From: Brachyhypopomus gauderio
Lineage: Eukaryota; Chordata; Actinopteri; Gymnotiformes; Hypopomidae
NCBI RefSeq assembly: GCF_052324685.1
Contig: NC_135213.1
Coordinates: 39,546,200 to 39,610,199, forward strand
DNA length: 64,000 nucleotides
Direction: 5' to 3'
Shown one piece after another: positions 1 through 64,000 of this stretch; positions within the stretch are counted from its first letter, which is position 1; each line of letters opens with the position of its first letter. A program made the translations under genes and the position numbers. The notes beneath the pieces were generated by a model. It saw only the letters and a program-made list of their open reading frames with translations, was not told the DNA's origin and made no database searches.

Positions 1-3000
1 CTGTCTAATGTCGTCATGTCAAAAGACTCTGAGGGATGTTCCTCGCACCTCGCAGAATCTGTACACACAGGACCCGCTAACACATACGCGTGTGTGCACA
101 CATTCAAACACGCTCTAGTCTTCACATCAAAGTGGAGCAGCCTCACGCCGTGAGCCGAGGGAGGTGTTGGAGAGAGGCCCGATAGCTCCAGCTGTACTGC
201 GGCTCTGGGTCTACCCGTCCCAGGCACGGAGAGGCGTTTTCCTGCTACTCACCAGCCGGTGTTGGCCAGAGCGATGGAGACGGAGCTGAGGAGAAGGTTG
301 CATTTGGACTCGCTGATGATTGCCTCGCAGTTCGCCCCGGGAGATACCACCACAAACTCCCGAACCCCGTACCTACCCCAGAACAGGAAGAGACGCAGGT
401 CAACCAAAGGACACAAGTACAGCACTTCTCATTTTTTATTACCAGTTGCTGTTAAGCAAAATAAACATTTTAATCTGTGCCCTTTTTTTTTATTTTTAAA
501 ACCTTATTTTTAAACAAACTCACGCTTTAGAAGGACCAGTGCTACTTTGAAGAATTTACCGACCATAGGGCATTAGACCCACATTAAACAACCACTTTGA
601 AATAAGCCAGAAATGAAGTCCTTCATCTCACTTAAAACAGCAAGATGAATGTTTCTTCATAAGAGCAGCTTTGTAATAACTGCCATCATCCCTTTGCCAG
701 ATTCTACACAGGGACATCAGCTAGGAGAATAACTACCTATCGTCTGACATCGTCTGAACTACTGCACTGTAGCATGAATGGTACGTAAATGATTGATGAA
801 GAGAATCTGAACAATTTTGAAAAATGGAAAACTCATTAATAAACACATGCAGGGAATCTACTAAATGCATTTGTATCACCACCACTCTAATAATCTTCAT
901 AATACAGTGGACAAGCGTTTGCAGCAGACATACAAGCAGGACATGCTGGGATCACCACCTTTAATTCTCTCAAATGTCACTCTTGCAGAGATTTTAAAAT
1001 CAGAATTAGCATACCATACGCTTCTAATGCGTGAGCTTGCTCTTCAAAGTTGTTTAGTTAAGGAACTGGGCAGCAGTGGTTTAACTGCGTATGGTTGTTC
1101 ACTCATGTAGCTGGACCACTTCTGAACACACACCGCCACCTCATTTACAGACATGTGCAGTGAGTCGTGGCCCGAGCCGTGATCCGAGCCGTGATCCGAG
1201 TCGTGGCCCGAGCCGTGATCCGAGTCGTGGCCCGAGCACTGTAATCAGCAATGAACCAGCACAATACAGTCCTGCACAGCTGCAATAACCAATAAGGAAT
1301 CATGTCTACAAGGAGGTGGTGCTCCCTGCCAGTCAATCAATTTGCTTGTGGGCACATCACAAATGATGTATGCTAAATGCTAAGCTAGGAGAGAGAGGCT
1401 TTGGGCAAAGGTTTTGATGGAGGGCGTGGCACGACAATTTGATCAAACGTGTGAAATGGAATACAGCATCTTTAAATACAGAATTAACTTTATTTTTACC
1501 ATATTAGCTCATGTCCATTACTTATTATCTCATGATATTACTTATCATTTAATATACAGAATATTTGTTTCTCCCAAAACAAAAACACATTAAACCTCTA
1601 AACTCTATGTGATTTTTATGGAGAAAATAACCCCCACTAACATCATGCCACTGAGCACCAGCATGTTCAGGAAGTGTTCAGTGGTTGCTCACTTCCTATA
1701 CCCATGTTCCCCTTACCTAAAATACCATGGCTAACACATTACACTTATGGGCTATGGTAGCTATTTTTACATTCTGGTGAATTATTGAAAAATACCAGAT
1801 TATGGTAGAAGCACTTTACACAGGACTGCTTCGATAATACAGCTCGTCTACGCCCTGCTATTGACAGACACGGCCACCTCTGACGGGAGACCTGACAGTT
1901 TGGGGCTGTTCCACTAACCATCTGACGAGGCAGTGCGCCCTGGGAGGGAAGTCGTTGTTCATGCACAGCAGGTCCTGCATGGCCAGAGGGAAGACATCTG
2001 GAGAAGGACACGGGGACAGTTTGAGAGACGAGGACGTGGAGCGGCAGCGCTACGTCTCACGGCGGCGGAGACACGCCGTACCTTCCTCGACGTCCTCCCT
2101 CACCGCACTCTCCACGTTCTCCTGCTTCAGGTAGTGGTGCGTGACGGAGAATTTGAAATCGGCAAAGTTGATATCCCGGGACTCCTCCTCCCACGTGTGG
2201 GTGGTGTATTCTCCCTACAGCAGGACAAGGAGCAAAGCAAACAGTGGCTACGTGTCCCTGGTAAAAACCCCCCCTGTGATATCGAGGCAAGCAAAATCGG
2301 ACAAGCATGGAATACTTTATTAAAAGGGCATTAAGGCAGGTATTTAAAACGCTGCAGTAAATATTGCGGGACCTTTTCGGGTGGTTTGCCAAAGTTGCTG
2401 CCAATCAGTTTCCAGTCGTTCAGCACTTCCTCGACTCTGGATATAAATCTGTCAACACACAATTTACCACAAAGATATTTTAGTCCCCTCTGCAGTACAA
2501 TCTCAGTGGGAAAACAGAATACGGTCAGCAAAAAACCTACAACAACAACTCAACAAATCAACTTAAGTAGCTTCATTATGGCAATGAGGCACTTATGTAA
2601 ATGCCTTGTGTTTATAAAATAAATAAATAACAGTGTGAGGGGAAAAAAAGTGGTGTGAAAAGCTAAACAGAATACAGGAAGGTAAAATAATAATAATAAC
2701 TATTATTACTATTATTATTATTATATTGCTATTTTACAGTTGCACCTAAACCTCGCATTCACACACATATTCACTCACACACATTTCTATTTATTTATTT
2801 CACAACAGCAGATGTCCAAGAGAGAATCAGAAATCTGAAGAACTGGGCAGGTCTATCCATGACGAGAGCCAAGCCTACTGGCTAAAGAAACCATCAGCTA
2901 CGCACGGCTGACCAGCACAACAAATGAACCAGCTGCCGGCTACCAACTCCCATCACGACAGGCTCACACCAGACAAGACAGACCTGCCCATGAAGGACAC

Positions 3001-6000
3001 ACACCATACAATCACACCAGACATGACAGACCTGCCCATGAAGGACACACACCGTCCAATCACACCAGACAGGACAGACCTGCCCATGAAGGACACACAC
3101 AGGCCAATCACACCAGACATGACAGACCTGCCCATGAAGGACACACACCGTCCAATCACACCAGACAGGACAGACCTGCCCATGAAGGACACACATTGTC
3201 CAATCACACCAGACATGACAGACCTGCCCATGAAGGACACACACAGTCCAATCACACCAGACATGACAGACCTGCCCATGAAGGACACACACCGTCCAAT
3301 CACACCAGACATGACAGACCTGCCCATGAAGGACACACACCGTCCAATCACACCAGACAGGACAGACCTGCCCATGAAGGACACACACAGGCCAATCACA
3401 CCAGACATGACAGACCTGCCCATGAAGGACACACACCGTCCAATCACACCAGACAGGACAGACCTGCCCATGAAGGACACACATTGTCCAATCACACCAG
3501 ACAGGACAGACCTGCCCATGAAGGACACACACAGTCCAATCATACCAGACAGGACAGACCTGCCCATGAAGGACACACACCGTCCAATTACAGACTGAAA
3601 AACTTGCCTGCAGGCACAACCCATTCGACATCTATTGGATTTTACACAAAATATGTTGGTTAGGTGACTAGTCATGTTATATGTTAAATTTCATGTTTAA
3701 AATACATATATTATTGTCAGCAATATGTCTGCAGACAGACAGCGATGCAGAGAATTTGTGCGTTGAAGCCATTGTTGTTATAATTGTTAGCACTAAACTA
3801 AACTAACTTAATAGGTCATAGAGCATTCTTAATTCATTCTTAATGGTCATTCTGCTAACACTCCACTATACCCACAACTCATACTACCAGCGTACGCCAC
3901 AGAGCAAGCTTACGTTTACAGGACTGACAGGCCATCACTAAGTTAGACAGTCAAGCCATGACATTTCCCAACAACCTGAAGTCTCACAACCACACAAGAG
4001 GGCTGAAAAACCTCCAGAGTGTGGTCACGGCTTTCAGCCACGTTTTCACCAACACAAACTCACGTCATGCTAATGTTGGACGATGCTTGGAGAGATCTAA
4101 TGTGAGTTTTTCATACCGTGATAATCAACCACATTTAAACACTGAAACAATTATACTAACCATCTGGAAATTAACCATGATCTGCCATGAAAGCTGTAAC
4201 TGTTACATCACCAATACTAGAAGCCAAAATGAATCAGCATATAAGCAAACACATGGGACTTGCTCAGAAGGAGACTGGTAACCCGAGGTCAAAACACCAC
4301 CTACTGACACAGCAGGTTTCCACCACCAAACAGACCAACCTAAACACTGGATCCACTACAACAAAGTACACAAGTCAGTGTCACAGACCTAGATACGTGA
4401 ACGCCCCGTATAAAGTCAATAAGACGGGACTCCTGAAAGGAAAACATCAGGTGCCAATAACTTTTCCTACGCCTCAGGTCATCTGTCATTTCGGATCTCT
4501 GCCATCCCCCTTGCCTGATGTTTCTCTTTCTTGTATGCATGAGTGAATTCTGATCCCATTAAAATAAAATTAAAACTATCCAATCTTTTTTGGCTTCTCC
4601 ATTTTTCAGCACGCTTGTGCTGAAGTTTCAGCTGGGCTACACGGCTCTGTGAGTCACGCTGCAGATGGAGTTGCTGCGAGCATACATGCATTTGTTGACA
4701 GATACAGACGTCCATGTGAGTGGGCGCTAACGTAGACTATCGCTTTTAAAATACAAACATCCACAAAATGGTGGAGATTTTTCAATTACAAAAAATCCTC
4801 ACTCATAAAAAAATATATATATTAATGCTGTTGTATCACCTGCCACCACTAGTGAGCGAAATATATTACATGCAAATTAATATTTATGGTCGCGATTGCG
4901 TAAACCTGTTGTCTAGGGCATGCGTGTCCCAATAGGGGGACTAGACCTGTTGTCTAGGGCATGCGTGTCCCAATAGGGGGACTAGACATGTTGTCTAGGG
5001 CATGCGTGTCCCAATAGGGGGACTAGACCTGTTGTCTAGGGCATGCGTGTCCCAATAGGGGGACTAGACCTGTTGTCTAGGGCATGCGTGTCCCAATCAG
5101 GGCCAAATTGCACCCGCAGCCTATAATCAATAATATGCGGCTGGCAGCACCTGCTATTTTATATTCAACCAGAAGATGGCAGTAGATCTAGCACACAAAT
5201 ACACTTGGGAATTTGCATAAATCACATAAAGGTCGGCACCTGCAGTTTCACTTGACTTAATCTGGCCTTCATTGCAAAAAGTTTGGACACCCCTGATATA
5301 GAGTAAAACACATGGGCACATCCAAGCAGTGTCCTTCAAGGATGAGCTCATGAGAGACACAGATGAGGAATGTGGTCTTCATGGGTGTGGAGGAGGACAT
5401 GGTGGAGGAGGTGCCATGTCAGGATAAACCCCTTCATGGAACGACGAGATAAGACAATCCTACCGTGGCTGAAAAAGGCCATTAGTAAGACAACACAGGG
5501 ACACTAATAATGGCAGCACAAGATAGAGCACTAAGCACTAGTGAATATCATCTCTTTATTCGCTGCCACATGGAGTCCCGTGTCCTGCAGCCTACAGGAC
5601 ACTGTCCTGACCTCCAGTCACATGTGGTTCACTGGAGTGAAAGAACATTTCATGTGGTCAAATGAATTTTGATGTGCATTTCATACTGAGCTAATATTTA
5701 GGTTTCGTGTTCAATACATTATTCACATTTGGTGAAATACACATAAACAAATGCTTCTGAAACCTGTTTTGTGTGCATGTGTTTTCAGGCTAAGTAATCC
5801 ATCCCTGTGGCACGGCTACTGCAACATAACAGAACCGTAGTGTGGGCGTGTGATTTAAATAGTCTCTTTTAGGTATTGACAAACCCGTAAAAAGTGCAAT
5901 GACACACGACACAGCAGTGCAGATAGTGATGGTGGAGTCAACAAAGACACATCAATCTGTAACTATTTGGTATCGATTCCTTCATCCCATCAAGATCCAC

Positions 6001-7293
6001 CTACTGAGAGACAGAACCAAGTGACATTTATATATATACAGGAACATATGTCATTTATATATATACAGGAACATACGTCATTTATATATATACAGGAACA
6101 TATGTCATTTATATATATACAGGAACATATGTCATTTATATATATACAGGAACATATGTCATTTATATATATACAGGAACATATGTCATTTATATATATA
6201 CAGGAACATATGTCATTTATATATATACAGGAACATATGTCATTTATATATATACAGGAACATATGTCATTTATATATATACAGGAACATACGTAAGGCA
6301 ACTGAGCTGGACACCCTCATGTAGAAAATATGAGAAACCACAGAGTGTGTTTACATGCAGAAATGTGACACATTAATGTTATTTGGACTTACTGATCATT
6401 TGAGATAGTTACAGACTGTAATGTAATTTGTGATTTACTGTCTGTGACTCTCATAACACTCTGACATGTTGTTCATTCCCTCATCTGTGTGTCTGCTCCT
6501 CAGTTAGAACCTCCTTCCTGTCTCTCCCTACCCCACCAGTCTACTGCACCTCCTGTCTGCTCCTCAGTTAGAACCTCCTTCCTGTCTCTCCCTACCCCAC
6601 CAGTCTACTGCACCTCCTGTCTGCTCCTCAGTTAGAACCTCCTTCCTGTCTCTCCCTACCCCACCAGTCTACTGCACCTCCTGTCTGCTCCTCAGTTAGA
6701 ACCTCCTTCCTGTCTCTCCCTACCCCACCAGTCTACTGCACCTCCTGTCTGCTCCTCAGTTAGAACCTCCCTCCTGTCTCTCCCTACCCCACCAGTCTAC
6801 TGCACCTCCTGATAAGAACACCAATCACACATGTTTTATCATTCTTACCCAGTTGTCTTGAGACACATCATCTTTGTTGTGTATTTAACTACATGTATCA
6901 TCATTACACTTCAGAACTCTTTCCTGACATCCGTGTGTGGTGAATCTGTTCTCCCTGCGCTGGTTACGGACCTCTGGGGGCTGAACACATGTATGATCGT
7001 GTCTCTGAGCCCTGGAGGCCATGATCCATGTCCAGAGACACAAACCTCAACACACCCCCCCACACACACACAGTCACTCTGCAACACTGCAGCTTAGCAA
7101 AGGGGCCAGCTAGCCCACTAGCATCTATTACATTAGCATCAAGACCCTGGGTTGAATTTTAGATGTACACAGTCCCACCTGTACACGTCCAGAGGGGTTA
7201 AAGGAGTGTGTAAGAGGTGTGACCTGACACACACACACACACACCCCTGTACACGTCCAGAGGGGTTAAAGGAGTGTGTAAGAGGTGTGACCT

Positions 7294-7328
<35 letters not shown>

Positions 7329-7377
7329 ACCTGTACACGTCGAGAGGGGTTAAAGGAGTGTGTAAGAGGTGTGACCT

Positions 7378-7426
<49 letters not shown>

Positions 7427-7481
7427 CCTCCCTCCTGTACACGTCCAGAGGGGTTAAAGGAGTGTGTAAGAGGTGTGACCT

Positions 7482-7536
<55 letters not shown>

Positions 7537-7657
7537 GTACACGTCCAGAGGGGTTAAAGGAGTGTGTAAGAGGTGTGACCTGACACACACACACACACCT
7601 GTACACGTCCAGAGGGGTTAAAGGAGTGTGTAAGAGGTGTGACCTGGGGTGTGACCT

Positions 7658-7750
<93 letters not shown>

Positions 7751-7975
7751 ATGTGACTGCGCACCTCTGTAGTGCTGCCGTTAGCCGCCTAGCTTACCTC
7801 TCCCACTCAGACGCGGTGGTGAAGTCTGTGATCTCAAACACCTCAGACTCGGGCTACAACAACAACAACACATGAGACGGATGAGCTGTCACACGAATAC
7901 AGCAAAATGACATTTCGTTTTTTATGGCATATATTCCTGCTGAGAGTGTGAACTCACGTCGCTGTCGGCCGCCAT
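1..7975 (-). CDS. rab3gap1: Rab3 GTPase-activating protein catalytic subunit (5' part, six coding exons)
   Basis: Catalytic subunit of the RAB3GAP1/RAB3GAP2 complex, a cytosolic GAP for Rab3 and GEF for Rab18 acting in exocytosis, autophagy and ER/lipid-droplet traffic. Coding exons on the minus strand: 7958-7975 (MAADSD), 7798-7853, 2373-2448, 2082-2214, 1919-1997 and 253-372. The joined exons read through without a stop and keep family signatures: [18 protein letters not shown], then [14 protein letters not shown], then [14 protein letters not shown], then [21 protein letters not shown], then [18 protein letters not shown] and [19 protein letters not shown]. Exon 6 ends in phase 2 at a GTGAGT donor, so the gene continues past the left edge and the GAP domain is outside the window. 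The start ATG has A at -3 and G at +4. Exon 3 uses a weak donor (GTCCCG). Intron 2 is about 5.3 kb and packed with minisatellites. The product was identified by recalled similarity to vertebrate RAB3GAP1. Confidence 0.95.
1165..1237. repeat. 12-bp minisatellite in rab3gap1 intron 5
   Basis: About six tandem copies of a 12-bp unit alternating between CGTGGCCCGAGC and CGTGATCCGAGC. The run is GC-rich and CpG-rich inside an otherwise ordinary intron. The remainder of intron 5 (373-1918) shows nothing else I can support. Confidence 0.8.
2684..2725. repeat. (TAA/ATT)n microsatellite
   Basis: An interrupted trinucleotide run of TAA on the left and ATT on the right, so the two halves form an imperfect inverted repeat. 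It lies in rab3gap1 intron 2. Confidence 0.8.
2960..3595. repeat. 48-bp minisatellite, about 13 copies
   Basis: Tandem units of 48 bp (core 'GACAGACCTGCCCATGAAGG') run almost without interruption with few variable positions (ACATGACA or ACAGGACA; CCGTCC, CAGGCC, CAGTCC or TTGTCC). Because 48 is divisible by three, several frames on both strands stay open and give apparent proteins of up to 245 residues. These are repeat artefacts inside rab3gap1 intron 2. Confidence 0.95.
4905..5097. repeat. 41-bp minisatellite, 4.7 copies
   Basis: Units begin at 4905, 4946, 4987, 5028 and 5069 and are nearly identical, with one C-to-A change at the third unit start. The core includes CTAGGGCATGCGTGTCCC. The array lies directly before a probable hAT-like terminus (5275-5296) and may be an internal expansion of that element. 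Confidence 0.9.
5275..5296 (-). mobile_element. hAT-like terminus (fragment)
   Basis: The sequence ends in GTTTGGACACCCCTGA. Its reverse complement begins CAGGGGTGTCCAAAC, the kind of terminal inverted repeat seen in hAT/Charlie-type DNA transposons. I cannot identify the matching opposite end, so this is reported as a fragment inside rab3gap1 intron 2. Confidence 0.35.
6024..6296. repeat. 27-bp minisatellite, about 10 copies
   Basis: Tandem units of 27 bp built on CATTTATATATATACAGG followed by AACATATGT. The unit length is a multiple of three, so both strands carry spurious open frames (MSFIYIQEH repeats on plus, ICSCIYIND repeats on minus). A few units carry ACGT in place of ATGT. The array is AT-rich and lies in rab3gap1 intron 2. 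Confidence 0.95.
6491..6811. repeat. 64-bp minisatellite, 5 copies
   Basis: Units start at about 6491, 6555, 6619, 6683 and 6747. The pyrimidine-rich core includes CTCCTTCCTGTCTCTCCCTA. Copies are almost identical (one TTC-to-CTC change in the last), which suggests recent expansion. Lies in rab3gap1 intron 2. Confidence 0.95.
7168..7748. repeat. Compound minisatellite with an embedded (CA)n in each unit
   Basis: Six copies of a ~49-bp module (CTGTACACGTCCAGAGGGG, then GTTAAAGGAGTGTGTAAGAG, then GTGTGACCTGA) are each followed by a (CA)n of different length, from about 8 bp to more than 80 bp in the last. Minisatellite and microsatellite are therefore interleaved. All long reading frames here are repeat artefacts. 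The 3' end lies about 50 bp from rab3gap1 exon 2. Confidence 0.9.
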
Positions 7976-8187
7976 GATGCGCCGTGTTTGTTCCGCTCTG
8001 CCGTCCACGTGCATTGTGGGAAATGTAGTCAGTGCGGCTCGTGCATTGTGGGAAATGTAGTCAGTGCGGCTGTGTGCTCGCTTGTGTGATATTACACAAG
8101 TAGAATTATTTCAGTACAGCATCATATGCATTAATTAAACTGTACTTACATTGGAGTAACGTGTTATTTTACATTACCCTACCACAT

Positions 8188-8240
<53 letters not shown>

Positions 8241-8789
8241 TCAACTTTATTGACAGTAGCAATAGTGTAAAAAGACAGGGCAATTGTGCAATAAGTATAC
8301 ATAGTGTACATGTACATAGTGCAAGAGATTGTTAGAATAAATTACTATTATAAATGTGCAAAGATAGGTTCACTGTGGATATGGGTATGTAGATATGTAC
8401 ATGAACTGACTTTCTCTCTGGGATTAATAACGTTCAGTCTATCTATCTATGAACATGTTTGAGACTGCAGTGAAACTGTATTGATCAAGTATTGTGTGTT
8501 ATTTGCATGTCAGCTGAGTGTCACTGTCCCTAAGACCCAAACCCACAATAACCCACTATATCCACATATTCAGTGTTGTCACGCAGGACGACTGTCATGA
8601 ATATCGCGTCTCACCTACAGACTACACAAACTGTCACCGTATGCTGAAACTGTCTTTCAGCATACAACTCCCACAATGCATTGCACCCTTCCGCCCCACT
8701 TCCGCTCTGAGGACCGACGTTTCCGGTGGCTGTGACAGCGTACATGCACCCGAGCGACCGCCGAGTCAACAACAGCGAACCCCGACAAG
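7976..8789. promoter_or_regulatory. Bidirectional promoter between rab3gap1 and ubxn4
   Basis: This 814-bp spacer separates two start codons that point away from each other. Next to rab3gap1 is a 32-bp unit duplicated in tandem (8008-8039, 8040-8071). Each copy carries GCATTGTGGGAAATGTAGT, whose reverse complement resembles the ZNF143/Staf site ACTACA..TCCCA.AATGC. A third copy of this motif type, in the opposite orientation, lies at 8664-8684 next to ubxn4, followed by two CTTCCG ETS-type cores near 8689 and 8700. No TATA box is evident. The middle (8189-8450) is a dispersed repeat with GATA/TATC ends. The promoter role is inferred from gene orientation and motif matches read by eye. Confidence 0.7.
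8189..8450. repeat. Dispersed repeat bracketed by GATA and TATC microsatellites
   Basis: A (GATA)n run at 8189-8240 passes directly into TTCAACTTTATTGACA. The segment ends near 8450 with a 'GGGATTAATAACGTTCAG' stretch followed by a (TATC)n run. The two ends are imperfect inverted repeats of each other (AACTTTATTGA against AACGTTATTAA when reversed). This is typical of a short non-autonomous element common in fish. Its class cannot be decided by eye. It sits inside the rab3gap1/ubxn4 promoter interval. Confidence 0.5.
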
Positions 8790-11700
8790 ATGCGTTGGTT
8801 TGACGGCTCCATTCCGGCAGCCATCGCCGCATCCAAGCGACACAATTATATTTTCGTCGTCGTCATCACAGGTAACGAGCGATGAACGATGCGCAGCGCG
8901 CATTAACCTGCTAGCATAGCATAGCACGGCTAGCCTAGCCAGACGTAGCTGAGTAGTCACAATAACCCGGTACTAGTGACACTAACACTAGTGACACTAA
9001 CACTAGTCACACTAACCCGGTACTAGTGACACTAACACTAGTCACACTAACCCGGTACTAGTCACACTAACCCGGTACTAGTCACACTAACACGGTACTA
9101 GTGACACTAACACTAGTCACAGTAACACTAGTCACACTAACACTACTCACACTAACCCGGTACTAGTGACACTAACACTAGTCACACTAACCCGGTACTA
9201 GTCACACTAACACTAGTCACACTAACCTGGTACTAGTGACACTAACACTAGTCCCACTAATTTGGAACTAGTTACACTAACACTAGTCACACTAACACTA
9301 CTCACACTAACCCGGTACTAGTGACACTAACACTAGTCACACTAACCTGGTACTAGTGACACTAATACAAGTCACACTAACCTGGTACTAGTGACACTAA
9401 TACTAGTCACACTAACACTAGTCACACTAACCTGGTACTAGTGACACTAACACTAGTCCCACTAATTTGGAACTAGTTACACTAACACTAGTCACACTAA
9501 CACTACTCACACTAACCCGGTACTAGTGACACTAACACTAGTCACACTAACCTGGTACTAGTGACACTAATACAAGTCACACTAACCTGGTACTAGTGAC
9601 ACTAATACAAGTCACACTAACCTGGTACTAGTGACACTAATACTAGTCACACTAACCTTGTACTAGTGACACTAGCCCGGTACTAGTTCCAATAACTCGC
9701 TACTGGTCACACTAACCCGGTACTGGTCACACTAACCCAGTACTGTGTGTCATCCGTGTGGCCAAATAAATGGATGTTTGATGAAACACGGTTCCCTCGG
9801 CGAGCAGTGGGGGGTTTGGGTCGTGTCCGTGACCTTGGCTGGTGATCTCACCTCGTTTCTCTCTCACTTTAAGGAGACGATGAGCAGTCCGCACAGATGT
9901 TGTCGAGTTGGGAGGACGAGGGTGTAGCAGACGCCTCAGAGAACTGCTGCGTCGCCATTAAGGTCGACGCTAAAAGGTGCTAAGCCGGGCAGGACACGCA
10001 GGCTGTCGGTGCGTGCCAAGAGGTTTACTTGCATTTTGTGAAATATAATGACATTAATTATGTGTCTTTTTTTTTTTTTTACAGTGAGACGTGTGTGCAG
10101 TTTTCACAGATCTGTATCCTTTCTGGGGGTCTCCTTGATTTGTTTACTTTTAAGTACATCACTAGTAATCTTAACATGCATCTCTGCTTTTGTTAAATCA
10201 TATATCTTTTCCTAAAAACATGGGCATACTAAGTGTACACAGTGTTTTAGCTGTAATGTGTGTTTTTAATATGTTTAATGTCTGCCCAAAATCATTATTT
10301 AATTTTTTTATTATAGACCTACTGTCCATTTAACAATTCAATTGTCCATAAAATAACACCTGTGATGCTTAATGTAATGCATCCATCAATGGATTTGAGC
10401 GATTGTTTATCGTCCCCTTAACGTTGGTACTGTGTAGATCCAGTGGTGTGTGTTCCATCCAGTTTCTTCATAGGGGAGAATGGGACCCCATTGGAGGTGA
10501 TCGCAGGTGGCATCTCTGTAGAGGAGCTCACCAAGAGGATAGACAAAGTCAAGGAGGTGTGGAGCACATGGCCAAACACACACTGGCTATTCATTTATAC
10601 ATATATTCATGGTGCTCTAGCAATGGTAAACCAATGGTTGACTATTTCTTCTTCTTTCACAATTAAATGTATTGTCAGTACATACCCATCTTGAAAGTTA
10701 ATAGATCATGTAATTTTCTAGTATGTATCAAGTGTACACCCCTCTGTATTCGTCTCGGTGTGTTCTGTGTAGTTGCACTCTGCACAGAGGGGCAGTATGA
10801 CTCAGCTTGATGCAGACGGGGCGATGCACGTGGACAGTCCTGGTCCAGCTCCAGAAATGGTTGCCTCCCCCTCTGAAAGCCCTTCTGTAAAGAGCTCTGC
10901 CATGTCAACAGGAAACTCATCTAGTGTTGCTACATCTAAAGGTATCAGATGAACTCTCTGTAATAATGACACTGAACATGAACTCTCCCAACGGTTATTT
11001 GAATCTAGATCAGGAATGTATGTGCTTTACAGTGTGTATTACAGGAGATGTGATCCAGCTACTGACCTTATGTCACTACTCTATACCTCTCTTTGATTCT
11101 GAATTTGATGGAGAACTATTTATGTATGGAAGAGTGAGTAAATTATGGACATGAATAAGATGAATGACTTTCAAAAGTTTTGTGCATTAAATTAGCAATC
11201 CGGTAAATTGATAATCGAAGTGTCTGTAACTTTAAAAATGTAGCACTCATGCGAAGTGGTAATTATGCAAATGTGACTTTCCGTGTTTCGAGTCACGGTT
11301 TCGTTTGATGGAAGGCGTCGGTGTGTGTCGTCAACCTTTCACATCTGTTCTTCTGTCCTGTGCTGGTGTCTTCACCTGATCTCCAAAGGCCACATCACTC
11401 TGACGGGTGAGCTTGTCTTGTGTCTTCACAGAGTCTCTCTCTATGCCTGCGGGGGAATGTGGAGCTTCAGGTTATGTGACTCCAAGTGAGGACAGAAGTT
11501 TGTCCTCCGATGACGTGTCACAGGCGTCTCAGTCAGAAGAGTCTCTGGATGCCAAGGTGGAGAGGTAAAACATTTGGGATTGCATGTCAACAACTAATGT
11601 TGCTTTCATTTTCACTTTTCATTTTCATGTTAAGCATATCTTTAGTCTAAGATAATATTCCTATATAGAGGTTGCTTTAATATTAAACTTTAAAGTTGTT

Positions 11701-14700
11701 TGTCTTTATTAAATAGGTTTCTATAATAATGTTTTCTGTTTAGATTGACAAAAAAACTGGAAGAAAGAAGGGAACAGAAAAAGAAAGGAGAGGAGGAGGT
11801 AATGTACACATTCCAGAATCTCTTACCCAGAGTGACTTGCAAAAGTGTTTTGTCATCTTCTCAGAATGCATCCTAGTCAGTATAATGGATTATAGTCCGA
11901 GATCCCATTGAACTAAGTTACTGCTATATACAGGAGTCATATAGCTAGAATTAATACAGGACGCACACATGCACAAGTGATGTGTGGGTCATTCTCATTT
12001 TGTGCTGCTTTTGTAAGGGACTCAGTGCTGTTTGTGATTGCCGAACTGATGTGGCTTTTGTTTGCTGGTCAGACTGAGATCAAGAAGGAGATGGAGAGAC
12101 GGAAGATGGGTAAGGAGATGCTGGACTTCAAGAGGAAGCAGGAGGAGGAGAAGACCAAGCGTCTGCTGGAGGAGCGCAGTCGTGAGAAGGCGGAGGAGCG
12201 TGCTGCCAGGGACAGAGTCAAACAGCAGATCGCTCAGGTGAGCAGCCTCGCCCCACGGCCCCCGCATGCTTCACCTGCCCACCACAGCACACGCCTGGCC
12301 TTGCACCACAGCACACGCCTGGCCTTGCACCACAGCACACGCCTGGCCTTGCACCACAGCACACGCCTGGCCTCGCGTCGTGGCTCTCGCACGCCTGGCC
12401 TCGCACCGCGGCTCTCGCACACCTGGCCTCACCATCGCGGCTCTTGCATGCCTGGCCTCGCACCACGGCTCTCGCACGAGAGTTGAGTTGGGTGCCCAGT
12501 GCATGCACATAGTCTCATTCGTGTGTAATAGGCAGCCTCTTTACAGCCTCTTTCTGAGTATGTAAATTACCCGTAGCGATTGCTATGACAACAGCATTCT
12601 GTTGTGTGGATTCTGGAAATGATCAGTCATTGATTTATATTTTATTTATAGTTATTGCTTGAACATCTAAATGAAAATCATAATCACTTTAATCCATGAG
12701 TACATGTAGACGTCGTCTGGCCTTTGTGTTGCACAGGACCGCGCGGACCGGGCAGCCCGCTACGCTAAGACCCAGGAGGAGGCGGAGGCCATCAGGCAGG
12801 CGGAGCTTCAGGCCAGGCAGGCGGAGCAGGAGCAGAAGAGGGAGTCGGCACAGAGAGAGAGAAGGTTGCTTTCCCCAAACTTCCACCTGCTTACGTTCCT
12901 TCTGGCCTCCGGTCCTTTGTGTTTGTTGGCAGTATTTTACCATTGGCCTCTTAAATTGTGATTTTTTGAGTTTTTATTTAATTAACTTGAAAAGTCACAT
13001 TAGACTTGTTTGTATGTTTGTAATGGTCTGTGTGTGTGTGTGTATGTATATATATTCTTGACCATTTTCAATTTAATAGGTACTTTAGCTGTTAATTGTA
13101 TTTTCTATATACTATATTTGAAGAATCGCACATGTTTGAGCTTGTATAAATGACTCATTCTGTATAGATTTTCTCATTCTGTTTGTTTTAAATGAAGAAA
13201 TGAGTGACAACATTAAGCTGTCATATGTCCAACTAACCTTTACATTCTTAGATGATATTAAGAATCAATTTCCCCAGACTCTAGGACAATTATATCTACA
13301 TAATTGTGCTTAGGGTGTATGGAAGGAACATCTCTGCTTTTGGGATGTTTTATTTGTGGAATGTCTTCTAGGCCACACAGACCCACACACCTGCACATCA
13401 TGTGTACAGGTATACGCCTGAGGTGTGTAGTGACCCTTGTCCTGCGGGTTGTAAAACGTTTGCTTACTGAGTCTTTTGCGTGCGCTGCATTTCCTATCCT
13501 TCCCAGTGCCATCGCCAGGATCCAGTTCCGCCTGCCTGATGGTTCATCCTTGACCAACCAGTTCCCCTCAGAGTCTCGGCTGCGCGAGGCCCGGCAGTAC
13601 GCCGCTCAGGTCGGACACCACACCAGGCACTCGGCACGCTACCTCCCAGAAACACTGCGGCACTGAGCACGCTCACAGCCCACTGGCACATTTAGTCATA
13701 TTCACATATATGTAAATATGTACAGTAAACAACCTGCCTTCACGTCCAAAGCTTTTTAAAAGATCTGCCCATTTTCTCAAAATTCTGTTTAAAATGCTAG
13801 TTTTGAGCATATGCTTGACATTTATTTGTGTCATAGCAAAATATTAGGTTCCCAAATGTACACATAGTAGTCCTAAAGCCTGACTGAGTTTGATTGCTAT
13901 AATGATGGCCTGAATTGTTTGCTTAAAAAAAAAAAAGAGAAAAATTTTTAAATCTTGAAAATGTTCCTGTGAGCTCTCCTGAAGAACATCCCTTCTCCAT
14001 ACAGGAGGTGGGCAACAGATTTGGGCACTTTTCACTGGCCACCATGTTCCCCAGGAGGGAGTTCACAGCAGAAGACCTGGAGAAGACCCTGCTGGAGTTG
14101 GAGCTAGCCCCTAGTGCCTCTATCGTCCTGCTGCCGGTGAGGAGACCCTCACTTATGCCACTGGACTTTGTCCATCTTCTGAGATGCAGTCTACTGAAAT
14201 AGGAGTCCTAACCTCACGAGGGGCCATGTTGGTTATAGTGTAATGCAGGTCATAACGTTACACGGCGTACCTTTCTTCTCCCCTCACTCTAATGCAGCAT
14301 CGTCTATAGCATCGTCTAGTAGACATTTAATATTTTTGCTCCAGCACAGGTCCTGGATCAGTTGTTCTTATTGTCTTCCTTTTTCGGTTCTTCTGGTTCC
14401 TGCAGCAATCGAGCAGGCCGGCCAACTCTGTAGTCCAGTCATCTGGTGGAGGTGGGTTCTGGGCTCTGCTGGGCACCATCCTGTACCCATTGCTGGCCGT
14501 GTGGCGGTTCCTCAGCGGGTTCCTCTTCAGTAGTCCACCTCCTGGGGCAGCCATGGCCACAGCAGCTGCTCGCCCACATGCCAACGCTTCCACATCTTCT
14601 ACAGAACCAAAGAGGTGTGGCCACCTTCTTTTGTTAAAAATGCCAGAAGTACATTAGGTTTGATTATAGGCAAGGCAGGTTTATTTATATAGCACCTTTC

Positions 14701-15047
14701 ATACACACTGGCGATTCAAAGTGCTTTACACTTTGTTTGACTATACGTCATGATGAGCTAAGGGCAGAATCAATGTTTATGCGAATGCACTTTGATCAGA
14801 GGTGGCCAAATGTTTGCAAATAGCTTCAGGTGCTAAACAGCAGAGATGTGATCGTCATTGCACCCCCCCCCCCCCCCCCCCCCCCCCAACCCCCTTTTTC
14901 AATGTCAGAGAAACGATCCGCAAAAGAGTCCTAGAGAAGCGATCGGAAGATTTCAAGAAGGACGGCAAAATCTATCGGCTGAGGACTCAAGAGGACAGTG
15001 AAGACGACAACAATACGTGGAACGGGAACTCCACCCAGCAGATGTAG
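8790..15047 (+). CDS. ubxn4: UBX domain-containing protein 4 (erasin)
   Basis: ER-membrane adaptor that recruits p97/VCP for ER-associated degradation. Exons: 8790-8871, 9874-9976, 10085-10113, 10438-10556, 10773-10941, 11432-11564, 11744-11798, 12073-12237, 12737-12864, 13507-13609, 14005-14136, 14406-14614, 14909-15047. They total 1566 nt and 521 aa, with all phases consistent (human about 508 aa). Exons 1-4 encode the thioredoxin-like N-terminal region (MRWFDGSIPAAIAASKR; VVCVPSSFFIGENGTPLEV). Exon 5 and most of exon 6 are Ser-rich and low complexity. Exons 7-9 form a charged coiled coil. Exons 10-11 encode the UBX domain (IQFRLPDGSS) with the p97-contacting Phe-Pro-Arg loop in MFPRREF. 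Exon 12 carries the hydrophobic hairpin (FWALLGTILYPLLAVWRFL). The C-terminus KRVLEKR...NTWNGNSTQQM is characteristic of the family. The start ATG has A at -3. Confidence 0.97.
8963..9745. repeat. ACTAGT-rich minisatellite in ubxn4 intron 1
   Basis: About 780 bp of degenerate tandem units alternating 'CACTAGTCACACTAAC' and 'CCGGTACTAGTGACACTAA'. The palindrome ACTAGT recurs dozens of times, with TAGTGACACTA and TAGTCACACTA as flanking variants. A ~240-bp block containing TTTGGAACTAGTTACAC is itself duplicated (near 9250 and 9465), giving higher-order structure. The array ends about 130 bp before ubxn4 exon 2. Confidence 0.9.
12270..12480. repeat. ~24-bp minisatellite in ubxn4 intron 8
   Basis: Four near-perfect copies of CACGCCTGGCCTTGCACCAC plus AGCA (12285-12375) are followed by diverged copies with CGCGGCTCTCGCACGCCTGG. 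The array starts about 35 bp after the exon 8 donor and extends an open frame from the exon into the intron. That extension is not coding. Confidence 0.85.
14672..14740. repeat. Dispersed fish repeat fragment (ubxn4 intron 12)
   Basis: AGGCAAGGCAGGTTTATTTA followed by TATAGCACCTTTCATACA and AAGTGCTTTACA is a very common dispersed sequence in teleost genomes, related to retroposon ends. A shorter, diverged relative is at 52517-52565. Class not determined. Confidence 0.5.
14863..14887. repeat. Poly(C) tract upstream of ubxn4 exon 13
   Basis: A run of 25 C residues ends 21 nt before the exon 13 start at 14909 and is followed by AACCCCCTTTTTC and the CAG acceptor. It overlaps the position expected for the polypyrimidine tract. 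Confidence 0.9.
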
Positions 15048-15592
15048 CGTGGCACCCCCACCCCCCCACCACACCCTCAACATCCACCTCGCCGTCTCCC
15101 TCTGACCCCGGTCTGATTTTTATGTGCACATCTTTATGATGGATTATGCTGATTTAGGGGCTGTTCTTCCCTCTCCTTCTCTACATGTGATCCCTGTTCC
15201 TGTCCCTTGCATGGTTAGATTAAAAAAAAATCAACCTCTTATGACCGCTTGAGCAGAGATCGCCCTCTGTGTGTAGACTACTTGATTTTGGCTTTCAGAG
15301 TACAATTGAGGAGACTTCTAGTCTTGATGTGATGTAAGACCTTACATTAGAGTCTCAAGGCTTGGAAGCTTAAACCCTGTGTATCTGTTGTTGCAAGGAC
15401 CTTTTTGCTTTTTATTTAACTGTTCTCTGACAAAATGAAAGGTTTCCAGTGTGAGGGGGTTTTGTTACATGGGGACCTGGCAACCTGTGTGTTTTGTATG
15501 GAAGCCTGCGCCCTTTCACATGACCTCCTTGACGGTAGAATGATCTTCTAGCTAACCATGGAAGTTACTTCACCACTGTCATTTAACAAAGG

Positions 15593-15598
15593 AATAAA
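15593..15598 (+). terminator. ubxn4 polyadenylation signal
   Basis: AATAAA lies 546 nt after the ubxn4 stop codon and is followed by a T-rich stretch (GATGTTTTTCAATT). It is the first canonical signal in the 3' UTR, so the 3' UTR is probably about 0.57 kb. Confidence 0.65.
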
Positions 15599-15723
15599 AG
15601 ATGTTTTTCAATTAAATGTCTCACCTGCTTTTTGCTTCAGTCAAAACCTAAAGCCGTTAGGCTTATCAGTACTTCACATATCTTAGACGATGTCATGATT
15701 GATCAAGCCAGTCAGTGTTGACA

Positions 15724-15729
15724 TTTATT
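15724..15729 (-). terminator. Candidate polyadenylation signal of the parp14-like gene
   Basis: TTTATT on the plus strand reads AATAAA on the minus strand, 478 nt beyond the parp14-like stop. Together with the ubxn4 signal this gives two convergent 3' ends about 125 bp apart. This is a motif match only. Confidence 0.4.
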
Positions 15730-16206
15730 ACATTTTAAAGACATTCTGTAGTCACAAGTTAGAACAGTTCAATTAAAATTAAGAAGAATCTAATAAAATA
15801 ACATTCTCAGATTAGCCAAAAAACCTTTTGTGAATTTCATTATTGCTGGTATTTGGTAGGACTGTTAAAATAGTTCTAGCTGTTCATTAAAAATCTTAGT
15901 AATACACTATAAAGTAACAGTTCACTGAGACAAAAAATATATATATTTCAGTGTGAAAGTGCATTGAATGAGTTTGTATAACCATCAGATACTTAATATT
16001 TCTTTTTTCAAGTGTTTTTACTGCTGATATGATTTTCTTAGTCAATGTAAGAATTGCACAGGAAATAGGCAGGAAGGAACAGGAAGAAGTAAACAACCTG
16101 AACTACAAAATGGAATCATAGACTGTTGTGTAGTTGATCTATACGTTTGGGGAAACATAACTCCAAGGAACTTGATTCAATGTGTTAAAAACCCTGAGTT
16201 GTGGAC

Positions 16207-19200
16207 TTATACATTCTTAAAGGTGATGAGGTAGTCCGGATATGCTCCTGCGTCACAGAACACCACAAAGATAAATGGGCTTTGCAAATTATCCACGGCA
16301 CAGTCATGTAAGCCTGCCTTGGGGTCGTTTGGGTCCAGAGGGTCTGGTTCCTTCATTCCTCTTGTACTCTTACATGGTGTCCCAGTCACAACTCTGGCCT
16401 TGTAGATGTATTTGAGACCATTCTCGTCTTTGTTTGAGTACTGGTCCTGGCAGGAGTACCAGGCCTCTTTAGCAAAGTAGGTGCCATCGCCATGAACAAC
16501 AGCTTAAAGAGAAAAAAAAAACCAAGACTTGGTTTAGTTGTTAAATACAACATGTATTATATACTACACATTGGATTAAAACAGGCTTGAAACATACCAT
16601 TTCTCCCACAGAAGCTCCTATTAAAGCCGTTCTTATTGATTTTTTCACAAATGTCTTTGGTAGTGCCGTGATAAAGAAACTGCTCGTTTTTCTGTTTGGG
16701 ATACTTCTTATCAACTGCCTGTTTTAGCACAGAATATCTCTGCCACTGTCGTTGACTCTGGATTCGCTGAATCTATGAATACATAGAGTCATTTTTTTAA
16801 AATTGGCGTTAATATTATACCCAAAAGTGTAATTTGGTGACAATATACCTGCACAACTTGGACAGCAGCTACACTTTGATGTTTACTTGAGTGAACAAAG
16901 TCTTTCTCTATGTTCTTGTATTCTTGCGTATCTGGATGGAGAGTAATTATTTCCAGGTCCTTTCCATCCATTCTGTTCCAGGTTGGAGGAGGATGAATAA
17001 TAGCTGAAAAACACACATTTAAAGTACACGTGCACAGTTTTACCTAGAGTTGTTCACCTGGAAATCCATATATCTCTATTAACTCAACCCACTGAATTAA
17101 GGTCCGTTCTCATTCTTATTAAACTTCCAAATTTGTAAATGAATAAAATTCCAGTATCCTCCGCAATGGAGGTTTAAAGAAGACGGCTACCTGTCTCTGA
17201 GTCCCCAAGCAAGGTCCTCTTGATCCTACAGGACTTCCCCTTTCTGTTTTCCACTTTCATCTCCTTGAAGTCCACTTTATATGTCTCCCCTTTCTCCTGA
17301 TATGTAAGTGTCTGTTCTTTCTTGTGGAATGCTAATTCCAGACGGTAGCTAATGCTGGACTCCAGGGGGACCCACGCGTTCCCTTCCGCTTTCTCCCAGC
17401 AAAGAGTTTCCCTTACTCTGCTCTCCTCACTTTCCCGAGTCTCTCTGTCCCTGGCTTCCTGAAGGAAGTTGTTGATCTTCAACGCAGCATCTAAAACATC
17501 ATCCTTTTTCCCCGATACTGTCCACTTGTCTGGGGCAACCACGAGCACACGCACTTGATTGCTCTCGCTAAATGCTACAACGGCTTCCTTCTCAGCTGTA
17601 GGAAGACGGGCCAGATGAGGGGACTGAATGTCCTTGCTGGTGCACTCGTCAGAAATGAGGTCTTCAAGGTATTTTTTGACCTTGGCAAGGTCGACAGTAG
17701 AGGTCCCAAATACCTCGACGTTCGTGACGGGGAATGTCACCGCACTTGTTGCAGCCGAAAGGCACAATGGTAGGCTGACTGGGTTTGGTGCTGACTGGGT
17801 TTGGTGCTGACCGGGTTTGGTGCTGACTGGATTTGGTGCTGACTGGGTTTGTTTTGCTTGGCCTACGCAAAAAGCACAAAACGATACAGCCGTGTTCATT
17901 CAAACCTTTAAAATACAGCATGGGTAGTTCTCTCTCAGTGCCAAAAGGTTACCTGAAAAACTTGGGGATATTTTTTTGAACTTCTTCAAAGCGTCTTGAA
18001 AGTCTTGCAACATTTTTGGTTGGAAAATGACGATATGGACACTTTTTAAAACAACTGGTGAGTCGATGGAAAAGTTGGCCACAGCATCAATCATGGCGCA
18101 TGCAACCTGAGAGGCAGCCAAGTTCCCTGCTCCTGTCCGAAAGCACAAAGGGCTTTTATTTAAAAAGCGCAACATTTTGTAGGACGTAAGCTACAAAATG
18201 TAATAGCTACCCAGTATAACAGACCACAACTGGCACTTAATAATCGCTACCCAATGGTCTCCTAAACATCTCAGTGATTTTGATAAAACACAGTACATAC
18301 CAGTTCCAAGAGCTGGAAATGAGACTGACTGAATACTGTTTTCTTCACACTTCTTTAGAACTTTATACATGCACCTGGTAAGTTCTTTCTCCTTGGTCTG
18401 ACCAACCATGTGAACAATATTCTTAAATGGCAGGTTTCCTGCTGTGGTCAGGACCACACCATCACTGGGTTGAGTACCTTTATCCAAGGATGGAATGGTT
18501 AGAACATCTTTTCATTAGCAACAATAACTAAATGAGCTCAAATTTATCTTGGCTTTGTCTTAATGCGCTAGTGCAGCTAGTAAAGCTATGCTAGTAAAGC
18601 TATTATAGTTACTGTGTAACATAGTTAATGCAATAAAGACTCATACCAAGTTTCTTGCACTCTGCCTCAACACTCTGTCCTGCAGCTTTGAGAATAGCCC
18701 CCGATACACCTGAGATCAATCAGTTGCAGTTTACACACTGCATCTTTCATTGTCTTGGGGCAATTAATCCCATCTAAGTGCAATTGATCCAACTTAATCC
18801 AACAAAAAATAAGCATCTTACCTGTGTTTAGATTAAGGCTTGTGTTAGTGCTGCTCACAATTGCTTCTGTTGTCTGTTTTGTGATGTCACCACAATGCAC
18901 TTTCACTTTGATGGGACCAATAACTGCTTCTGTTGTGCTATCTGAATATAAAATCAAAAGAGAGTATTTAGTATCTCAGAAAATACGAGATACTTTCTTG
19001 AACTAAAACGTAACATTACTGTTACCATTTCCAATATCCTCTTCTTCTGAACACACACTGCCATCATCCGAACCAAACATTGATTCTTCTTCATCCTCCC
19101 ATTCATCATCTTCCTCTTCGGTGTCCTAATAACATTGCTATTATGTTTAAGGCTGTGCATTACATATTAAACATGCTATTATTTTGGCTTATTTACCCAC

Positions 19201-22200
19201 ATACATTTGCAATTCAATGTATGAAGACTGGTTTGTATTTGGCATTTCTACCTGGGTTTTTGCAGTCCATTGTTTCAGTTCTTCTAAAAAGTCTTTCAGA
19301 ACTTCATCTCGGTCAATTACAACATAGATGAGTTTAAGAGCAGTGGAGGCACGTGTAGATAAATGATCTTTAAAGCCTTGTAGCATGGCATTAATGGATT
19401 CCATATTCTTAAGACCACCCCCACCTTTAAGAAGAGGAAATTGAATGACGTGTGTGTTAATTAAAAATAATATGGAGCGCTTCTAAAATACATTTTAATG
19501 CTTTTTTGTCTATACCAGTGCCAACAGCAGGAAAGGAAATGGTGCTGATCTGATTCTCCTCGCATCGTTCCAGAACTTTCTTCACGCGCAGAGTGGCGTC
19601 GGCTGCAGAATGGGGTCCCATCATATGGAGGATGTAATCACACTGTAAATTTCCTCCGCTGGTAACTGCAGCTGTATCGCCCTGAAGTTTCCCTTCACAC
19701 AAGAAACACAGGCTGCTCAGCTTGATAAGTGTTACATTATAGGCCTGTCAGTCAGGTTTGCTTCCAAATACTGCATGTACTAAGACACGGGTTATGAGCT
19801 AGTGGGTATGTGTTGGACTCTTACCATGTTTTTGGCACTCCTGCTCAACAGAGGGCCCAGCTGCTCTTAATATCGCCCCTGAAACTCCTGACATGGTACA
19901 TTGCACATTTTATATGACAACAATAACAGCAATATAAGTGATAATATGTAAGTAATAATACAACACTCCTGTCCTCCGAATAGATGGTGCAGCTTTGGAG
20001 TGTGACAGTGGTGACAAATGTGGAATTAGTTTTCAATCTAGATATTTCGTCTCCATCACACAGTCATCACTAGGAATGCAGAGATATGGACATATTCTGA
20101 TCTGAATATGTACGATGTATTTTTATGGTAGTATAAACTCATGTGCTGACATGGGCAGAATATACGATGTGGGAAGCATATACCTCCTGTCAAGTTCATT
20201 TGATCATTGGTGGTGTTGACAATTCCTCTGACAGTTTCATTTGTGATGTTACCTTTCCTCACTTCAATCCACACACCTGCAATTTTGACTGGATACAGAG
20301 GGATGGCAGAATTATTGTTTCACTATAAAAATACTTAAATTAAGTGAGAGCTATTCTAATCTAGAAACCTTTATTTGCTGGTATCGTAGTATGTGGTGCC
20401 TGTGTCCCTGTAGGGGATGGCTGGGGAAAAAAAATAGCCCATAATAAAATTAGTAATAACAAAAAATATAGATGTGCAATTGTAAGATTTTTGAGGACAT
20501 TAGATGAGCATTAACCTTCTTTTTCCGCTCTTTGAAATAACTGCAGTATGAATCCAAAATCTTTTGCTCAAACACTACCACAATTATCTCCTTAAGGCAG
20601 GATGACTTTGACTTTGCCAAATGGTTTTCCAGTCCGGCAAATATAGCTTTCATCGATTCATTTGGTCCAATACCCCCTCGTCCTGTGGAAAATCATATAT
20701 TCTTTATATTTAATGTTCAACTACATCAGTTGTTTCTGAGTAGGCCTAGTAAGGTAATTGTAATGGTCCTACCGGTCCCAATTGCCGGGATGGCCACTTT
20801 GACAGCCATTTTACTTTCACATAAGTCCAGGACTTTCTCAATGGAGACTGTGATAGCACCAGCATTGGGGGGCCCAACCATCTGAGCGATATACTTACAC
20901 GCAAGGTTACCACCACTTGTGAACACCACTCCATCATCTTTTTGAGGACCTGTCAAAAACGTATTAGATGACAGAGATAAATACCATATTTATGTATAAA
21001 ATGTTGCGGATTGGAAGCTTGTGTTGCATGTATATATAATTACCATGCGTTTTGCATTCATCTTCAACAGATTTACCAGCACCACTCAAAATTGCACCAG
21101 AAACACCTAATCAAAACAAAAATGCATTTGATCAAATATCAGTGCATTAAAACATTGCAACTTTAAATGCTACATGGCATGCAAATTTTTACCTGAGTTA
21201 AGATCTAGTGTCTTGTTGGTAGAATTAACAATGACATCCACCGTCTCTTTGGTGATGTCTCCTTTTTTGAGAGACACTAACACTCCTCGAACAGTCACTG
21301 TTGTATTCCCATATGTGTGAAAACAAAAGTAAAAACAAACAATACATTTAGGTGAAGATGCTACACAGTATAGGAGATAAAGCTACACGTATACCACAAT
21401 GCCACGATAAAACAAAGGTACTGTACCTTCAGTGTCTGACTGTACTTTAGAGGCAGTGTTTGTTGGATGGGCAGATGTATAAGAAAAACCCTGTTATGGG
21501 GAAAACAAATAATGTATAATAAAAATATAAAATGTTCACTGATGGGTATATTTTTGTTTACTCTAACATTCCAGTGTCAGACTAAAATAAATGGAAGCGT
21601 ACCATTTGTGCAATGAAGGCATTGTATTCCTCCACTGTCTTCACATCAGGATCTACCACAAATATGTTTTTCATATTTGTTGTGGAATTTGTAGAATCAT
21701 TGCAGAACTTCTGTAAGGCTGCCCTGGTCGCTACACAACTTTCTCTGATCGAAAATCCAAAGGTCCCACGTCCTATTGCTGGCATTGCAATAGAGGCACA
21801 GCTTTTTTTTTCTGCTTCCTGGAGACTTTCAAAGATGACGGATTCCAAATAGTGAGAGCTCAAAGACTGGCCACTCTGGGGTAACACGGCGTAAATAAGG
21901 GTCTTGGCTTGGAGATTTCCTGGGTCACTGAGGACTACATCCCCAGCAAGCAACGTTTGCTTTTGCTTTTGGATATTATTTAACACGCCTTGAATCTGAG
22001 AACCTGCAACCTGAAGGAACTCTTGGGCGATGGGGTTTACGAACGCTAGGCTGCTGTTCATGGGACAGATGAAAGCATCAGCTACACAATGCAGCAAGTT
22101 TCCTTCTGCAATTGTTAAAGTGATGGAGTCGTTTATTTTATGACTGTACTTGACTGGCTGGACACATCCTTTCTGTGTTGATATGTAAACCTTGCAATTC

Positions 22201-25200
22201 CACTCCCTGGTTTTGGCATTAACGATGGCCTCATGCTTATGGATGACCTTTGACTCTCCTGCTTTAGAATAAGTTTGCTTCTCCATGCAAATGGAGGACA
22301 CGTGCTTCCTCACCAACCCTACTGCATTCTGGATGTTTTCCTTTGTTGTTGTAACCTTTATACAAGGAGAGATCTCATTTGTGCAGGCAAGTGTGGTTAC
22401 GCCCAGATTACGAAGCTCCGGAATTTCTGATAAATTCATGCAAGAATCAACAAACTCCACTTCTTGAAGTGATTTAAGATGGACATCTTCAGTTGCTGGT
22501 GTTTTTTTCTCCAGATAATATTTTACTTTTTGTGAAATATCTGCCACTACTTGAGCAAATCCACATATAAAAACTTGTTGCTTTGAAGATGTTATACTAA
22601 CATTGTGAGCATTATGGCTTAATTCCAATTCAGCTTTAAGGGACTTTAGAAAGTTTATCCAGTTGTCATTGTTCATCACGGATGCCGGATCAGGTGTAAG
22701 TTGGATGATCTCCTCTTTAAGGATTTCCTCAATTTTTTTTTCAACTCTCTTGAGGTTTTCTTTTTCAACAATGATGCCAAAAAAATCTCCATCATTCTGA
22801 AAATAAGCTGCAATATCACTTTTGACAAAATGATCTTGCTCAATTTTTTTCAGATCTAAGCTCTTCAGAAACTGAAGCAGACGAGATGAGAGTTTCAAGT
22901 GTTGAAAGACAACATTGTCCAGGGCACGCTTGACAGCCACCACGGCGTCGTTTACCTCATCCTTTAAACCTCCGACATGAAAAGTCAGAGAACTTTCATC
23001 TTGAGAAAAATTCACACTCTGAATTATTTTGGAACGCACATTTTTTGCTACCAATTCAAACATCTCCTTTGAGTCAAACTTAATCTCTTTGTCAATAGTG
23101 TTTCTCTCCACTTCTAATTCAGCAGTGGCAACTTTAATAATGCTCCTAATCTTGTCTGAGAGAGCACTGACTTGTTCTAATAGACCAACAATTTTGCATT
23201 TGTCATCCTTAAAGGAAACCTCAACATCTAAAGTAACTATTCGGAGGCATTCACTCTTTATACGGTTCCACACCTCCACCTCCACATCTAACTCAGACTT
23301 GCTGTATTTCCTCAGGAAGGCTAGTGCTTCATTTTTGGCTTTGCTCTCCCAGGTCGGTCCAACTCGCAGTGCAGCTAAAGTCTCTCTGTCTACATCCATC
23401 TCCAGCACAATAACTCTGGGTGTTGTGGTATTATCAAAAGTTACATTCGCATGAACCATCTTAAGCTGATTCTCAAAGTAGCGCTTGTGATTGCTTTCGC
23501 TTTTTTCAATGTAAATGAGGATGTCTTCTTCAAAAGGAATGATTATGCTTGTGGGTATGTTAGGCAATGTAGACATTTTTCTCTTCAAAGTTTTATTCAG
23601 GCTTGGATAGAAGAGGAACGTGCCAAGGTCTGTCTCACAGACACGATGTTGCCGCTCCACAACTTTTTGGGCAACTGTTGAAGGAGAGATTCAGATTAAC
23701 TTCTAAAACACTTAAAACATGGTTGTGCCAAATGTCACTCAATAGAAAAATCAACTCAAAAGTGAATTCAGTCAATTTTTTTTTAGCATTAACTGAACTT
23801 CCATCAGTTGACATCATAAAAATGAAATAGCAAGCAGTAAATGAAGCGCATTATATTTGGTATATATGGGACATACCATAACAATCTTCAAACGATATGA
23901 TCACACTGTTGTTATCCGTAACCCGTACAATGGACTTGATGACACCTCCTCCGCTCCTCTTCCTGTTGCTGAAGTAGAGGGCCAGGATGTCATCCTGAAG
24001 GCTGCTAACATCTCCCTCTACCAGAACCGAGTCGGTGAGCTCCAGGTGAACCGCCCTGATCTCCATGTCCTGCAGCTTTTTACTCGCACACTTCTTCAAA
24101 AATGACGGCGCATCTAGTGACATAATATTATTAATTAGAAAGTTGTTATTTACTTAAATGCTCTTGTTCAGTCACTTATTGGTATTTTGTAGTTACCGAT
24201 ATCTTCCGTGAAGGTGACCACAATCCTGTCATCATCAAGAAGCTCCCACGTATGATCTGCTTTTTTACTGCAGCTTCCAATAAACACCGTGATCAGTTTG
24301 AGTTTGCAGGCGTCTTTGAAGCCGCTTAAGATGAAGCGATGCGGGTCCCATCTGTTTGGTACACATCCGTCCTCATACGCCTCCACAGACAAACCAAACT
24401 CATGCACCTTCTGCGTCAGAATCTTCTGTAAATCTGGAACAATTGGACAACAGGCGAACAAAATTTATTAATTGTTCGTGTCACGTAGGGCTCCGCCCCC
24501 TCGTCTAGCTGTCACGGTCGTCTGATCCATGTACCTGTGTTTTCCTCGTCTGTTTATCCTGCCCTGTTTCCATGGTTTCATTCTGTCTGTCACACCCCCT
24601 GTCGTCAGTGTTCCCCACCTGTGTCTAGTTAGTTCCTGTTAGTTCTGTGCATTTATAATCCCTGTGTTTCCCCAGTCTGGTGTCAGTTATAGTTCATTCC
24701 AGTGTGTTGTATTATCCTGTGCTTGACTCTTTGAGTAGTCCCCTGTTTCTCTGCCCGGTCACCATGTATACATTTGTGTGTCTGTGGTCCAGTTGTTTTT
24801 GAGTTCTGTTTTAATGACGTCCCTTCGTGTCTGTTATCTTAACTGTTCTAATTGCCCTTCTGATATGACCCACAACTGCGTGTACGACCACGAGTTTGGA
24901 ATTCAGCGTTTGTGTCCGCCTTCTAGCTCCACAACGTGCAAAGCGTTACAGTTAGAAGGGAGTTTTCCTAGATCACCTCCCAAATCAATCAGAACTATTA
25001 TTGTGAACAGGAACACGATACCCAGTAACACGTACACCAAATCCAAGAAGACAAACAAACATTCAAGAGAGACGTCATGACAGGGCATTAGGGGACAGAG
25101 CTTTTAGGACATACTAAGAAGAATGACAAGGGCACCGAAACACCTCTATAAAATAAAAGGACATTCCCTAATTGAATATCCCAGTCTTCTAAAGAGCAAC

Positions 25201-27188
25201 CCAGACTGACATACTAGGAGATACAGGGCTAAACCAGCTAATAGCTACAATCAGAAGTGAATACACAACACTGACATTTATACTAGGAGATATACATTTT
25301 TCCTTGCCACTGTCGCCTCTGGCTTGCTCATTAGGTATTTGGACCCGTAGTATTGTTAACCTTGTAAATCCTGTAAAGCGCTTTGTGACAACATGTGTTG
25401 TGAAAAGCGCTATACAAATAAATTTTGATTGATTGATTGATTGATTGAGTTAGTGTACAGGCTACAAGTTCATCTGGGGAAAAGGACATACTACATGATC
25501 TACATCTACAAAGACTAAGTAGTTGAGTAAGGAACACTGAGGAAAGGATCACAGTCCTATACTCCAACACAAAACTTAGGGAACATACATGAACTAACCA
25601 TGAGAACATCCTCAGGAATCAGAATCAAGACTAAGACACTTAACTAAACTGACAGAAACCAGCATTTGCAACATAACTTAGCTTACAGCATCCACATACA
25701 GACTATGACCTCCACATAAATGAGAACACTCTGGGAATATATACTGAACACCATTACTGAAAGAAATGGGAAAGAGCTGAAACCCAAACTAGAAGAGCGG
25801 GGACAAGAACAAGGGGGCGTGGCAAACCAAAAATGGGTGTGGTGGAACTAAATGTGACAAAGTCTAAGAAAGTTAGTTTTGATATTAGTGGTCATCATAC
25901 CTGTAATTTCATATCGTCACTCTTGGTAATTATTACTGCAATATTGATTCGGTCTCCCAACCACATCACTCACACATTAGAAATGTAATATATAGGGAAA
26001 CAAACAACTGACTTTATTTAAAAGTGTAAGTAAAATAACTTCATAAAGGATGTCTCTGAGTAACACGGATGGAAAATGTACCTGACTGGTTGGTTAATTT
26101 TAGGATCCAGCAGTTTTCCCCATGATTTATTATTTCTACATGCTCTGCAAACTGCTCAAAATACATTGTAAGAGTATCTTTGTCAACTGGCTCCTCGGTG
26201 TTAATAAGCAGATTGTGTTCACGGGTGTTCTCTTTGTTTCCTGAAAGACAGAGACCATACAGAACTTTATTTTAAAGTTCGGTACATTTCATGACGCACA
26301 TATCACGAAATCTGACTTACGATATGTATTAAAATATAAAAGCACAATTTTCAGAGCTTACCCATGTGAATTTCAGAGCCAGACTTCTAGCATTAAAGAC
26401 ATGTAAAAAAAAAACAAAAGATCAAAAAGATATTTAGTCTAGATTAGCTATCACATGATGATAAGTGCACTTCCTAATTCTTCAGGTTAACCTGAAGCAT
26501 CAACTTCATTTAAGGTGAATTCACATACGCATACTGGACAGAAACAGGCCGAATTAAATGTATTTTAGAGTTTTGAGATGATTATTTTTCATGGTCAGCA
26601 GCATCATGGAGCTCAAGTCAGCCAATTGTTACTGTTATTTAAAACAGAAGTTAAATAAACAACAAGAAAGCTGCTCACCTGGACGCCCTCGCTATCTTCA
26701 AGTGTGTGTGGTTTACTCCTAGGTGGAGCAGGTGGAGTAGGTCTTTCAACATCAGGACTTTGCTCCTCCAGAAGTTTCACTGTCAGATCCACAGTGCCAT
26801 GGCCTTTAAAATCGATTCGGTGGACCCGTTTGTCAAGAACATTCTTTATACCTATTCAAATAGCAAGGATTTTACAAAAGTCAGAAACATCTTATTTCTT
26901 TCTTTTTGGTGAAGTTACACATAAATGAATATCTAACAGAAGCCACAGTAACTAAATGAATAGTCCAACTAGTTGTTATAAATGTGATTTCTACAGCACT
27001 GGTGAAGGTTTCTTACCCATTTGGTCCGAGTAGATGAGCAGAGCTTGTCTCTTGTTCTGGGGGTATTCCCTGATCTCCACGATCTCTCCGCCTGATCTCC
27101 TTTTATTTTTAAAATATAACTGTAGTTTTGATTTTACACGGTCTAGATTATCCGGAAGACCCTCGAGAAGCAACCTTCTTTCTCCCAT
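16207..27188 (-). CDS. parp14: PARP14-like mono-ADP-ribosyltransferase with four macrodomains
   Basis: Interferon-type ADP-ribosyltransferase (PARP14/CoaSt6 family), acting in nucleus and cytoplasm in STAT signalling and antiviral defence. Coding exons 5' to 3': 27017-27188, 26679-26851, 26362-26386, 26082-26240, 24197-24433, 23877-24113, 21603-23674, 21427-21490, 21193-21297, 21044-21106, 20773-20949, 20516-20682, 20369-20420, 20184-20276, 19825-19887, 19516-19692, 19252-19424, 19026-19125, 18822-18941, 18647-18709, 18301-18477, 17953-18132, 17191-17862, 16849-17003, 16598-16772, 16207-16502. These sum to 6147 nt (2048 aa) with every phase consistent and no stop; human PARP14 is about 1800 aa. 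Order: RRM-like units (~1-334), KH-like region (~335-845), macro1 (~845-1025), macro2 (1047-1217), macro3 (1235-1403), acidic linker, macro4 (1437-1617), WWE (~1770-1835), PARP domain (~1845-2046). The catalytic His is in FLYHGTT, the Tyr in YFAKEAWYS and the third position is Leu in YPDYLITF, so transfer is predicted to be of single units. The start ATG (A at -3, G at +4) is preferred to an upstream in-frame GTG. Confidence 0.95.
17775..17854 (-). repeat. 16-bp coding minisatellite in parp14-like exon 23
   Basis: Nearly five tandem copies of a 16-bp unit (plus-strand CTGACTGGGTTTGGTG) lie inside the coding exon, about 370 nt upstream of the WWE-coding segment. Because 16 is not a multiple of three, successive units are read in successive frames and encode a low-complexity stretch (QSAPNPVSTKPGQHQT then QSAPNPVS). 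The frame on both sides is conserved family sequence, so the present copy number is in frame. Confidence 0.9.
17953..18941 (-). other. Macrodomain 4 exon cassette
   Basis: Exons of 120, 63, 177 and 180 nt again repeat the layout. The signature is HCGDITKQTTEAIVSSTN: the adenine-site Asp is present, but the first Asn of V-N-x-x-N is Ser. GVSGAILKAAG is kept; the phosphate loop reads SFPALGTGAGNLA and lacks the Gly-Gly pair seen in copies 2 and 3. It is followed directly by exon 23 with the WWE domain. Confidence 0.9.
19252..20276 (-). other. Macrodomain 3 exon cassette
   Basis: Exons of 93, 63, 177 and 173 nt repeat the layout of macrodomain 2. The protein begins RKGNITNETVRGIVNTTND, so the usual Asp of Gly-Asp-Ile is Asn. 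GVSGAILRAAG and SFPAVGTGGGG are conserved. The following 100-nt linker exon (19026-19125) encodes a strongly acidic stretch (DTEEEDDEWEDEEES). Confidence 0.9.
20516..21297 (-). other. Macrodomain 2 exon cassette
   Basis: Four exons of 105, 63, 177 and 167 nt encode a complete macrodomain. It starts KKGDITKETVDVIVNSTN (adenine-site Asp and ribose-site Asn present), followed by GVSGAILSGAG and the AIPAIGTGRGGIG phosphate loop. This is the copy that best keeps the ADP-ribose-binding signature. Cassette entry is phase 1; with the following 52-nt linker exon (20369-20420) the exit is also phase 1. Confidence 0.9.
21603..22150 (-). other. Macrodomain 1 (3' part of the large exon 7)
   Basis: The last ~180 codons of the 2072-nt exon 7 encode a diverged macrodomain running from NDSITLTIAEGNLLHCVADA to the end of the exon. 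It keeps an AGDVVLSDPGNLQAKTLIYA segment and the AMPAIGRGTFGFS loop. The adenine-contact Asp of the usual Gly-Asp-Ile/Leu motif reads Asn (EGNLL), and the ribose-site V-N-x-x-N reads ICPMNSS. Unlike the other three macrodomains it is uninterrupted by introns. Confidence 0.8.
24479..25858. mobile_element. Probable transposable element in parp14-like intron 4 (class unresolved)
   Basis: This block is delimited by TGTCACG at the left and ATGTGACA at the right, a short inverted repeat. It has GC-rich ends (GGGCTCCGCCCCC left, GGGGGCGTGG right) around a compositionally different body. Inside, 25345-25447 ends in GCGCTATACAAATAAA and (ATTG)n, a 3' tail common to fish retroposons, so it may be a nested insertion. 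The first ~200 bp (CCCACCTGTGTCTAG..TTTATAATCCCTGTGTTTCC) also resembles an LTR promoter. No coding capacity is recognised. Confidence 0.4.
25345..25447 (+). repeat. Retroposon 3' tail with (ATTG)n
   Basis: 'GTAAAGCGCTTTGTGACA' followed by AAAGCGCTATACAAATAAA and a (GATT)n run is a 3' end shared by many fish LINE/SINE copies. It supports an insertion inside the larger element of this intron. Confidence 0.5.
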
Positions 27189-27548
27189 TATCACCTTTTG
27201 ATTACAAACATGTACAAAGCAGAATTGACAAGCAACTTAAGAATACAGCCGAGCTGTAAAATACTGCGAGAGGTACTCTGCGTCTTTCATGAGCGCTGTG
27301 ATCTCAGCAGGGTTCTGGAGCTCTGATGGTCACCTACGTGTACGCAGATGTTTACCCGCACCACCGAATGACCAACACACTTTCACTTTTGCTTTAAGAC
27401 CCATGTGATTTCCTGGAAGCAAGTCTAAAATAGTAAGAATGCGCAGTCACCAGGAAGTTCTGATATTATTCGGCCGTGATCCCATATTGGAGAAGTTTTG
27501 GAAGACTACAAATACTTTATAAGATAAGTACGACGTTTCTTTTTAAGT
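27189..27548. promoter_or_regulatory. Shared divergent promoter of parp14-like and nmi with ISRE- and GAS-like sites
   Basis: Only 360 bp separate the two start codons, which point away from each other. At 27379-27392 the minus strand reads GCAAAAGTGAAAGT, an IRF/ISRE-type AAANNGAAA core. At 27410-27418 the plus strand reads TTCCTGGAA, a perfect TTCNNNGAA STAT palindrome. The two sites are 17 bp apart near the centre of the spacer. No TATA box is obvious. Both motifs are read directly from the sequence. Interferon control of both genes is inferred from these sites and from the known interferon induction of both families. Confidence 0.7.
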
Positions 27549-30500
27549 ATGTCCGATACCGAACATGGAAAAGTCAACGGCGAGGTAGGCTTGTGGTGTA
27601 AATAAACACGATTTGTCAAAACGAACACGAGATTTAGAACACGAATAATTTAATCAAATGTTAAATAAAAGATGTAGTATATGTCTTATCTTTCCAATGT
27701 GTGTACCAAACAGCTCCCCGGTGAATACAGTAAGACTCTAGCTGATGCCGTCGAGGAGTTGGAGAAATGGAGGGTAAGATGATTAGTTCAAGCACTAGGT
27801 GTTCATCTAAGTGTTGTTGTTCTTCTTCTTATTATTATTATTTTGATTCTAAATACATTGTGGAGACCAAACTGCTCATGTCCCATCATGAACCTTGATG
27901 GCTACATGTTCGTTTATGTTGCTGGAGCACAGTGCGCTGTGTTTGCCCAAGACCCCCAGACTTACTGTAGCCATGCCCGGTTTGTGTCAAAATGCTCTTT
28001 AACAGCCATCAAAAAACATTAAATTAAATTAAGTTAAATTAAATTACATTTTAATAAAATGTGAACAGCTAGCTAATTCACCTTTCTGCTCTGGAGTATA
28101 CAGTAAGTTCCTTTCACGAATAATGCATGGATATTCCTCACATACTTGCACAAACACGACACAGTTGTATTACTTACCTTTGTCAGTAGGGGGTACTATG
28201 ATCAATGAGCCCCAGACGTGTTAATGTGTGTGTTTAATGCAGGTGTTTAATGTGTGTGTTTAATGTATGTGTTTAATGTATGTATTTAATGCAGGTGTTT
28301 AATGTGTGTTTAATGTGTTTAATGTAATGTAATGTAGTTAGGTGTTTAATGTGTGTTTAATGCAGGTGTTTAATGTAGCTAGGATTTAATGTGTGTGTTT
28401 AATGTAGTTTAATGTGTTTAACGTAATGTAATGTAGTTAGGTGTTTAATGTGTGTGTTTAATGTAGGTGTTTAATGCAGGTGTTTAATGCAGGTGTTTAA
28501 TGTGTTTGTTTAATGTAGGTGTTAAATGTAGATGTTTAATGTATGTGTTTAATTTGTGTTTAATGTAGTTTAATGTGTGTTTAATGTGTTTAATGTAATG
28601 TAATGTAGTTAGGTGTTAGGTGTGTTTAATGTGTGTGTTTAACGCAGGTGTTTCATGTGTGTTTGTGTTTGACGTATTCATCGGAATAGAAATCAGTGGA
28701 GTCAGCAGAGACAGAAAAGTGCAGTCTGCTTTTGGAGAAACTGGACACAGAGGAAGCAAAGAAGAAAGCTCAGCAGGAAGTGACGGAGATCATGAAGAAT
28801 GAAGAGCAGCTCTCAACCACCTTTAAGATCAAGACCCAACTCATATTGGTGAGCTGTAGTACTGCCAAACCAGAATATCAGCCTTTAGGAGTCAGGGGAG
28901 GAGTCAGGGGCTGTTCCACACACACAGACACACCCGAGGGGAGGAGCCAGGGGCAGTACCACACACACACCTGAGGGGAGGAGTCATGGGCGGTACTACA
29001 CACACAGACACACCCAAGGGGAGGAGTCAGGGGCTAATAATGTTATGTGCAGCCCAAGACGTTTCAGTCGTGTGAATTCTCATGCACGTCTGGTTAATGC
29101 TAATGCCAACATCTATACTTAAGATTTGATATTTTAACTTTTATTTGCCATACTTTGTGATTTATTTTTAGTTTATTTTTTGTTTCTCACTAAAGGAGGA
29201 AATCTGTGGTCTTGATAAAGCTACCCAGGATCTGATGAAGAAACTGCAGCACTGCAAAGAGCAACTGAAAATCAAGAAGGCTGAAACAGACTCTTTACAG
29301 CAGAGATTTAAGGTACTAGCTAAAGAAGCTGTTTGAATGTGTACATCTCACAGCTCAGTGTGTTGGCTGGAGCATCCTGCTTCATTAGCAGAATTCTGCT
29401 GAATAAGACTCCTCTTGTATGGAGTCAGCTACACCACAGAATACATTTTCCATTTGACTTACAAGCAGAACCCATAATTACAGTTAAATCCCTTTAAGGG
29501 TATTTTTGTTGACACCACTACAGTGGTAATCAATGAGTAAAATATTTTTTTGAGTAAAATCTCAAAAAGTTGTTTTTAAATAATAAATAAAATAAAATCC
29601 CACAAAGCTCAAGTGCTCAAAAATGACAAAGGAGAATAATAACCCATTAAAGTGTGTTCTCACAACGGTGTCACTGTGGCTCCTCAGATCAAAGCCCAGG
29701 TGCCTGAGAAGAAAATGAAGTTTACTCGTGTGGAAAAAGATGAGCTAGATGAGAGAGAAGACCCAGGACACAATACTAAGGCGGTGTTCACCATCACCCA
29801 GAGACCTTCTGTTCTACTGAAGGGCGGCCAAGCTCTTATTACGTTTGAGGAAGAGAAAGGTGGAGTCAAAAATGATCACGTTGTTTGCGTCTTCTCTTTC
29901 ATTCCTCCTTCCACCTCAAGATAATGGAATAATCTCTTAATAGTTTGCTCTACTTGTCAAGGTCTGTTCTCGTCTGGCCAGAAAGCAGCATTACATTAAA
30001 CATATTCACAGTTAATAAATCCAGCATGTTCACATATTTGCTGAGTCACTTATTAACACTAGGTCTTCTTCTCATGAGAACTGTGAAAATGGACGCAATA
30101 GCCATTGCTGTATTTGAACTCTGTATTTTACAAATTCTCTCTTCAAGTGGCAGAGCAGATCCTGAGGCTGGCGAAATGCACTGTGTCCTGTGACAAAGAT
30201 AAAGTAGACGTGAAGCCATACGGCATCACTCTGGAACCCTCCGTGAAATTTGAGGTACAGTGAAATGTTAAATGTTGATGGTTCCTCTAACCTTATATGC
30301 TGATATTGTCCCTTATGTCTGTAAATGGCGACTACAGAAGGTCACGAGGAACCAAAGCACATCTGGATCTTCTCTGTTGATCTTTTTGTTGTTTACAGGT
30401 ACACATCAGCGTGTCTAAGATGCGCGTCGATTTCTCCAACGCTCCTTCTCAGCTGCCCGAGGACCGTATGAGGGACCGGCTGGAGTTGAGCTTCTCCAAG

Positions 30501-33086
30501 CCCAGCCGTGGTGGAGGTGAGGTGGAGGCGCTGGAGTACGACCCGAAGACCGGAAAAGGTCGCGTCACCTTCGTCAATACTGGAGGTCTGGAAAAACTTT
30601 CCCTTTAGCTTGTATTTGAGCAATGGAAGTACATGTTTTATTCTTATATTCTTATTATTCTATCGCAAATGTATTATTTTGTCTTAATTGTGAGACACAT
30701 TACTCACAAAAAGTTAAGGATATCTGGCATCGGGTGTCCAACTGTTCAATGTTTCAGTACTTTCTGCACAATTAGATGTTTTCTAACAAGGAACTTAACG
30801 GCAAAATTCAGGGTGAACTGACTAATGACTTTCCTGGTTCAATTAGAATTGGTATTTAAACAGTCCTCTTCATCATGCTGTTCACATTATTACATCATGA
30901 GACCAAGACGACCCCTAACAATCGCTCAACATAACCTCACCATTGAGAGCCTTCAAACAGGATGTTCTCAGAAGGAAGTGGCCACTGATCTTAGAGTGTC
31001 ACAGAGTGTCATCAGCAGGTTGTGACAGAGATACAGAGAGTCATAGAAAGGCGTAGAAGTGGACGTCCATTGGCCACGTCCTACACTGATGAACGCTTCA
31101 TTGTGAACAGAGTGCTGGTGAACCAGATAATGAACCCCACACAACTCCAAACACATTAAAGGGAGGTGAGAGGAACCCAAGTGTCATTTAAGACCACGTG
31201 AAACCATTTACATCAGAGGGGTCTGTGTGCTAGACGACCTGCAAGGGAACCGGACCACACCAGCAGACACGGGTGTAATCAAGGGAACCGGACCACACCA
31301 GCAGACACTGGTGTAATCAAGGGAACCGGACCACACCAGCAGACACAGGCGTCATCAAGGGAACCGGACCACACCAGCAGACACTGGCGTCATCAAGGGA
31401 ACCGGACCACACCAGCAGACACTGGCGTCATCAAGGGAACCGGACCACACCAGCAGACACAGGCATCATCGTCCTGCATGGACCAGGGAGGATTTACGCT
31501 GGATGAGAGACCAGTGGGTTTCAGTGCTTGTTCACTGATGGAAATCAATTCACACTGAGCAGAAATGATGGCCGCCAAAGATGAAGGAGACGTCAAAGAG
31601 AGCGATTTGCATCAGCCACCGTCACCAGACGGGTCTTTGGTGGTGGTGGAGGTGTCAGTGTGGGCAGGTGTGTCTAGTCAACACATAACTGCCCTACACT
31701 TTGTGACAAGCTCATGTTACTTCAATAACATCATTAATCCAGACATTGTGCCTCTGCGTGAACAACACAGACCTAATTTCATCTTCATGGACGACAGTGT
31801 TCCAGCTCATGGAGGTCGTATCATTAGAGAACGACTGCTGGAGATTGTGGTTCCTCAAATGGAGTGACCTGCACCTTCTCCAGACCTGAATACCATAGAA
31901 AACTTACAGGATCTGCTGAATCACCGTGTAGAGGCTCATAACTCTGAACCCCAGAACCTCAGTGATCTGAGGGCCCTTCTAGAAGAGCGAGATGTCAAGG
32001 CTCAGCATGAGACTTTTGAACAGCATGAGACTTCATTGTCAAGCTGTAATTAATGCTCAAGGCCACAGTTATTGTGACACTGATGGTTTTTGCTGCGATA
32101 TTTTGATGGTTTTTGCTATTTGTTTCAATAAATCTTTGAGATGAAGAAATCACCATTGTGTGATACTATCATGATATAAGCAGGTTCTCCTTTCATGATA
32201 TAATATCACTATAGTGTGAACATTTTATATTTTCCATAAATTTCACTCGAAAAGTCAAATATCCTTAACTTCTTGTGAGTAGTGTGTGTATAATCTAGTA
32301 ATGGTGACTGGTCTGTTGTCTTCAGTGTAATTACGTTGAATCTGTGATGTCACATTTTTTTGGTTTCACTTTCAGTTGCAGAGAATTTGGTTCTTAAACA
32401 AAAGTTCTTTGTTGATATTGGGAACGGCATGGAAGTTGATGTGGGACCAGTATATGAATATCAGCTGAAGAAGTTTCAGGTGGGCTTCAGTGAACAAGCT
32501 GATCTTAACTTATTTACGATTACTGATCCAGACTTGTTAATGATGTCGAGTCATGACCCCACATCTGATCCACTGCTGATTTCCTAATCTCACACACACC
32601 TGCTGTGAAGCCTTCGCCTCTCAACACACCTGACTCAGCTTGTCTGCTAATTAACAAACGAGGGGTTCAAAATCGCTGTCTTATAGCAGGAAGCAGTGAA
32701 AACATTAACATATGGAGTGTGGCGACACTCTGAACGTAGGACTTGGAGACGCTGGTCTAACCTGTGCAGTCTAATATTAGTTCTGTAGTCAGTATGAGCG
32801 GTTTTACTTAAAAAAACAAGTTTAAGTTGCTTTGTATCTTTGGTGTGTTACTAACTGGGTGATGTGTGGTGTATTCTAGACCTTCTCAGGGGTACCAAAG
32901 CGAACTGTGATGTTTGGAGGTATTCAGGACGTGACCGATGAGGAAGACCTGCAAGACCACCTGGAGATCCACTTTCAGAAGCCCAGCAACTACGGTGGAG
33001 AGGTGGAAACCATCAAGTTCCTCTCTGCTGGCAAGAAGATGAGGGCTTTCTTCAGTGAGGACAGCAGTGATGTTGAAGCCCAATAA
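27549..33086 (+). CDS. nmi: N-myc-interactor (Nmi/IFP35 family)
   Basis: Interferon-inducible adaptor that binds Myc-family and STAT proteins and modulates innate signalling. Exons: 27549-27584, 27714-27773, 28690-28848, 29196-29312, 29688-29859, 30148-30254, 30399-30585, 32376-32479, 32880-33086. They total 1149 nt and 382 aa with consistent phases; human NMI is about 307 aa, the extra length being N-terminal. Exons 2-4 (aa ~13-124) form a long charged coiled coil. Exon 5 gives KKMKFTRVE and KGGQALITFEEEKG. Two Nmi/IFP35 domains follow, with the repeated motifs RLELSFSKPSRGGGEVE (exon 7) and HLEIHFQKPSNYGGEVE (exon 9). VSKMRVDF and FSGVPKRTVMFGG also match the family. The ATG has A at -3. 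Intron 7 carries a Tc1-like transposon. Divergent from the parp14-like gene. Confidence 0.95.
28216..28660. repeat. Degenerate GTTTAATGT repeat in nmi intron 2
   Basis: About 440 bp of irregular tandem copies of a 10-14 bp unit (GTGTTTAATGTGT, GTGTTTAATGCAG, TAATGTAATGTAGTTAG). Longer blocks containing TAATGTAATGTAGTTAGGTG recur three times, giving a higher-order pattern. The array ends about 30 bp before the exon 3 acceptor. The left part of the intron (27774-28215) shows only a short ATT run. Confidence 0.8.
28888..29033. repeat. ~45-50 bp minisatellite in nmi intron 3
   Basis: Three to four copies of GGGGAGGAGTCAGGGGC followed by a TACCACACACACAGACACACC-type stretch. Purine-rich and CA-rich parts alternate. 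It starts about 40 bp after the exon 3 donor. Confidence 0.8.
30898..32052 (+). pseudogene. Tc1-type transposase pseudogene
   Basis: The N-terminal DNA-binding part (30898-31025, ending in a stop) and the C-terminal catalytic part (31590-32052, with an internal TGA at 31865) are recognisable but in different frames and interrupted. The C-terminal piece retains an Asp-Asp-Ser variant of the usual DN(S) motif and the PSPDLNTIENL segment. The normal enzyme is about 340 aa. The coordinates are approximate limits of similarity. Confidence 0.75.
31237..31470. repeat. ~38-bp minisatellite inside the Tc1-like element
   Basis: About six near-identical units of GGGAACCGGACCACACCAGC plus AGACACTGGCGTCATCAA. 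Variants differ at AGACAC(T/G/A)GG and GTAATC or GTCATC. It grew after or during decay of the transposase, because it interrupts the coding region. Confidence 0.9.
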
Positions 33087-33875
33087 CCAAATGAGCTGGT
33101 GTCCTGTACACACGTACACAACCCCTCTATGCAACCTGTACAAGATTACTGTGGGTTTCTTGCCTTAACCATATAAACAACTGAGTAATTTTGCCTGAAA
33201 CATATTGTAATTTAAGATCGGTTTTACTGGCCACTTGCTCAGGTTCAGCTTAACAAAATGTTTTAAGGGTGTCAGGTCTTAAATTCTAGTGAAAAGCAAA
33301 CAGACATTGCAGAGATTATCATTCTTGGCTAATGGTATTCTAAGTCCAATAATTTTATATGTAAGAGTCATTTCTGTCTTATGTCTGAGAAATGTACTGT
33401 GAGGTTTAGTGGCAATATAACTGGTTTCATATGTTTGCATATAGATTAAAGCATATTCACTATGGTAAATTACATTTTTCTTGAATTTGCTTTTCAAGGT
33501 GAAGTGTATCAATCAGTTAAAGATGTTCAGTAGTGTTGAGGGATGTGTCTTTTTCTTTAATAATCTCTGAATTAATATTGGAAAATCAACTGCATCCTTG
33601 ACTATGATTTGTTACCACTAGATGGCAGCAGTAAGCTACGACACTGCTTAAAGTTTCAGAGCTGAAGAGGTTTAATGTACCCTAGTGAAAAAAAATTCAG
33701 TGAATGTAATTATTCAGTATCAAGAAAACTGTAGAAAAAAGTGTTTTGTTCATATTGAATGGTACACGTACAACAAACAATCAGGAACTGTGTGGTCTAC
33801 AGCAAAAGCAGGAGAGAACTCCAACCATTCAGGTTGCAAACATCTCATCAATCACAAGTCAACAGAAAAACAGTG

Positions 33876-33881
33876 AATAAA
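33876..33881 (+). terminator. Candidate nmi polyadenylation signal
   Basis: AATAAA in the context CAGTGAATAAAGC lies 789 nt after the nmi stop. It is the first canonical signal I see downstream. Motif match only. Confidence 0.4.
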
Positions 33882-35055
33882 GCAACTAATTCATAATGTC
33901 CATTATTGAACTTTTCCACTGCCACTCAAATAAGGTTAGCAGTCCAAGGATGTAAATTATTCATAGTTATTGAAGTTGGGGGTTCAGTTATTAGACACAT
34001 CCTGGAAGACAATATTATCCATGTGGTCGTTTGGTGTATATATGGTTGTATATACCTTCAGGGCCCTAGCATAACTGAAAGAAAAGATTGGTTACGATTG
34101 GAGCTCGTCCATTGTCATGGAAACGTATGGTTCCAATGTGGAAATAAAACCACTTGGCGGAGGAAAGACCCTCTTTACCAGACCAATCAGACGATTGATG
34201 ATGGTGGGTGAGGAGCAGCTCGGATGGGGGACACTTCAGTGTTTCACACACACGGCTCTGGGGAGCCCCTTCATTTGATCCTTACAGAGGCATGGGCTGT
34301 GTGATCGGCCACTGTTTTAGACAGCTACACAGATGCCAAACTACAAATCACATTATATAGTCTCTTCACAGGCGGATGATGGGTTTGTCATTAAATTGCT
34401 CCATTCTTAAATTAAGTATAAATGCTGGCGATTTTCTCGTATTACACATATTTTCCAATTTATTGAGAATTTACTGAAGGTGTTGCATTAATATACTGGG
34501 TAGACACAAGGAGACATGTTTATTAAGCAGAAAGATTTATATTTGGCTGCCACACAAATTTCTTTGGTCCTACGAGACTCAGTAAATCTCATCTCATGAA
34601 ACATTTGGTAATATTTTATAGAAGGGACGCTGTTTAGATGGCTACACGACACCTTAAGCACTACTGAATGTACATAAACATTTATAAAGGCAACAGCTAA
34701 TGTTTTGCTAATTTTGATATCAAGCGATACTGATTTTTTGTGATGTGTAAAAATGACATTACACAGTAAGACGTCTCACTGACACTTTTTTTGTTGGTAT
34801 GAGGCTGACATAATGCTGATTATATCACAGGAGCTGAACACAACTGAGGGCTTTATAAAAACACTAGTGTACAAACTAACAAATGTGCTACAATATGTAA
34901 CTTTAAATATGCAATATGCAATATTTAAATATGCAACATCATCGTAATGAGTTATGACTATTGTTGAGTTGACTGAGCTGTAATTGGACACTGTGACGAT
35001 TAAAGTAACATACAACATAAAATGAATGACGCAGGGCAGAAGTGGGTCATGTTGT
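33882..35055. other. Intergenic, no gene seen
   Basis: About 1.2 kb of AT-rich sequence downstream of nmi. Open frames are short, and none has a recognised domain or plausible splice partners. No repeat longer than simple runs is visible. Confidence 0.6.
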
Positions 35056-35310
35056 GTGTTGTGTTATATTCTTAAGAGTGTTGTGTCATACTCTTAAGAG
35101 TGTTGTGTCATACTCTTAAGAGTGTTGTGTTATACTCTTAAGAGTGTTGTGTCATACTCTTAAGAGTGTTGTGTCATACTCTTAAGAGTCTTGTGTTATA
35201 CTCTTAAGAGTGTTGTGTCATACTCTTAAGAGTGTTGTGTCATACCCTTAAGAGTGTTGTGTCATACTCTTAAGAGTGTTGTGTCATACTCTTAAGAGTG
35301 TTGTGTTAGC
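35056..35310. repeat. 22-bp minisatellite built on a 12-bp palindrome
   Basis: Twelve tandem copies of ATACTCTTAAGAGTGTTGTG plus TC/TT. Each unit contains ACTCTTAAGAGT, a perfect 12-bp palindrome with an AflII-type CTTAAG core. Copies differ mainly at GTCATAC or GTTATAC. The array flanks a sequence with GTGTGTTGTGTTA at both ends. Confidence 0.95.
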
Positions 35311-37135
35311 ACACAGCACACAGTGGTTTGCAGCAGAAATAACTTGAAAGGTGGACAGTACACAGTTATCCTTATACCCTGAATACAACATTTTCAACAG
35401 TATAAATTACACAAAGATAAAAACACATTTTCTGGTTGGGGGTGATTATAGCACTCTCCTGTCATTGTTATGCCAGTGCTGAAGACATTTTTGTTCAGTT
35501 TTACTAGCATGCCTACATATCATCCTGACATACCAAACACCTGCTGTGCTGCAAAGTCAGTTGTCATAATCTGCAACATCATGTCTCCACAAACAGTGTC
35601 TCCATGTCACTTGACATAGCTGCTATATCAACATCAGAGCTTACAAAGAAGCGTTTCTGACAGCTGATGCTTGTTAGAATAAACATTTATAAATGGTTAT
35701 GTATAGTTAAGTATATTTAAGTATAATTATGTCATGAAGGATTTCTCTGGGTGCTGTGTCATCTTCTACATTGCTCTTCAGTAAAATATTACCATAAGTG
35801 TAAAGGTTCCTATAGAGAAAAGCTACATAAAGTCTAGTTTACATCTCTGTCAAGCAGGAGGCAGTGTGTAGATGCAGTTTCAATACAGGTTCAAACTACA
35901 ACATTACAGCATTAATTATAACAGAACACAGCACAAAGCCAGTTCCACTGAGATGTGGCCATGGTTGGAAGCGTTATATTATCTCTAGAGATTCAGGGTA
36001 GGCTTAAGATTCCTCATAAAAAACTACCATCAAAAATGAACACTGGAATTCAGGGGCTTCTGACTATAATGGTTATACCTCATAGACTGGTCAAGTTACC
36101 AGTCTGTCATACTGGGCAGGCTGTGGTTAAAAAGGGGTAAGTTCTGTCATTAAAATGTATGTGATGGTGCAGTTCTGTCCGCCAGCTGAGTGAACCGCCC
36201 TCGTCCGTGTTCTGAGTCGGGAAGCTGTCTCACAGGTGAGGCTGTCTGAGGCGTCTGAAATATGAAACACCAGATGGGTGTTAGGGTCACTCCAGGTGTC
36301 TCCCGCTGAAGTCTCACGAGATGCCACATGAATCTGCTCTGCTGTCTGCCCACTATATTCCCCTGACTTTTACAATCTTGAAAGCAAATTTTATAATACT
36401 GTGCAAAACCACTCATTTCCCATGATGCAACACTGTGCTGAGACGTGTAACTTGTGCCTGACTGCAGACACAAACAATTATTATCACTTTGGCTTAACTA
36501 TACAGATCACGGGTTATTGCTGTCTATGTGTGTCACCTTATGTGAATCACAGTTAAGGTGGCATTGATGATGAATGTATTCAACATCCCCAGGACGAGAG
36601 ACCACGACCACGACCACGTCCCTGGTACGGCATATAAGCTGAGAGTATGGCTTCTGTTGTCATGACAACAGGCATGCATTCAAGCAAGGCTATAACTCTG
36701 AGGATCAGACTAGATGTGAAGTTACCTCTGCAGGAGTGATAAATCTTTAAGGGCCATCTGTGTCTCCTCGGAGAGATGGCTTTGGTTACTTCTTTTCTTT
36801 TTTTTTTTTGAGAAATAAAGAGAAATGAATGAGACTGGAAGACTATTCACAGATTTCTACATTCAGATAGATTTTGAACCTGCATCAGCATATTGCAACT
36901 AATAAAGAGCATAAATGAAACATAACTGAAACGTTTAGCTCTAGATAATACTAATGAAGCATTACATGTGGACGTTGGAATTTATTTTCACTCTGCCCTC
37001 ACATGAAACATTACCATTATCACAAACTATTTCCTTCTCAGGAGGTTTTCCAACCACACCTAAAGTGTAGCATCGTTACAAAGAAAAAAGAGTTTTCAAA
37101 CACATGTTTTTTGCATTCTCAGTAGAAGACCTGGG

Positions 37136-37180
<45 letters not shown>

Positions 37181-38244
37181 TGCGTTCAGATTTGGAGATG
37201 ATCACATCAGCCTCCACATCGGTACACGCACCAGCACTCTGTACATCATTCTGTGGGTTTTTTGAGGCGCCTGCAGAGAAATTCCTCTGTTTGCAGTTCA
37301 CATGAAATGGGAGCCTCCAGTCAGGATGGTCCACACCCCGCGCCAGACGTTTATGAGCCCAGCGAGAGAGCTCCGTCACTGGGACGGGCAGCCTCAGAAG
37401 GCTGGCCTGCTGGAGTGTTATTGCACATAACTGCGCCATCCTGTTTCAGTGAGGCTGGAGGCTTCTGAGAGCTCTAGTTTTGGAATAACAGTGACTTCAA
37501 CACATGGGCTGGACACACGTGGCCTTTGCCAAGGAGAACTTTACAAATACAATCAGGATTAATGGGTGAAAAAAGAGTTTGGGCCATTGGACTTGGGCTC
37601 TGTTAACTTAGCATATAGGAAACTTCTATGGAGAGCATTTTATTTGTAAGATATTTGCAGATGATTTCACCGTGTACCTAACTGCCCTGTTATAATGTTA
37701 GATGTTAATTAACAGAAACTCCAAGAGTCACATAAGGAATCATTGCTGTGAAACTCTAAAACTCATTGGATCATGGCAGATTGCGTTTTGAACTTTAGTT
37801 TCCCAGCTTAAAATGTTAAGTAAATGCCAGAAGATAAGATTCTGCTCTCTGACAACAACATCTTTCCCAGTTTGCTTTCATTCTGTCATAGTTTCCTTAC
37901 TAGCGTCACATGCTAATGTAGGAACACTTTCTTAGCGCTCCTTTTTGGGGTGACAATGTCTCGGCCACTCTGTGAGCCAATTACTAAAGTGCTCATTGAC
38001 AGGGGATCAGTCCCCGTGGTAACAGCATGGAAACAGAATAGAGACCGAGTAATGGTGGCAGCCGAGCGGCTGACTGATAACACCCCTGTTGTGTGTTCTA
38101 CTGCTTGACTGACAGACGTATGGAAATCTGCTGTCTTGGAGATAGCGAATGCTAATGAGAATGTCTGTGAGGGGAAAACGTCACTTTGGCATGATGTGAA
38201 TTGGTTATCATTACACACCCATGCAGACAAACACACGCATAAAG

Positions 38245-38294
<50 letters not shown>

Positions 38295-39408
38295 ATGTCT
38301 CATGAAACTAAGGTAGCCGCAGATATCATCACCAGTATTCATCATAAAAATAAAGAGTTCAGGGGGCTTTTACTCAGTGTTTAAAAAATTTAAATGTCAG
38401 GCCTTCTGTTTCATTGTCCTGACATCTCAGTGTGCTGGGCTGACTCAGACAGATCTAACAGTGAAGTACCTGCAACCAAATGAGATTTGTATGTTTTAAA
38501 GTTTTAAAACAATACAAAATCTTACTGTCTTTGTCAAACATGACAAACCAATGATTACATCCAAATTCAATATTACAGTGTTGTGACACAGATTTATTGT
38601 AACAGTAAAATAATACAGTGCCAAAGTATGCAAACATTTTAATTGTAAAAGTATTTAAGCACTACTTGAACGCTGAGTTGAACATGTCTAGTCAGCTGGA
38701 AGTGCAAATATTTTCATTTTTTGTCCACTGTACAGTTAAAGTTACTTTAGTTTGCTGTCTATTAACTATTAAGTCTAGTTACCCTTGTAAACAGCTGCAA
38801 AATACAATTAAAATACATTTTTAACATGATCCAGTTGTTTATTTAATATGGAACATTACTATAAAATGAATCTAGGAATGTTGTATTGTTTTGCTGACAT
38901 GGTTTAAAATTTGGCTTGCTTGCAGAGGGCAAGTCTAGACTGTATCAAATGTAAAAATTGCTGGTTGAATGCCAAGCACAGATATGTGAGTAAGATCAGT
39001 GACAGTGCACTTTATGTGATGGGCTGACTGGGTTACTGTAATGAACTGTACTGACGTGAATGGGCTCCTCACCATCGCGGAAGTCACTCAACATCTTCCT
39101 AACATTTATAGACACATCTAAGCTTTTAGGCTGTGGAAACTTTGCCTCAGTAGAAACGACAGACTCTGTTTCCTGTGTGCTATGGCTGTTAAAAGTCACC
39201 GAGCTTCAAAGGTACGTATGTGAGCCAAGACGTGTAAATAAATCCTGCCTGATCGCCTGCCTTCTCTGGCTCTGATTTGAAGGCATTTTGATAAAGCCCA
39301 GGGTAATTGTTAGCATGTGGGGTATTACTCCTCGACTGCTTCCTGCGAGAAGGCCCCCCGCACCACACAACGGGCTGACCCTCCCCAACTCTCTCTCTCT
39401 CACACACA

Positions 39409-39439
<31 letters not shown>

Positions 39440-41394
39440 TCCTTGAATTTCCTCTGTGTGCTGTAATGAGTTCCACATGGTGCCCTTGACAGCGCCATTG
39501 CGTTACAGTTGATCCAGGCCCAAACATGCCCTCTGCTTTGTTTGTTTGGTACATTCAGAGTCAGCGAGACTTTTTGGACATAAGAGAATCAGGGTGATTT
39601 ATATATGTTTTAATTACACTCAGTAAAATATAATGCATCAGACTTAGATAGCAACCTTAAAAGTCACTGAATCTTAACATATTCTATCTGTGAAGCAAAT
39701 TCATAACAAATCTTCCCTTGCGTGTGCGTGAAGTGCTGAAAAAAAAAGACAAAAGTGAAACCATAACAAAACACCGTAGTGGAGAATTGAGTTTTTGGTG
39801 ATACCGGGGAAGTAAATCATGAAAAAGTGTTTACTCTGTACCTTGAAGCCAAATAACAGATGGTGCATTGCATTCTGGGATCTGCTCTGACCTACAACCC
39901 AGAAATGTATTTCTGGACCAGCTGACACAGCCCCCAACGTCCCCCCATTGCTTGCCTGGGAGCTCAGAGGATTCCTGGGGAGGAAAACTGTATCCAGTCC
40001 CCTCAAGCAGCACCAGGAGGGGGAGTGATGGATGGCCCTGCTGAGGTTGGAGGAAAGAAAGTGATGTAGGTTGTGGGCTGGTACAGATGATCTATCAATG
40101 CCAAATGTTTTTCCTAAGGCCTCATTAACTATAGCTGTTATAACCAGGTAAGTAGGTGTGATAAAGCTGACCTTCAATATTTCTGCTAAACATCTGACAG
40201 GCTTGTAGTGAGTGATTATTTTTGGTAAACGATGACCTTGTAACAACTGGGTGCTTTATGTGTTTCATGGGTGAGAGACATGACATTGGAAAATATGATT
40301 CATTTTAACATTATCATTCATTTGTACCCAACAAAATTCCTCATGTTGTATTAAGAATTACTGCAAACATGAGTGTCCTGCTGGTCTGAAATTAATTCTG
40401 TACTACGTGTCACGTTTTTTTTGCCATGTTAGCAAACAGCAGTAGAGATTAAAGAAAAGTAAAGAGATCTGAAGATCTGCTTTAAAACCCTCTATTTGAG
40501 CCAGACTCCTTTCAACTGTGTGGGTAAAGTAGAAGAAGACTTTGGCACCAGCTGAATGATGAGGCTTTGAGCAGCTGCCAGGTTGATTGTGTCCAATCAC
40601 ACCAGTGGCAGGAAGAGGTGAACGTGATTGTGGTGGCTTAACTACCTCTTGTTTAGATTAGTGAGATCAACCTTCAGATTGGCTTCTCTCCTGCAGGACC
40701 AGGTGACGCCAATCACCGGACAGGCAGGCGAGATTAGAGACTCCAGACACGCTGTAAGATGATGAGGAGAAGAGAAAAAAAACACAGTCCATCATAAGTG
40801 CCGGATTTCCACCATTGACTGGTGACAAAGGTCACTGTCCTGATTGGTTCTGGCCTTGAGATAAATATAAGGGCTGTTATAGGACAATCAATAAAGCTTA
40901 AACAGTCAGAGGCTCAGGAGCGGTGCGGGTGGGGGGTTAAGCTAGACTGTGCTTATGAATAACTTTAGCAAATGCCAACCAACCGCCATTTGTTTGCCAC
41001 CAACATAAATTGCAGAGCAAGAAAAAATATCCAGAACCTTCTTGGCATTTTATGACTTTTTTCTGTAAACTGATTAGGCTTCGTCCCCATTTTTATAGTT
41101 AACACGATTAACCTGTAATGTATGAATTGTGTTTGTGGTTTATATTTAAAGGGGTTTGCTGACAGACAGCATGGCTGAATATTCATACATTATTAGTGTC
41201 TATTTGAAATGCATGAGCTATTATTCATAATTTTAACAATCAGATTTAACAATAAGAAAATCTCCCGCATGAATGCATATGTTTAAGGTTAAAATGTGCA
41301 TAAATGAATATATGATGAAACTTGATGCTTGTCCATTGTACCAAGCTAATGATAAAGAGTGTTATGTGGAAACAGTTGCTGTTGATGGTGTAAT
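35311..41394. other. Intergenic stretch with microsatellites, no gene supported
   Basis: Six kb without a recognisable gene. It contains (CA)n at 37137-37179, (GA)n at 38247-38293 and a CT/CA compound run at 39389-39438. A minus-strand open frame of 181 codons at 39701-40246 has no recognised domain and lies in normal noncoding composition. The stretch around 40100-40220 is free of simple repeats and looks like possible conserved noncoding DNA, which needs an alignment to judge. Confidence 0.6.
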
Positions 41395-41760
41395 CCTGTG
41401 TAATGCTAATCTTCCTTGGTAAAACGTCTTCCTTGATAATGCTAGTCTTCCATGGTAATACTAGTCTTACTTGGTAATGCTAGTCTTCCCCTGTAATTCT
41501 AGTCTTTCTTGGTAATACTAGTCTTCCTTGATAATGCTAGTCTTCCATGGTAATACTAGTCTTACTTGGTAATGCTAATCTTCCCCTGTAATTCTAGTCT
41601 TTCTTGGTGTTCCTCTCTAAAACTACTCTTCCTCTGTAATCCTAGTTTTCCATGGTAATACTAGTCTTCCTCTGTAATGCTAGTCTTCCTTGGTAGTTCT
41701 AGTGTTCCTCTCTAAAACTAGTCTTCCTCTGTAATGCTGGTCTTCCTTGATAATACTAGC
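41395..41760. repeat. ~19-bp degenerate minisatellite
   Basis: Around 18-19 imperfect copies of CTAGTCTTCCTTGGTAATG with variants CTTCCCCTGTAATT, CCATGGTAATA and CTCTCTAAAA. A block of about 115 bp (TAATACTAGTCTTACTTGG...CTAGTCTTTCTTGGT) is repeated at about 41457 and 41553, so the array has a higher-order period. Confidence 0.85.
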
Positions 41761-42329
41761 ATGCAGCCACTTTCACTTCTTTAAAGGCCTGTTCAGGATG
41801 TTCAGGTCATGTGATTAACTTGTCAAGACCATTTCGCAATTTAGCCCTGAAATACTCCACAATTACTTTTGTAGCTACGTGTATTTTTAGAGCCATTATG
41901 TTTCTACGAGGTGAAGCGTCCTGTGGTGGGTTTGAGATGTGGCTGTAGAGATGCGCGTGAGCTTCTGCACACTTTGGCGTTCACCCTGCAGCTGCTGTCT
42001 GCAGTATTAGCATCAGGATAAGCTAATGAGCCAGTTCCACTGGCCGTCATACCGCAAACGCCCAAGTCATGACGTCACATCCAGCAGTCTTCCCAAACGA
42101 GACGGCGTGGTACGAATAGTACCACGTCTTATCTGCAAACTTTCCTCTGTTTGTCACTCTGGTGAGCTGATCTGTGTGTCATCTGTCCCCCAGTCTTGGC
42201 CCATGACCTGTGCTGGCTTTAACCCTCGAGGTCCACAGGGCCTTTTCTCTGTTTTTGCATATTTTCTTACATTTGTCTCTAAACATGCTTACAATTCATA
42301 TCCAAATGTTTAGATCATTTTGATATTTA

Positions 42330-42400
42330 CATTTACATTTACGGCATTTAGCAGACACTCTTATCCAGAGCGACTTAAAAAGTGGTCAATCAAAAATCAA
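42330..42400. repeat. Dispersed fish repeat (TTTACGGCATTTAGCAGAC type)
   Basis: ACATTTACATTTACGGCATT followed by TAGCAGACACTCTTATCC and AGAGCGACTTA is a very abundant dispersed motif in otophysan and other teleost genomes. It is a fragment here. Neighbouring sequence from 41761 to 43970 holds no gene I can support. Confidence 0.55.
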
Positions 42401-43974
42401 AATTTGACCCTGTGAGGTCTATATTGTACATTTTACAGCAAAATGACCTTGCATTTCTTAATGTTCATCTTGCATTGCATTTTGTAGTGAATGTTTGAGG
42501 GCTTGCACTACCCTCTCTTTATGCTAGTTGATATATCCTGGATAATATGTTTCTTTTTTTTTATCCGTTTATGACTAAAATGTTGTTTCTGTCATCTCGT
42601 CCTAGTCTCCTGTGGTCTCCTGTGGTCTGTCAGTTGATTAGCCATCACTGAGCTCATCAGTGTGTTCTTGCATCTTAATAATGTACCATTTGAATTTGAA
42701 ACATCACACTTTGATTGAACTGACTATAGAGCTTTTGTTAGCGCCCTTAGCATGGACTTCTTTTGCAGTGATACGCAGCAAGAAATAACTGAGCATAAAA
42801 CTGCCAAAAACTTTTTTGTTCTCTAAAATGTGAGGGCAGTGCATAAGAAAAGCTATAATTCCTTGATCCATTGTGGCTGACGTTAAATGTAAAACCTACA
42901 GATGGAACTTCGACTGCATGGTAATTGATTCAGTTCAAATCTTGCATGATGGAATCCAGACACAAAAGAAGAAACATTTGACACTGTCCCAAGTCTTACA
43001 GACTACACTGTACTGGTCCAGATGCAGTGGGCTTCAATCCCTCGGAGACCACTGTCATTTAAACCCCTATTTAAACTTTGCTTGAGGCATTTGCACAAGG
43101 GATTATTAGTAAATTTATTCCATGATTCCCAAAAATCCACTACAGACAGAAATAACTGTTATTTAACAAGAAATATCCACTACAGTTATGCAGATTATTA
43201 TAAGTGGAAACCCAAGGAAGCAATCGTGCTGTACAGTTAATAAATTAATATATTATGAATAATTCATGTTTTATTATGAGTGAAATACACTCTGACCGGT
43301 AGGCACAAAGCAGTATTCATTATTCCAGACAGTCAGTATTGCTTGCATTTCTCTCCTCATTTGACCAATATCCTAACACGGGTCTGAATCTTTTAGTATG
43401 TAATTTACATAGAAATGAGGCTAGGAGTTTCTTGAAGCTTCAGCATACAATTTCTTACATAATCATCAATCACAAATGGGCCATCCAGTCAGTAGAGATA
43501 CACAGAAATGTCAGCACATAATTAGTAAATCTTTAGCAGAAATGTTGACTATAGAAATGATATGTTTCTTCATTAGCATTTAACATTTCTTCTTTAGCAG
43601 CTGAAGGAAGTGCATATTATGAGAATTGTAGTCTAAATCAGGTTTTAGGCATGGCAATGTATATTCTTATGAATGAAAAATAGTACTTTTCTTGTTTAAT
43701 TTATCAAATGTTTACATTTCACAAATGATACTTTATTTTAATTCCTGTTTTGACACGATATTTTATACAACTTTGACTAAAAGTGGTTACATGAGTATGA
43801 AGAATCGTTTTATTTCTTTACATCATGAACTATTTTAGTGTCTTAGTAAGACGAGAACGTTTGGTAGTCATGGCGCTAAAGTTTCAAACGATACGATCTC
43901 AAATTGTAATGCAGTATATGACTTGAGCTGTAAACAATGAAACATGGACTCCTGGACTTACTCCTGGACTCGGG

Positions 43975-44330
43975 CCGAAGCACTAGGAGGTCTGTGTCCC
44001 GCACTAGGAGGTCTGTGTCCCGCACTAGGAGGTCTGTGTCCCGCACTAGGAGGTCTGTGTTCCGCACTAGGAGGTCTGTGTCCCCACACTAGGAGCTCTG
44101 TGTCCCCACACTAGAAGCTCTGTGTCCCGCACTAGGAGCTCTGTGTCCCGCACTAGGAGCTCTGTTTCCCCACACTAGGAGCTCTGTGTCCCCACACTAG
44201 GAGCTCTGTGTCCCCACACTAGGAGCTCTGTGTCCCCACACTAGGAGGTCTGTGTCCCGCACTAGGAGGTCTGTGTTCCGCACTAGGAGCTCTGTGTCCC
44301 CACACTAGGAGGTCTGTGTCCTACACTATG
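43975..44330. repeat. 21/22-bp minisatellite, about 16 copies
   Basis: Tandem units CGCACTAGGAGGTCTGTGTC (21 bp type) and CCACACTAGGAGCTCTGTGT (22 bp type) alternate in blocks. The change GGAGGTC to GGAGCTC creates a SacI-like palindrome in half of the copies. The array abuts the GC-rich island at 44321-44554. Confidence 0.9.
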
Positions 44331-44554
44331 GCCAACGGGCCCCGTCTCAGTCTGTTCTCTCTCTCCTCTGTGGTGGTCTGTCTCCGGCCCAACAACCTCT
44401 GTTGCTGGGTGAAGCTGCGTTTGAGAACTTCTCTCCAGGAGACGAGTGGCCGAGATAGCAGCAGCAGGACGACGAACCACCAGCCGCAGGGTTGGAGAGT
44501 AAACCCCTCCACCAGACAGAGCAGAGTGGGTTGTTCCAGACCCCACACCACCAT
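44321..44554 (-). CDS. Weak candidate: small membrane protein ORF in a GC-rich island
   Basis: A 77-codon frame begins at an ATG in an ideal Kozak context (CCCACCATGG) and predicts one hydrophobic segment (CGWWFVVLLLLSRPLV, ~28-43) followed by a basic, Gln/Arg-rich tail. Composition is clearly more GC-rich than the AT-rich surroundings. An acceptor-like CCCACAG lies about 50 bp upstream, so it could also be part of a spliced exon. I recognise no family. Against it: the frame ends next to a minisatellite, the start region is itself palindromic, and other frames are also open. Function unknown. Confidence 0.2.
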   Translation of the reverse strand: MVVWGLEQPTLLCLVEGFTLQPCGWWFVVLLLLSRPLVSWREVLKRSFTQQQRLLGRRQTTTEERENRLRRGPLAIV

Positions 44555-44742
44555 GGTGGGTGGATTACTGCACGAGCTGACTGTGGGTTTGGTGGTTTGT
44601 TATGTACATGACTATATGATAGACTATGTTATGTAGACGAGCAGTTCGTTATACAACCTGTCTCAGTTTAATGAATGGTAGTGATTCAATTACATAAATT
44701 TAATGGCACTAATTTTTTTGTGGGTCACCTTCAGGTACTAGT

Positions 44743-45125
44743 CTGTCAGTGCACAGACAGGGCTGGGTCTGATTGGTCTAATTAGATCATTGAGAACACC
44801 TTGGTGGTAATGTTTATAAGCTGGGGCTCTTTCTTTTGGGGGGGGGGGGGGCATTTATTTTCTTTGTTTGGGAATGTTGTGTTGGGCTGCTTGATTTCTC
44901 CTTCTCTCCCTCTCCTACATTTATCAAACTTTATCCTTACTCTTCTTTGTTCCTCTACATTGATCACTTACTGACACACTCAGATACACCCACTTAACCA
45001 CCACTAACATATATTCATACCCTAGACATTTTTGGAATTGACTTATTAAAGATTACTTTGATACTTGAACCCTGTTGTTGTTCCCTTCTTATGTTGCGGC
45101 GTGTGGACGAGCCCGGGCCGTAACA
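44743..45125 (+). mobile_element. Possible solo LTR
   Basis: The segment runs from TGTCAGTGCACAGACAGGGC to GAGCCCGGGCCGTAACA, so it has TG...CA ends. It contains a TATA-like TTTATAAGC (44813-44821) and a downstream ATTAAAG signal (45046-45052) in promoter-then-polyA order. A G14 run lies at 44838-44851. No target-site duplication is convincing and no internal retroviral-type coding region flanks it. Confidence 0.3.
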
Positions 45126-47081
45126 CATGCACCTACTCTAATTAATGATCTCCTTAATTAGTGTGTTATTGCCTTAGTTTAGTGTTAAACAGAAACACAA
45201 TTGCAACCTTTCCTCAATGTTTTTGAGACAGGAAGCATGCAAATATAGGCAGAGGAATTGGCATATGTCGTTGTATAATGACGGGGAAAACAAAATGAAA
45301 AAACAAAAACACAATGTGGGTTGTCATTTTGTCACTCCACTACCTATATTATGCACACTGCATTGCTAAATTGTTCACGCTCACAAACAGGAGTGGAAGG
45401 ACGGCTGTCTGTCCACCAGCCCTGACATCCTCAGACTTTTCCAGCAGCAGGATGGAGAAAAGGCTAATCCCATTCTTGGCAATGCATGGGCTGGATTACT
45501 AAAAGATACAGCCTCTACCACATGGCTTTCTCACATGTGGAATTTAAAGACAACATAGAACGGGTTTCACAAGCCAACCTGAGTTATGAACCAGGGTTAT
45601 TCATACTGCATATAAAGCACATATATGTACAAACATGCAAACTCTTTGAGTGGTACTCCAAAATGGACATATAGTGTGTTGGGTGTTGGTCTGAGCTAGT
45701 TAAAACAAAGAAAAGAAAACCGCAGATACACACCATCCAAATTAAAGTTTGCCAAGATATAGTACCAAGTACAGTATTTAGATCTGTGTTCACGCCAAAT
45801 ATTTAAATTTTTTACCAAAAATGTATCAGAGATTTCTATTTTTCATTGTTTGCTAATTTCCCTTAACTACTACAACACAAAAGCCCTCGTCCCCAACACT
45901 GCCAACGCCATCTTCACATGGTTTTTTGGTAAAAGATGAGATCTTGGTAAAATCTCAGGTTAAGTGTAGCTTCTAAGCCACATAGCCAGTTTGTTTAATA
46001 TTCCTGTTTTGGATTTTGTTCTGGAAAGGTTACTTCAGTTGCATCACCCCATAATTCCTCACGCAAGACCTAAATAAAAATGTATACAGCAGATGATGTG
46101 CAGTCATGGTTCTTGCTAAGGGTGCGACTGAACAAGCGAGGTGAGGGTTTCTCACGGGACTTCACACAGGTCAGAGCAGCAGTAAGGGGGATTATTATGG
46201 GTATTGTCCAGTAACTTGTTCATTGGGCACCTCCTCTGGCATTGAAGGGGAAGCAGACTGACCAATCAGGAACTGTTGGGGTGTGTCTAAAAATGAGTGG
46301 TCTCAGTTTCTTTTCTGGGCAGAGAATATTCAATGTTGACCCTGCCACGTAGCCATGGTCTGATTCCTCTGTGCATCTTGGGATATTTTCATTAGAACAT
46401 GAGTCGCAATGAGTCTGTTTTTTTAATAAGGATGTGTATCTTTGTTTAACCAAATAATGTTTATTAACCAAGGCTTAGGTTAGCTCAGCCTTGTTTACCA
46501 CTACCAAACTGTTCCATCTTGGTATCTCAGATACGTCTCCTGCTTGTTATAGTTCCATCAGTACTTGACACTCAAACATGTTCTGAATATGCCCCTTGCA
46601 AAGTTTTAAATCCATAATACGTGTTTGATAGTTGCTTAGACTTCATGTTCCTCCTGTTTATTGACCTTTGCCTGTAAGCATTCTGGCTCTAAGAATCACA
46701 GCATGCTTTATTGTGGGAAATCACACAGTTGTTACCCTGCTGTGCAAATTTATAATCTTCTACCCATTGTAAGTTTGACTGGTCCTGTCCCGATTTTAAA
46801 ACCCTGAAGCAGTTTCGCCTGGCGTACATTATGCATTTAATCAAAACATAACTGATGTTGAAACTGTATAAGACCCCACACATAGTGACACATTTCACCA
46901 ATTATGCATGCTTCAGTCAACAGATCATGCACATTAGCTAAACTGGAACAGAACACAGGCAGAGCCCTGATCTCAGAACCAGGCTCTCAGAACCGGGCTC
47001 TTCCAGAACTTCATATATATGTTCTTGACTTTAGACAAGACCAACGTGGCAGATTATCAGGAAAGAACTTGGGTGAAACAT
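45126..47081. other. Intergenic, no gene seen
   Basis: About 2 kb of AT-rich sequence with only short open frames and no recognised motif. It forms the left flank of the 23-bp satellite. Confidence 0.6.
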
Positions 47082-50000
47082 GGTTAGGAGCGTAGGGTCA
47101 GCTCGGTTGGTAGTGTAGGGTCAGTGTGGTTAGTAGCGTAGGGTCAGCGTGGTCAGGAGTGTAGGGTCAGCGTGGTCTAGAGTGTAGGGTCAGCGTGGTT
47201 AGTAGCGTAGGGTCAGCGTGGTCAGGAGTGTAGGGTCAGCGTGGTCTAGAGTGTAGGGTCAGCGTGGTTAGTAGCGTAGGGTCAGCGTGGTCAGGAGTGT
47301 AGGGTCAGCGTGGTCTGGAGTGTAGGGTCAGCGTGGTCAGGAGTGTAGGGTCAGCGTGGTCTAGAGTGTAGGGTCAGCGTGGTCAGGAGTGTAGGGTCAG
47401 TGTGGTCTGGAGCGTAGGAACAGCGTGGGTAGTAGCGTAGGGTCAGCGTGGTCAGGAGCGTAGGGTCAGCGTGGTCAGGAGTGTAGGGTCAGCGTGGTCT
47501 GGAGCGTAGGGTCAGCGTGGGTAGTAGCGTAGGGTCAGCGTGGTCAGGAGCGTAGGGTCAGTGTGGTCAGGAGTGTAGGGTCAGTGTGGTTAGTAGCGTA
47601 GGGTCAGCGTGGTCTGGGGTGTAGGGTCAGCGTGGTTAGTAGCGTAGGGTCAGCGTGGTCTGGGGTGTAGGGTCAGCGTGGTTAGGAGTGTAGGGTCAGC
47701 GTGGTTAGTAGCGTAGGGTCAGCGTGATCAGGAGCGTAGGGTCAGCGTGGTCAGGAGCGTAGGGTCAGCGTGGTCTGGAGCGTAGGGTCAGCGTGGGTAG
47801 TAGCGTAGGGTCAGCGTGGTCAGGAGCGTAGGGTCAGTGTGGTCAGGAGTGTAGGGTCAGTGTGGTTAGTAGCGTAGGGTCAGCGTGGTCTGGGGTGTAG
47901 GGTCAGTGTGGTCAGGAGTGTAGGGTCAGTGTGGTTAGTAGCGTAGGGTCAGCGTGGTCTGGGGTGTAGGGTCAGCGTGGTTAGTAGCATAGGGTCAGCG
48001 TGGTCTGGGGTGTAGGGTCAGCGTGGTTAGTAGCCTAGGGTCAGCGTGGGTAGTAGCGTAGGGTCAGCGTGGTCAGGAGCGTAGGGTCAGTGTGGTTAGG
48101 AGTGTAGGGTCAGTGTGGTTAGTAGCGTAGGGTCAGCGTGGTCTGGGGTGTAGGGTCAGCGTGGTCAGGAGTGTAGGGTCAGCGTGGTTAGTAGCGTAGG
48201 GTCAGCGTGGTCAGGAGCGTAGGGTCAGCGTGGTTAGGAGTGTAGGGTCAGTGTGGTTAGTAGCGTAGGGTCAGCGTGGTTAGTAGCGTAGGGTCAGCGT
48301 GGTCTGGAGTGTAGTGTCAGCGTGGTCAGGAGTGTAGGGTCAGCATGGTTAGTAGCGTAGGGTCAGCGTGGTCTGGAGTGTAGGGTCAGCGTGGTCAGGA
48401 GTGTAGGGTCAGCGTGGTTAGTAGCGTAGGGTCAGCGTGATCTGGAGTGTAGGGTCAGCGTGGTCTAGAGTGTAGGGTCAGCGTGGTCAGGAGTGTAGGG
48501 TCAGTGTGGTCTGGAGCGTAGGGTCAGCGTGGGTAGTAGCGTAGGGTCAGCGTGGTCAGGAGCGTAGGGTCAGCGTGGTCAGGAGTGTAGGGTCAGCGTG
48601 GTCTGGAGCGTAGGGTCAGCGTGGGTAGTAGCGTAGGGTCAGCGTGGTCAGGAGCGTAGGGTCAGTGTGGTCAGGAGTGTAGGGTCAGTGTGGTTAGTAG
48701 CGTAGGGTCAGCGTGGTCTGGGGTGTAGGGTCAGCGTGGTTAGGAGTGTAGGGTCAGCGTGGTTAGTAGCGTAGGGTCAGCGTGATCAGGAGCGTAGGGT
48801 CAGCGTGGTTAGGAGTGTAGGGTCAGTGTGGTTAGTAGCATAGGGTCAGCGTGGTCTGGGGTGTAGGGTCAGCGTGGTTAGTAGCGTAGGGTCAGCGTGG
48901 GTAGTAGCGTAGGGTCAGCGTGGTCAGGAGCGTAGGGTCAGCGTGGTTAGGAGTGTAGGGTCAGTGTGGTTAGTAGCGTAGGGTCAGCGTGGTCTGGGGT
49001 GTAGGGTCAGCATGGTTAGTAGCGTAGGGTCAGCGTGGTCTGGAGTGTAGGGTCAGCGTGGTCAGGAGTGTAGGGTCAGCGTGGTTAGTAGCGTAGGGTC
49101 AGCGTGGTCTGGAGTGTAGGGTCAGCGTGGTCAGGAGTGTAGGGTCAGCGTGGTTAGTAGCGTAGGGTCAGCGTGGTCTGGAGTGTAGGGTCAGCGTGGT
49201 CTAGAGTGTAGGGTCAGCGTGGTCAGGAGTGTAGGGTCAGTGTGGTCTGGAGCGTAGGGTCAGCGTGGGTAGTAGCGTAGGGTCAGCGTGGTCAGGAGCG
49301 TAGGGTCAGCGTGGTCAGGAGTGTAGGGTCAGCGTGGTCTGGAGCGTAGGGTCAGCGTGGGTAGTAGCGTAGGGTCAGCGTGGTCAGGAGCGTAGGGTCA
49401 GTGTGGTCAGGAGTGTAGGGTCAGTGTGGTTAGTAGCGTAGGGTCAGCGTGGTCTGGGGTGTAGGGTCAGCGTGGTTAGTAGCGTAGGGTCAGCGTGATC
49501 AGGAGCGTAGGGTCAGCGTGGTTAGGAGTGTAGGGTCAGTGTGGTTAGTAGCATAGGGTCAGCGTGGTCTGGGGTGTAGGGTCAGCGTGGTTAGTAGCGT
49601 AGGGTCAGCGTGGGTAGTAGCGTAGGGTCAGCGTGGTCAGGAGCGTAGGGTCAGTGTGGTCAGGAGTGTAGGGTCAGTGTGGTTAGGAGTGTAGGGTCAG
49701 TGTGGTTAGTAGCGTAGAGTCAGCGTGGTCTGGGGTGTAGAGTCAGCGTGGTCAGGAGTGTAGGGTCAGCGTGGTTAGTAGCGTAGGGTCAGCGTGGTCA
49801 GGAGCGTAGGGTCAGCGTGGTTAGGAGTGTAGGGTCAGTGTGGTTAGTAGCGTAGGGTCAGCGTGGTCTGGGGTGTAGGGTCAGCGTGGTTAGTAGCGTA
49901 GGGTCAGCGTGGTCTGGAGTGTAGGGTCAGCGTGGTCAGGAGTGTAGGGTCAGCGTGGTTAGTAGCGTAGGGTCAGCGTGGTCTGGAGTGTAGGGTCAGC

Positions 50001-50976
50001 GTGGTCAGGAGTGTAGGGTCAGCGTGGTTAGTAGCGTAGGGTCAGCGTGGTCTGGAGTGTAGGGTCAGCGTGGTCTAGAGCGTAGGGTCAGCGTGGTCAG
50101 GAGTGTAGGGTCAGCGTGGTTAGTAGCGTAGGGTCAGCGTGGTCTGGAGTGTAGGGTCAGCGTGGTCTAGGGCGTAGGGTCAGCGTGGTCAGGAGCGTAG
50201 GGTCAGCGTGGTCTAGAGCGTAGGGTCAGCGTGGTCAGGAGCGTAGGGTCAGTGTGGTTAGGAGCGTAGGGTCAGCGTGGTCAGGAGTGTAGGGTCAGTG
50301 TGGTTAGAAGCGTAGGGTCAGCGTGGTCAGGAGCGTAGGGTCAGCGTGGTCAGGAGCGTAGGGTCAGTGTGGTTAGAAGTGTAGGGTCAGTGTGGTCAGG
50401 AGCGTAGGGTCAGTGTGGTCAGGAGCGTAGGGTCAGCGTGGTCAGGAGCGTAGGGTCAGCGTGGCCCATACATCTTGCAGAATGAGATAAAGGTAATAGA
50501 GGATTAAAACTCTCAGGAGCGAAGGGTCAGCGTGGTCAGGAGTGTAGGGTCAGTGTGGTTAGTAGCGTAGGGTCAGCGTGGTCAGGAGCGTAGGGTCAGC
50601 GTGGTCAGGAGCGTAGGGTCAGCGTGGTCTGGAGTGTAGGGTCAGCGTGGTCTAGAGCGTAGGGTCAGCGTGGTCAGGAGCGTAGGGTCAGTGTGGTTAG
50701 GAGCGTAGGGTCAGCGTGGTCAGGAGCGTAGGGTCAGTGTGGTTAGGAGCGTAGGGTCAGCGTGGTCAGGAGCGTAGGGTCAGCGTGGTCTGGAGTGTAG
50801 GGTCAGCGTGGTTAGGAGCGTAGGGTCAGCGTGGTCAGGAGCGTAGGGTCAGTGTGGTTAGAAGCGTAGGGTCAGAGTGGTCAGGAGCGTAGGGTCAGCG
50901 TGGTCAGGAGCGTAGGGTCAGCGTGGCCCATACATCTTGCAGAATGAGATAAAGGTAATAGAGGATTAAAACTCTC
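47082..50976. repeat. 23-bp satellite array with higher-order structure
   Basis: Roughly 165 tandem copies of a 23-bp unit with plus-strand consensus GTAGGGTCAGCGTGGTCAGG plus AGC. Variable positions are GCGTGG/GTGTGG, TCAGG/TTAGT/TCTGG/TCTAG/GTAGT and AGC/AGT. Variants recur in the same order: the series TCTGGAGC, GGTAGTAGC, TCAGGAGC, TCAGGAGT, TTAGTAGC, TCTGGGGT appears near 47495, 47775, 48605 and 49340. That implies amplification of multi-unit blocks. The TAG in each unit plus the non-triplet period closes all plus frames. A unique 48-bp segment interrupts the array at 50465-50512 and recurs at its right edge. Confidence 0.97.
50465..50975 (+). repeat. ~462-bp duplication of array edge plus unique flank
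   Basis: The unique sequence CCCATACATCTTGCAGAATG...GGATTAAAACTCTCA occurs at 50465-50515 inside the array and again at 50927-50977, where the array ends. The copies are identical over about 50 bp and sit 462 bp apart, with 18 satellite units between them. This is a tandem duplication that captured the right flank. Confidence 0.95.
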
Positions 50977-52653
50977 ACAGGCATCTAGCAGCTACTATAG
51001 ATGTAGAGTGTTTAGCTTTTCTTTCACAGGTGGCATGTTAATCTCATGGCATGTGGGAGACATTACTGCCCACACCTCCAGATCCACAGTCCGGTTGTTT
51101 TTGTCCAGCCTCTGTTGTTTCATTCTAAACATGCCTCTGGTGTCTGCACATGTACACGTGACCTAAGTCCTTAACAATAACCCAAACATGATAAAATGCT
51201 CAAATATGAAATAATACTCTGACATTCTCTTCGTTTCATCTTTTTTATTATTGAAAAATGTGCTAAATCATTAACCTCAGGTGGAATATTAGCTTTAAAT
51301 ATATTAATGTAGAAAGATTGTGATCAAAAATTAGTGAATGGTCAAACTTTTGAATTAGCTCTCATTTATTTATGCATTTCTATTGTTATTCAAGAAAACA
51401 AGTGTGGCTTTCATAGTTCAGAAATGAAGTGTGTTACCTAGCAACAAGGTTAACGGTACATAATCACAGCTTTATGCAAGCAGTGTTATTGCTTTTTTCT
51501 CTTTATTTTACTTTTTCATGTTTCACAAAATCTAAAAAAAACTATTGGAAAATGAAGTTTAATAGTCCTCCACTTTTTGTTGCGGACAGTCAGTTTTGTG
51601 ATTAACTGTAGTCTGATCCTGCCAGATTATACGATCTGTGCTTGTTATTTTCAGGCAAACCTGTGTGAGCGTGTATGAATGTGTATAAGTGTGTGGGTTA
51701 TTGGAGTAAAATGTTCTAAACTGAGATTTGGACACAGCACTGTAAGTCCTTCTATAAAGGACTCTTCCATAATAAATCCACACAGTGGAGTTTTTTATGA
51801 GCTACAGAAACCCGAGCAGGGCTGCAGACATTCCCACGGACAGCTGCGTTCTCCTGTAACAGCATGAGGAATACATCATAGAAGAGTGGGAGCACTAAAA
51901 ATACATCAAACGTTAAACCCGATCACAACTGGGTTTTTTTGAAGTGTAAACAGTAGTAAGTGTCGTGTGTTTTCCACTTGTGTGGCTACACTAACACCTT
52001 TGCTGTGAATGCTGTGGACAGTTTGCTTTTGGTAACCTTTTTTTTTGTCATATTCTAGTAGGGCAATGAAAGAAATAACATAGCACATACTGTTTTTTTT
52101 CCTCTTGACGTTGTGGCAGTTTCCTGACCCTCGGGGTAAAAGGTGTACAGAGATCGGAGGATTTCGTGCAGAGACTAAATATCAGATTTACTGCTATAAT
52201 GTCTCATTTTGAAACACATTTCTGGGCTGTGAAAATATAGCAGTAATATGTTTTATATAAGCAAGAAAAAATGTTGCCAAGGCATTCTGATCTAGTACCT
52301 GAACCCTAGATATAGACTCTAGTCCCATAATTCCCATACACCACTATTAACAGCTCCATCATTCAGTCTTAATTCCACTACCATCTCAGATTATCTCCAT
52401 CACAGAATCAGATTAGAGGGAGAAAAGGTATCATCACGTCCAATACTGTCTCACGTGTATGTTTAACACTGCACTGAAGAACCAGTATTATATATTCATA
52501 CAGTATAGTATTGTACACAAGGCGAAGCAAGTTTATTTATATAAATGCCAATCACAATTGAAAGCACACAAGACTTGTAGTCAGGATGTTTCAGAGGTTC
52601 ATTATCAGCTGTGGAAGTTCTAAAATATACACCCCATTGAAATAAATATACAC

Positions 52654-52701
<48 letters not shown>

Positions 52702-53396
52702 CTCATTGCCTCTCTCTCTATCTCTCTTTCTCTCCCTCCTTCTCTCACTCATTGGTTAGCACAAGTTAGAAAGCACCACGTCTTCCCTGCTGAAGCTGAC
52801 ATAATGTGTGCAGGGTGTTCTGGGCTGCTCCTTGTACCCAGACCAGCAGCTCTACGCCCACCCACAGTGGGAGAGATTTGTGGAAACAGTTAGTGGGTGG
52901 TTTAGCTGGCCAGGGGTGACCACATTCTTCTGGGCCCATTAACCTGAACCATCATCTCGAACACAAATCAGGAAGGGGGATGAAGAGATGAAAGCCAAGG
53001 ATGGCAAATTTGGAATTTATTGGGCAAGATTGATTTAGTTTTTTACTTAAAAGAACTAATAATTGTAAAAAATTAGGAATTCAAGTGAATAAAAGACTAA
53101 GCAACAACTGACAACTCATTTTTAAGATTTAAACATTGGTGTCCAGGACATGACAACCACTAGAAATATAGTCTGGAAAAATATGATCAATGCTGAGGTC
53201 TGAACTGCAAACACGACAAAGATGTGGATGTCAATAGTGGAGAAATGGTGCTGATTTTACATCTATCTTCCTTTGAATGCCAAAACCACAAGAACAGAGT
53301 GATGCTGAACACAGTGCTGAAATGACATTACGACATTAACTCTGACAGGCTAATAAAAACACATTAAAATGTATCCTACAGCATTTATTTACCTGC

Positions 53397-53442
<46 letters not shown>

Positions 53443-55877
53443 CTAGATATTTATCTCACTGGTCATATCCATCAATAGGAACTTGATTGGCAAGCTTGTG
53501 TTGTCCTCTGTCTATGACGTCAACAGGACAAACAGTGATGTCTGGTGTTGTGTTTTATGACGGCTTCGTGGGGCATTTGTCATGGCTCAGATTTAACTCA
53601 CTGTACGGTGTATTTCTCTCCTTCTTTTGCTTCTCATACTTTACTGTCAATTTTCTTTCAGCTGTTCCTCACAGTGCAAATGTGGACTCTGCAGACACTG
53701 CACATTTACTGGGCCCTGCATCAGAACCGGGCCCACCCCTGCACACGGCCGTGCTCAGTATGGGAGTACGATAGCAGATATGTTGATTGTTCAAGAAAAT
53801 ATCTCCAACAATAAAAGCGTAACTAAACACTTCATTTACAATCCTTTTCTTTTTAAATAAAGTTTTCATTTGGAAGTACGCCAGTATGCATCGTATTATC
53901 CTTACTGAATGAATAATTCTTCCTGAGCTTTGCTATTTATCATGGCTCTTCTGGACTGGACCTGCATTTTTGTGTCATGACTATCACACATAAAACCATA
54001 AATGGAATTAATTCTCAACAACGCAGACGCAGTCTCCTGACGAGCGAGGATGGCCAGCAGCTGAAGGCTAATGTGATTCTAGGCAGTGTGATGGTGTCTG
54101 TCTACCTCTCTGTGTTTGCTATGTTTGGTAATTGCATGCAGCGTTTCCCTGTGTATCTGTGTCGGCTCTTTGAAGTTAAATCTAAACCAACTGGCCAGTT
54201 CAGTGTTATGGGAAAAGGGAAGAGAGCATATTTTGCATTCTGACCTATAAATACTGATACATTTAGGTAAATTGATTTGTAGATAAATGCGCGAGTATCA
54301 AGATCAAGTCAAATACACATAGTAATTGGCCTTAATGATTTTACAAGGTTGCATTGTGTATAAGGCAAGTGTTTGTATGAAATTGTGTGTAAACACACGG
54401 TGCTTTAATGGTGCAATAGGAAGATGATGATGTAGTGATCCCACTAAATTCACTCCTTGTAAAATCATAACTGGCTCTGAAACTAATTTGTACAATAAAT
54501 TAATCTTGTATCCATTCATCAGTTTGTTTTTGAGAAATTAGGTCCAACAAGGACGTACGGGTCAATGGGAACATGTGGCCTTACTGCAGCCATTAATAAC
54601 GTTTCTGTTCCTCCTCATTTTGGTTTTCCCAGAATTATTCTGTTTGCTGACATCTCAGATTCTTCATCCTGGGCCCTGCGTCAGACCCTGGGGGACCCTC
54701 AAGGTTGGCATGGGGCATATTGTCAAAGTGAAGCCCGTGAACCACAAACGGGTTTTCATCCATTTCATCCCCTTGCCCCTCCCCCTCCTCCTCCTGCCCC
54801 TCCCCCTCCTCCTCCCCTTGCCCCTCCCCCTCCTCTCCATGCCACGGTCCTATGCAACCTGTTCAAGTACTGATGCCTTCAAAGGTGAGGAAGATATTTT
54901 CCAGAAAGGCATCCAGCAATTAGTACACCTCTTCATAGCCGCTTAAGGCTGTTCATAGCCATATGTGGGAGGGAGAGGTCAAAGGTCGGGGACGCATGCT
55001 GCTGTCTATTTGATTAAAGGCTGAGAAACCTTTCAGAATGAAAAGAGCCCAGGCACAGTTTTGGAACTGTGCCATTTCAGAGAAAATATACACAAAGCTG
55101 GAGGTTCCAGACACACATGTGGCTGTTCAGCTTCAAAACAACTTTAGGGGGATTTCGCAAGCTGTTATTCTGCGTAGACAGACAGGCAGATGGACAGACA
55201 GACAGCCTGCTAGACAGATAGATTTTACAAGCTGGTTGATTGCGCACAATTAAATGGAAGTGTAGAAGACGTGTAGAAGTGTAAAAAATAAAAAATGTCC
55301 AGCATGGGTTACATGTGGCAGTAAATTATGTTTTTGTGCTATGTAACGAATTCCACTTTTTTTCCCTGTTAATTTAAATAACCTTTTCGAATCAGCCGAC
55401 CTAGCCAGCAAACACCTCAGGCGTTCCAGAGATGTTGAAGCCAAACTAACAGTGGATTTATAACCCAGCAAATGGGGTAAATGGGCGACAAGTTGGGATG
55501 GTTGTCACAGTCATTATTTCCCCACTGACACTTCTGGTACTGAATTTTAATGAGTCATGTGTTGGTGGCAGTGCGAGACAATGAGGAGGGTATGTCTGGG
55601 TGGCTGGTGCCCCACCAATCATAGCTGTGGACATCAGGACTCCCAGCTGAAGCCAAATTCTTCAGGAGTGAGTTTCACCTGAATATGTGATTGTGAAATA
55701 CCACATGGACACTGAATAAAACTTGTCCAATGACAGTGTCCTTGAGAGGCAGCTCGATAGCAAAGAACTTCAGACTTGATAAGAGATAGATCATTTAAAA
55801 GGAAAATAGTTTTAGAATTACACTCTAGATTTAGTAAATGAAACATAAATAATCGACATTTCAGAATAACTGTGTGT

Positions 55878-55944
<67 letters not shown>

Positions 55945-58900
55945 CATGTATGTTTATTACTGGGCTCCTTACCCCCCTGGTTTTGTCAGTCATAAGAAAT
56001 TAGAAAGTGCAAACCTAGTCTTTGCTTTTCCATGTCTTATGGACACTACTAGCCCAAGAACTTTAATTTAACCACACGATTGATCAAATATTTACACAAG
56101 CGAACATTCCTCACTAAATCCCATTTAAAGCTGCTATATTAATGGAGATTTGAAGCCTCTGAGATTCTCCAAGAACTGAGGGCATTAAAAAGATTTGTAT
56201 TAAGAGACAATCCATGTGCATAGCACAAAATGAATTCATGTGTAGGATGTAAGTCACAGCGGATAGCCTGAAGACTGTCTGTTTATTTACATGGAATTTT
56301 ATTCTCTCTCAGAAACATGTTGCTTCTATGCAAAGAATCATGGCTATGAGTTTAGTTTCACCATTGCAACATTTAAAATGTGGTTTTCCGTCTTTTTCAG
56401 TTAAAGGTCATACTGAGAAAACCCAGGTGCTTTTGTTTGAGCCGTGACGTTTCATTATTGACACCAGTCAAGCCTTATTGTTGCTGCTCCTTTCTTAAAT
56501 GTCAGTGGGGTAAAATGGTCTATGGCCTTACTAATAAGTCCTGCATGAAAGCATCTGATATCATTGTAAAAACTGGCTCAAAAGGCTGCGTTTCTGCCTG
56601 TGTACAACAGCTTGCAGCGTGCAGAGATGTGAGTTCCTACTTTGCTAGCAGAATTCCCCTTGGGAGCTCCAGGCTGTCGGAGTCATGGTCAGAGGCTGAA
56701 TGGAGACGTTCTGACTCCCCTGTGAAGGGCAAATGAATATTGCAGTGATTTTTTGTATAATTCTGATTCATACTCTGCTAGGGCAGAATAGTGCGCTGTA
56801 TGGATGGCTTTGTTCCTTTATTTATGTGTGAAGTTTCCTCAAACTCTTTTGCACTCACTCTAGATTCTTAAGAAGTAATGGGCAGCAGTGGTTGATGTTT
56901 TAAGCCACTTGTCATAAAAACATCATATTCTGACTGTTTTATGCAGTTAGGCTTAAAGGAGCATAACAAACCATCTTAATATGGTGCAGTTCCTGGTTGG
57001 TTTGCTCCTGAAGTGTGGATTAAAGGTTTGTCTGTTCGTGTAAAGCAGAGGGTCCACTATTGTTAGCTTGTCAAACTCCAGTCTCTGAGGAAAATGCTGT
57101 TTTTTATTATATATATTTTGCAGATTTTAAACGAGGTCATGGGGGAACTGTAAGGAATTACTATAAGGAATCAGTGGCCTTACCAGCCAAGTTGTCACAT
57201 GAGTTTACTCCATAAACATGCCATCCATAAGCCCAGAGACAGCATGTGATTGCTTTCTTTGCAGTAATCATGCACTTTGCAAGTGAAGATAAGCAGTTTT
57301 ACATTAAATCCTCTGTGACTGGTCAGGTGACTGTATGCCCTAAATATTTTTTCATGAAAATGCAGAATCATAGCTGGATAATGGGATGGCAGCTGTTGCA
57401 CCAAAACACATCAGAGATCAGTCACCCACAGGTCAACCAGGACCTCATCCCGCTCCTTTATTGGGTCTCTTTCTCTCTTTAGAGTAAACACGGGCTTTGT
57501 GAATGTTCACACATATTGGCTCTGTGCCTTCTCTGATCCCCTTAAGCTCGGGAAGAGGTCCAGAGTTCCACGGTAACAGCGCCTCCTGAGACATCGTTTG
57601 CAAACAGCGTTCACCTTCATTATATGAATAGGAACAACTATCCTAGTTTGGTACGGTAAACTAAAGACTTTCATTAGAGATGTAACTACAATCCAGCCGT
57701 GACAGCCAGAGCCACTGTAAGTAACACAAATGACACAATGACACACTTGCTATTTCTAGAGAAATCTATGTTAGAACCTCTTTGCTGCATTTACCGATGT
57801 CATACAGAGAGCAGATACTATGAGTCCTGCATCATCTGTGAGGGCCACAACGCGTGCACTGCTGGGCCAGAGACTTCCAGTAAATTGTTCTAGCTGATGG
57901 AGCAACATCCTGTTTTCCATGTCCGTGGCTGGATTTCATAACACGGGTTCATTAACTCAGCCGAGGCTGAGCTGTCCTGCAACCTCGCCAACACAGACAA
58001 ATCCTCTCCCAAGCAGGAGGAGTTTCTCATTCTCATTCTCAAGCAGTTTCTCATTCTGTCGCGCGGGTCGCCCTCCCAAAAAGCTGCAGCACATTTCTGA
58101 CGCGTCATCCAGCAGTTGTTTGTTTCTACGTTGAAAGTGAGGACAAATCAAAGCAACGTGTTTCAAAATCTGAGTTGACAACTTTGGAAATTCAAATCGT
58201 ACTTCTCAAAGCTACAAAGTAAAAAAATAAAAGTCTTTAACATTTCTTGTTTGTTTCTGTTATAGTCCTATGGGGACATTTTTATAATGGCAAAACCAGA
58301 AAATGGGGCCTACAGTTATTATAGCTAGTGTATTTAGTATAGTTAGTGTAGTTAGTGCATAAGTGCATAGGTGACGCTGTCATGTTTAAAGGCATATCTT
58401 GTTTTATGTAGACCAAGCCCATGTTTTTCTCATACAAAAGCAATGTGCATAAAAATCTCATTATCAGAAATACTGTGGGACAGAAAGCATTTACCTTTCC
58501 TGATGGTTGAAATGATTGCGGGTAAGATATGAATGTAGAGGGCATCGTCTGAAGATAATCAGAGTAGGTGGTTTCTGCACAGGAAGGGAGGACTTTCTCC
58601 AAGGAGGAAGCTTCTATGAAGTCTCTCAGATGACAGAAGTGACACATGCCTAGAATCTCCACACGCATGCACGTGTTTAAGATTTTTCAGCGATTCGGGA
58701 CTTCTGAGACTAACTGTGTGTAAAACACCGTTGTTTCCTTTCAGACATGATTTATAGTTCAGGCATGCACCAAACAAGTGGCATATTGCATTCATCACTC
58801 AAGTACAGATCTAACACCCAAAGCATATGACATGTTTATGTTTAAGTCAAGCACCATTTATCATACATGTTATATGGCATTTACAAGCTATTCAAGTTGA

Positions 58901-61900
58901 ATTTCAGCTCACAATCGGTGAGTGATGTCTCTACCCTTTCCAACTGTTCTGCAATTATGGGGACCAGCATGATTTTCCAGCATTGCTTAGAATCTGCTTC
59001 ATTTCAAAGCGTCATCAGCAGGAAACCCTCCGAGCTTAAACCTCTTATCAGGATCTTCCAGGATGTCCTGAGTATTATTAGGGCAATAAATCTCAGGAAC
59101 AGTACGCGTTTAAATTCAAGGTATCCCAGGGGGAATGCAAGACTGGTTTTTATTTTGTCTGCCAGGTTGGATGTTCATGAAGACCTCAAAGGACCGAGCT
59201 GAATCTCTTTCTTGAAGATCAAGGAGACTCAACTCTGTCATCTTAAGCATACAGCTGTGATCATCACCACCGTTAGAAATAGGTGTGAATGTTCACATTA
59301 CTCCAGAGTTAAGACAATTGCACATATAATTGTCCAAATCTCTTTTCTGAAAATGATCTAAACATATCACTGAATATGTGATTGTCATTCATCACATCTG
59401 AATGACAATCGATTCAAAATACATTTGTTGTATATTCTATTTTTTTGTTTTGTCTTGTTTTGTTTTGTTTCTGTGACATTTTAGTCAGGAGCAAATCAGA
59501 AGTGATAGTCCTCATGACTGCATTTATTAGTGAAACACAATGAAAACAAAATGAGATTGAGCAGAAGCAAAAGAGAATGAAACAAAAACATATGAAACAA
59601 CAAGCAAGATCACCACCAGCACACTAGGAGAGACAAACACATGCCAGAGTCTGGAACATCAGACCAGAGACCATCAATGCAAACTGCTGGAGAAGGAAGG
59701 AGTGACCAATGAACTGATGCTTGGGAATTGAATGAGTGTCGTAATAGGTACATATGGTATAATAGGACCGGTTGGGTACCAGCAGGGGCCTGACGGTTTC
59801 TTTTATGTTTTTTGTTTGTTTGTTTCTGATGGTTTCAGTAATCCTTTTTGTACCAAGGAAAGGTTTTTGGGATAGTGATTCCTCTGTTGTATTCCAGGAT
59901 AGTTGCTGAAACCATTATGGATGGGTTTTGCTAAGTCACGGAGCGTTGAAACATAGCTTAACAGGTTTTTTTGTGCCTTTCGGGCAATTAGCAACATAGC
60001 TTAGCTTATCAATCACCAGGCAGAGTGTGAAGAGAGCTATCTGTGGTAGAGTGGAGGTCATGTGTTATTTCACGTGTGAGGTCCCTCTGGAAGGATTGTG
60101 GCTTAATTATGACATGACAGTTTGATTAATGCCCCATTTCCTGTTGCCAGGGGTGATCAACATTTTTAAAAGGAACTTGCATTTATGCATTACATATTCT
60201 GAAGCTTGCCTAAATATGTTCATTTTGATATGCATAATAATTTGTTTTATACCCTTCCTTTTTCCTGTAGTTACAAAGTATGAGCTTAACAAAAATATGC
60301 ACAGTAAGATTGCAATGCTACTGTATCACTCCACATTGAATTCTTGTATGTCAGGCCTTATCAGAACAACATGCTTACTTTATAAATACATCTGTTTTAT
60401 TTCTTAGTGTTTGTAGTATGTTCACTGTGTTAGTTTGGGTTATAGTTCACTATCTATATTCACATGCATTAAGTCACTTGCAATTCTGAGAGCCTCACAC
60501 AGAATGTGTATGACTGCAGTGACATTTAACAACTTTGTCAAGATGGCTTACTGGCACTTGTTTTAATTAGAATGCAATGAGTGACTCATGTAATAGAGGC
60601 AAACAAAATCTGGTGGTATATCTGAAGAGATCGTCCCGTTCTCCTGCCTGGTTAATTGACATTTATTAGTATATGAGTCGTAACAGCATTAGACTGAGGG
60701 AGCCATTGCTTTGCGATTCGTCTGCTAGCAACCTCAAGGTCACCTTGAAGCTTAACATTAGGGTACTGAGGTTTTTTAAAGGTGGGTTTGTGCATAGGGG
60801 AATGAACCCCCCCCCCCCCCCCCCCCCCCCCACCTTAAAGCAGACAGTACAGGGATGTGCCAGGGCAAAATGTGTTCATTTGACAGCACTGCTGTGATGC
60901 ATCTGTGCCTAATCGACTCTGAAGTGCATTTATACGTTTCTAAAGCATTGGCAGACTGTTATGCTCAAGTGCTGTGTCTGTAGCCACTATGCGCAATGAG
61001 AAATTATGGGATGTAGTCTGTCTGTCCTGGGATGCGGGATCCCTCCAGAGACAAAATGTCCCCATGAGCCAATTAGAGGGGAGGACAGGTTTGCCCAACC
61101 CACCTAGTTCTTTATCATGCCTGATTATCCACAGCTGATGCTACACAGGACGCTTCACAGCCTTTTCCGAATTTAAACAAGGTTTAAAAGGTACAAGGTA
61201 CAAGGTTTTTCAGTTTTTAGGTTTGTTTGCAACACTTCAAGTGAATTTAGGCAGCTATTATTAACGTTGTCTTGACTGCATTTAGCAGATCACAACGCTG
61301 TGAAGAATTAGGAGTGTAGCTTCTCCCCACCCCCGCCCTGTGCTTGTGATCGTGGAGGTTTGAAATCTCAACTCAACTCTGAATACAGCCCGATACACAT
61401 GAATAAAGAGGATATGATGCTATTTGTTACAGTGCGGATGACTGCTGTGGCCCTCCGAAGGGATACAGACAGAGAAGATCACCTGGGCATAGCCACGGTA
61501 ATGACGCTAGGAACTGTCCCAGTGTGTTACTGTGAGCTACTCCTCATCCTCTGAAAACCTGTGTCATATTAAACGGGGCTTTCACTTCATTGCATTGGCT
61601 AAGTTTCTGAAAATGATCGGTTGAAATCTTTGAGAAAGTGCTGTTTTATGCCCTAGGCTATGTTGAAGCCATTTTAGGTTTCATGGGTGCGTTCAGTACC
61701 ACTTATACTGCACTATTCTGTCATGGGAACGTTTATGGCAAAGTCTGTGTTATTCCCTGGGTTAACCATAAGTCTCCCCAGAGTCCGTCTGTAGTAAACG
61801 ACCAAGCAAAATACAAAAACCGTTTATTTGGAGAACAAAAGCTCAAACTGAAAGCAGTCTGCAGGCAGCTGTGAATGTCAGTGCCTTTCTGTGACATAAT

Positions 61901-64000
61901 GAGGTTTGACAGAGAGTCCAGGTGTTGTAAAGGAGGCAGTGTGTAAGGCTGGTTAGGGTGTACTTTACATCATTATGAGAATTAGTCATACACAGATTCC
62001 TTTGCAATAGTGAAAAGCAAAGCACAGAAATCTTCATCTCCTTGATGAAGAAAAATCTAAAGAAGGAAAGAATTAAACATTGTCAGAGAATTAGTATTAT
62101 TATACTGAAATTATTTAGATCTCCACTTTTACCCAGATGGACTAAAATATAAATATAAAGAATATAGGTACTGAGACAACATTGGGGATTTTGCAGCTCC
62201 AAGTGTCTATGCGTCTGCCTCTGAATTAACATCGTTATTTGAGTTTGGCTACTTCTCATATAGGTTTATTCGCAAAGGAACGTGTGTACAGATCTTTTTC
62301 ATATTACTTACTGAACATCTCCATTTATTTTCAATTGTTTATTTCTACAGCTCCTGTGTTCAAGGCCATATCAGTTCTATGGATTCTACTTGGCAGCAAA
62401 GAAAATACCTGAAAACTATAATTAAAAAACAGGGAACTAGCATACATAGTAAAAAAAAGTCAGAGTAATGACTTTATATAATAATATACATACCAATAAT
62501 GATAATAATAATAATAATAATGATTTATACTGCACTGACCAGAGACAATAATTGCCCATAATTATTTTAGAAAATGAACTTTAATGGAGCTTCTTTAATG
62601 GAGCAAAGAGTTTGTAGCAGATGTGAATTCATTCTGTTCTGAGACCAGATGGATTCACAAACAAATGAAATAGATCCAGGTCAACACACAGCTGCTCAGA
62701 CGCACTGTTGAGTTTTTGCCCTTCTGTGGGTATAAACGCTCCCAGAGGAATATCAGTATTTTGTTTGACTTGGCCTTCCGTTCCACAGCCCATGTCAATG
62801 GCAGTAATTGTCCCTGATTTTTAAAAAGCAGTGTGCAGAGGTTATGTCCTTGTCTTGGACAAGTCACTGAATCATTTACCATTCACTGTAGTCAGTCATT
62901 CCACCAACCTTTAAAAGACAAACATGCATTTGCTGTAGTGTATGTTAACATCAGTGCAAGACGTCCACACATAACAACCCAATAAATGCTCCGATCGTTG
63001 TGATTTAACCCTGCGCAGTGTGCAACGCTGGGGCAGCCTGCAGCCTGGGCTGTACTGGGCTGTACTGGGCTGTACTGGGCTGTCAGCTGTGCGTGCAGGG
63101 GAGACACAGGGGGGGTAATTGTAGCCTTGTGCGAATGCGAAAGCCCCCCGCTGCTAGCAGACTGCATCAGAATGCTTGTGATTATTCTTCAGCCAGCAGA
63201 CGGAGGAGGAGATCACAGCTCAGCCAGCACCTTTGCCACCAGATGGACCGAGAAAAATAGTACGACTTCTTCTTTGGCCTTGTGGAAGTGTTATCTTTTT
63301 ATTTATTTGATTTATTTGGTGGACATTGTGGTGATCATTGGCAATTGCATGGACAGAATCTTGGTCTTTGGCAGATTTTGAGGGACTGGAAGAACAAATG
63401 TCTCCACCAGATCTTTCTGTAGTGTTCCTGCCAGTACCACACATCACACATGGGCTTGGTAATAACCTTTTCATTTACATTGTGTAAAAAATCAAATGGT
63501 TTCAAATTGAACCAAATACAATGATGTCTAACATGAGATAATAATTTCATTAAATGTTAAATGTGCTTTTTGAATGTCCGTGCCGTTCTCATGGATTCAC
63601 ACTCGCTCTATCAGTTCTTGCCAGTGCAACTAGTGGTCCCTGTGCCACTGAAGGTTAGACTTCAGCATTTGCATGCCCGTATAATGGACTACCTCTGTGA
63701 CCCCTCCCTAATGAGCCTTCAAGCTTCAAGCTTAATCAGAGGCCTCATGTGACCATTCTTGGAATGCGTGACCTGATGTCATAGACGTCGGCCTGGTGAT
63801 TAGCGGTGCACATGCAATACGTGACCGCCCCGTCACACTGTCCGTGTGATGACAGCCCGGCATCTGTATGCTTATGTAAACGGTGGTCTAAATCGTTGTC
63901 TTACACAAGGCACCAGCAATGTAACTGTGTCTCATCGCATTCATTTATAGCACTTCTGGTTTTGTGTCAGTAAAAATATTTTTGGCATTACATTTCACTT
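50977..64000. other. Long intergenic stretch without a supported gene
   Basis: Thirteen kb with no exon or domain I can recognise. Simple repeats: (TC)n 52657-52739, (AT)n 53399-53441, CCCCTCCCCCTCCTC-rich run 54773-54840, (GT)n 55871-55942, poly(C) of 25 at 60807-60831, (TAA)n 62498-62521, and four GGGCTGTACT copies at 63051-63085. A retroposon fragment lies at 52517-52565. Stretches such as 56100-57100, 58850-59210 and 60100-60450 are repeat-poor and of even composition, compatible with conserved regulatory DNA but not proof of it. Confidence 0.6.

What the first reader, a model, noticed from the sequence alone, without database searches (positions are those of the whole stretch)
27189..27548. 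parp14-like and nmi form a head-to-head pair over a 360-bp spacer with ISRE- and STAT-type sites
Seen: two complete genes of interferon-related families start 360 bp apart on opposite strands, with an ISRE-like core (27379-27392) and a perfect TTCCTGGAA palindrome (27410-27418) between them. Known: NMI binds STAT proteins, PARP14 acts on STAT1/STAT6 signalling, both families are interferon-induced, and mammals keep PARP14 and NMI on different chromosomes. A different PARP-family pair in mammals (PARP9 and DTX3L) uses a bidirectional interferon-gamma-responsive promoter. Inferred: this fish has a co-regulated STAT-modulating module built on a shared promoter.
Basis: partly seen in the sequence, partly recalled or inferred. 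Interest (0 to 1): 0.75.

Follow-up and report, generated by a model that had tools for sequence, protein, structure and literature searches.

The report
Ancient back-to-back interferon gene pair
In an electric knifefish, two antiviral-response genes (nmi and a PARP14 relative called parp14rs3) start back to back across a 360-base gap that carries interferon-type switches, and the two genes appear to have stayed linked since early in ray-finned fish evolution and to be distant relatives of each other.

Summary
Confirmed: in Brachyhypopomus gauderio, parp14rs3 (26 coding exons, minus strand, ATG at 27188) and nmi (9 coding exons, plus strand, ATG at 27549) match the public proteins exactly; the start codons bound a 360-bp spacer. 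The spacer holds a full match to a recalled IRF consensus and, 19 nt away, the window's only TTCCNGGAA. Against published consensuses the sites are weaker (ISRE 2, GAS 1 mismatches).

(2) parp14rs3 is not mammalian PARP14's direct counterpart: a cichlid PARP14 groups with bats, parp14rs3 in a separate ray-finned clade. (3) Four PARP14rs3 RRM units and two NMI NID units carry a phase-1 intron in one alignment column, so the genes are probably related.

Human PARP14 and NMI are both published composite GAS+ISRE genes, so a shared interferon-driven divergent promoter is likely. But in both human promoters the ISRE dominates, and here it is the weaker site. Promoter activity, start sites, and motif conservation in other fish were not tested.

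The parts
16207..27188 (-). parp14rs3 coding gene, 26 exons, 2051 aa: RRM units, KH domains, Macro domains, WWE, PARP catalytic domain
   Evidence: P0121 reproduced exactly from 26 exons; Pfam RRM_PARP14_1/2/3, KH_PARP14, Macro (4 stretches), WWE, PARP (RRM_PARP14_2 and the KH models below their cut-offs)
27189..27548 (.). 360-bp spacer between the two start codons, proposed shared divergent promoter; GC 0.417, CpG observed/expected 0.83 against 0.45 for the window
27379..27390 (-). IRF-type element AAAAGTGAAAGT; 158 bp from the nmi ATG and 190 bp from the parp14rs3 ATG
   Evidence: match to recalled IRF-E consensus RAAASYGAAASY; 2 mismatches to ISRE AGTTTCN2TTTCN
27410..27418 (.). GAS/STAT-type palindrome TTCCTGGAA, 19 nt from the IRF-type element (17 nt if the longer published consensuses are used)
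   Evidence: only TTCCNGGAA in the 64-kb window; 1 mismatch to TTTCNNNGAAA
27549..33086 (+). nmi coding gene, 9 exons, 382 aa: IFP35-type N-terminal part, NID units
   Evidence: 100% to B. gauderio NMI P0001; Pfam NID E 2.3e-55, RRM_PARP14_3 E 1.6e-15
23877..24113 (-). parp14rs3 exon 6; the intron after it is phase 1 in codon 334 (Val) of the RRM3 unit, same column as the nmi NID introns
30399..30585 (+). nmi exon 7; the intron after it is phase 1 in codon 280 (Val) of a NID unit
29688..29859 (+). nmi exon 5; the intron after it is phase 1 in codon 182 (Val) of the preceding, partial NID unit

Best explanation
The 360-bp spacer is most likely a compact divergent promoter that switches on parp14rs3 and nmi together during the interferon response. 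IRF1/IRF-family factors (and perhaps ISGF3) would bind the AAAAGTGAAAGT element and STAT1 dimers the TTCCTGGAA element 19 nt away, acting as one composite GAS+ISRE element that serves both directions. Shown here: layout, exact gene models, the sites, and same-contig linkage of the two genes in most of the ray-finned fish compared. Inferred: promoter activity, factor binding, co-induction, and the same head-to-head orientation in other fish. The pair is an inherited ray-finned fish arrangement, not a novelty of this species.
For: Layout and complete gene models. Linkage: a shared contig length for an NMI and a PARP14-type protein in 32 of 38 species listed with both, 0 equal lengths across different species (typed). 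Consecutive locus tags in Cirrhinus molitorella (QQF64_032644/032645), Coilia grayii (ACEWY4_023101/023102) and Megalops atlanticus (MATL_G00181150/181160). Small shared contig: 392,019 bp in Labeo rohita. A 7,978-bp 'lgn' contig length is shared by P0025 (NMI, 374 aa) and P0139 (PARP14, 2032 aa); the two coding sequences need 7,224 nt, so if it is one contig it is intronless, hence RNA-derived, and runs through the spacer. CpG observed/expected 0.83 against 0.45. In human cells the PARP14 and NMI promoters each lose the interferon response when GAS and ISRE are both mutated; GAS-ISRE spacing in APOL6, UBE2L6 and TRIM69 is 14-19 nt (PMC10287828), here 19 nt between the core sites or 17 by the published consensuses. 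Fish nmi is induced by type I interferon (PMC13030082).
Against: No expression, start-site or ChIP data were available, and no other fish's spacer could be read, so motif conservation is untested. In human PARP14 and NMI the ISRE is the dominant site, and mutating the NMI GAS site even tended to raise the response; in this spacer the ISRE is the weaker site, and one that weak turns up in 42% of shuffled spacers. In human NMI the two sites are 274 nt apart and in PARP14 adjacent, so the spacing here matches other genes, not these two. Same contig is not the same as adjacent: Hemibagrus guttatus has one shared contig length but distant tags (QTP86_002771, QTP86_017386). Six of 38 species do not share a contig length. 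Among the hits no named percomorph (group membership recalled) is more than 31% identical, while mandarin fish nmi is still interferon-inducible and tilapia nmi has ISREs, so the partner seems not to be needed for nmi induction.
Confidence: 0.58

Rival explanations
1. Two independent core promoters that merely lie close. Each gene has its own start site and regulation; the IRF-type and GAS-type sites drive only one of them, most likely nmi, to which they lie closer.
For: Sites are 130-158 bp from the nmi ATG and 190-221 bp from the parp14rs3 ATG. Nmi is interferon-induced in mandarin fish, a species for which one search lists no parp14rs3-type protein.
Against: Linkage kept from paddlefish to knifefish is more than two independent promoters would need; human PARP14 and NMI have the same type of composite promoter; a 360-bp spacer leaves little room for separate control.
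Confidence: 0.27
2. The motif pair is chance and the spacer is an ordinary divergent promoter; any interferon response comes from elements elsewhere, for example the GAAAGTGAAACC at 32362-32373 inside nmi.
For: By published consensuses a GAS(<=1)/ISRE(<=2) pair within 50 nt is in 2.75% of shuffles, and there are 4 such pairs in 64 kb, this one included; another IRF-E match lies at 32362-32373.
Against: The stricter 12-mer and 9-mer together were in 0 of 20,000 shuffles, and the window's only TTCCNGGAA is in the spacer, though these patterns were chosen after the fact.
Confidence: 0.13

Closest known systems
PARP9 (BAL1) / DTX3L (BBAP) bidirectional promoter, human 3q21.1
   Same: Two genes of the PARP14 neighbourhood on one bidirectional promoter, interferon-gamma-responsive; together they have RRM, KH, Macro and ART domains like PARP14 (PMC13224862, passages; shared promoter also PMC4070648, passage; DTX3L is a composite GAS+ISRE gene)
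   Different: Different genes and locus; the partner here is NMI, not an E3 ligase; bidirectional activity here is not measured
Human composite GAS+ISRE interferon-stimulated genes (PARP14, NMI, APOL6, UBE2L6, TRIM69)
   Same: One GAS-type and one ISRE/IRF-type site close together upstream; 14-19 nt spacing in APOL6, UBE2L6 and TRIM69, 17-19 nt here
   Different: In humans PARP14 and NMI have separate promoters (different chromosomes); here one spacer lies between both; the ISRE here has 2 mismatches
BST2 / BISPR shared interferon-induced bidirectional promoter (PMC4311693, PMC4288319; titles and start of abstracts in the listing)
   Same: Interferon-induced divergent transcription from one promoter
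   Different: Coding gene with a long non-coding RNA, not two coding genes
Mammalian PARP14
   Same: Domain order RRM-KH-Macro-WWE-PARP
   Different: parp14rs3 lies in a separate clade

Membership tests
Bidirectional (divergent) promoter pair | Two genes on opposite strands with 5' ends under 1 kb apart (definition recalled) | tested here: met
   Start codons bound a 360-bp spacer, opposite strands; transcription start sites themselves not known
Bidirectional (divergent) promoter pair | CpG-rich promoter | tested here: inconclusive
   CpG observed/expected 0.83 vs 0.45 for the window, but GC only 0.417 and 9.4% of 360-bp windows reach 0.83
Bidirectional (divergent) promoter pair | Spacer drives transcription both ways | not testable with these tools
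   Only hint: one 7,978-bp lgn contig length shared by P0025 and P0139
Composite GAS+ISRE interferon-stimulated gene | GAS element | tested here: met
   TTCCTGGAA, 1 mismatch to TTTCNNNGAAA; a GAS that good is in 22% of shuffled spacers
Composite GAS+ISRE interferon-stimulated gene | ISRE element | tested here: inconclusive
   2 mismatches to AGTTTCN2TTTCN; full match to recalled IRF-E consensus
Composite GAS+ISRE interferon-stimulated gene | Induction by type I and II interferon | not testable with these tools
   Reported for human PARP14 and NMI promoters and, for type I interferon, for mandarin fish nmi
NMI | Tandem NID units with IFP35-type N-terminal part | tested here: met
   Pfam NID (2 stretches) and IFP_35_N; 100% to B. 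gauderio NMI
PARP14 (mammalian orthologue) | RRM, KH, Macro, WWE, PARP domain order | tested here: met
   (KH matches below Pfam cut-offs)
PARP14 (mammalian orthologue) | Groups with mammalian PARP14 in a tree | tested here: not met
   21 rs3-type rows in their own clade (100/100); cichlid P0214 with two bats (100/99) (28 rows, one teleost only in the bat clade, midpoint root, long branches flagged for PARP10, Glandiceps and one Mercenaria row)

The most novel reading that the evidence does not exclude
nmi and parp14rs3 are not just neighbours but relatives: nmi arose by an inverted partial duplication of the 5' end of a PARP14-type gene, which created the head-to-head layout and a mirrored, shared interferon promoter in one step, early in vertebrate history. 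PARP9/DTX3L would be a second head-to-head pair of PARP14-family genes made the same way, and RBM43, which shares the NID/RRM-type domain and lies on human chromosome 2 near NMI, a tetrapod relict of the lost parp14rs3.
Probability: 0.3. Interest if true: 0.7.

Novelty: new member of a known kind. Interest (0 to 1): 0.5.

Why it matters
Interferon-induced genes are usually studied one by one. A head-to-head pair whose linkage is kept across ray-finned fish would tie production of an ADP-ribosylation enzyme to that of a STAT-interacting regulator, and fish that seem to lack the partner (percomorphs) would offer a natural comparison. If the two genes are also siblings, the origin of the NMI/IFP35 family becomes traceable: it would be an offshoot of the RRM array of PARP14-type genes, with the shared promoter as a by-product of the duplication.

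Tried and rejected
Whole-genome search of the window's own assembly was tried seven times and never answered, so other parp14 copies in this genome were not examined. No eukaryotic genome collection was at hand, so the spacers of other fish could not be aligned. The bacterial promoter scan found 1 site against 1.3 expected and is irrelevant to a fish. A coding-score scan outside the pair (judged by eye) and Pfam on three right-flank ORFs showed no recognisable gene between 33.1 and 64 kb. Profile comparison of NMI with the PARP14 N-terminus gave low HHalign probabilities (34.6% at best, P 4.1e-4); the case for relatedness rests on Pfam cross-matches and the introns. Idea rejected: that the pair is a novelty of this knifefish. 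Paper searches whose listings showed no report of the pair: and 43 for NID with RRM; only titles, abstract starts and the passages named were seen, and a paper worded otherwise or not held would be missed. The 2006 PARP9/DTX3L paper is not held. On re-checking, the confidence in the best explanation was lowered from 0.62 to 0.58 because the dominance of the ISRE in the human promoters had been left out.

Full report
What is there. The window comes from the knifefish Brachyhypopomus gauderio: the nmi model (9 exons, 27549-33086, plus strand) is identical to that species' NMI over 382 aa (P0001), and the species' parp14rs3 protein (P0121, 'poly(ADP-ribose) polymerase family member 14-related sequence 3 isoform X2') is reproduced exactly by 26 exons running from 27188 to 16207 on the minus strand. 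The start codons bound a 360-bp spacer. The next gene to the left is ubxn4 (UBX domain, best PDB match UBX domain-containing protein 4), tail to tail with parp14rs3.

The sites. On the minus strand 27379-27390 reads AAAAGTGAAAGT, a full match to the IRF-E consensus RAAASYGAAASY (recalled, from no call); 27410-27418 reads TTCCTGGAA. In 20,000 dinucleotide shuffles of the spacer the first pattern appears in 0.32%, the second in 0.34%, both in none; TTCCNGGAA is unique in the 64 kb and RAAASYGAAASY occurs 4 times. These patterns were chosen knowing the sites. With consensuses printed in PMC10287828 the ISRE has 2 mismatches and the GAS 1; an ISRE that weak is in 42% of 4,000 shuffles, a GAS that good in 22%, and a pair within 50 nt in 2.75%, with 4 such pairs in the whole window (this one included) and 47 of 3,146 other 360-bp windows holding one. 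The motif case is therefore moderate, and the 'ISRE' is better called an IRF-type site.

How old the pair is. Protein tables give the length of the longest contig that encodes each hit. Of 38 species with a contig length for both an NMI (best 120 rows each) and a PARP14-type hit (98 rows, the whole list), 32 share a length, and no length is shared between different species. The 32 include bowfin (Amia ocellicauda, 30,710,096) and paddlefish (Polyodon spathula, 47,460,930). The six that differ are Arapaima gigas, Archocentrus centrarchus, Clarias gariepinus, Conger conger, Denticeps clupeoides and Trachinotus anak; in Archocentrus the PARP hit is of the other PARP14 clade and in Trachinotus it is named PARP10; different assemblies may explain some of the rest, which was not checked. 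Three species have consecutive locus tags for the two genes, which points to adjacency; one (Hemibagrus guttatus) has distant tags on one contig length. Orientation in other species was not seen. No named percomorph (group membership recalled) exceeds 31% identity although NMI is listed in many, so the partner may be lost there; four 'lgn' rows have no named species, and the search reaches only relatives that share short words.

A transcribed spacer? P0025 (NMI) and P0139 (PARP14) are each on one unnamed 'lgn' contig of 7,978 bp. Their coding parts need 7,224 nt. If it is one contig, it carries both without introns, so it was assembled from RNA reads covering the spacer. The contig itself was not seen.

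Which PARP14. In a tree of 28 C-terminal segments (last 620 aa), 21 ray-finned fish proteins from paddlefish to knifefish form one clade (100/100) and a cichlid PARP14-like protein joins two bat PARP14 proteins (100/99). So the parp14rs3 line probably split off before ray-finned fish and tetrapods parted. Only one teleost stands for the other clade, the root is a midpoint, and long branches are flagged for the outer rows. Daugherty 2014 notes that many fish have additional PARP14 copies (PMC4038475, one passage).

Two related genes. Pfam matches NMI to RRM_PARP14_3 (E 1.6e-15, above cut-off) and RRM_PARP14_1 (below cut-off here, above it in bowfin NMI), and PARP14rs3 to NID (25.6 bits, cut-off 25; bowfin 21.8, below). 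In a MAFFT alignment, four RRM units of PARP14rs3 (introns in codons 58, 176, 255, 334) and two NID units of NMI (codons 182, 280) carry a phase-1 intron in the same column; the last NMI unit ends in a stop shortly before or at that column. MAFFT saw no introns, but I cut the units after I knew where the introns lay; other introns near unit borders (codons 123 in PARP14rs3, 217 and 314 in NMI) were not part of the comparison. Profile comparison aligns the same parts (P 4.1e-4, probability 34.6%). A recalled human RBM43 sequence matches NID above cut-off (27.3 bits, cut-off 25) and RRM_PARP14_1 and _3 just below (23.8 of 27, 22.9 of 24); lead variants assigned to RBM43 and NMI are listed about 230 kb apart on human chromosome 2 (PMC13371021, passages). 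This suggests common descent of these RRM/NID genes; that nmi arose by inverted duplication at this locus is an inference.

Function. In human cells PARP14, DTX3L and NMI are composite GAS+ISRE genes or tested as such, and double mutation abolishes the interferon response of the PARP14 and NMI promoters; in both the ISRE is the dominant site, and mutating the NMI GAS site tended to increase sensitivity (PMC10287828, passages). That counts somewhat against this spacer, whose ISRE is the weaker site. Fish nmi is interferon-induced, with ISREs in zebrafish and tilapia promoters (PMC13030082, section 3.3 passages). PARP14 is listed as up-regulated in virus-infected sole (PMC8875540, passages), without saying which paralogue. 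PARP9 and DTX3L share a bidirectional promoter (PMC13224862, passages; PMC4070648, passages). Taken together the spacer is most likely a shared interferon-driven promoter; this is inference, not measurement.

Verdict. The layout is real, the linkage is ancient, and the spacer is probably functional; it is of a known kind. The more unusual part is the probable kinship of the two genes.

Noticed in passing
27433-27547: GTAAGA at 27433 and a pyrimidine-rich stretch ending in AAG just before the nmi ATG could bound a short 5'-UTR intron, which would put the nmi start site upstream of 27433. Seen by eye.
   Followed up: no
32362-32373: A second IRF-E match (GAAAGTGAAACC on the minus strand) lies in the pyrimidine-rich stretch before nmi exon 8.
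   Followed up: no
30586-32375: nmi intron 7 holds what looks by eye like a decayed Tc1-type transposon with a small tandem repeat; Pfam found no match to the ORF at 31559-31867.
   Followed up: partly
28221-28662: Degenerate minisatellite (TTAATGTGTGTGT units, about 34 copies) in nmi intron 2.
   Followed up: no
33100-64000: About 31 kb to the right of nmi without a coding exon that I could recognise in a coding-score scan.
   Followed up: partly
one search hits: No named percomorph above 31% identity among the 98 parp14rs3 hits although NMI is listed in many percomorphs: possible loss of one half of the pair.
   Followed up: partly
and 26 hits: Both Megalops species and Polyodon have two NMI copies on different contigs; in each, only one shares the contig length of the PARP14-type hit found.
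   Followed up: partly
2863-3690: Long minisatellite translating to repeated '[16 protein letters not shown]'-like units.
   Followed up: no
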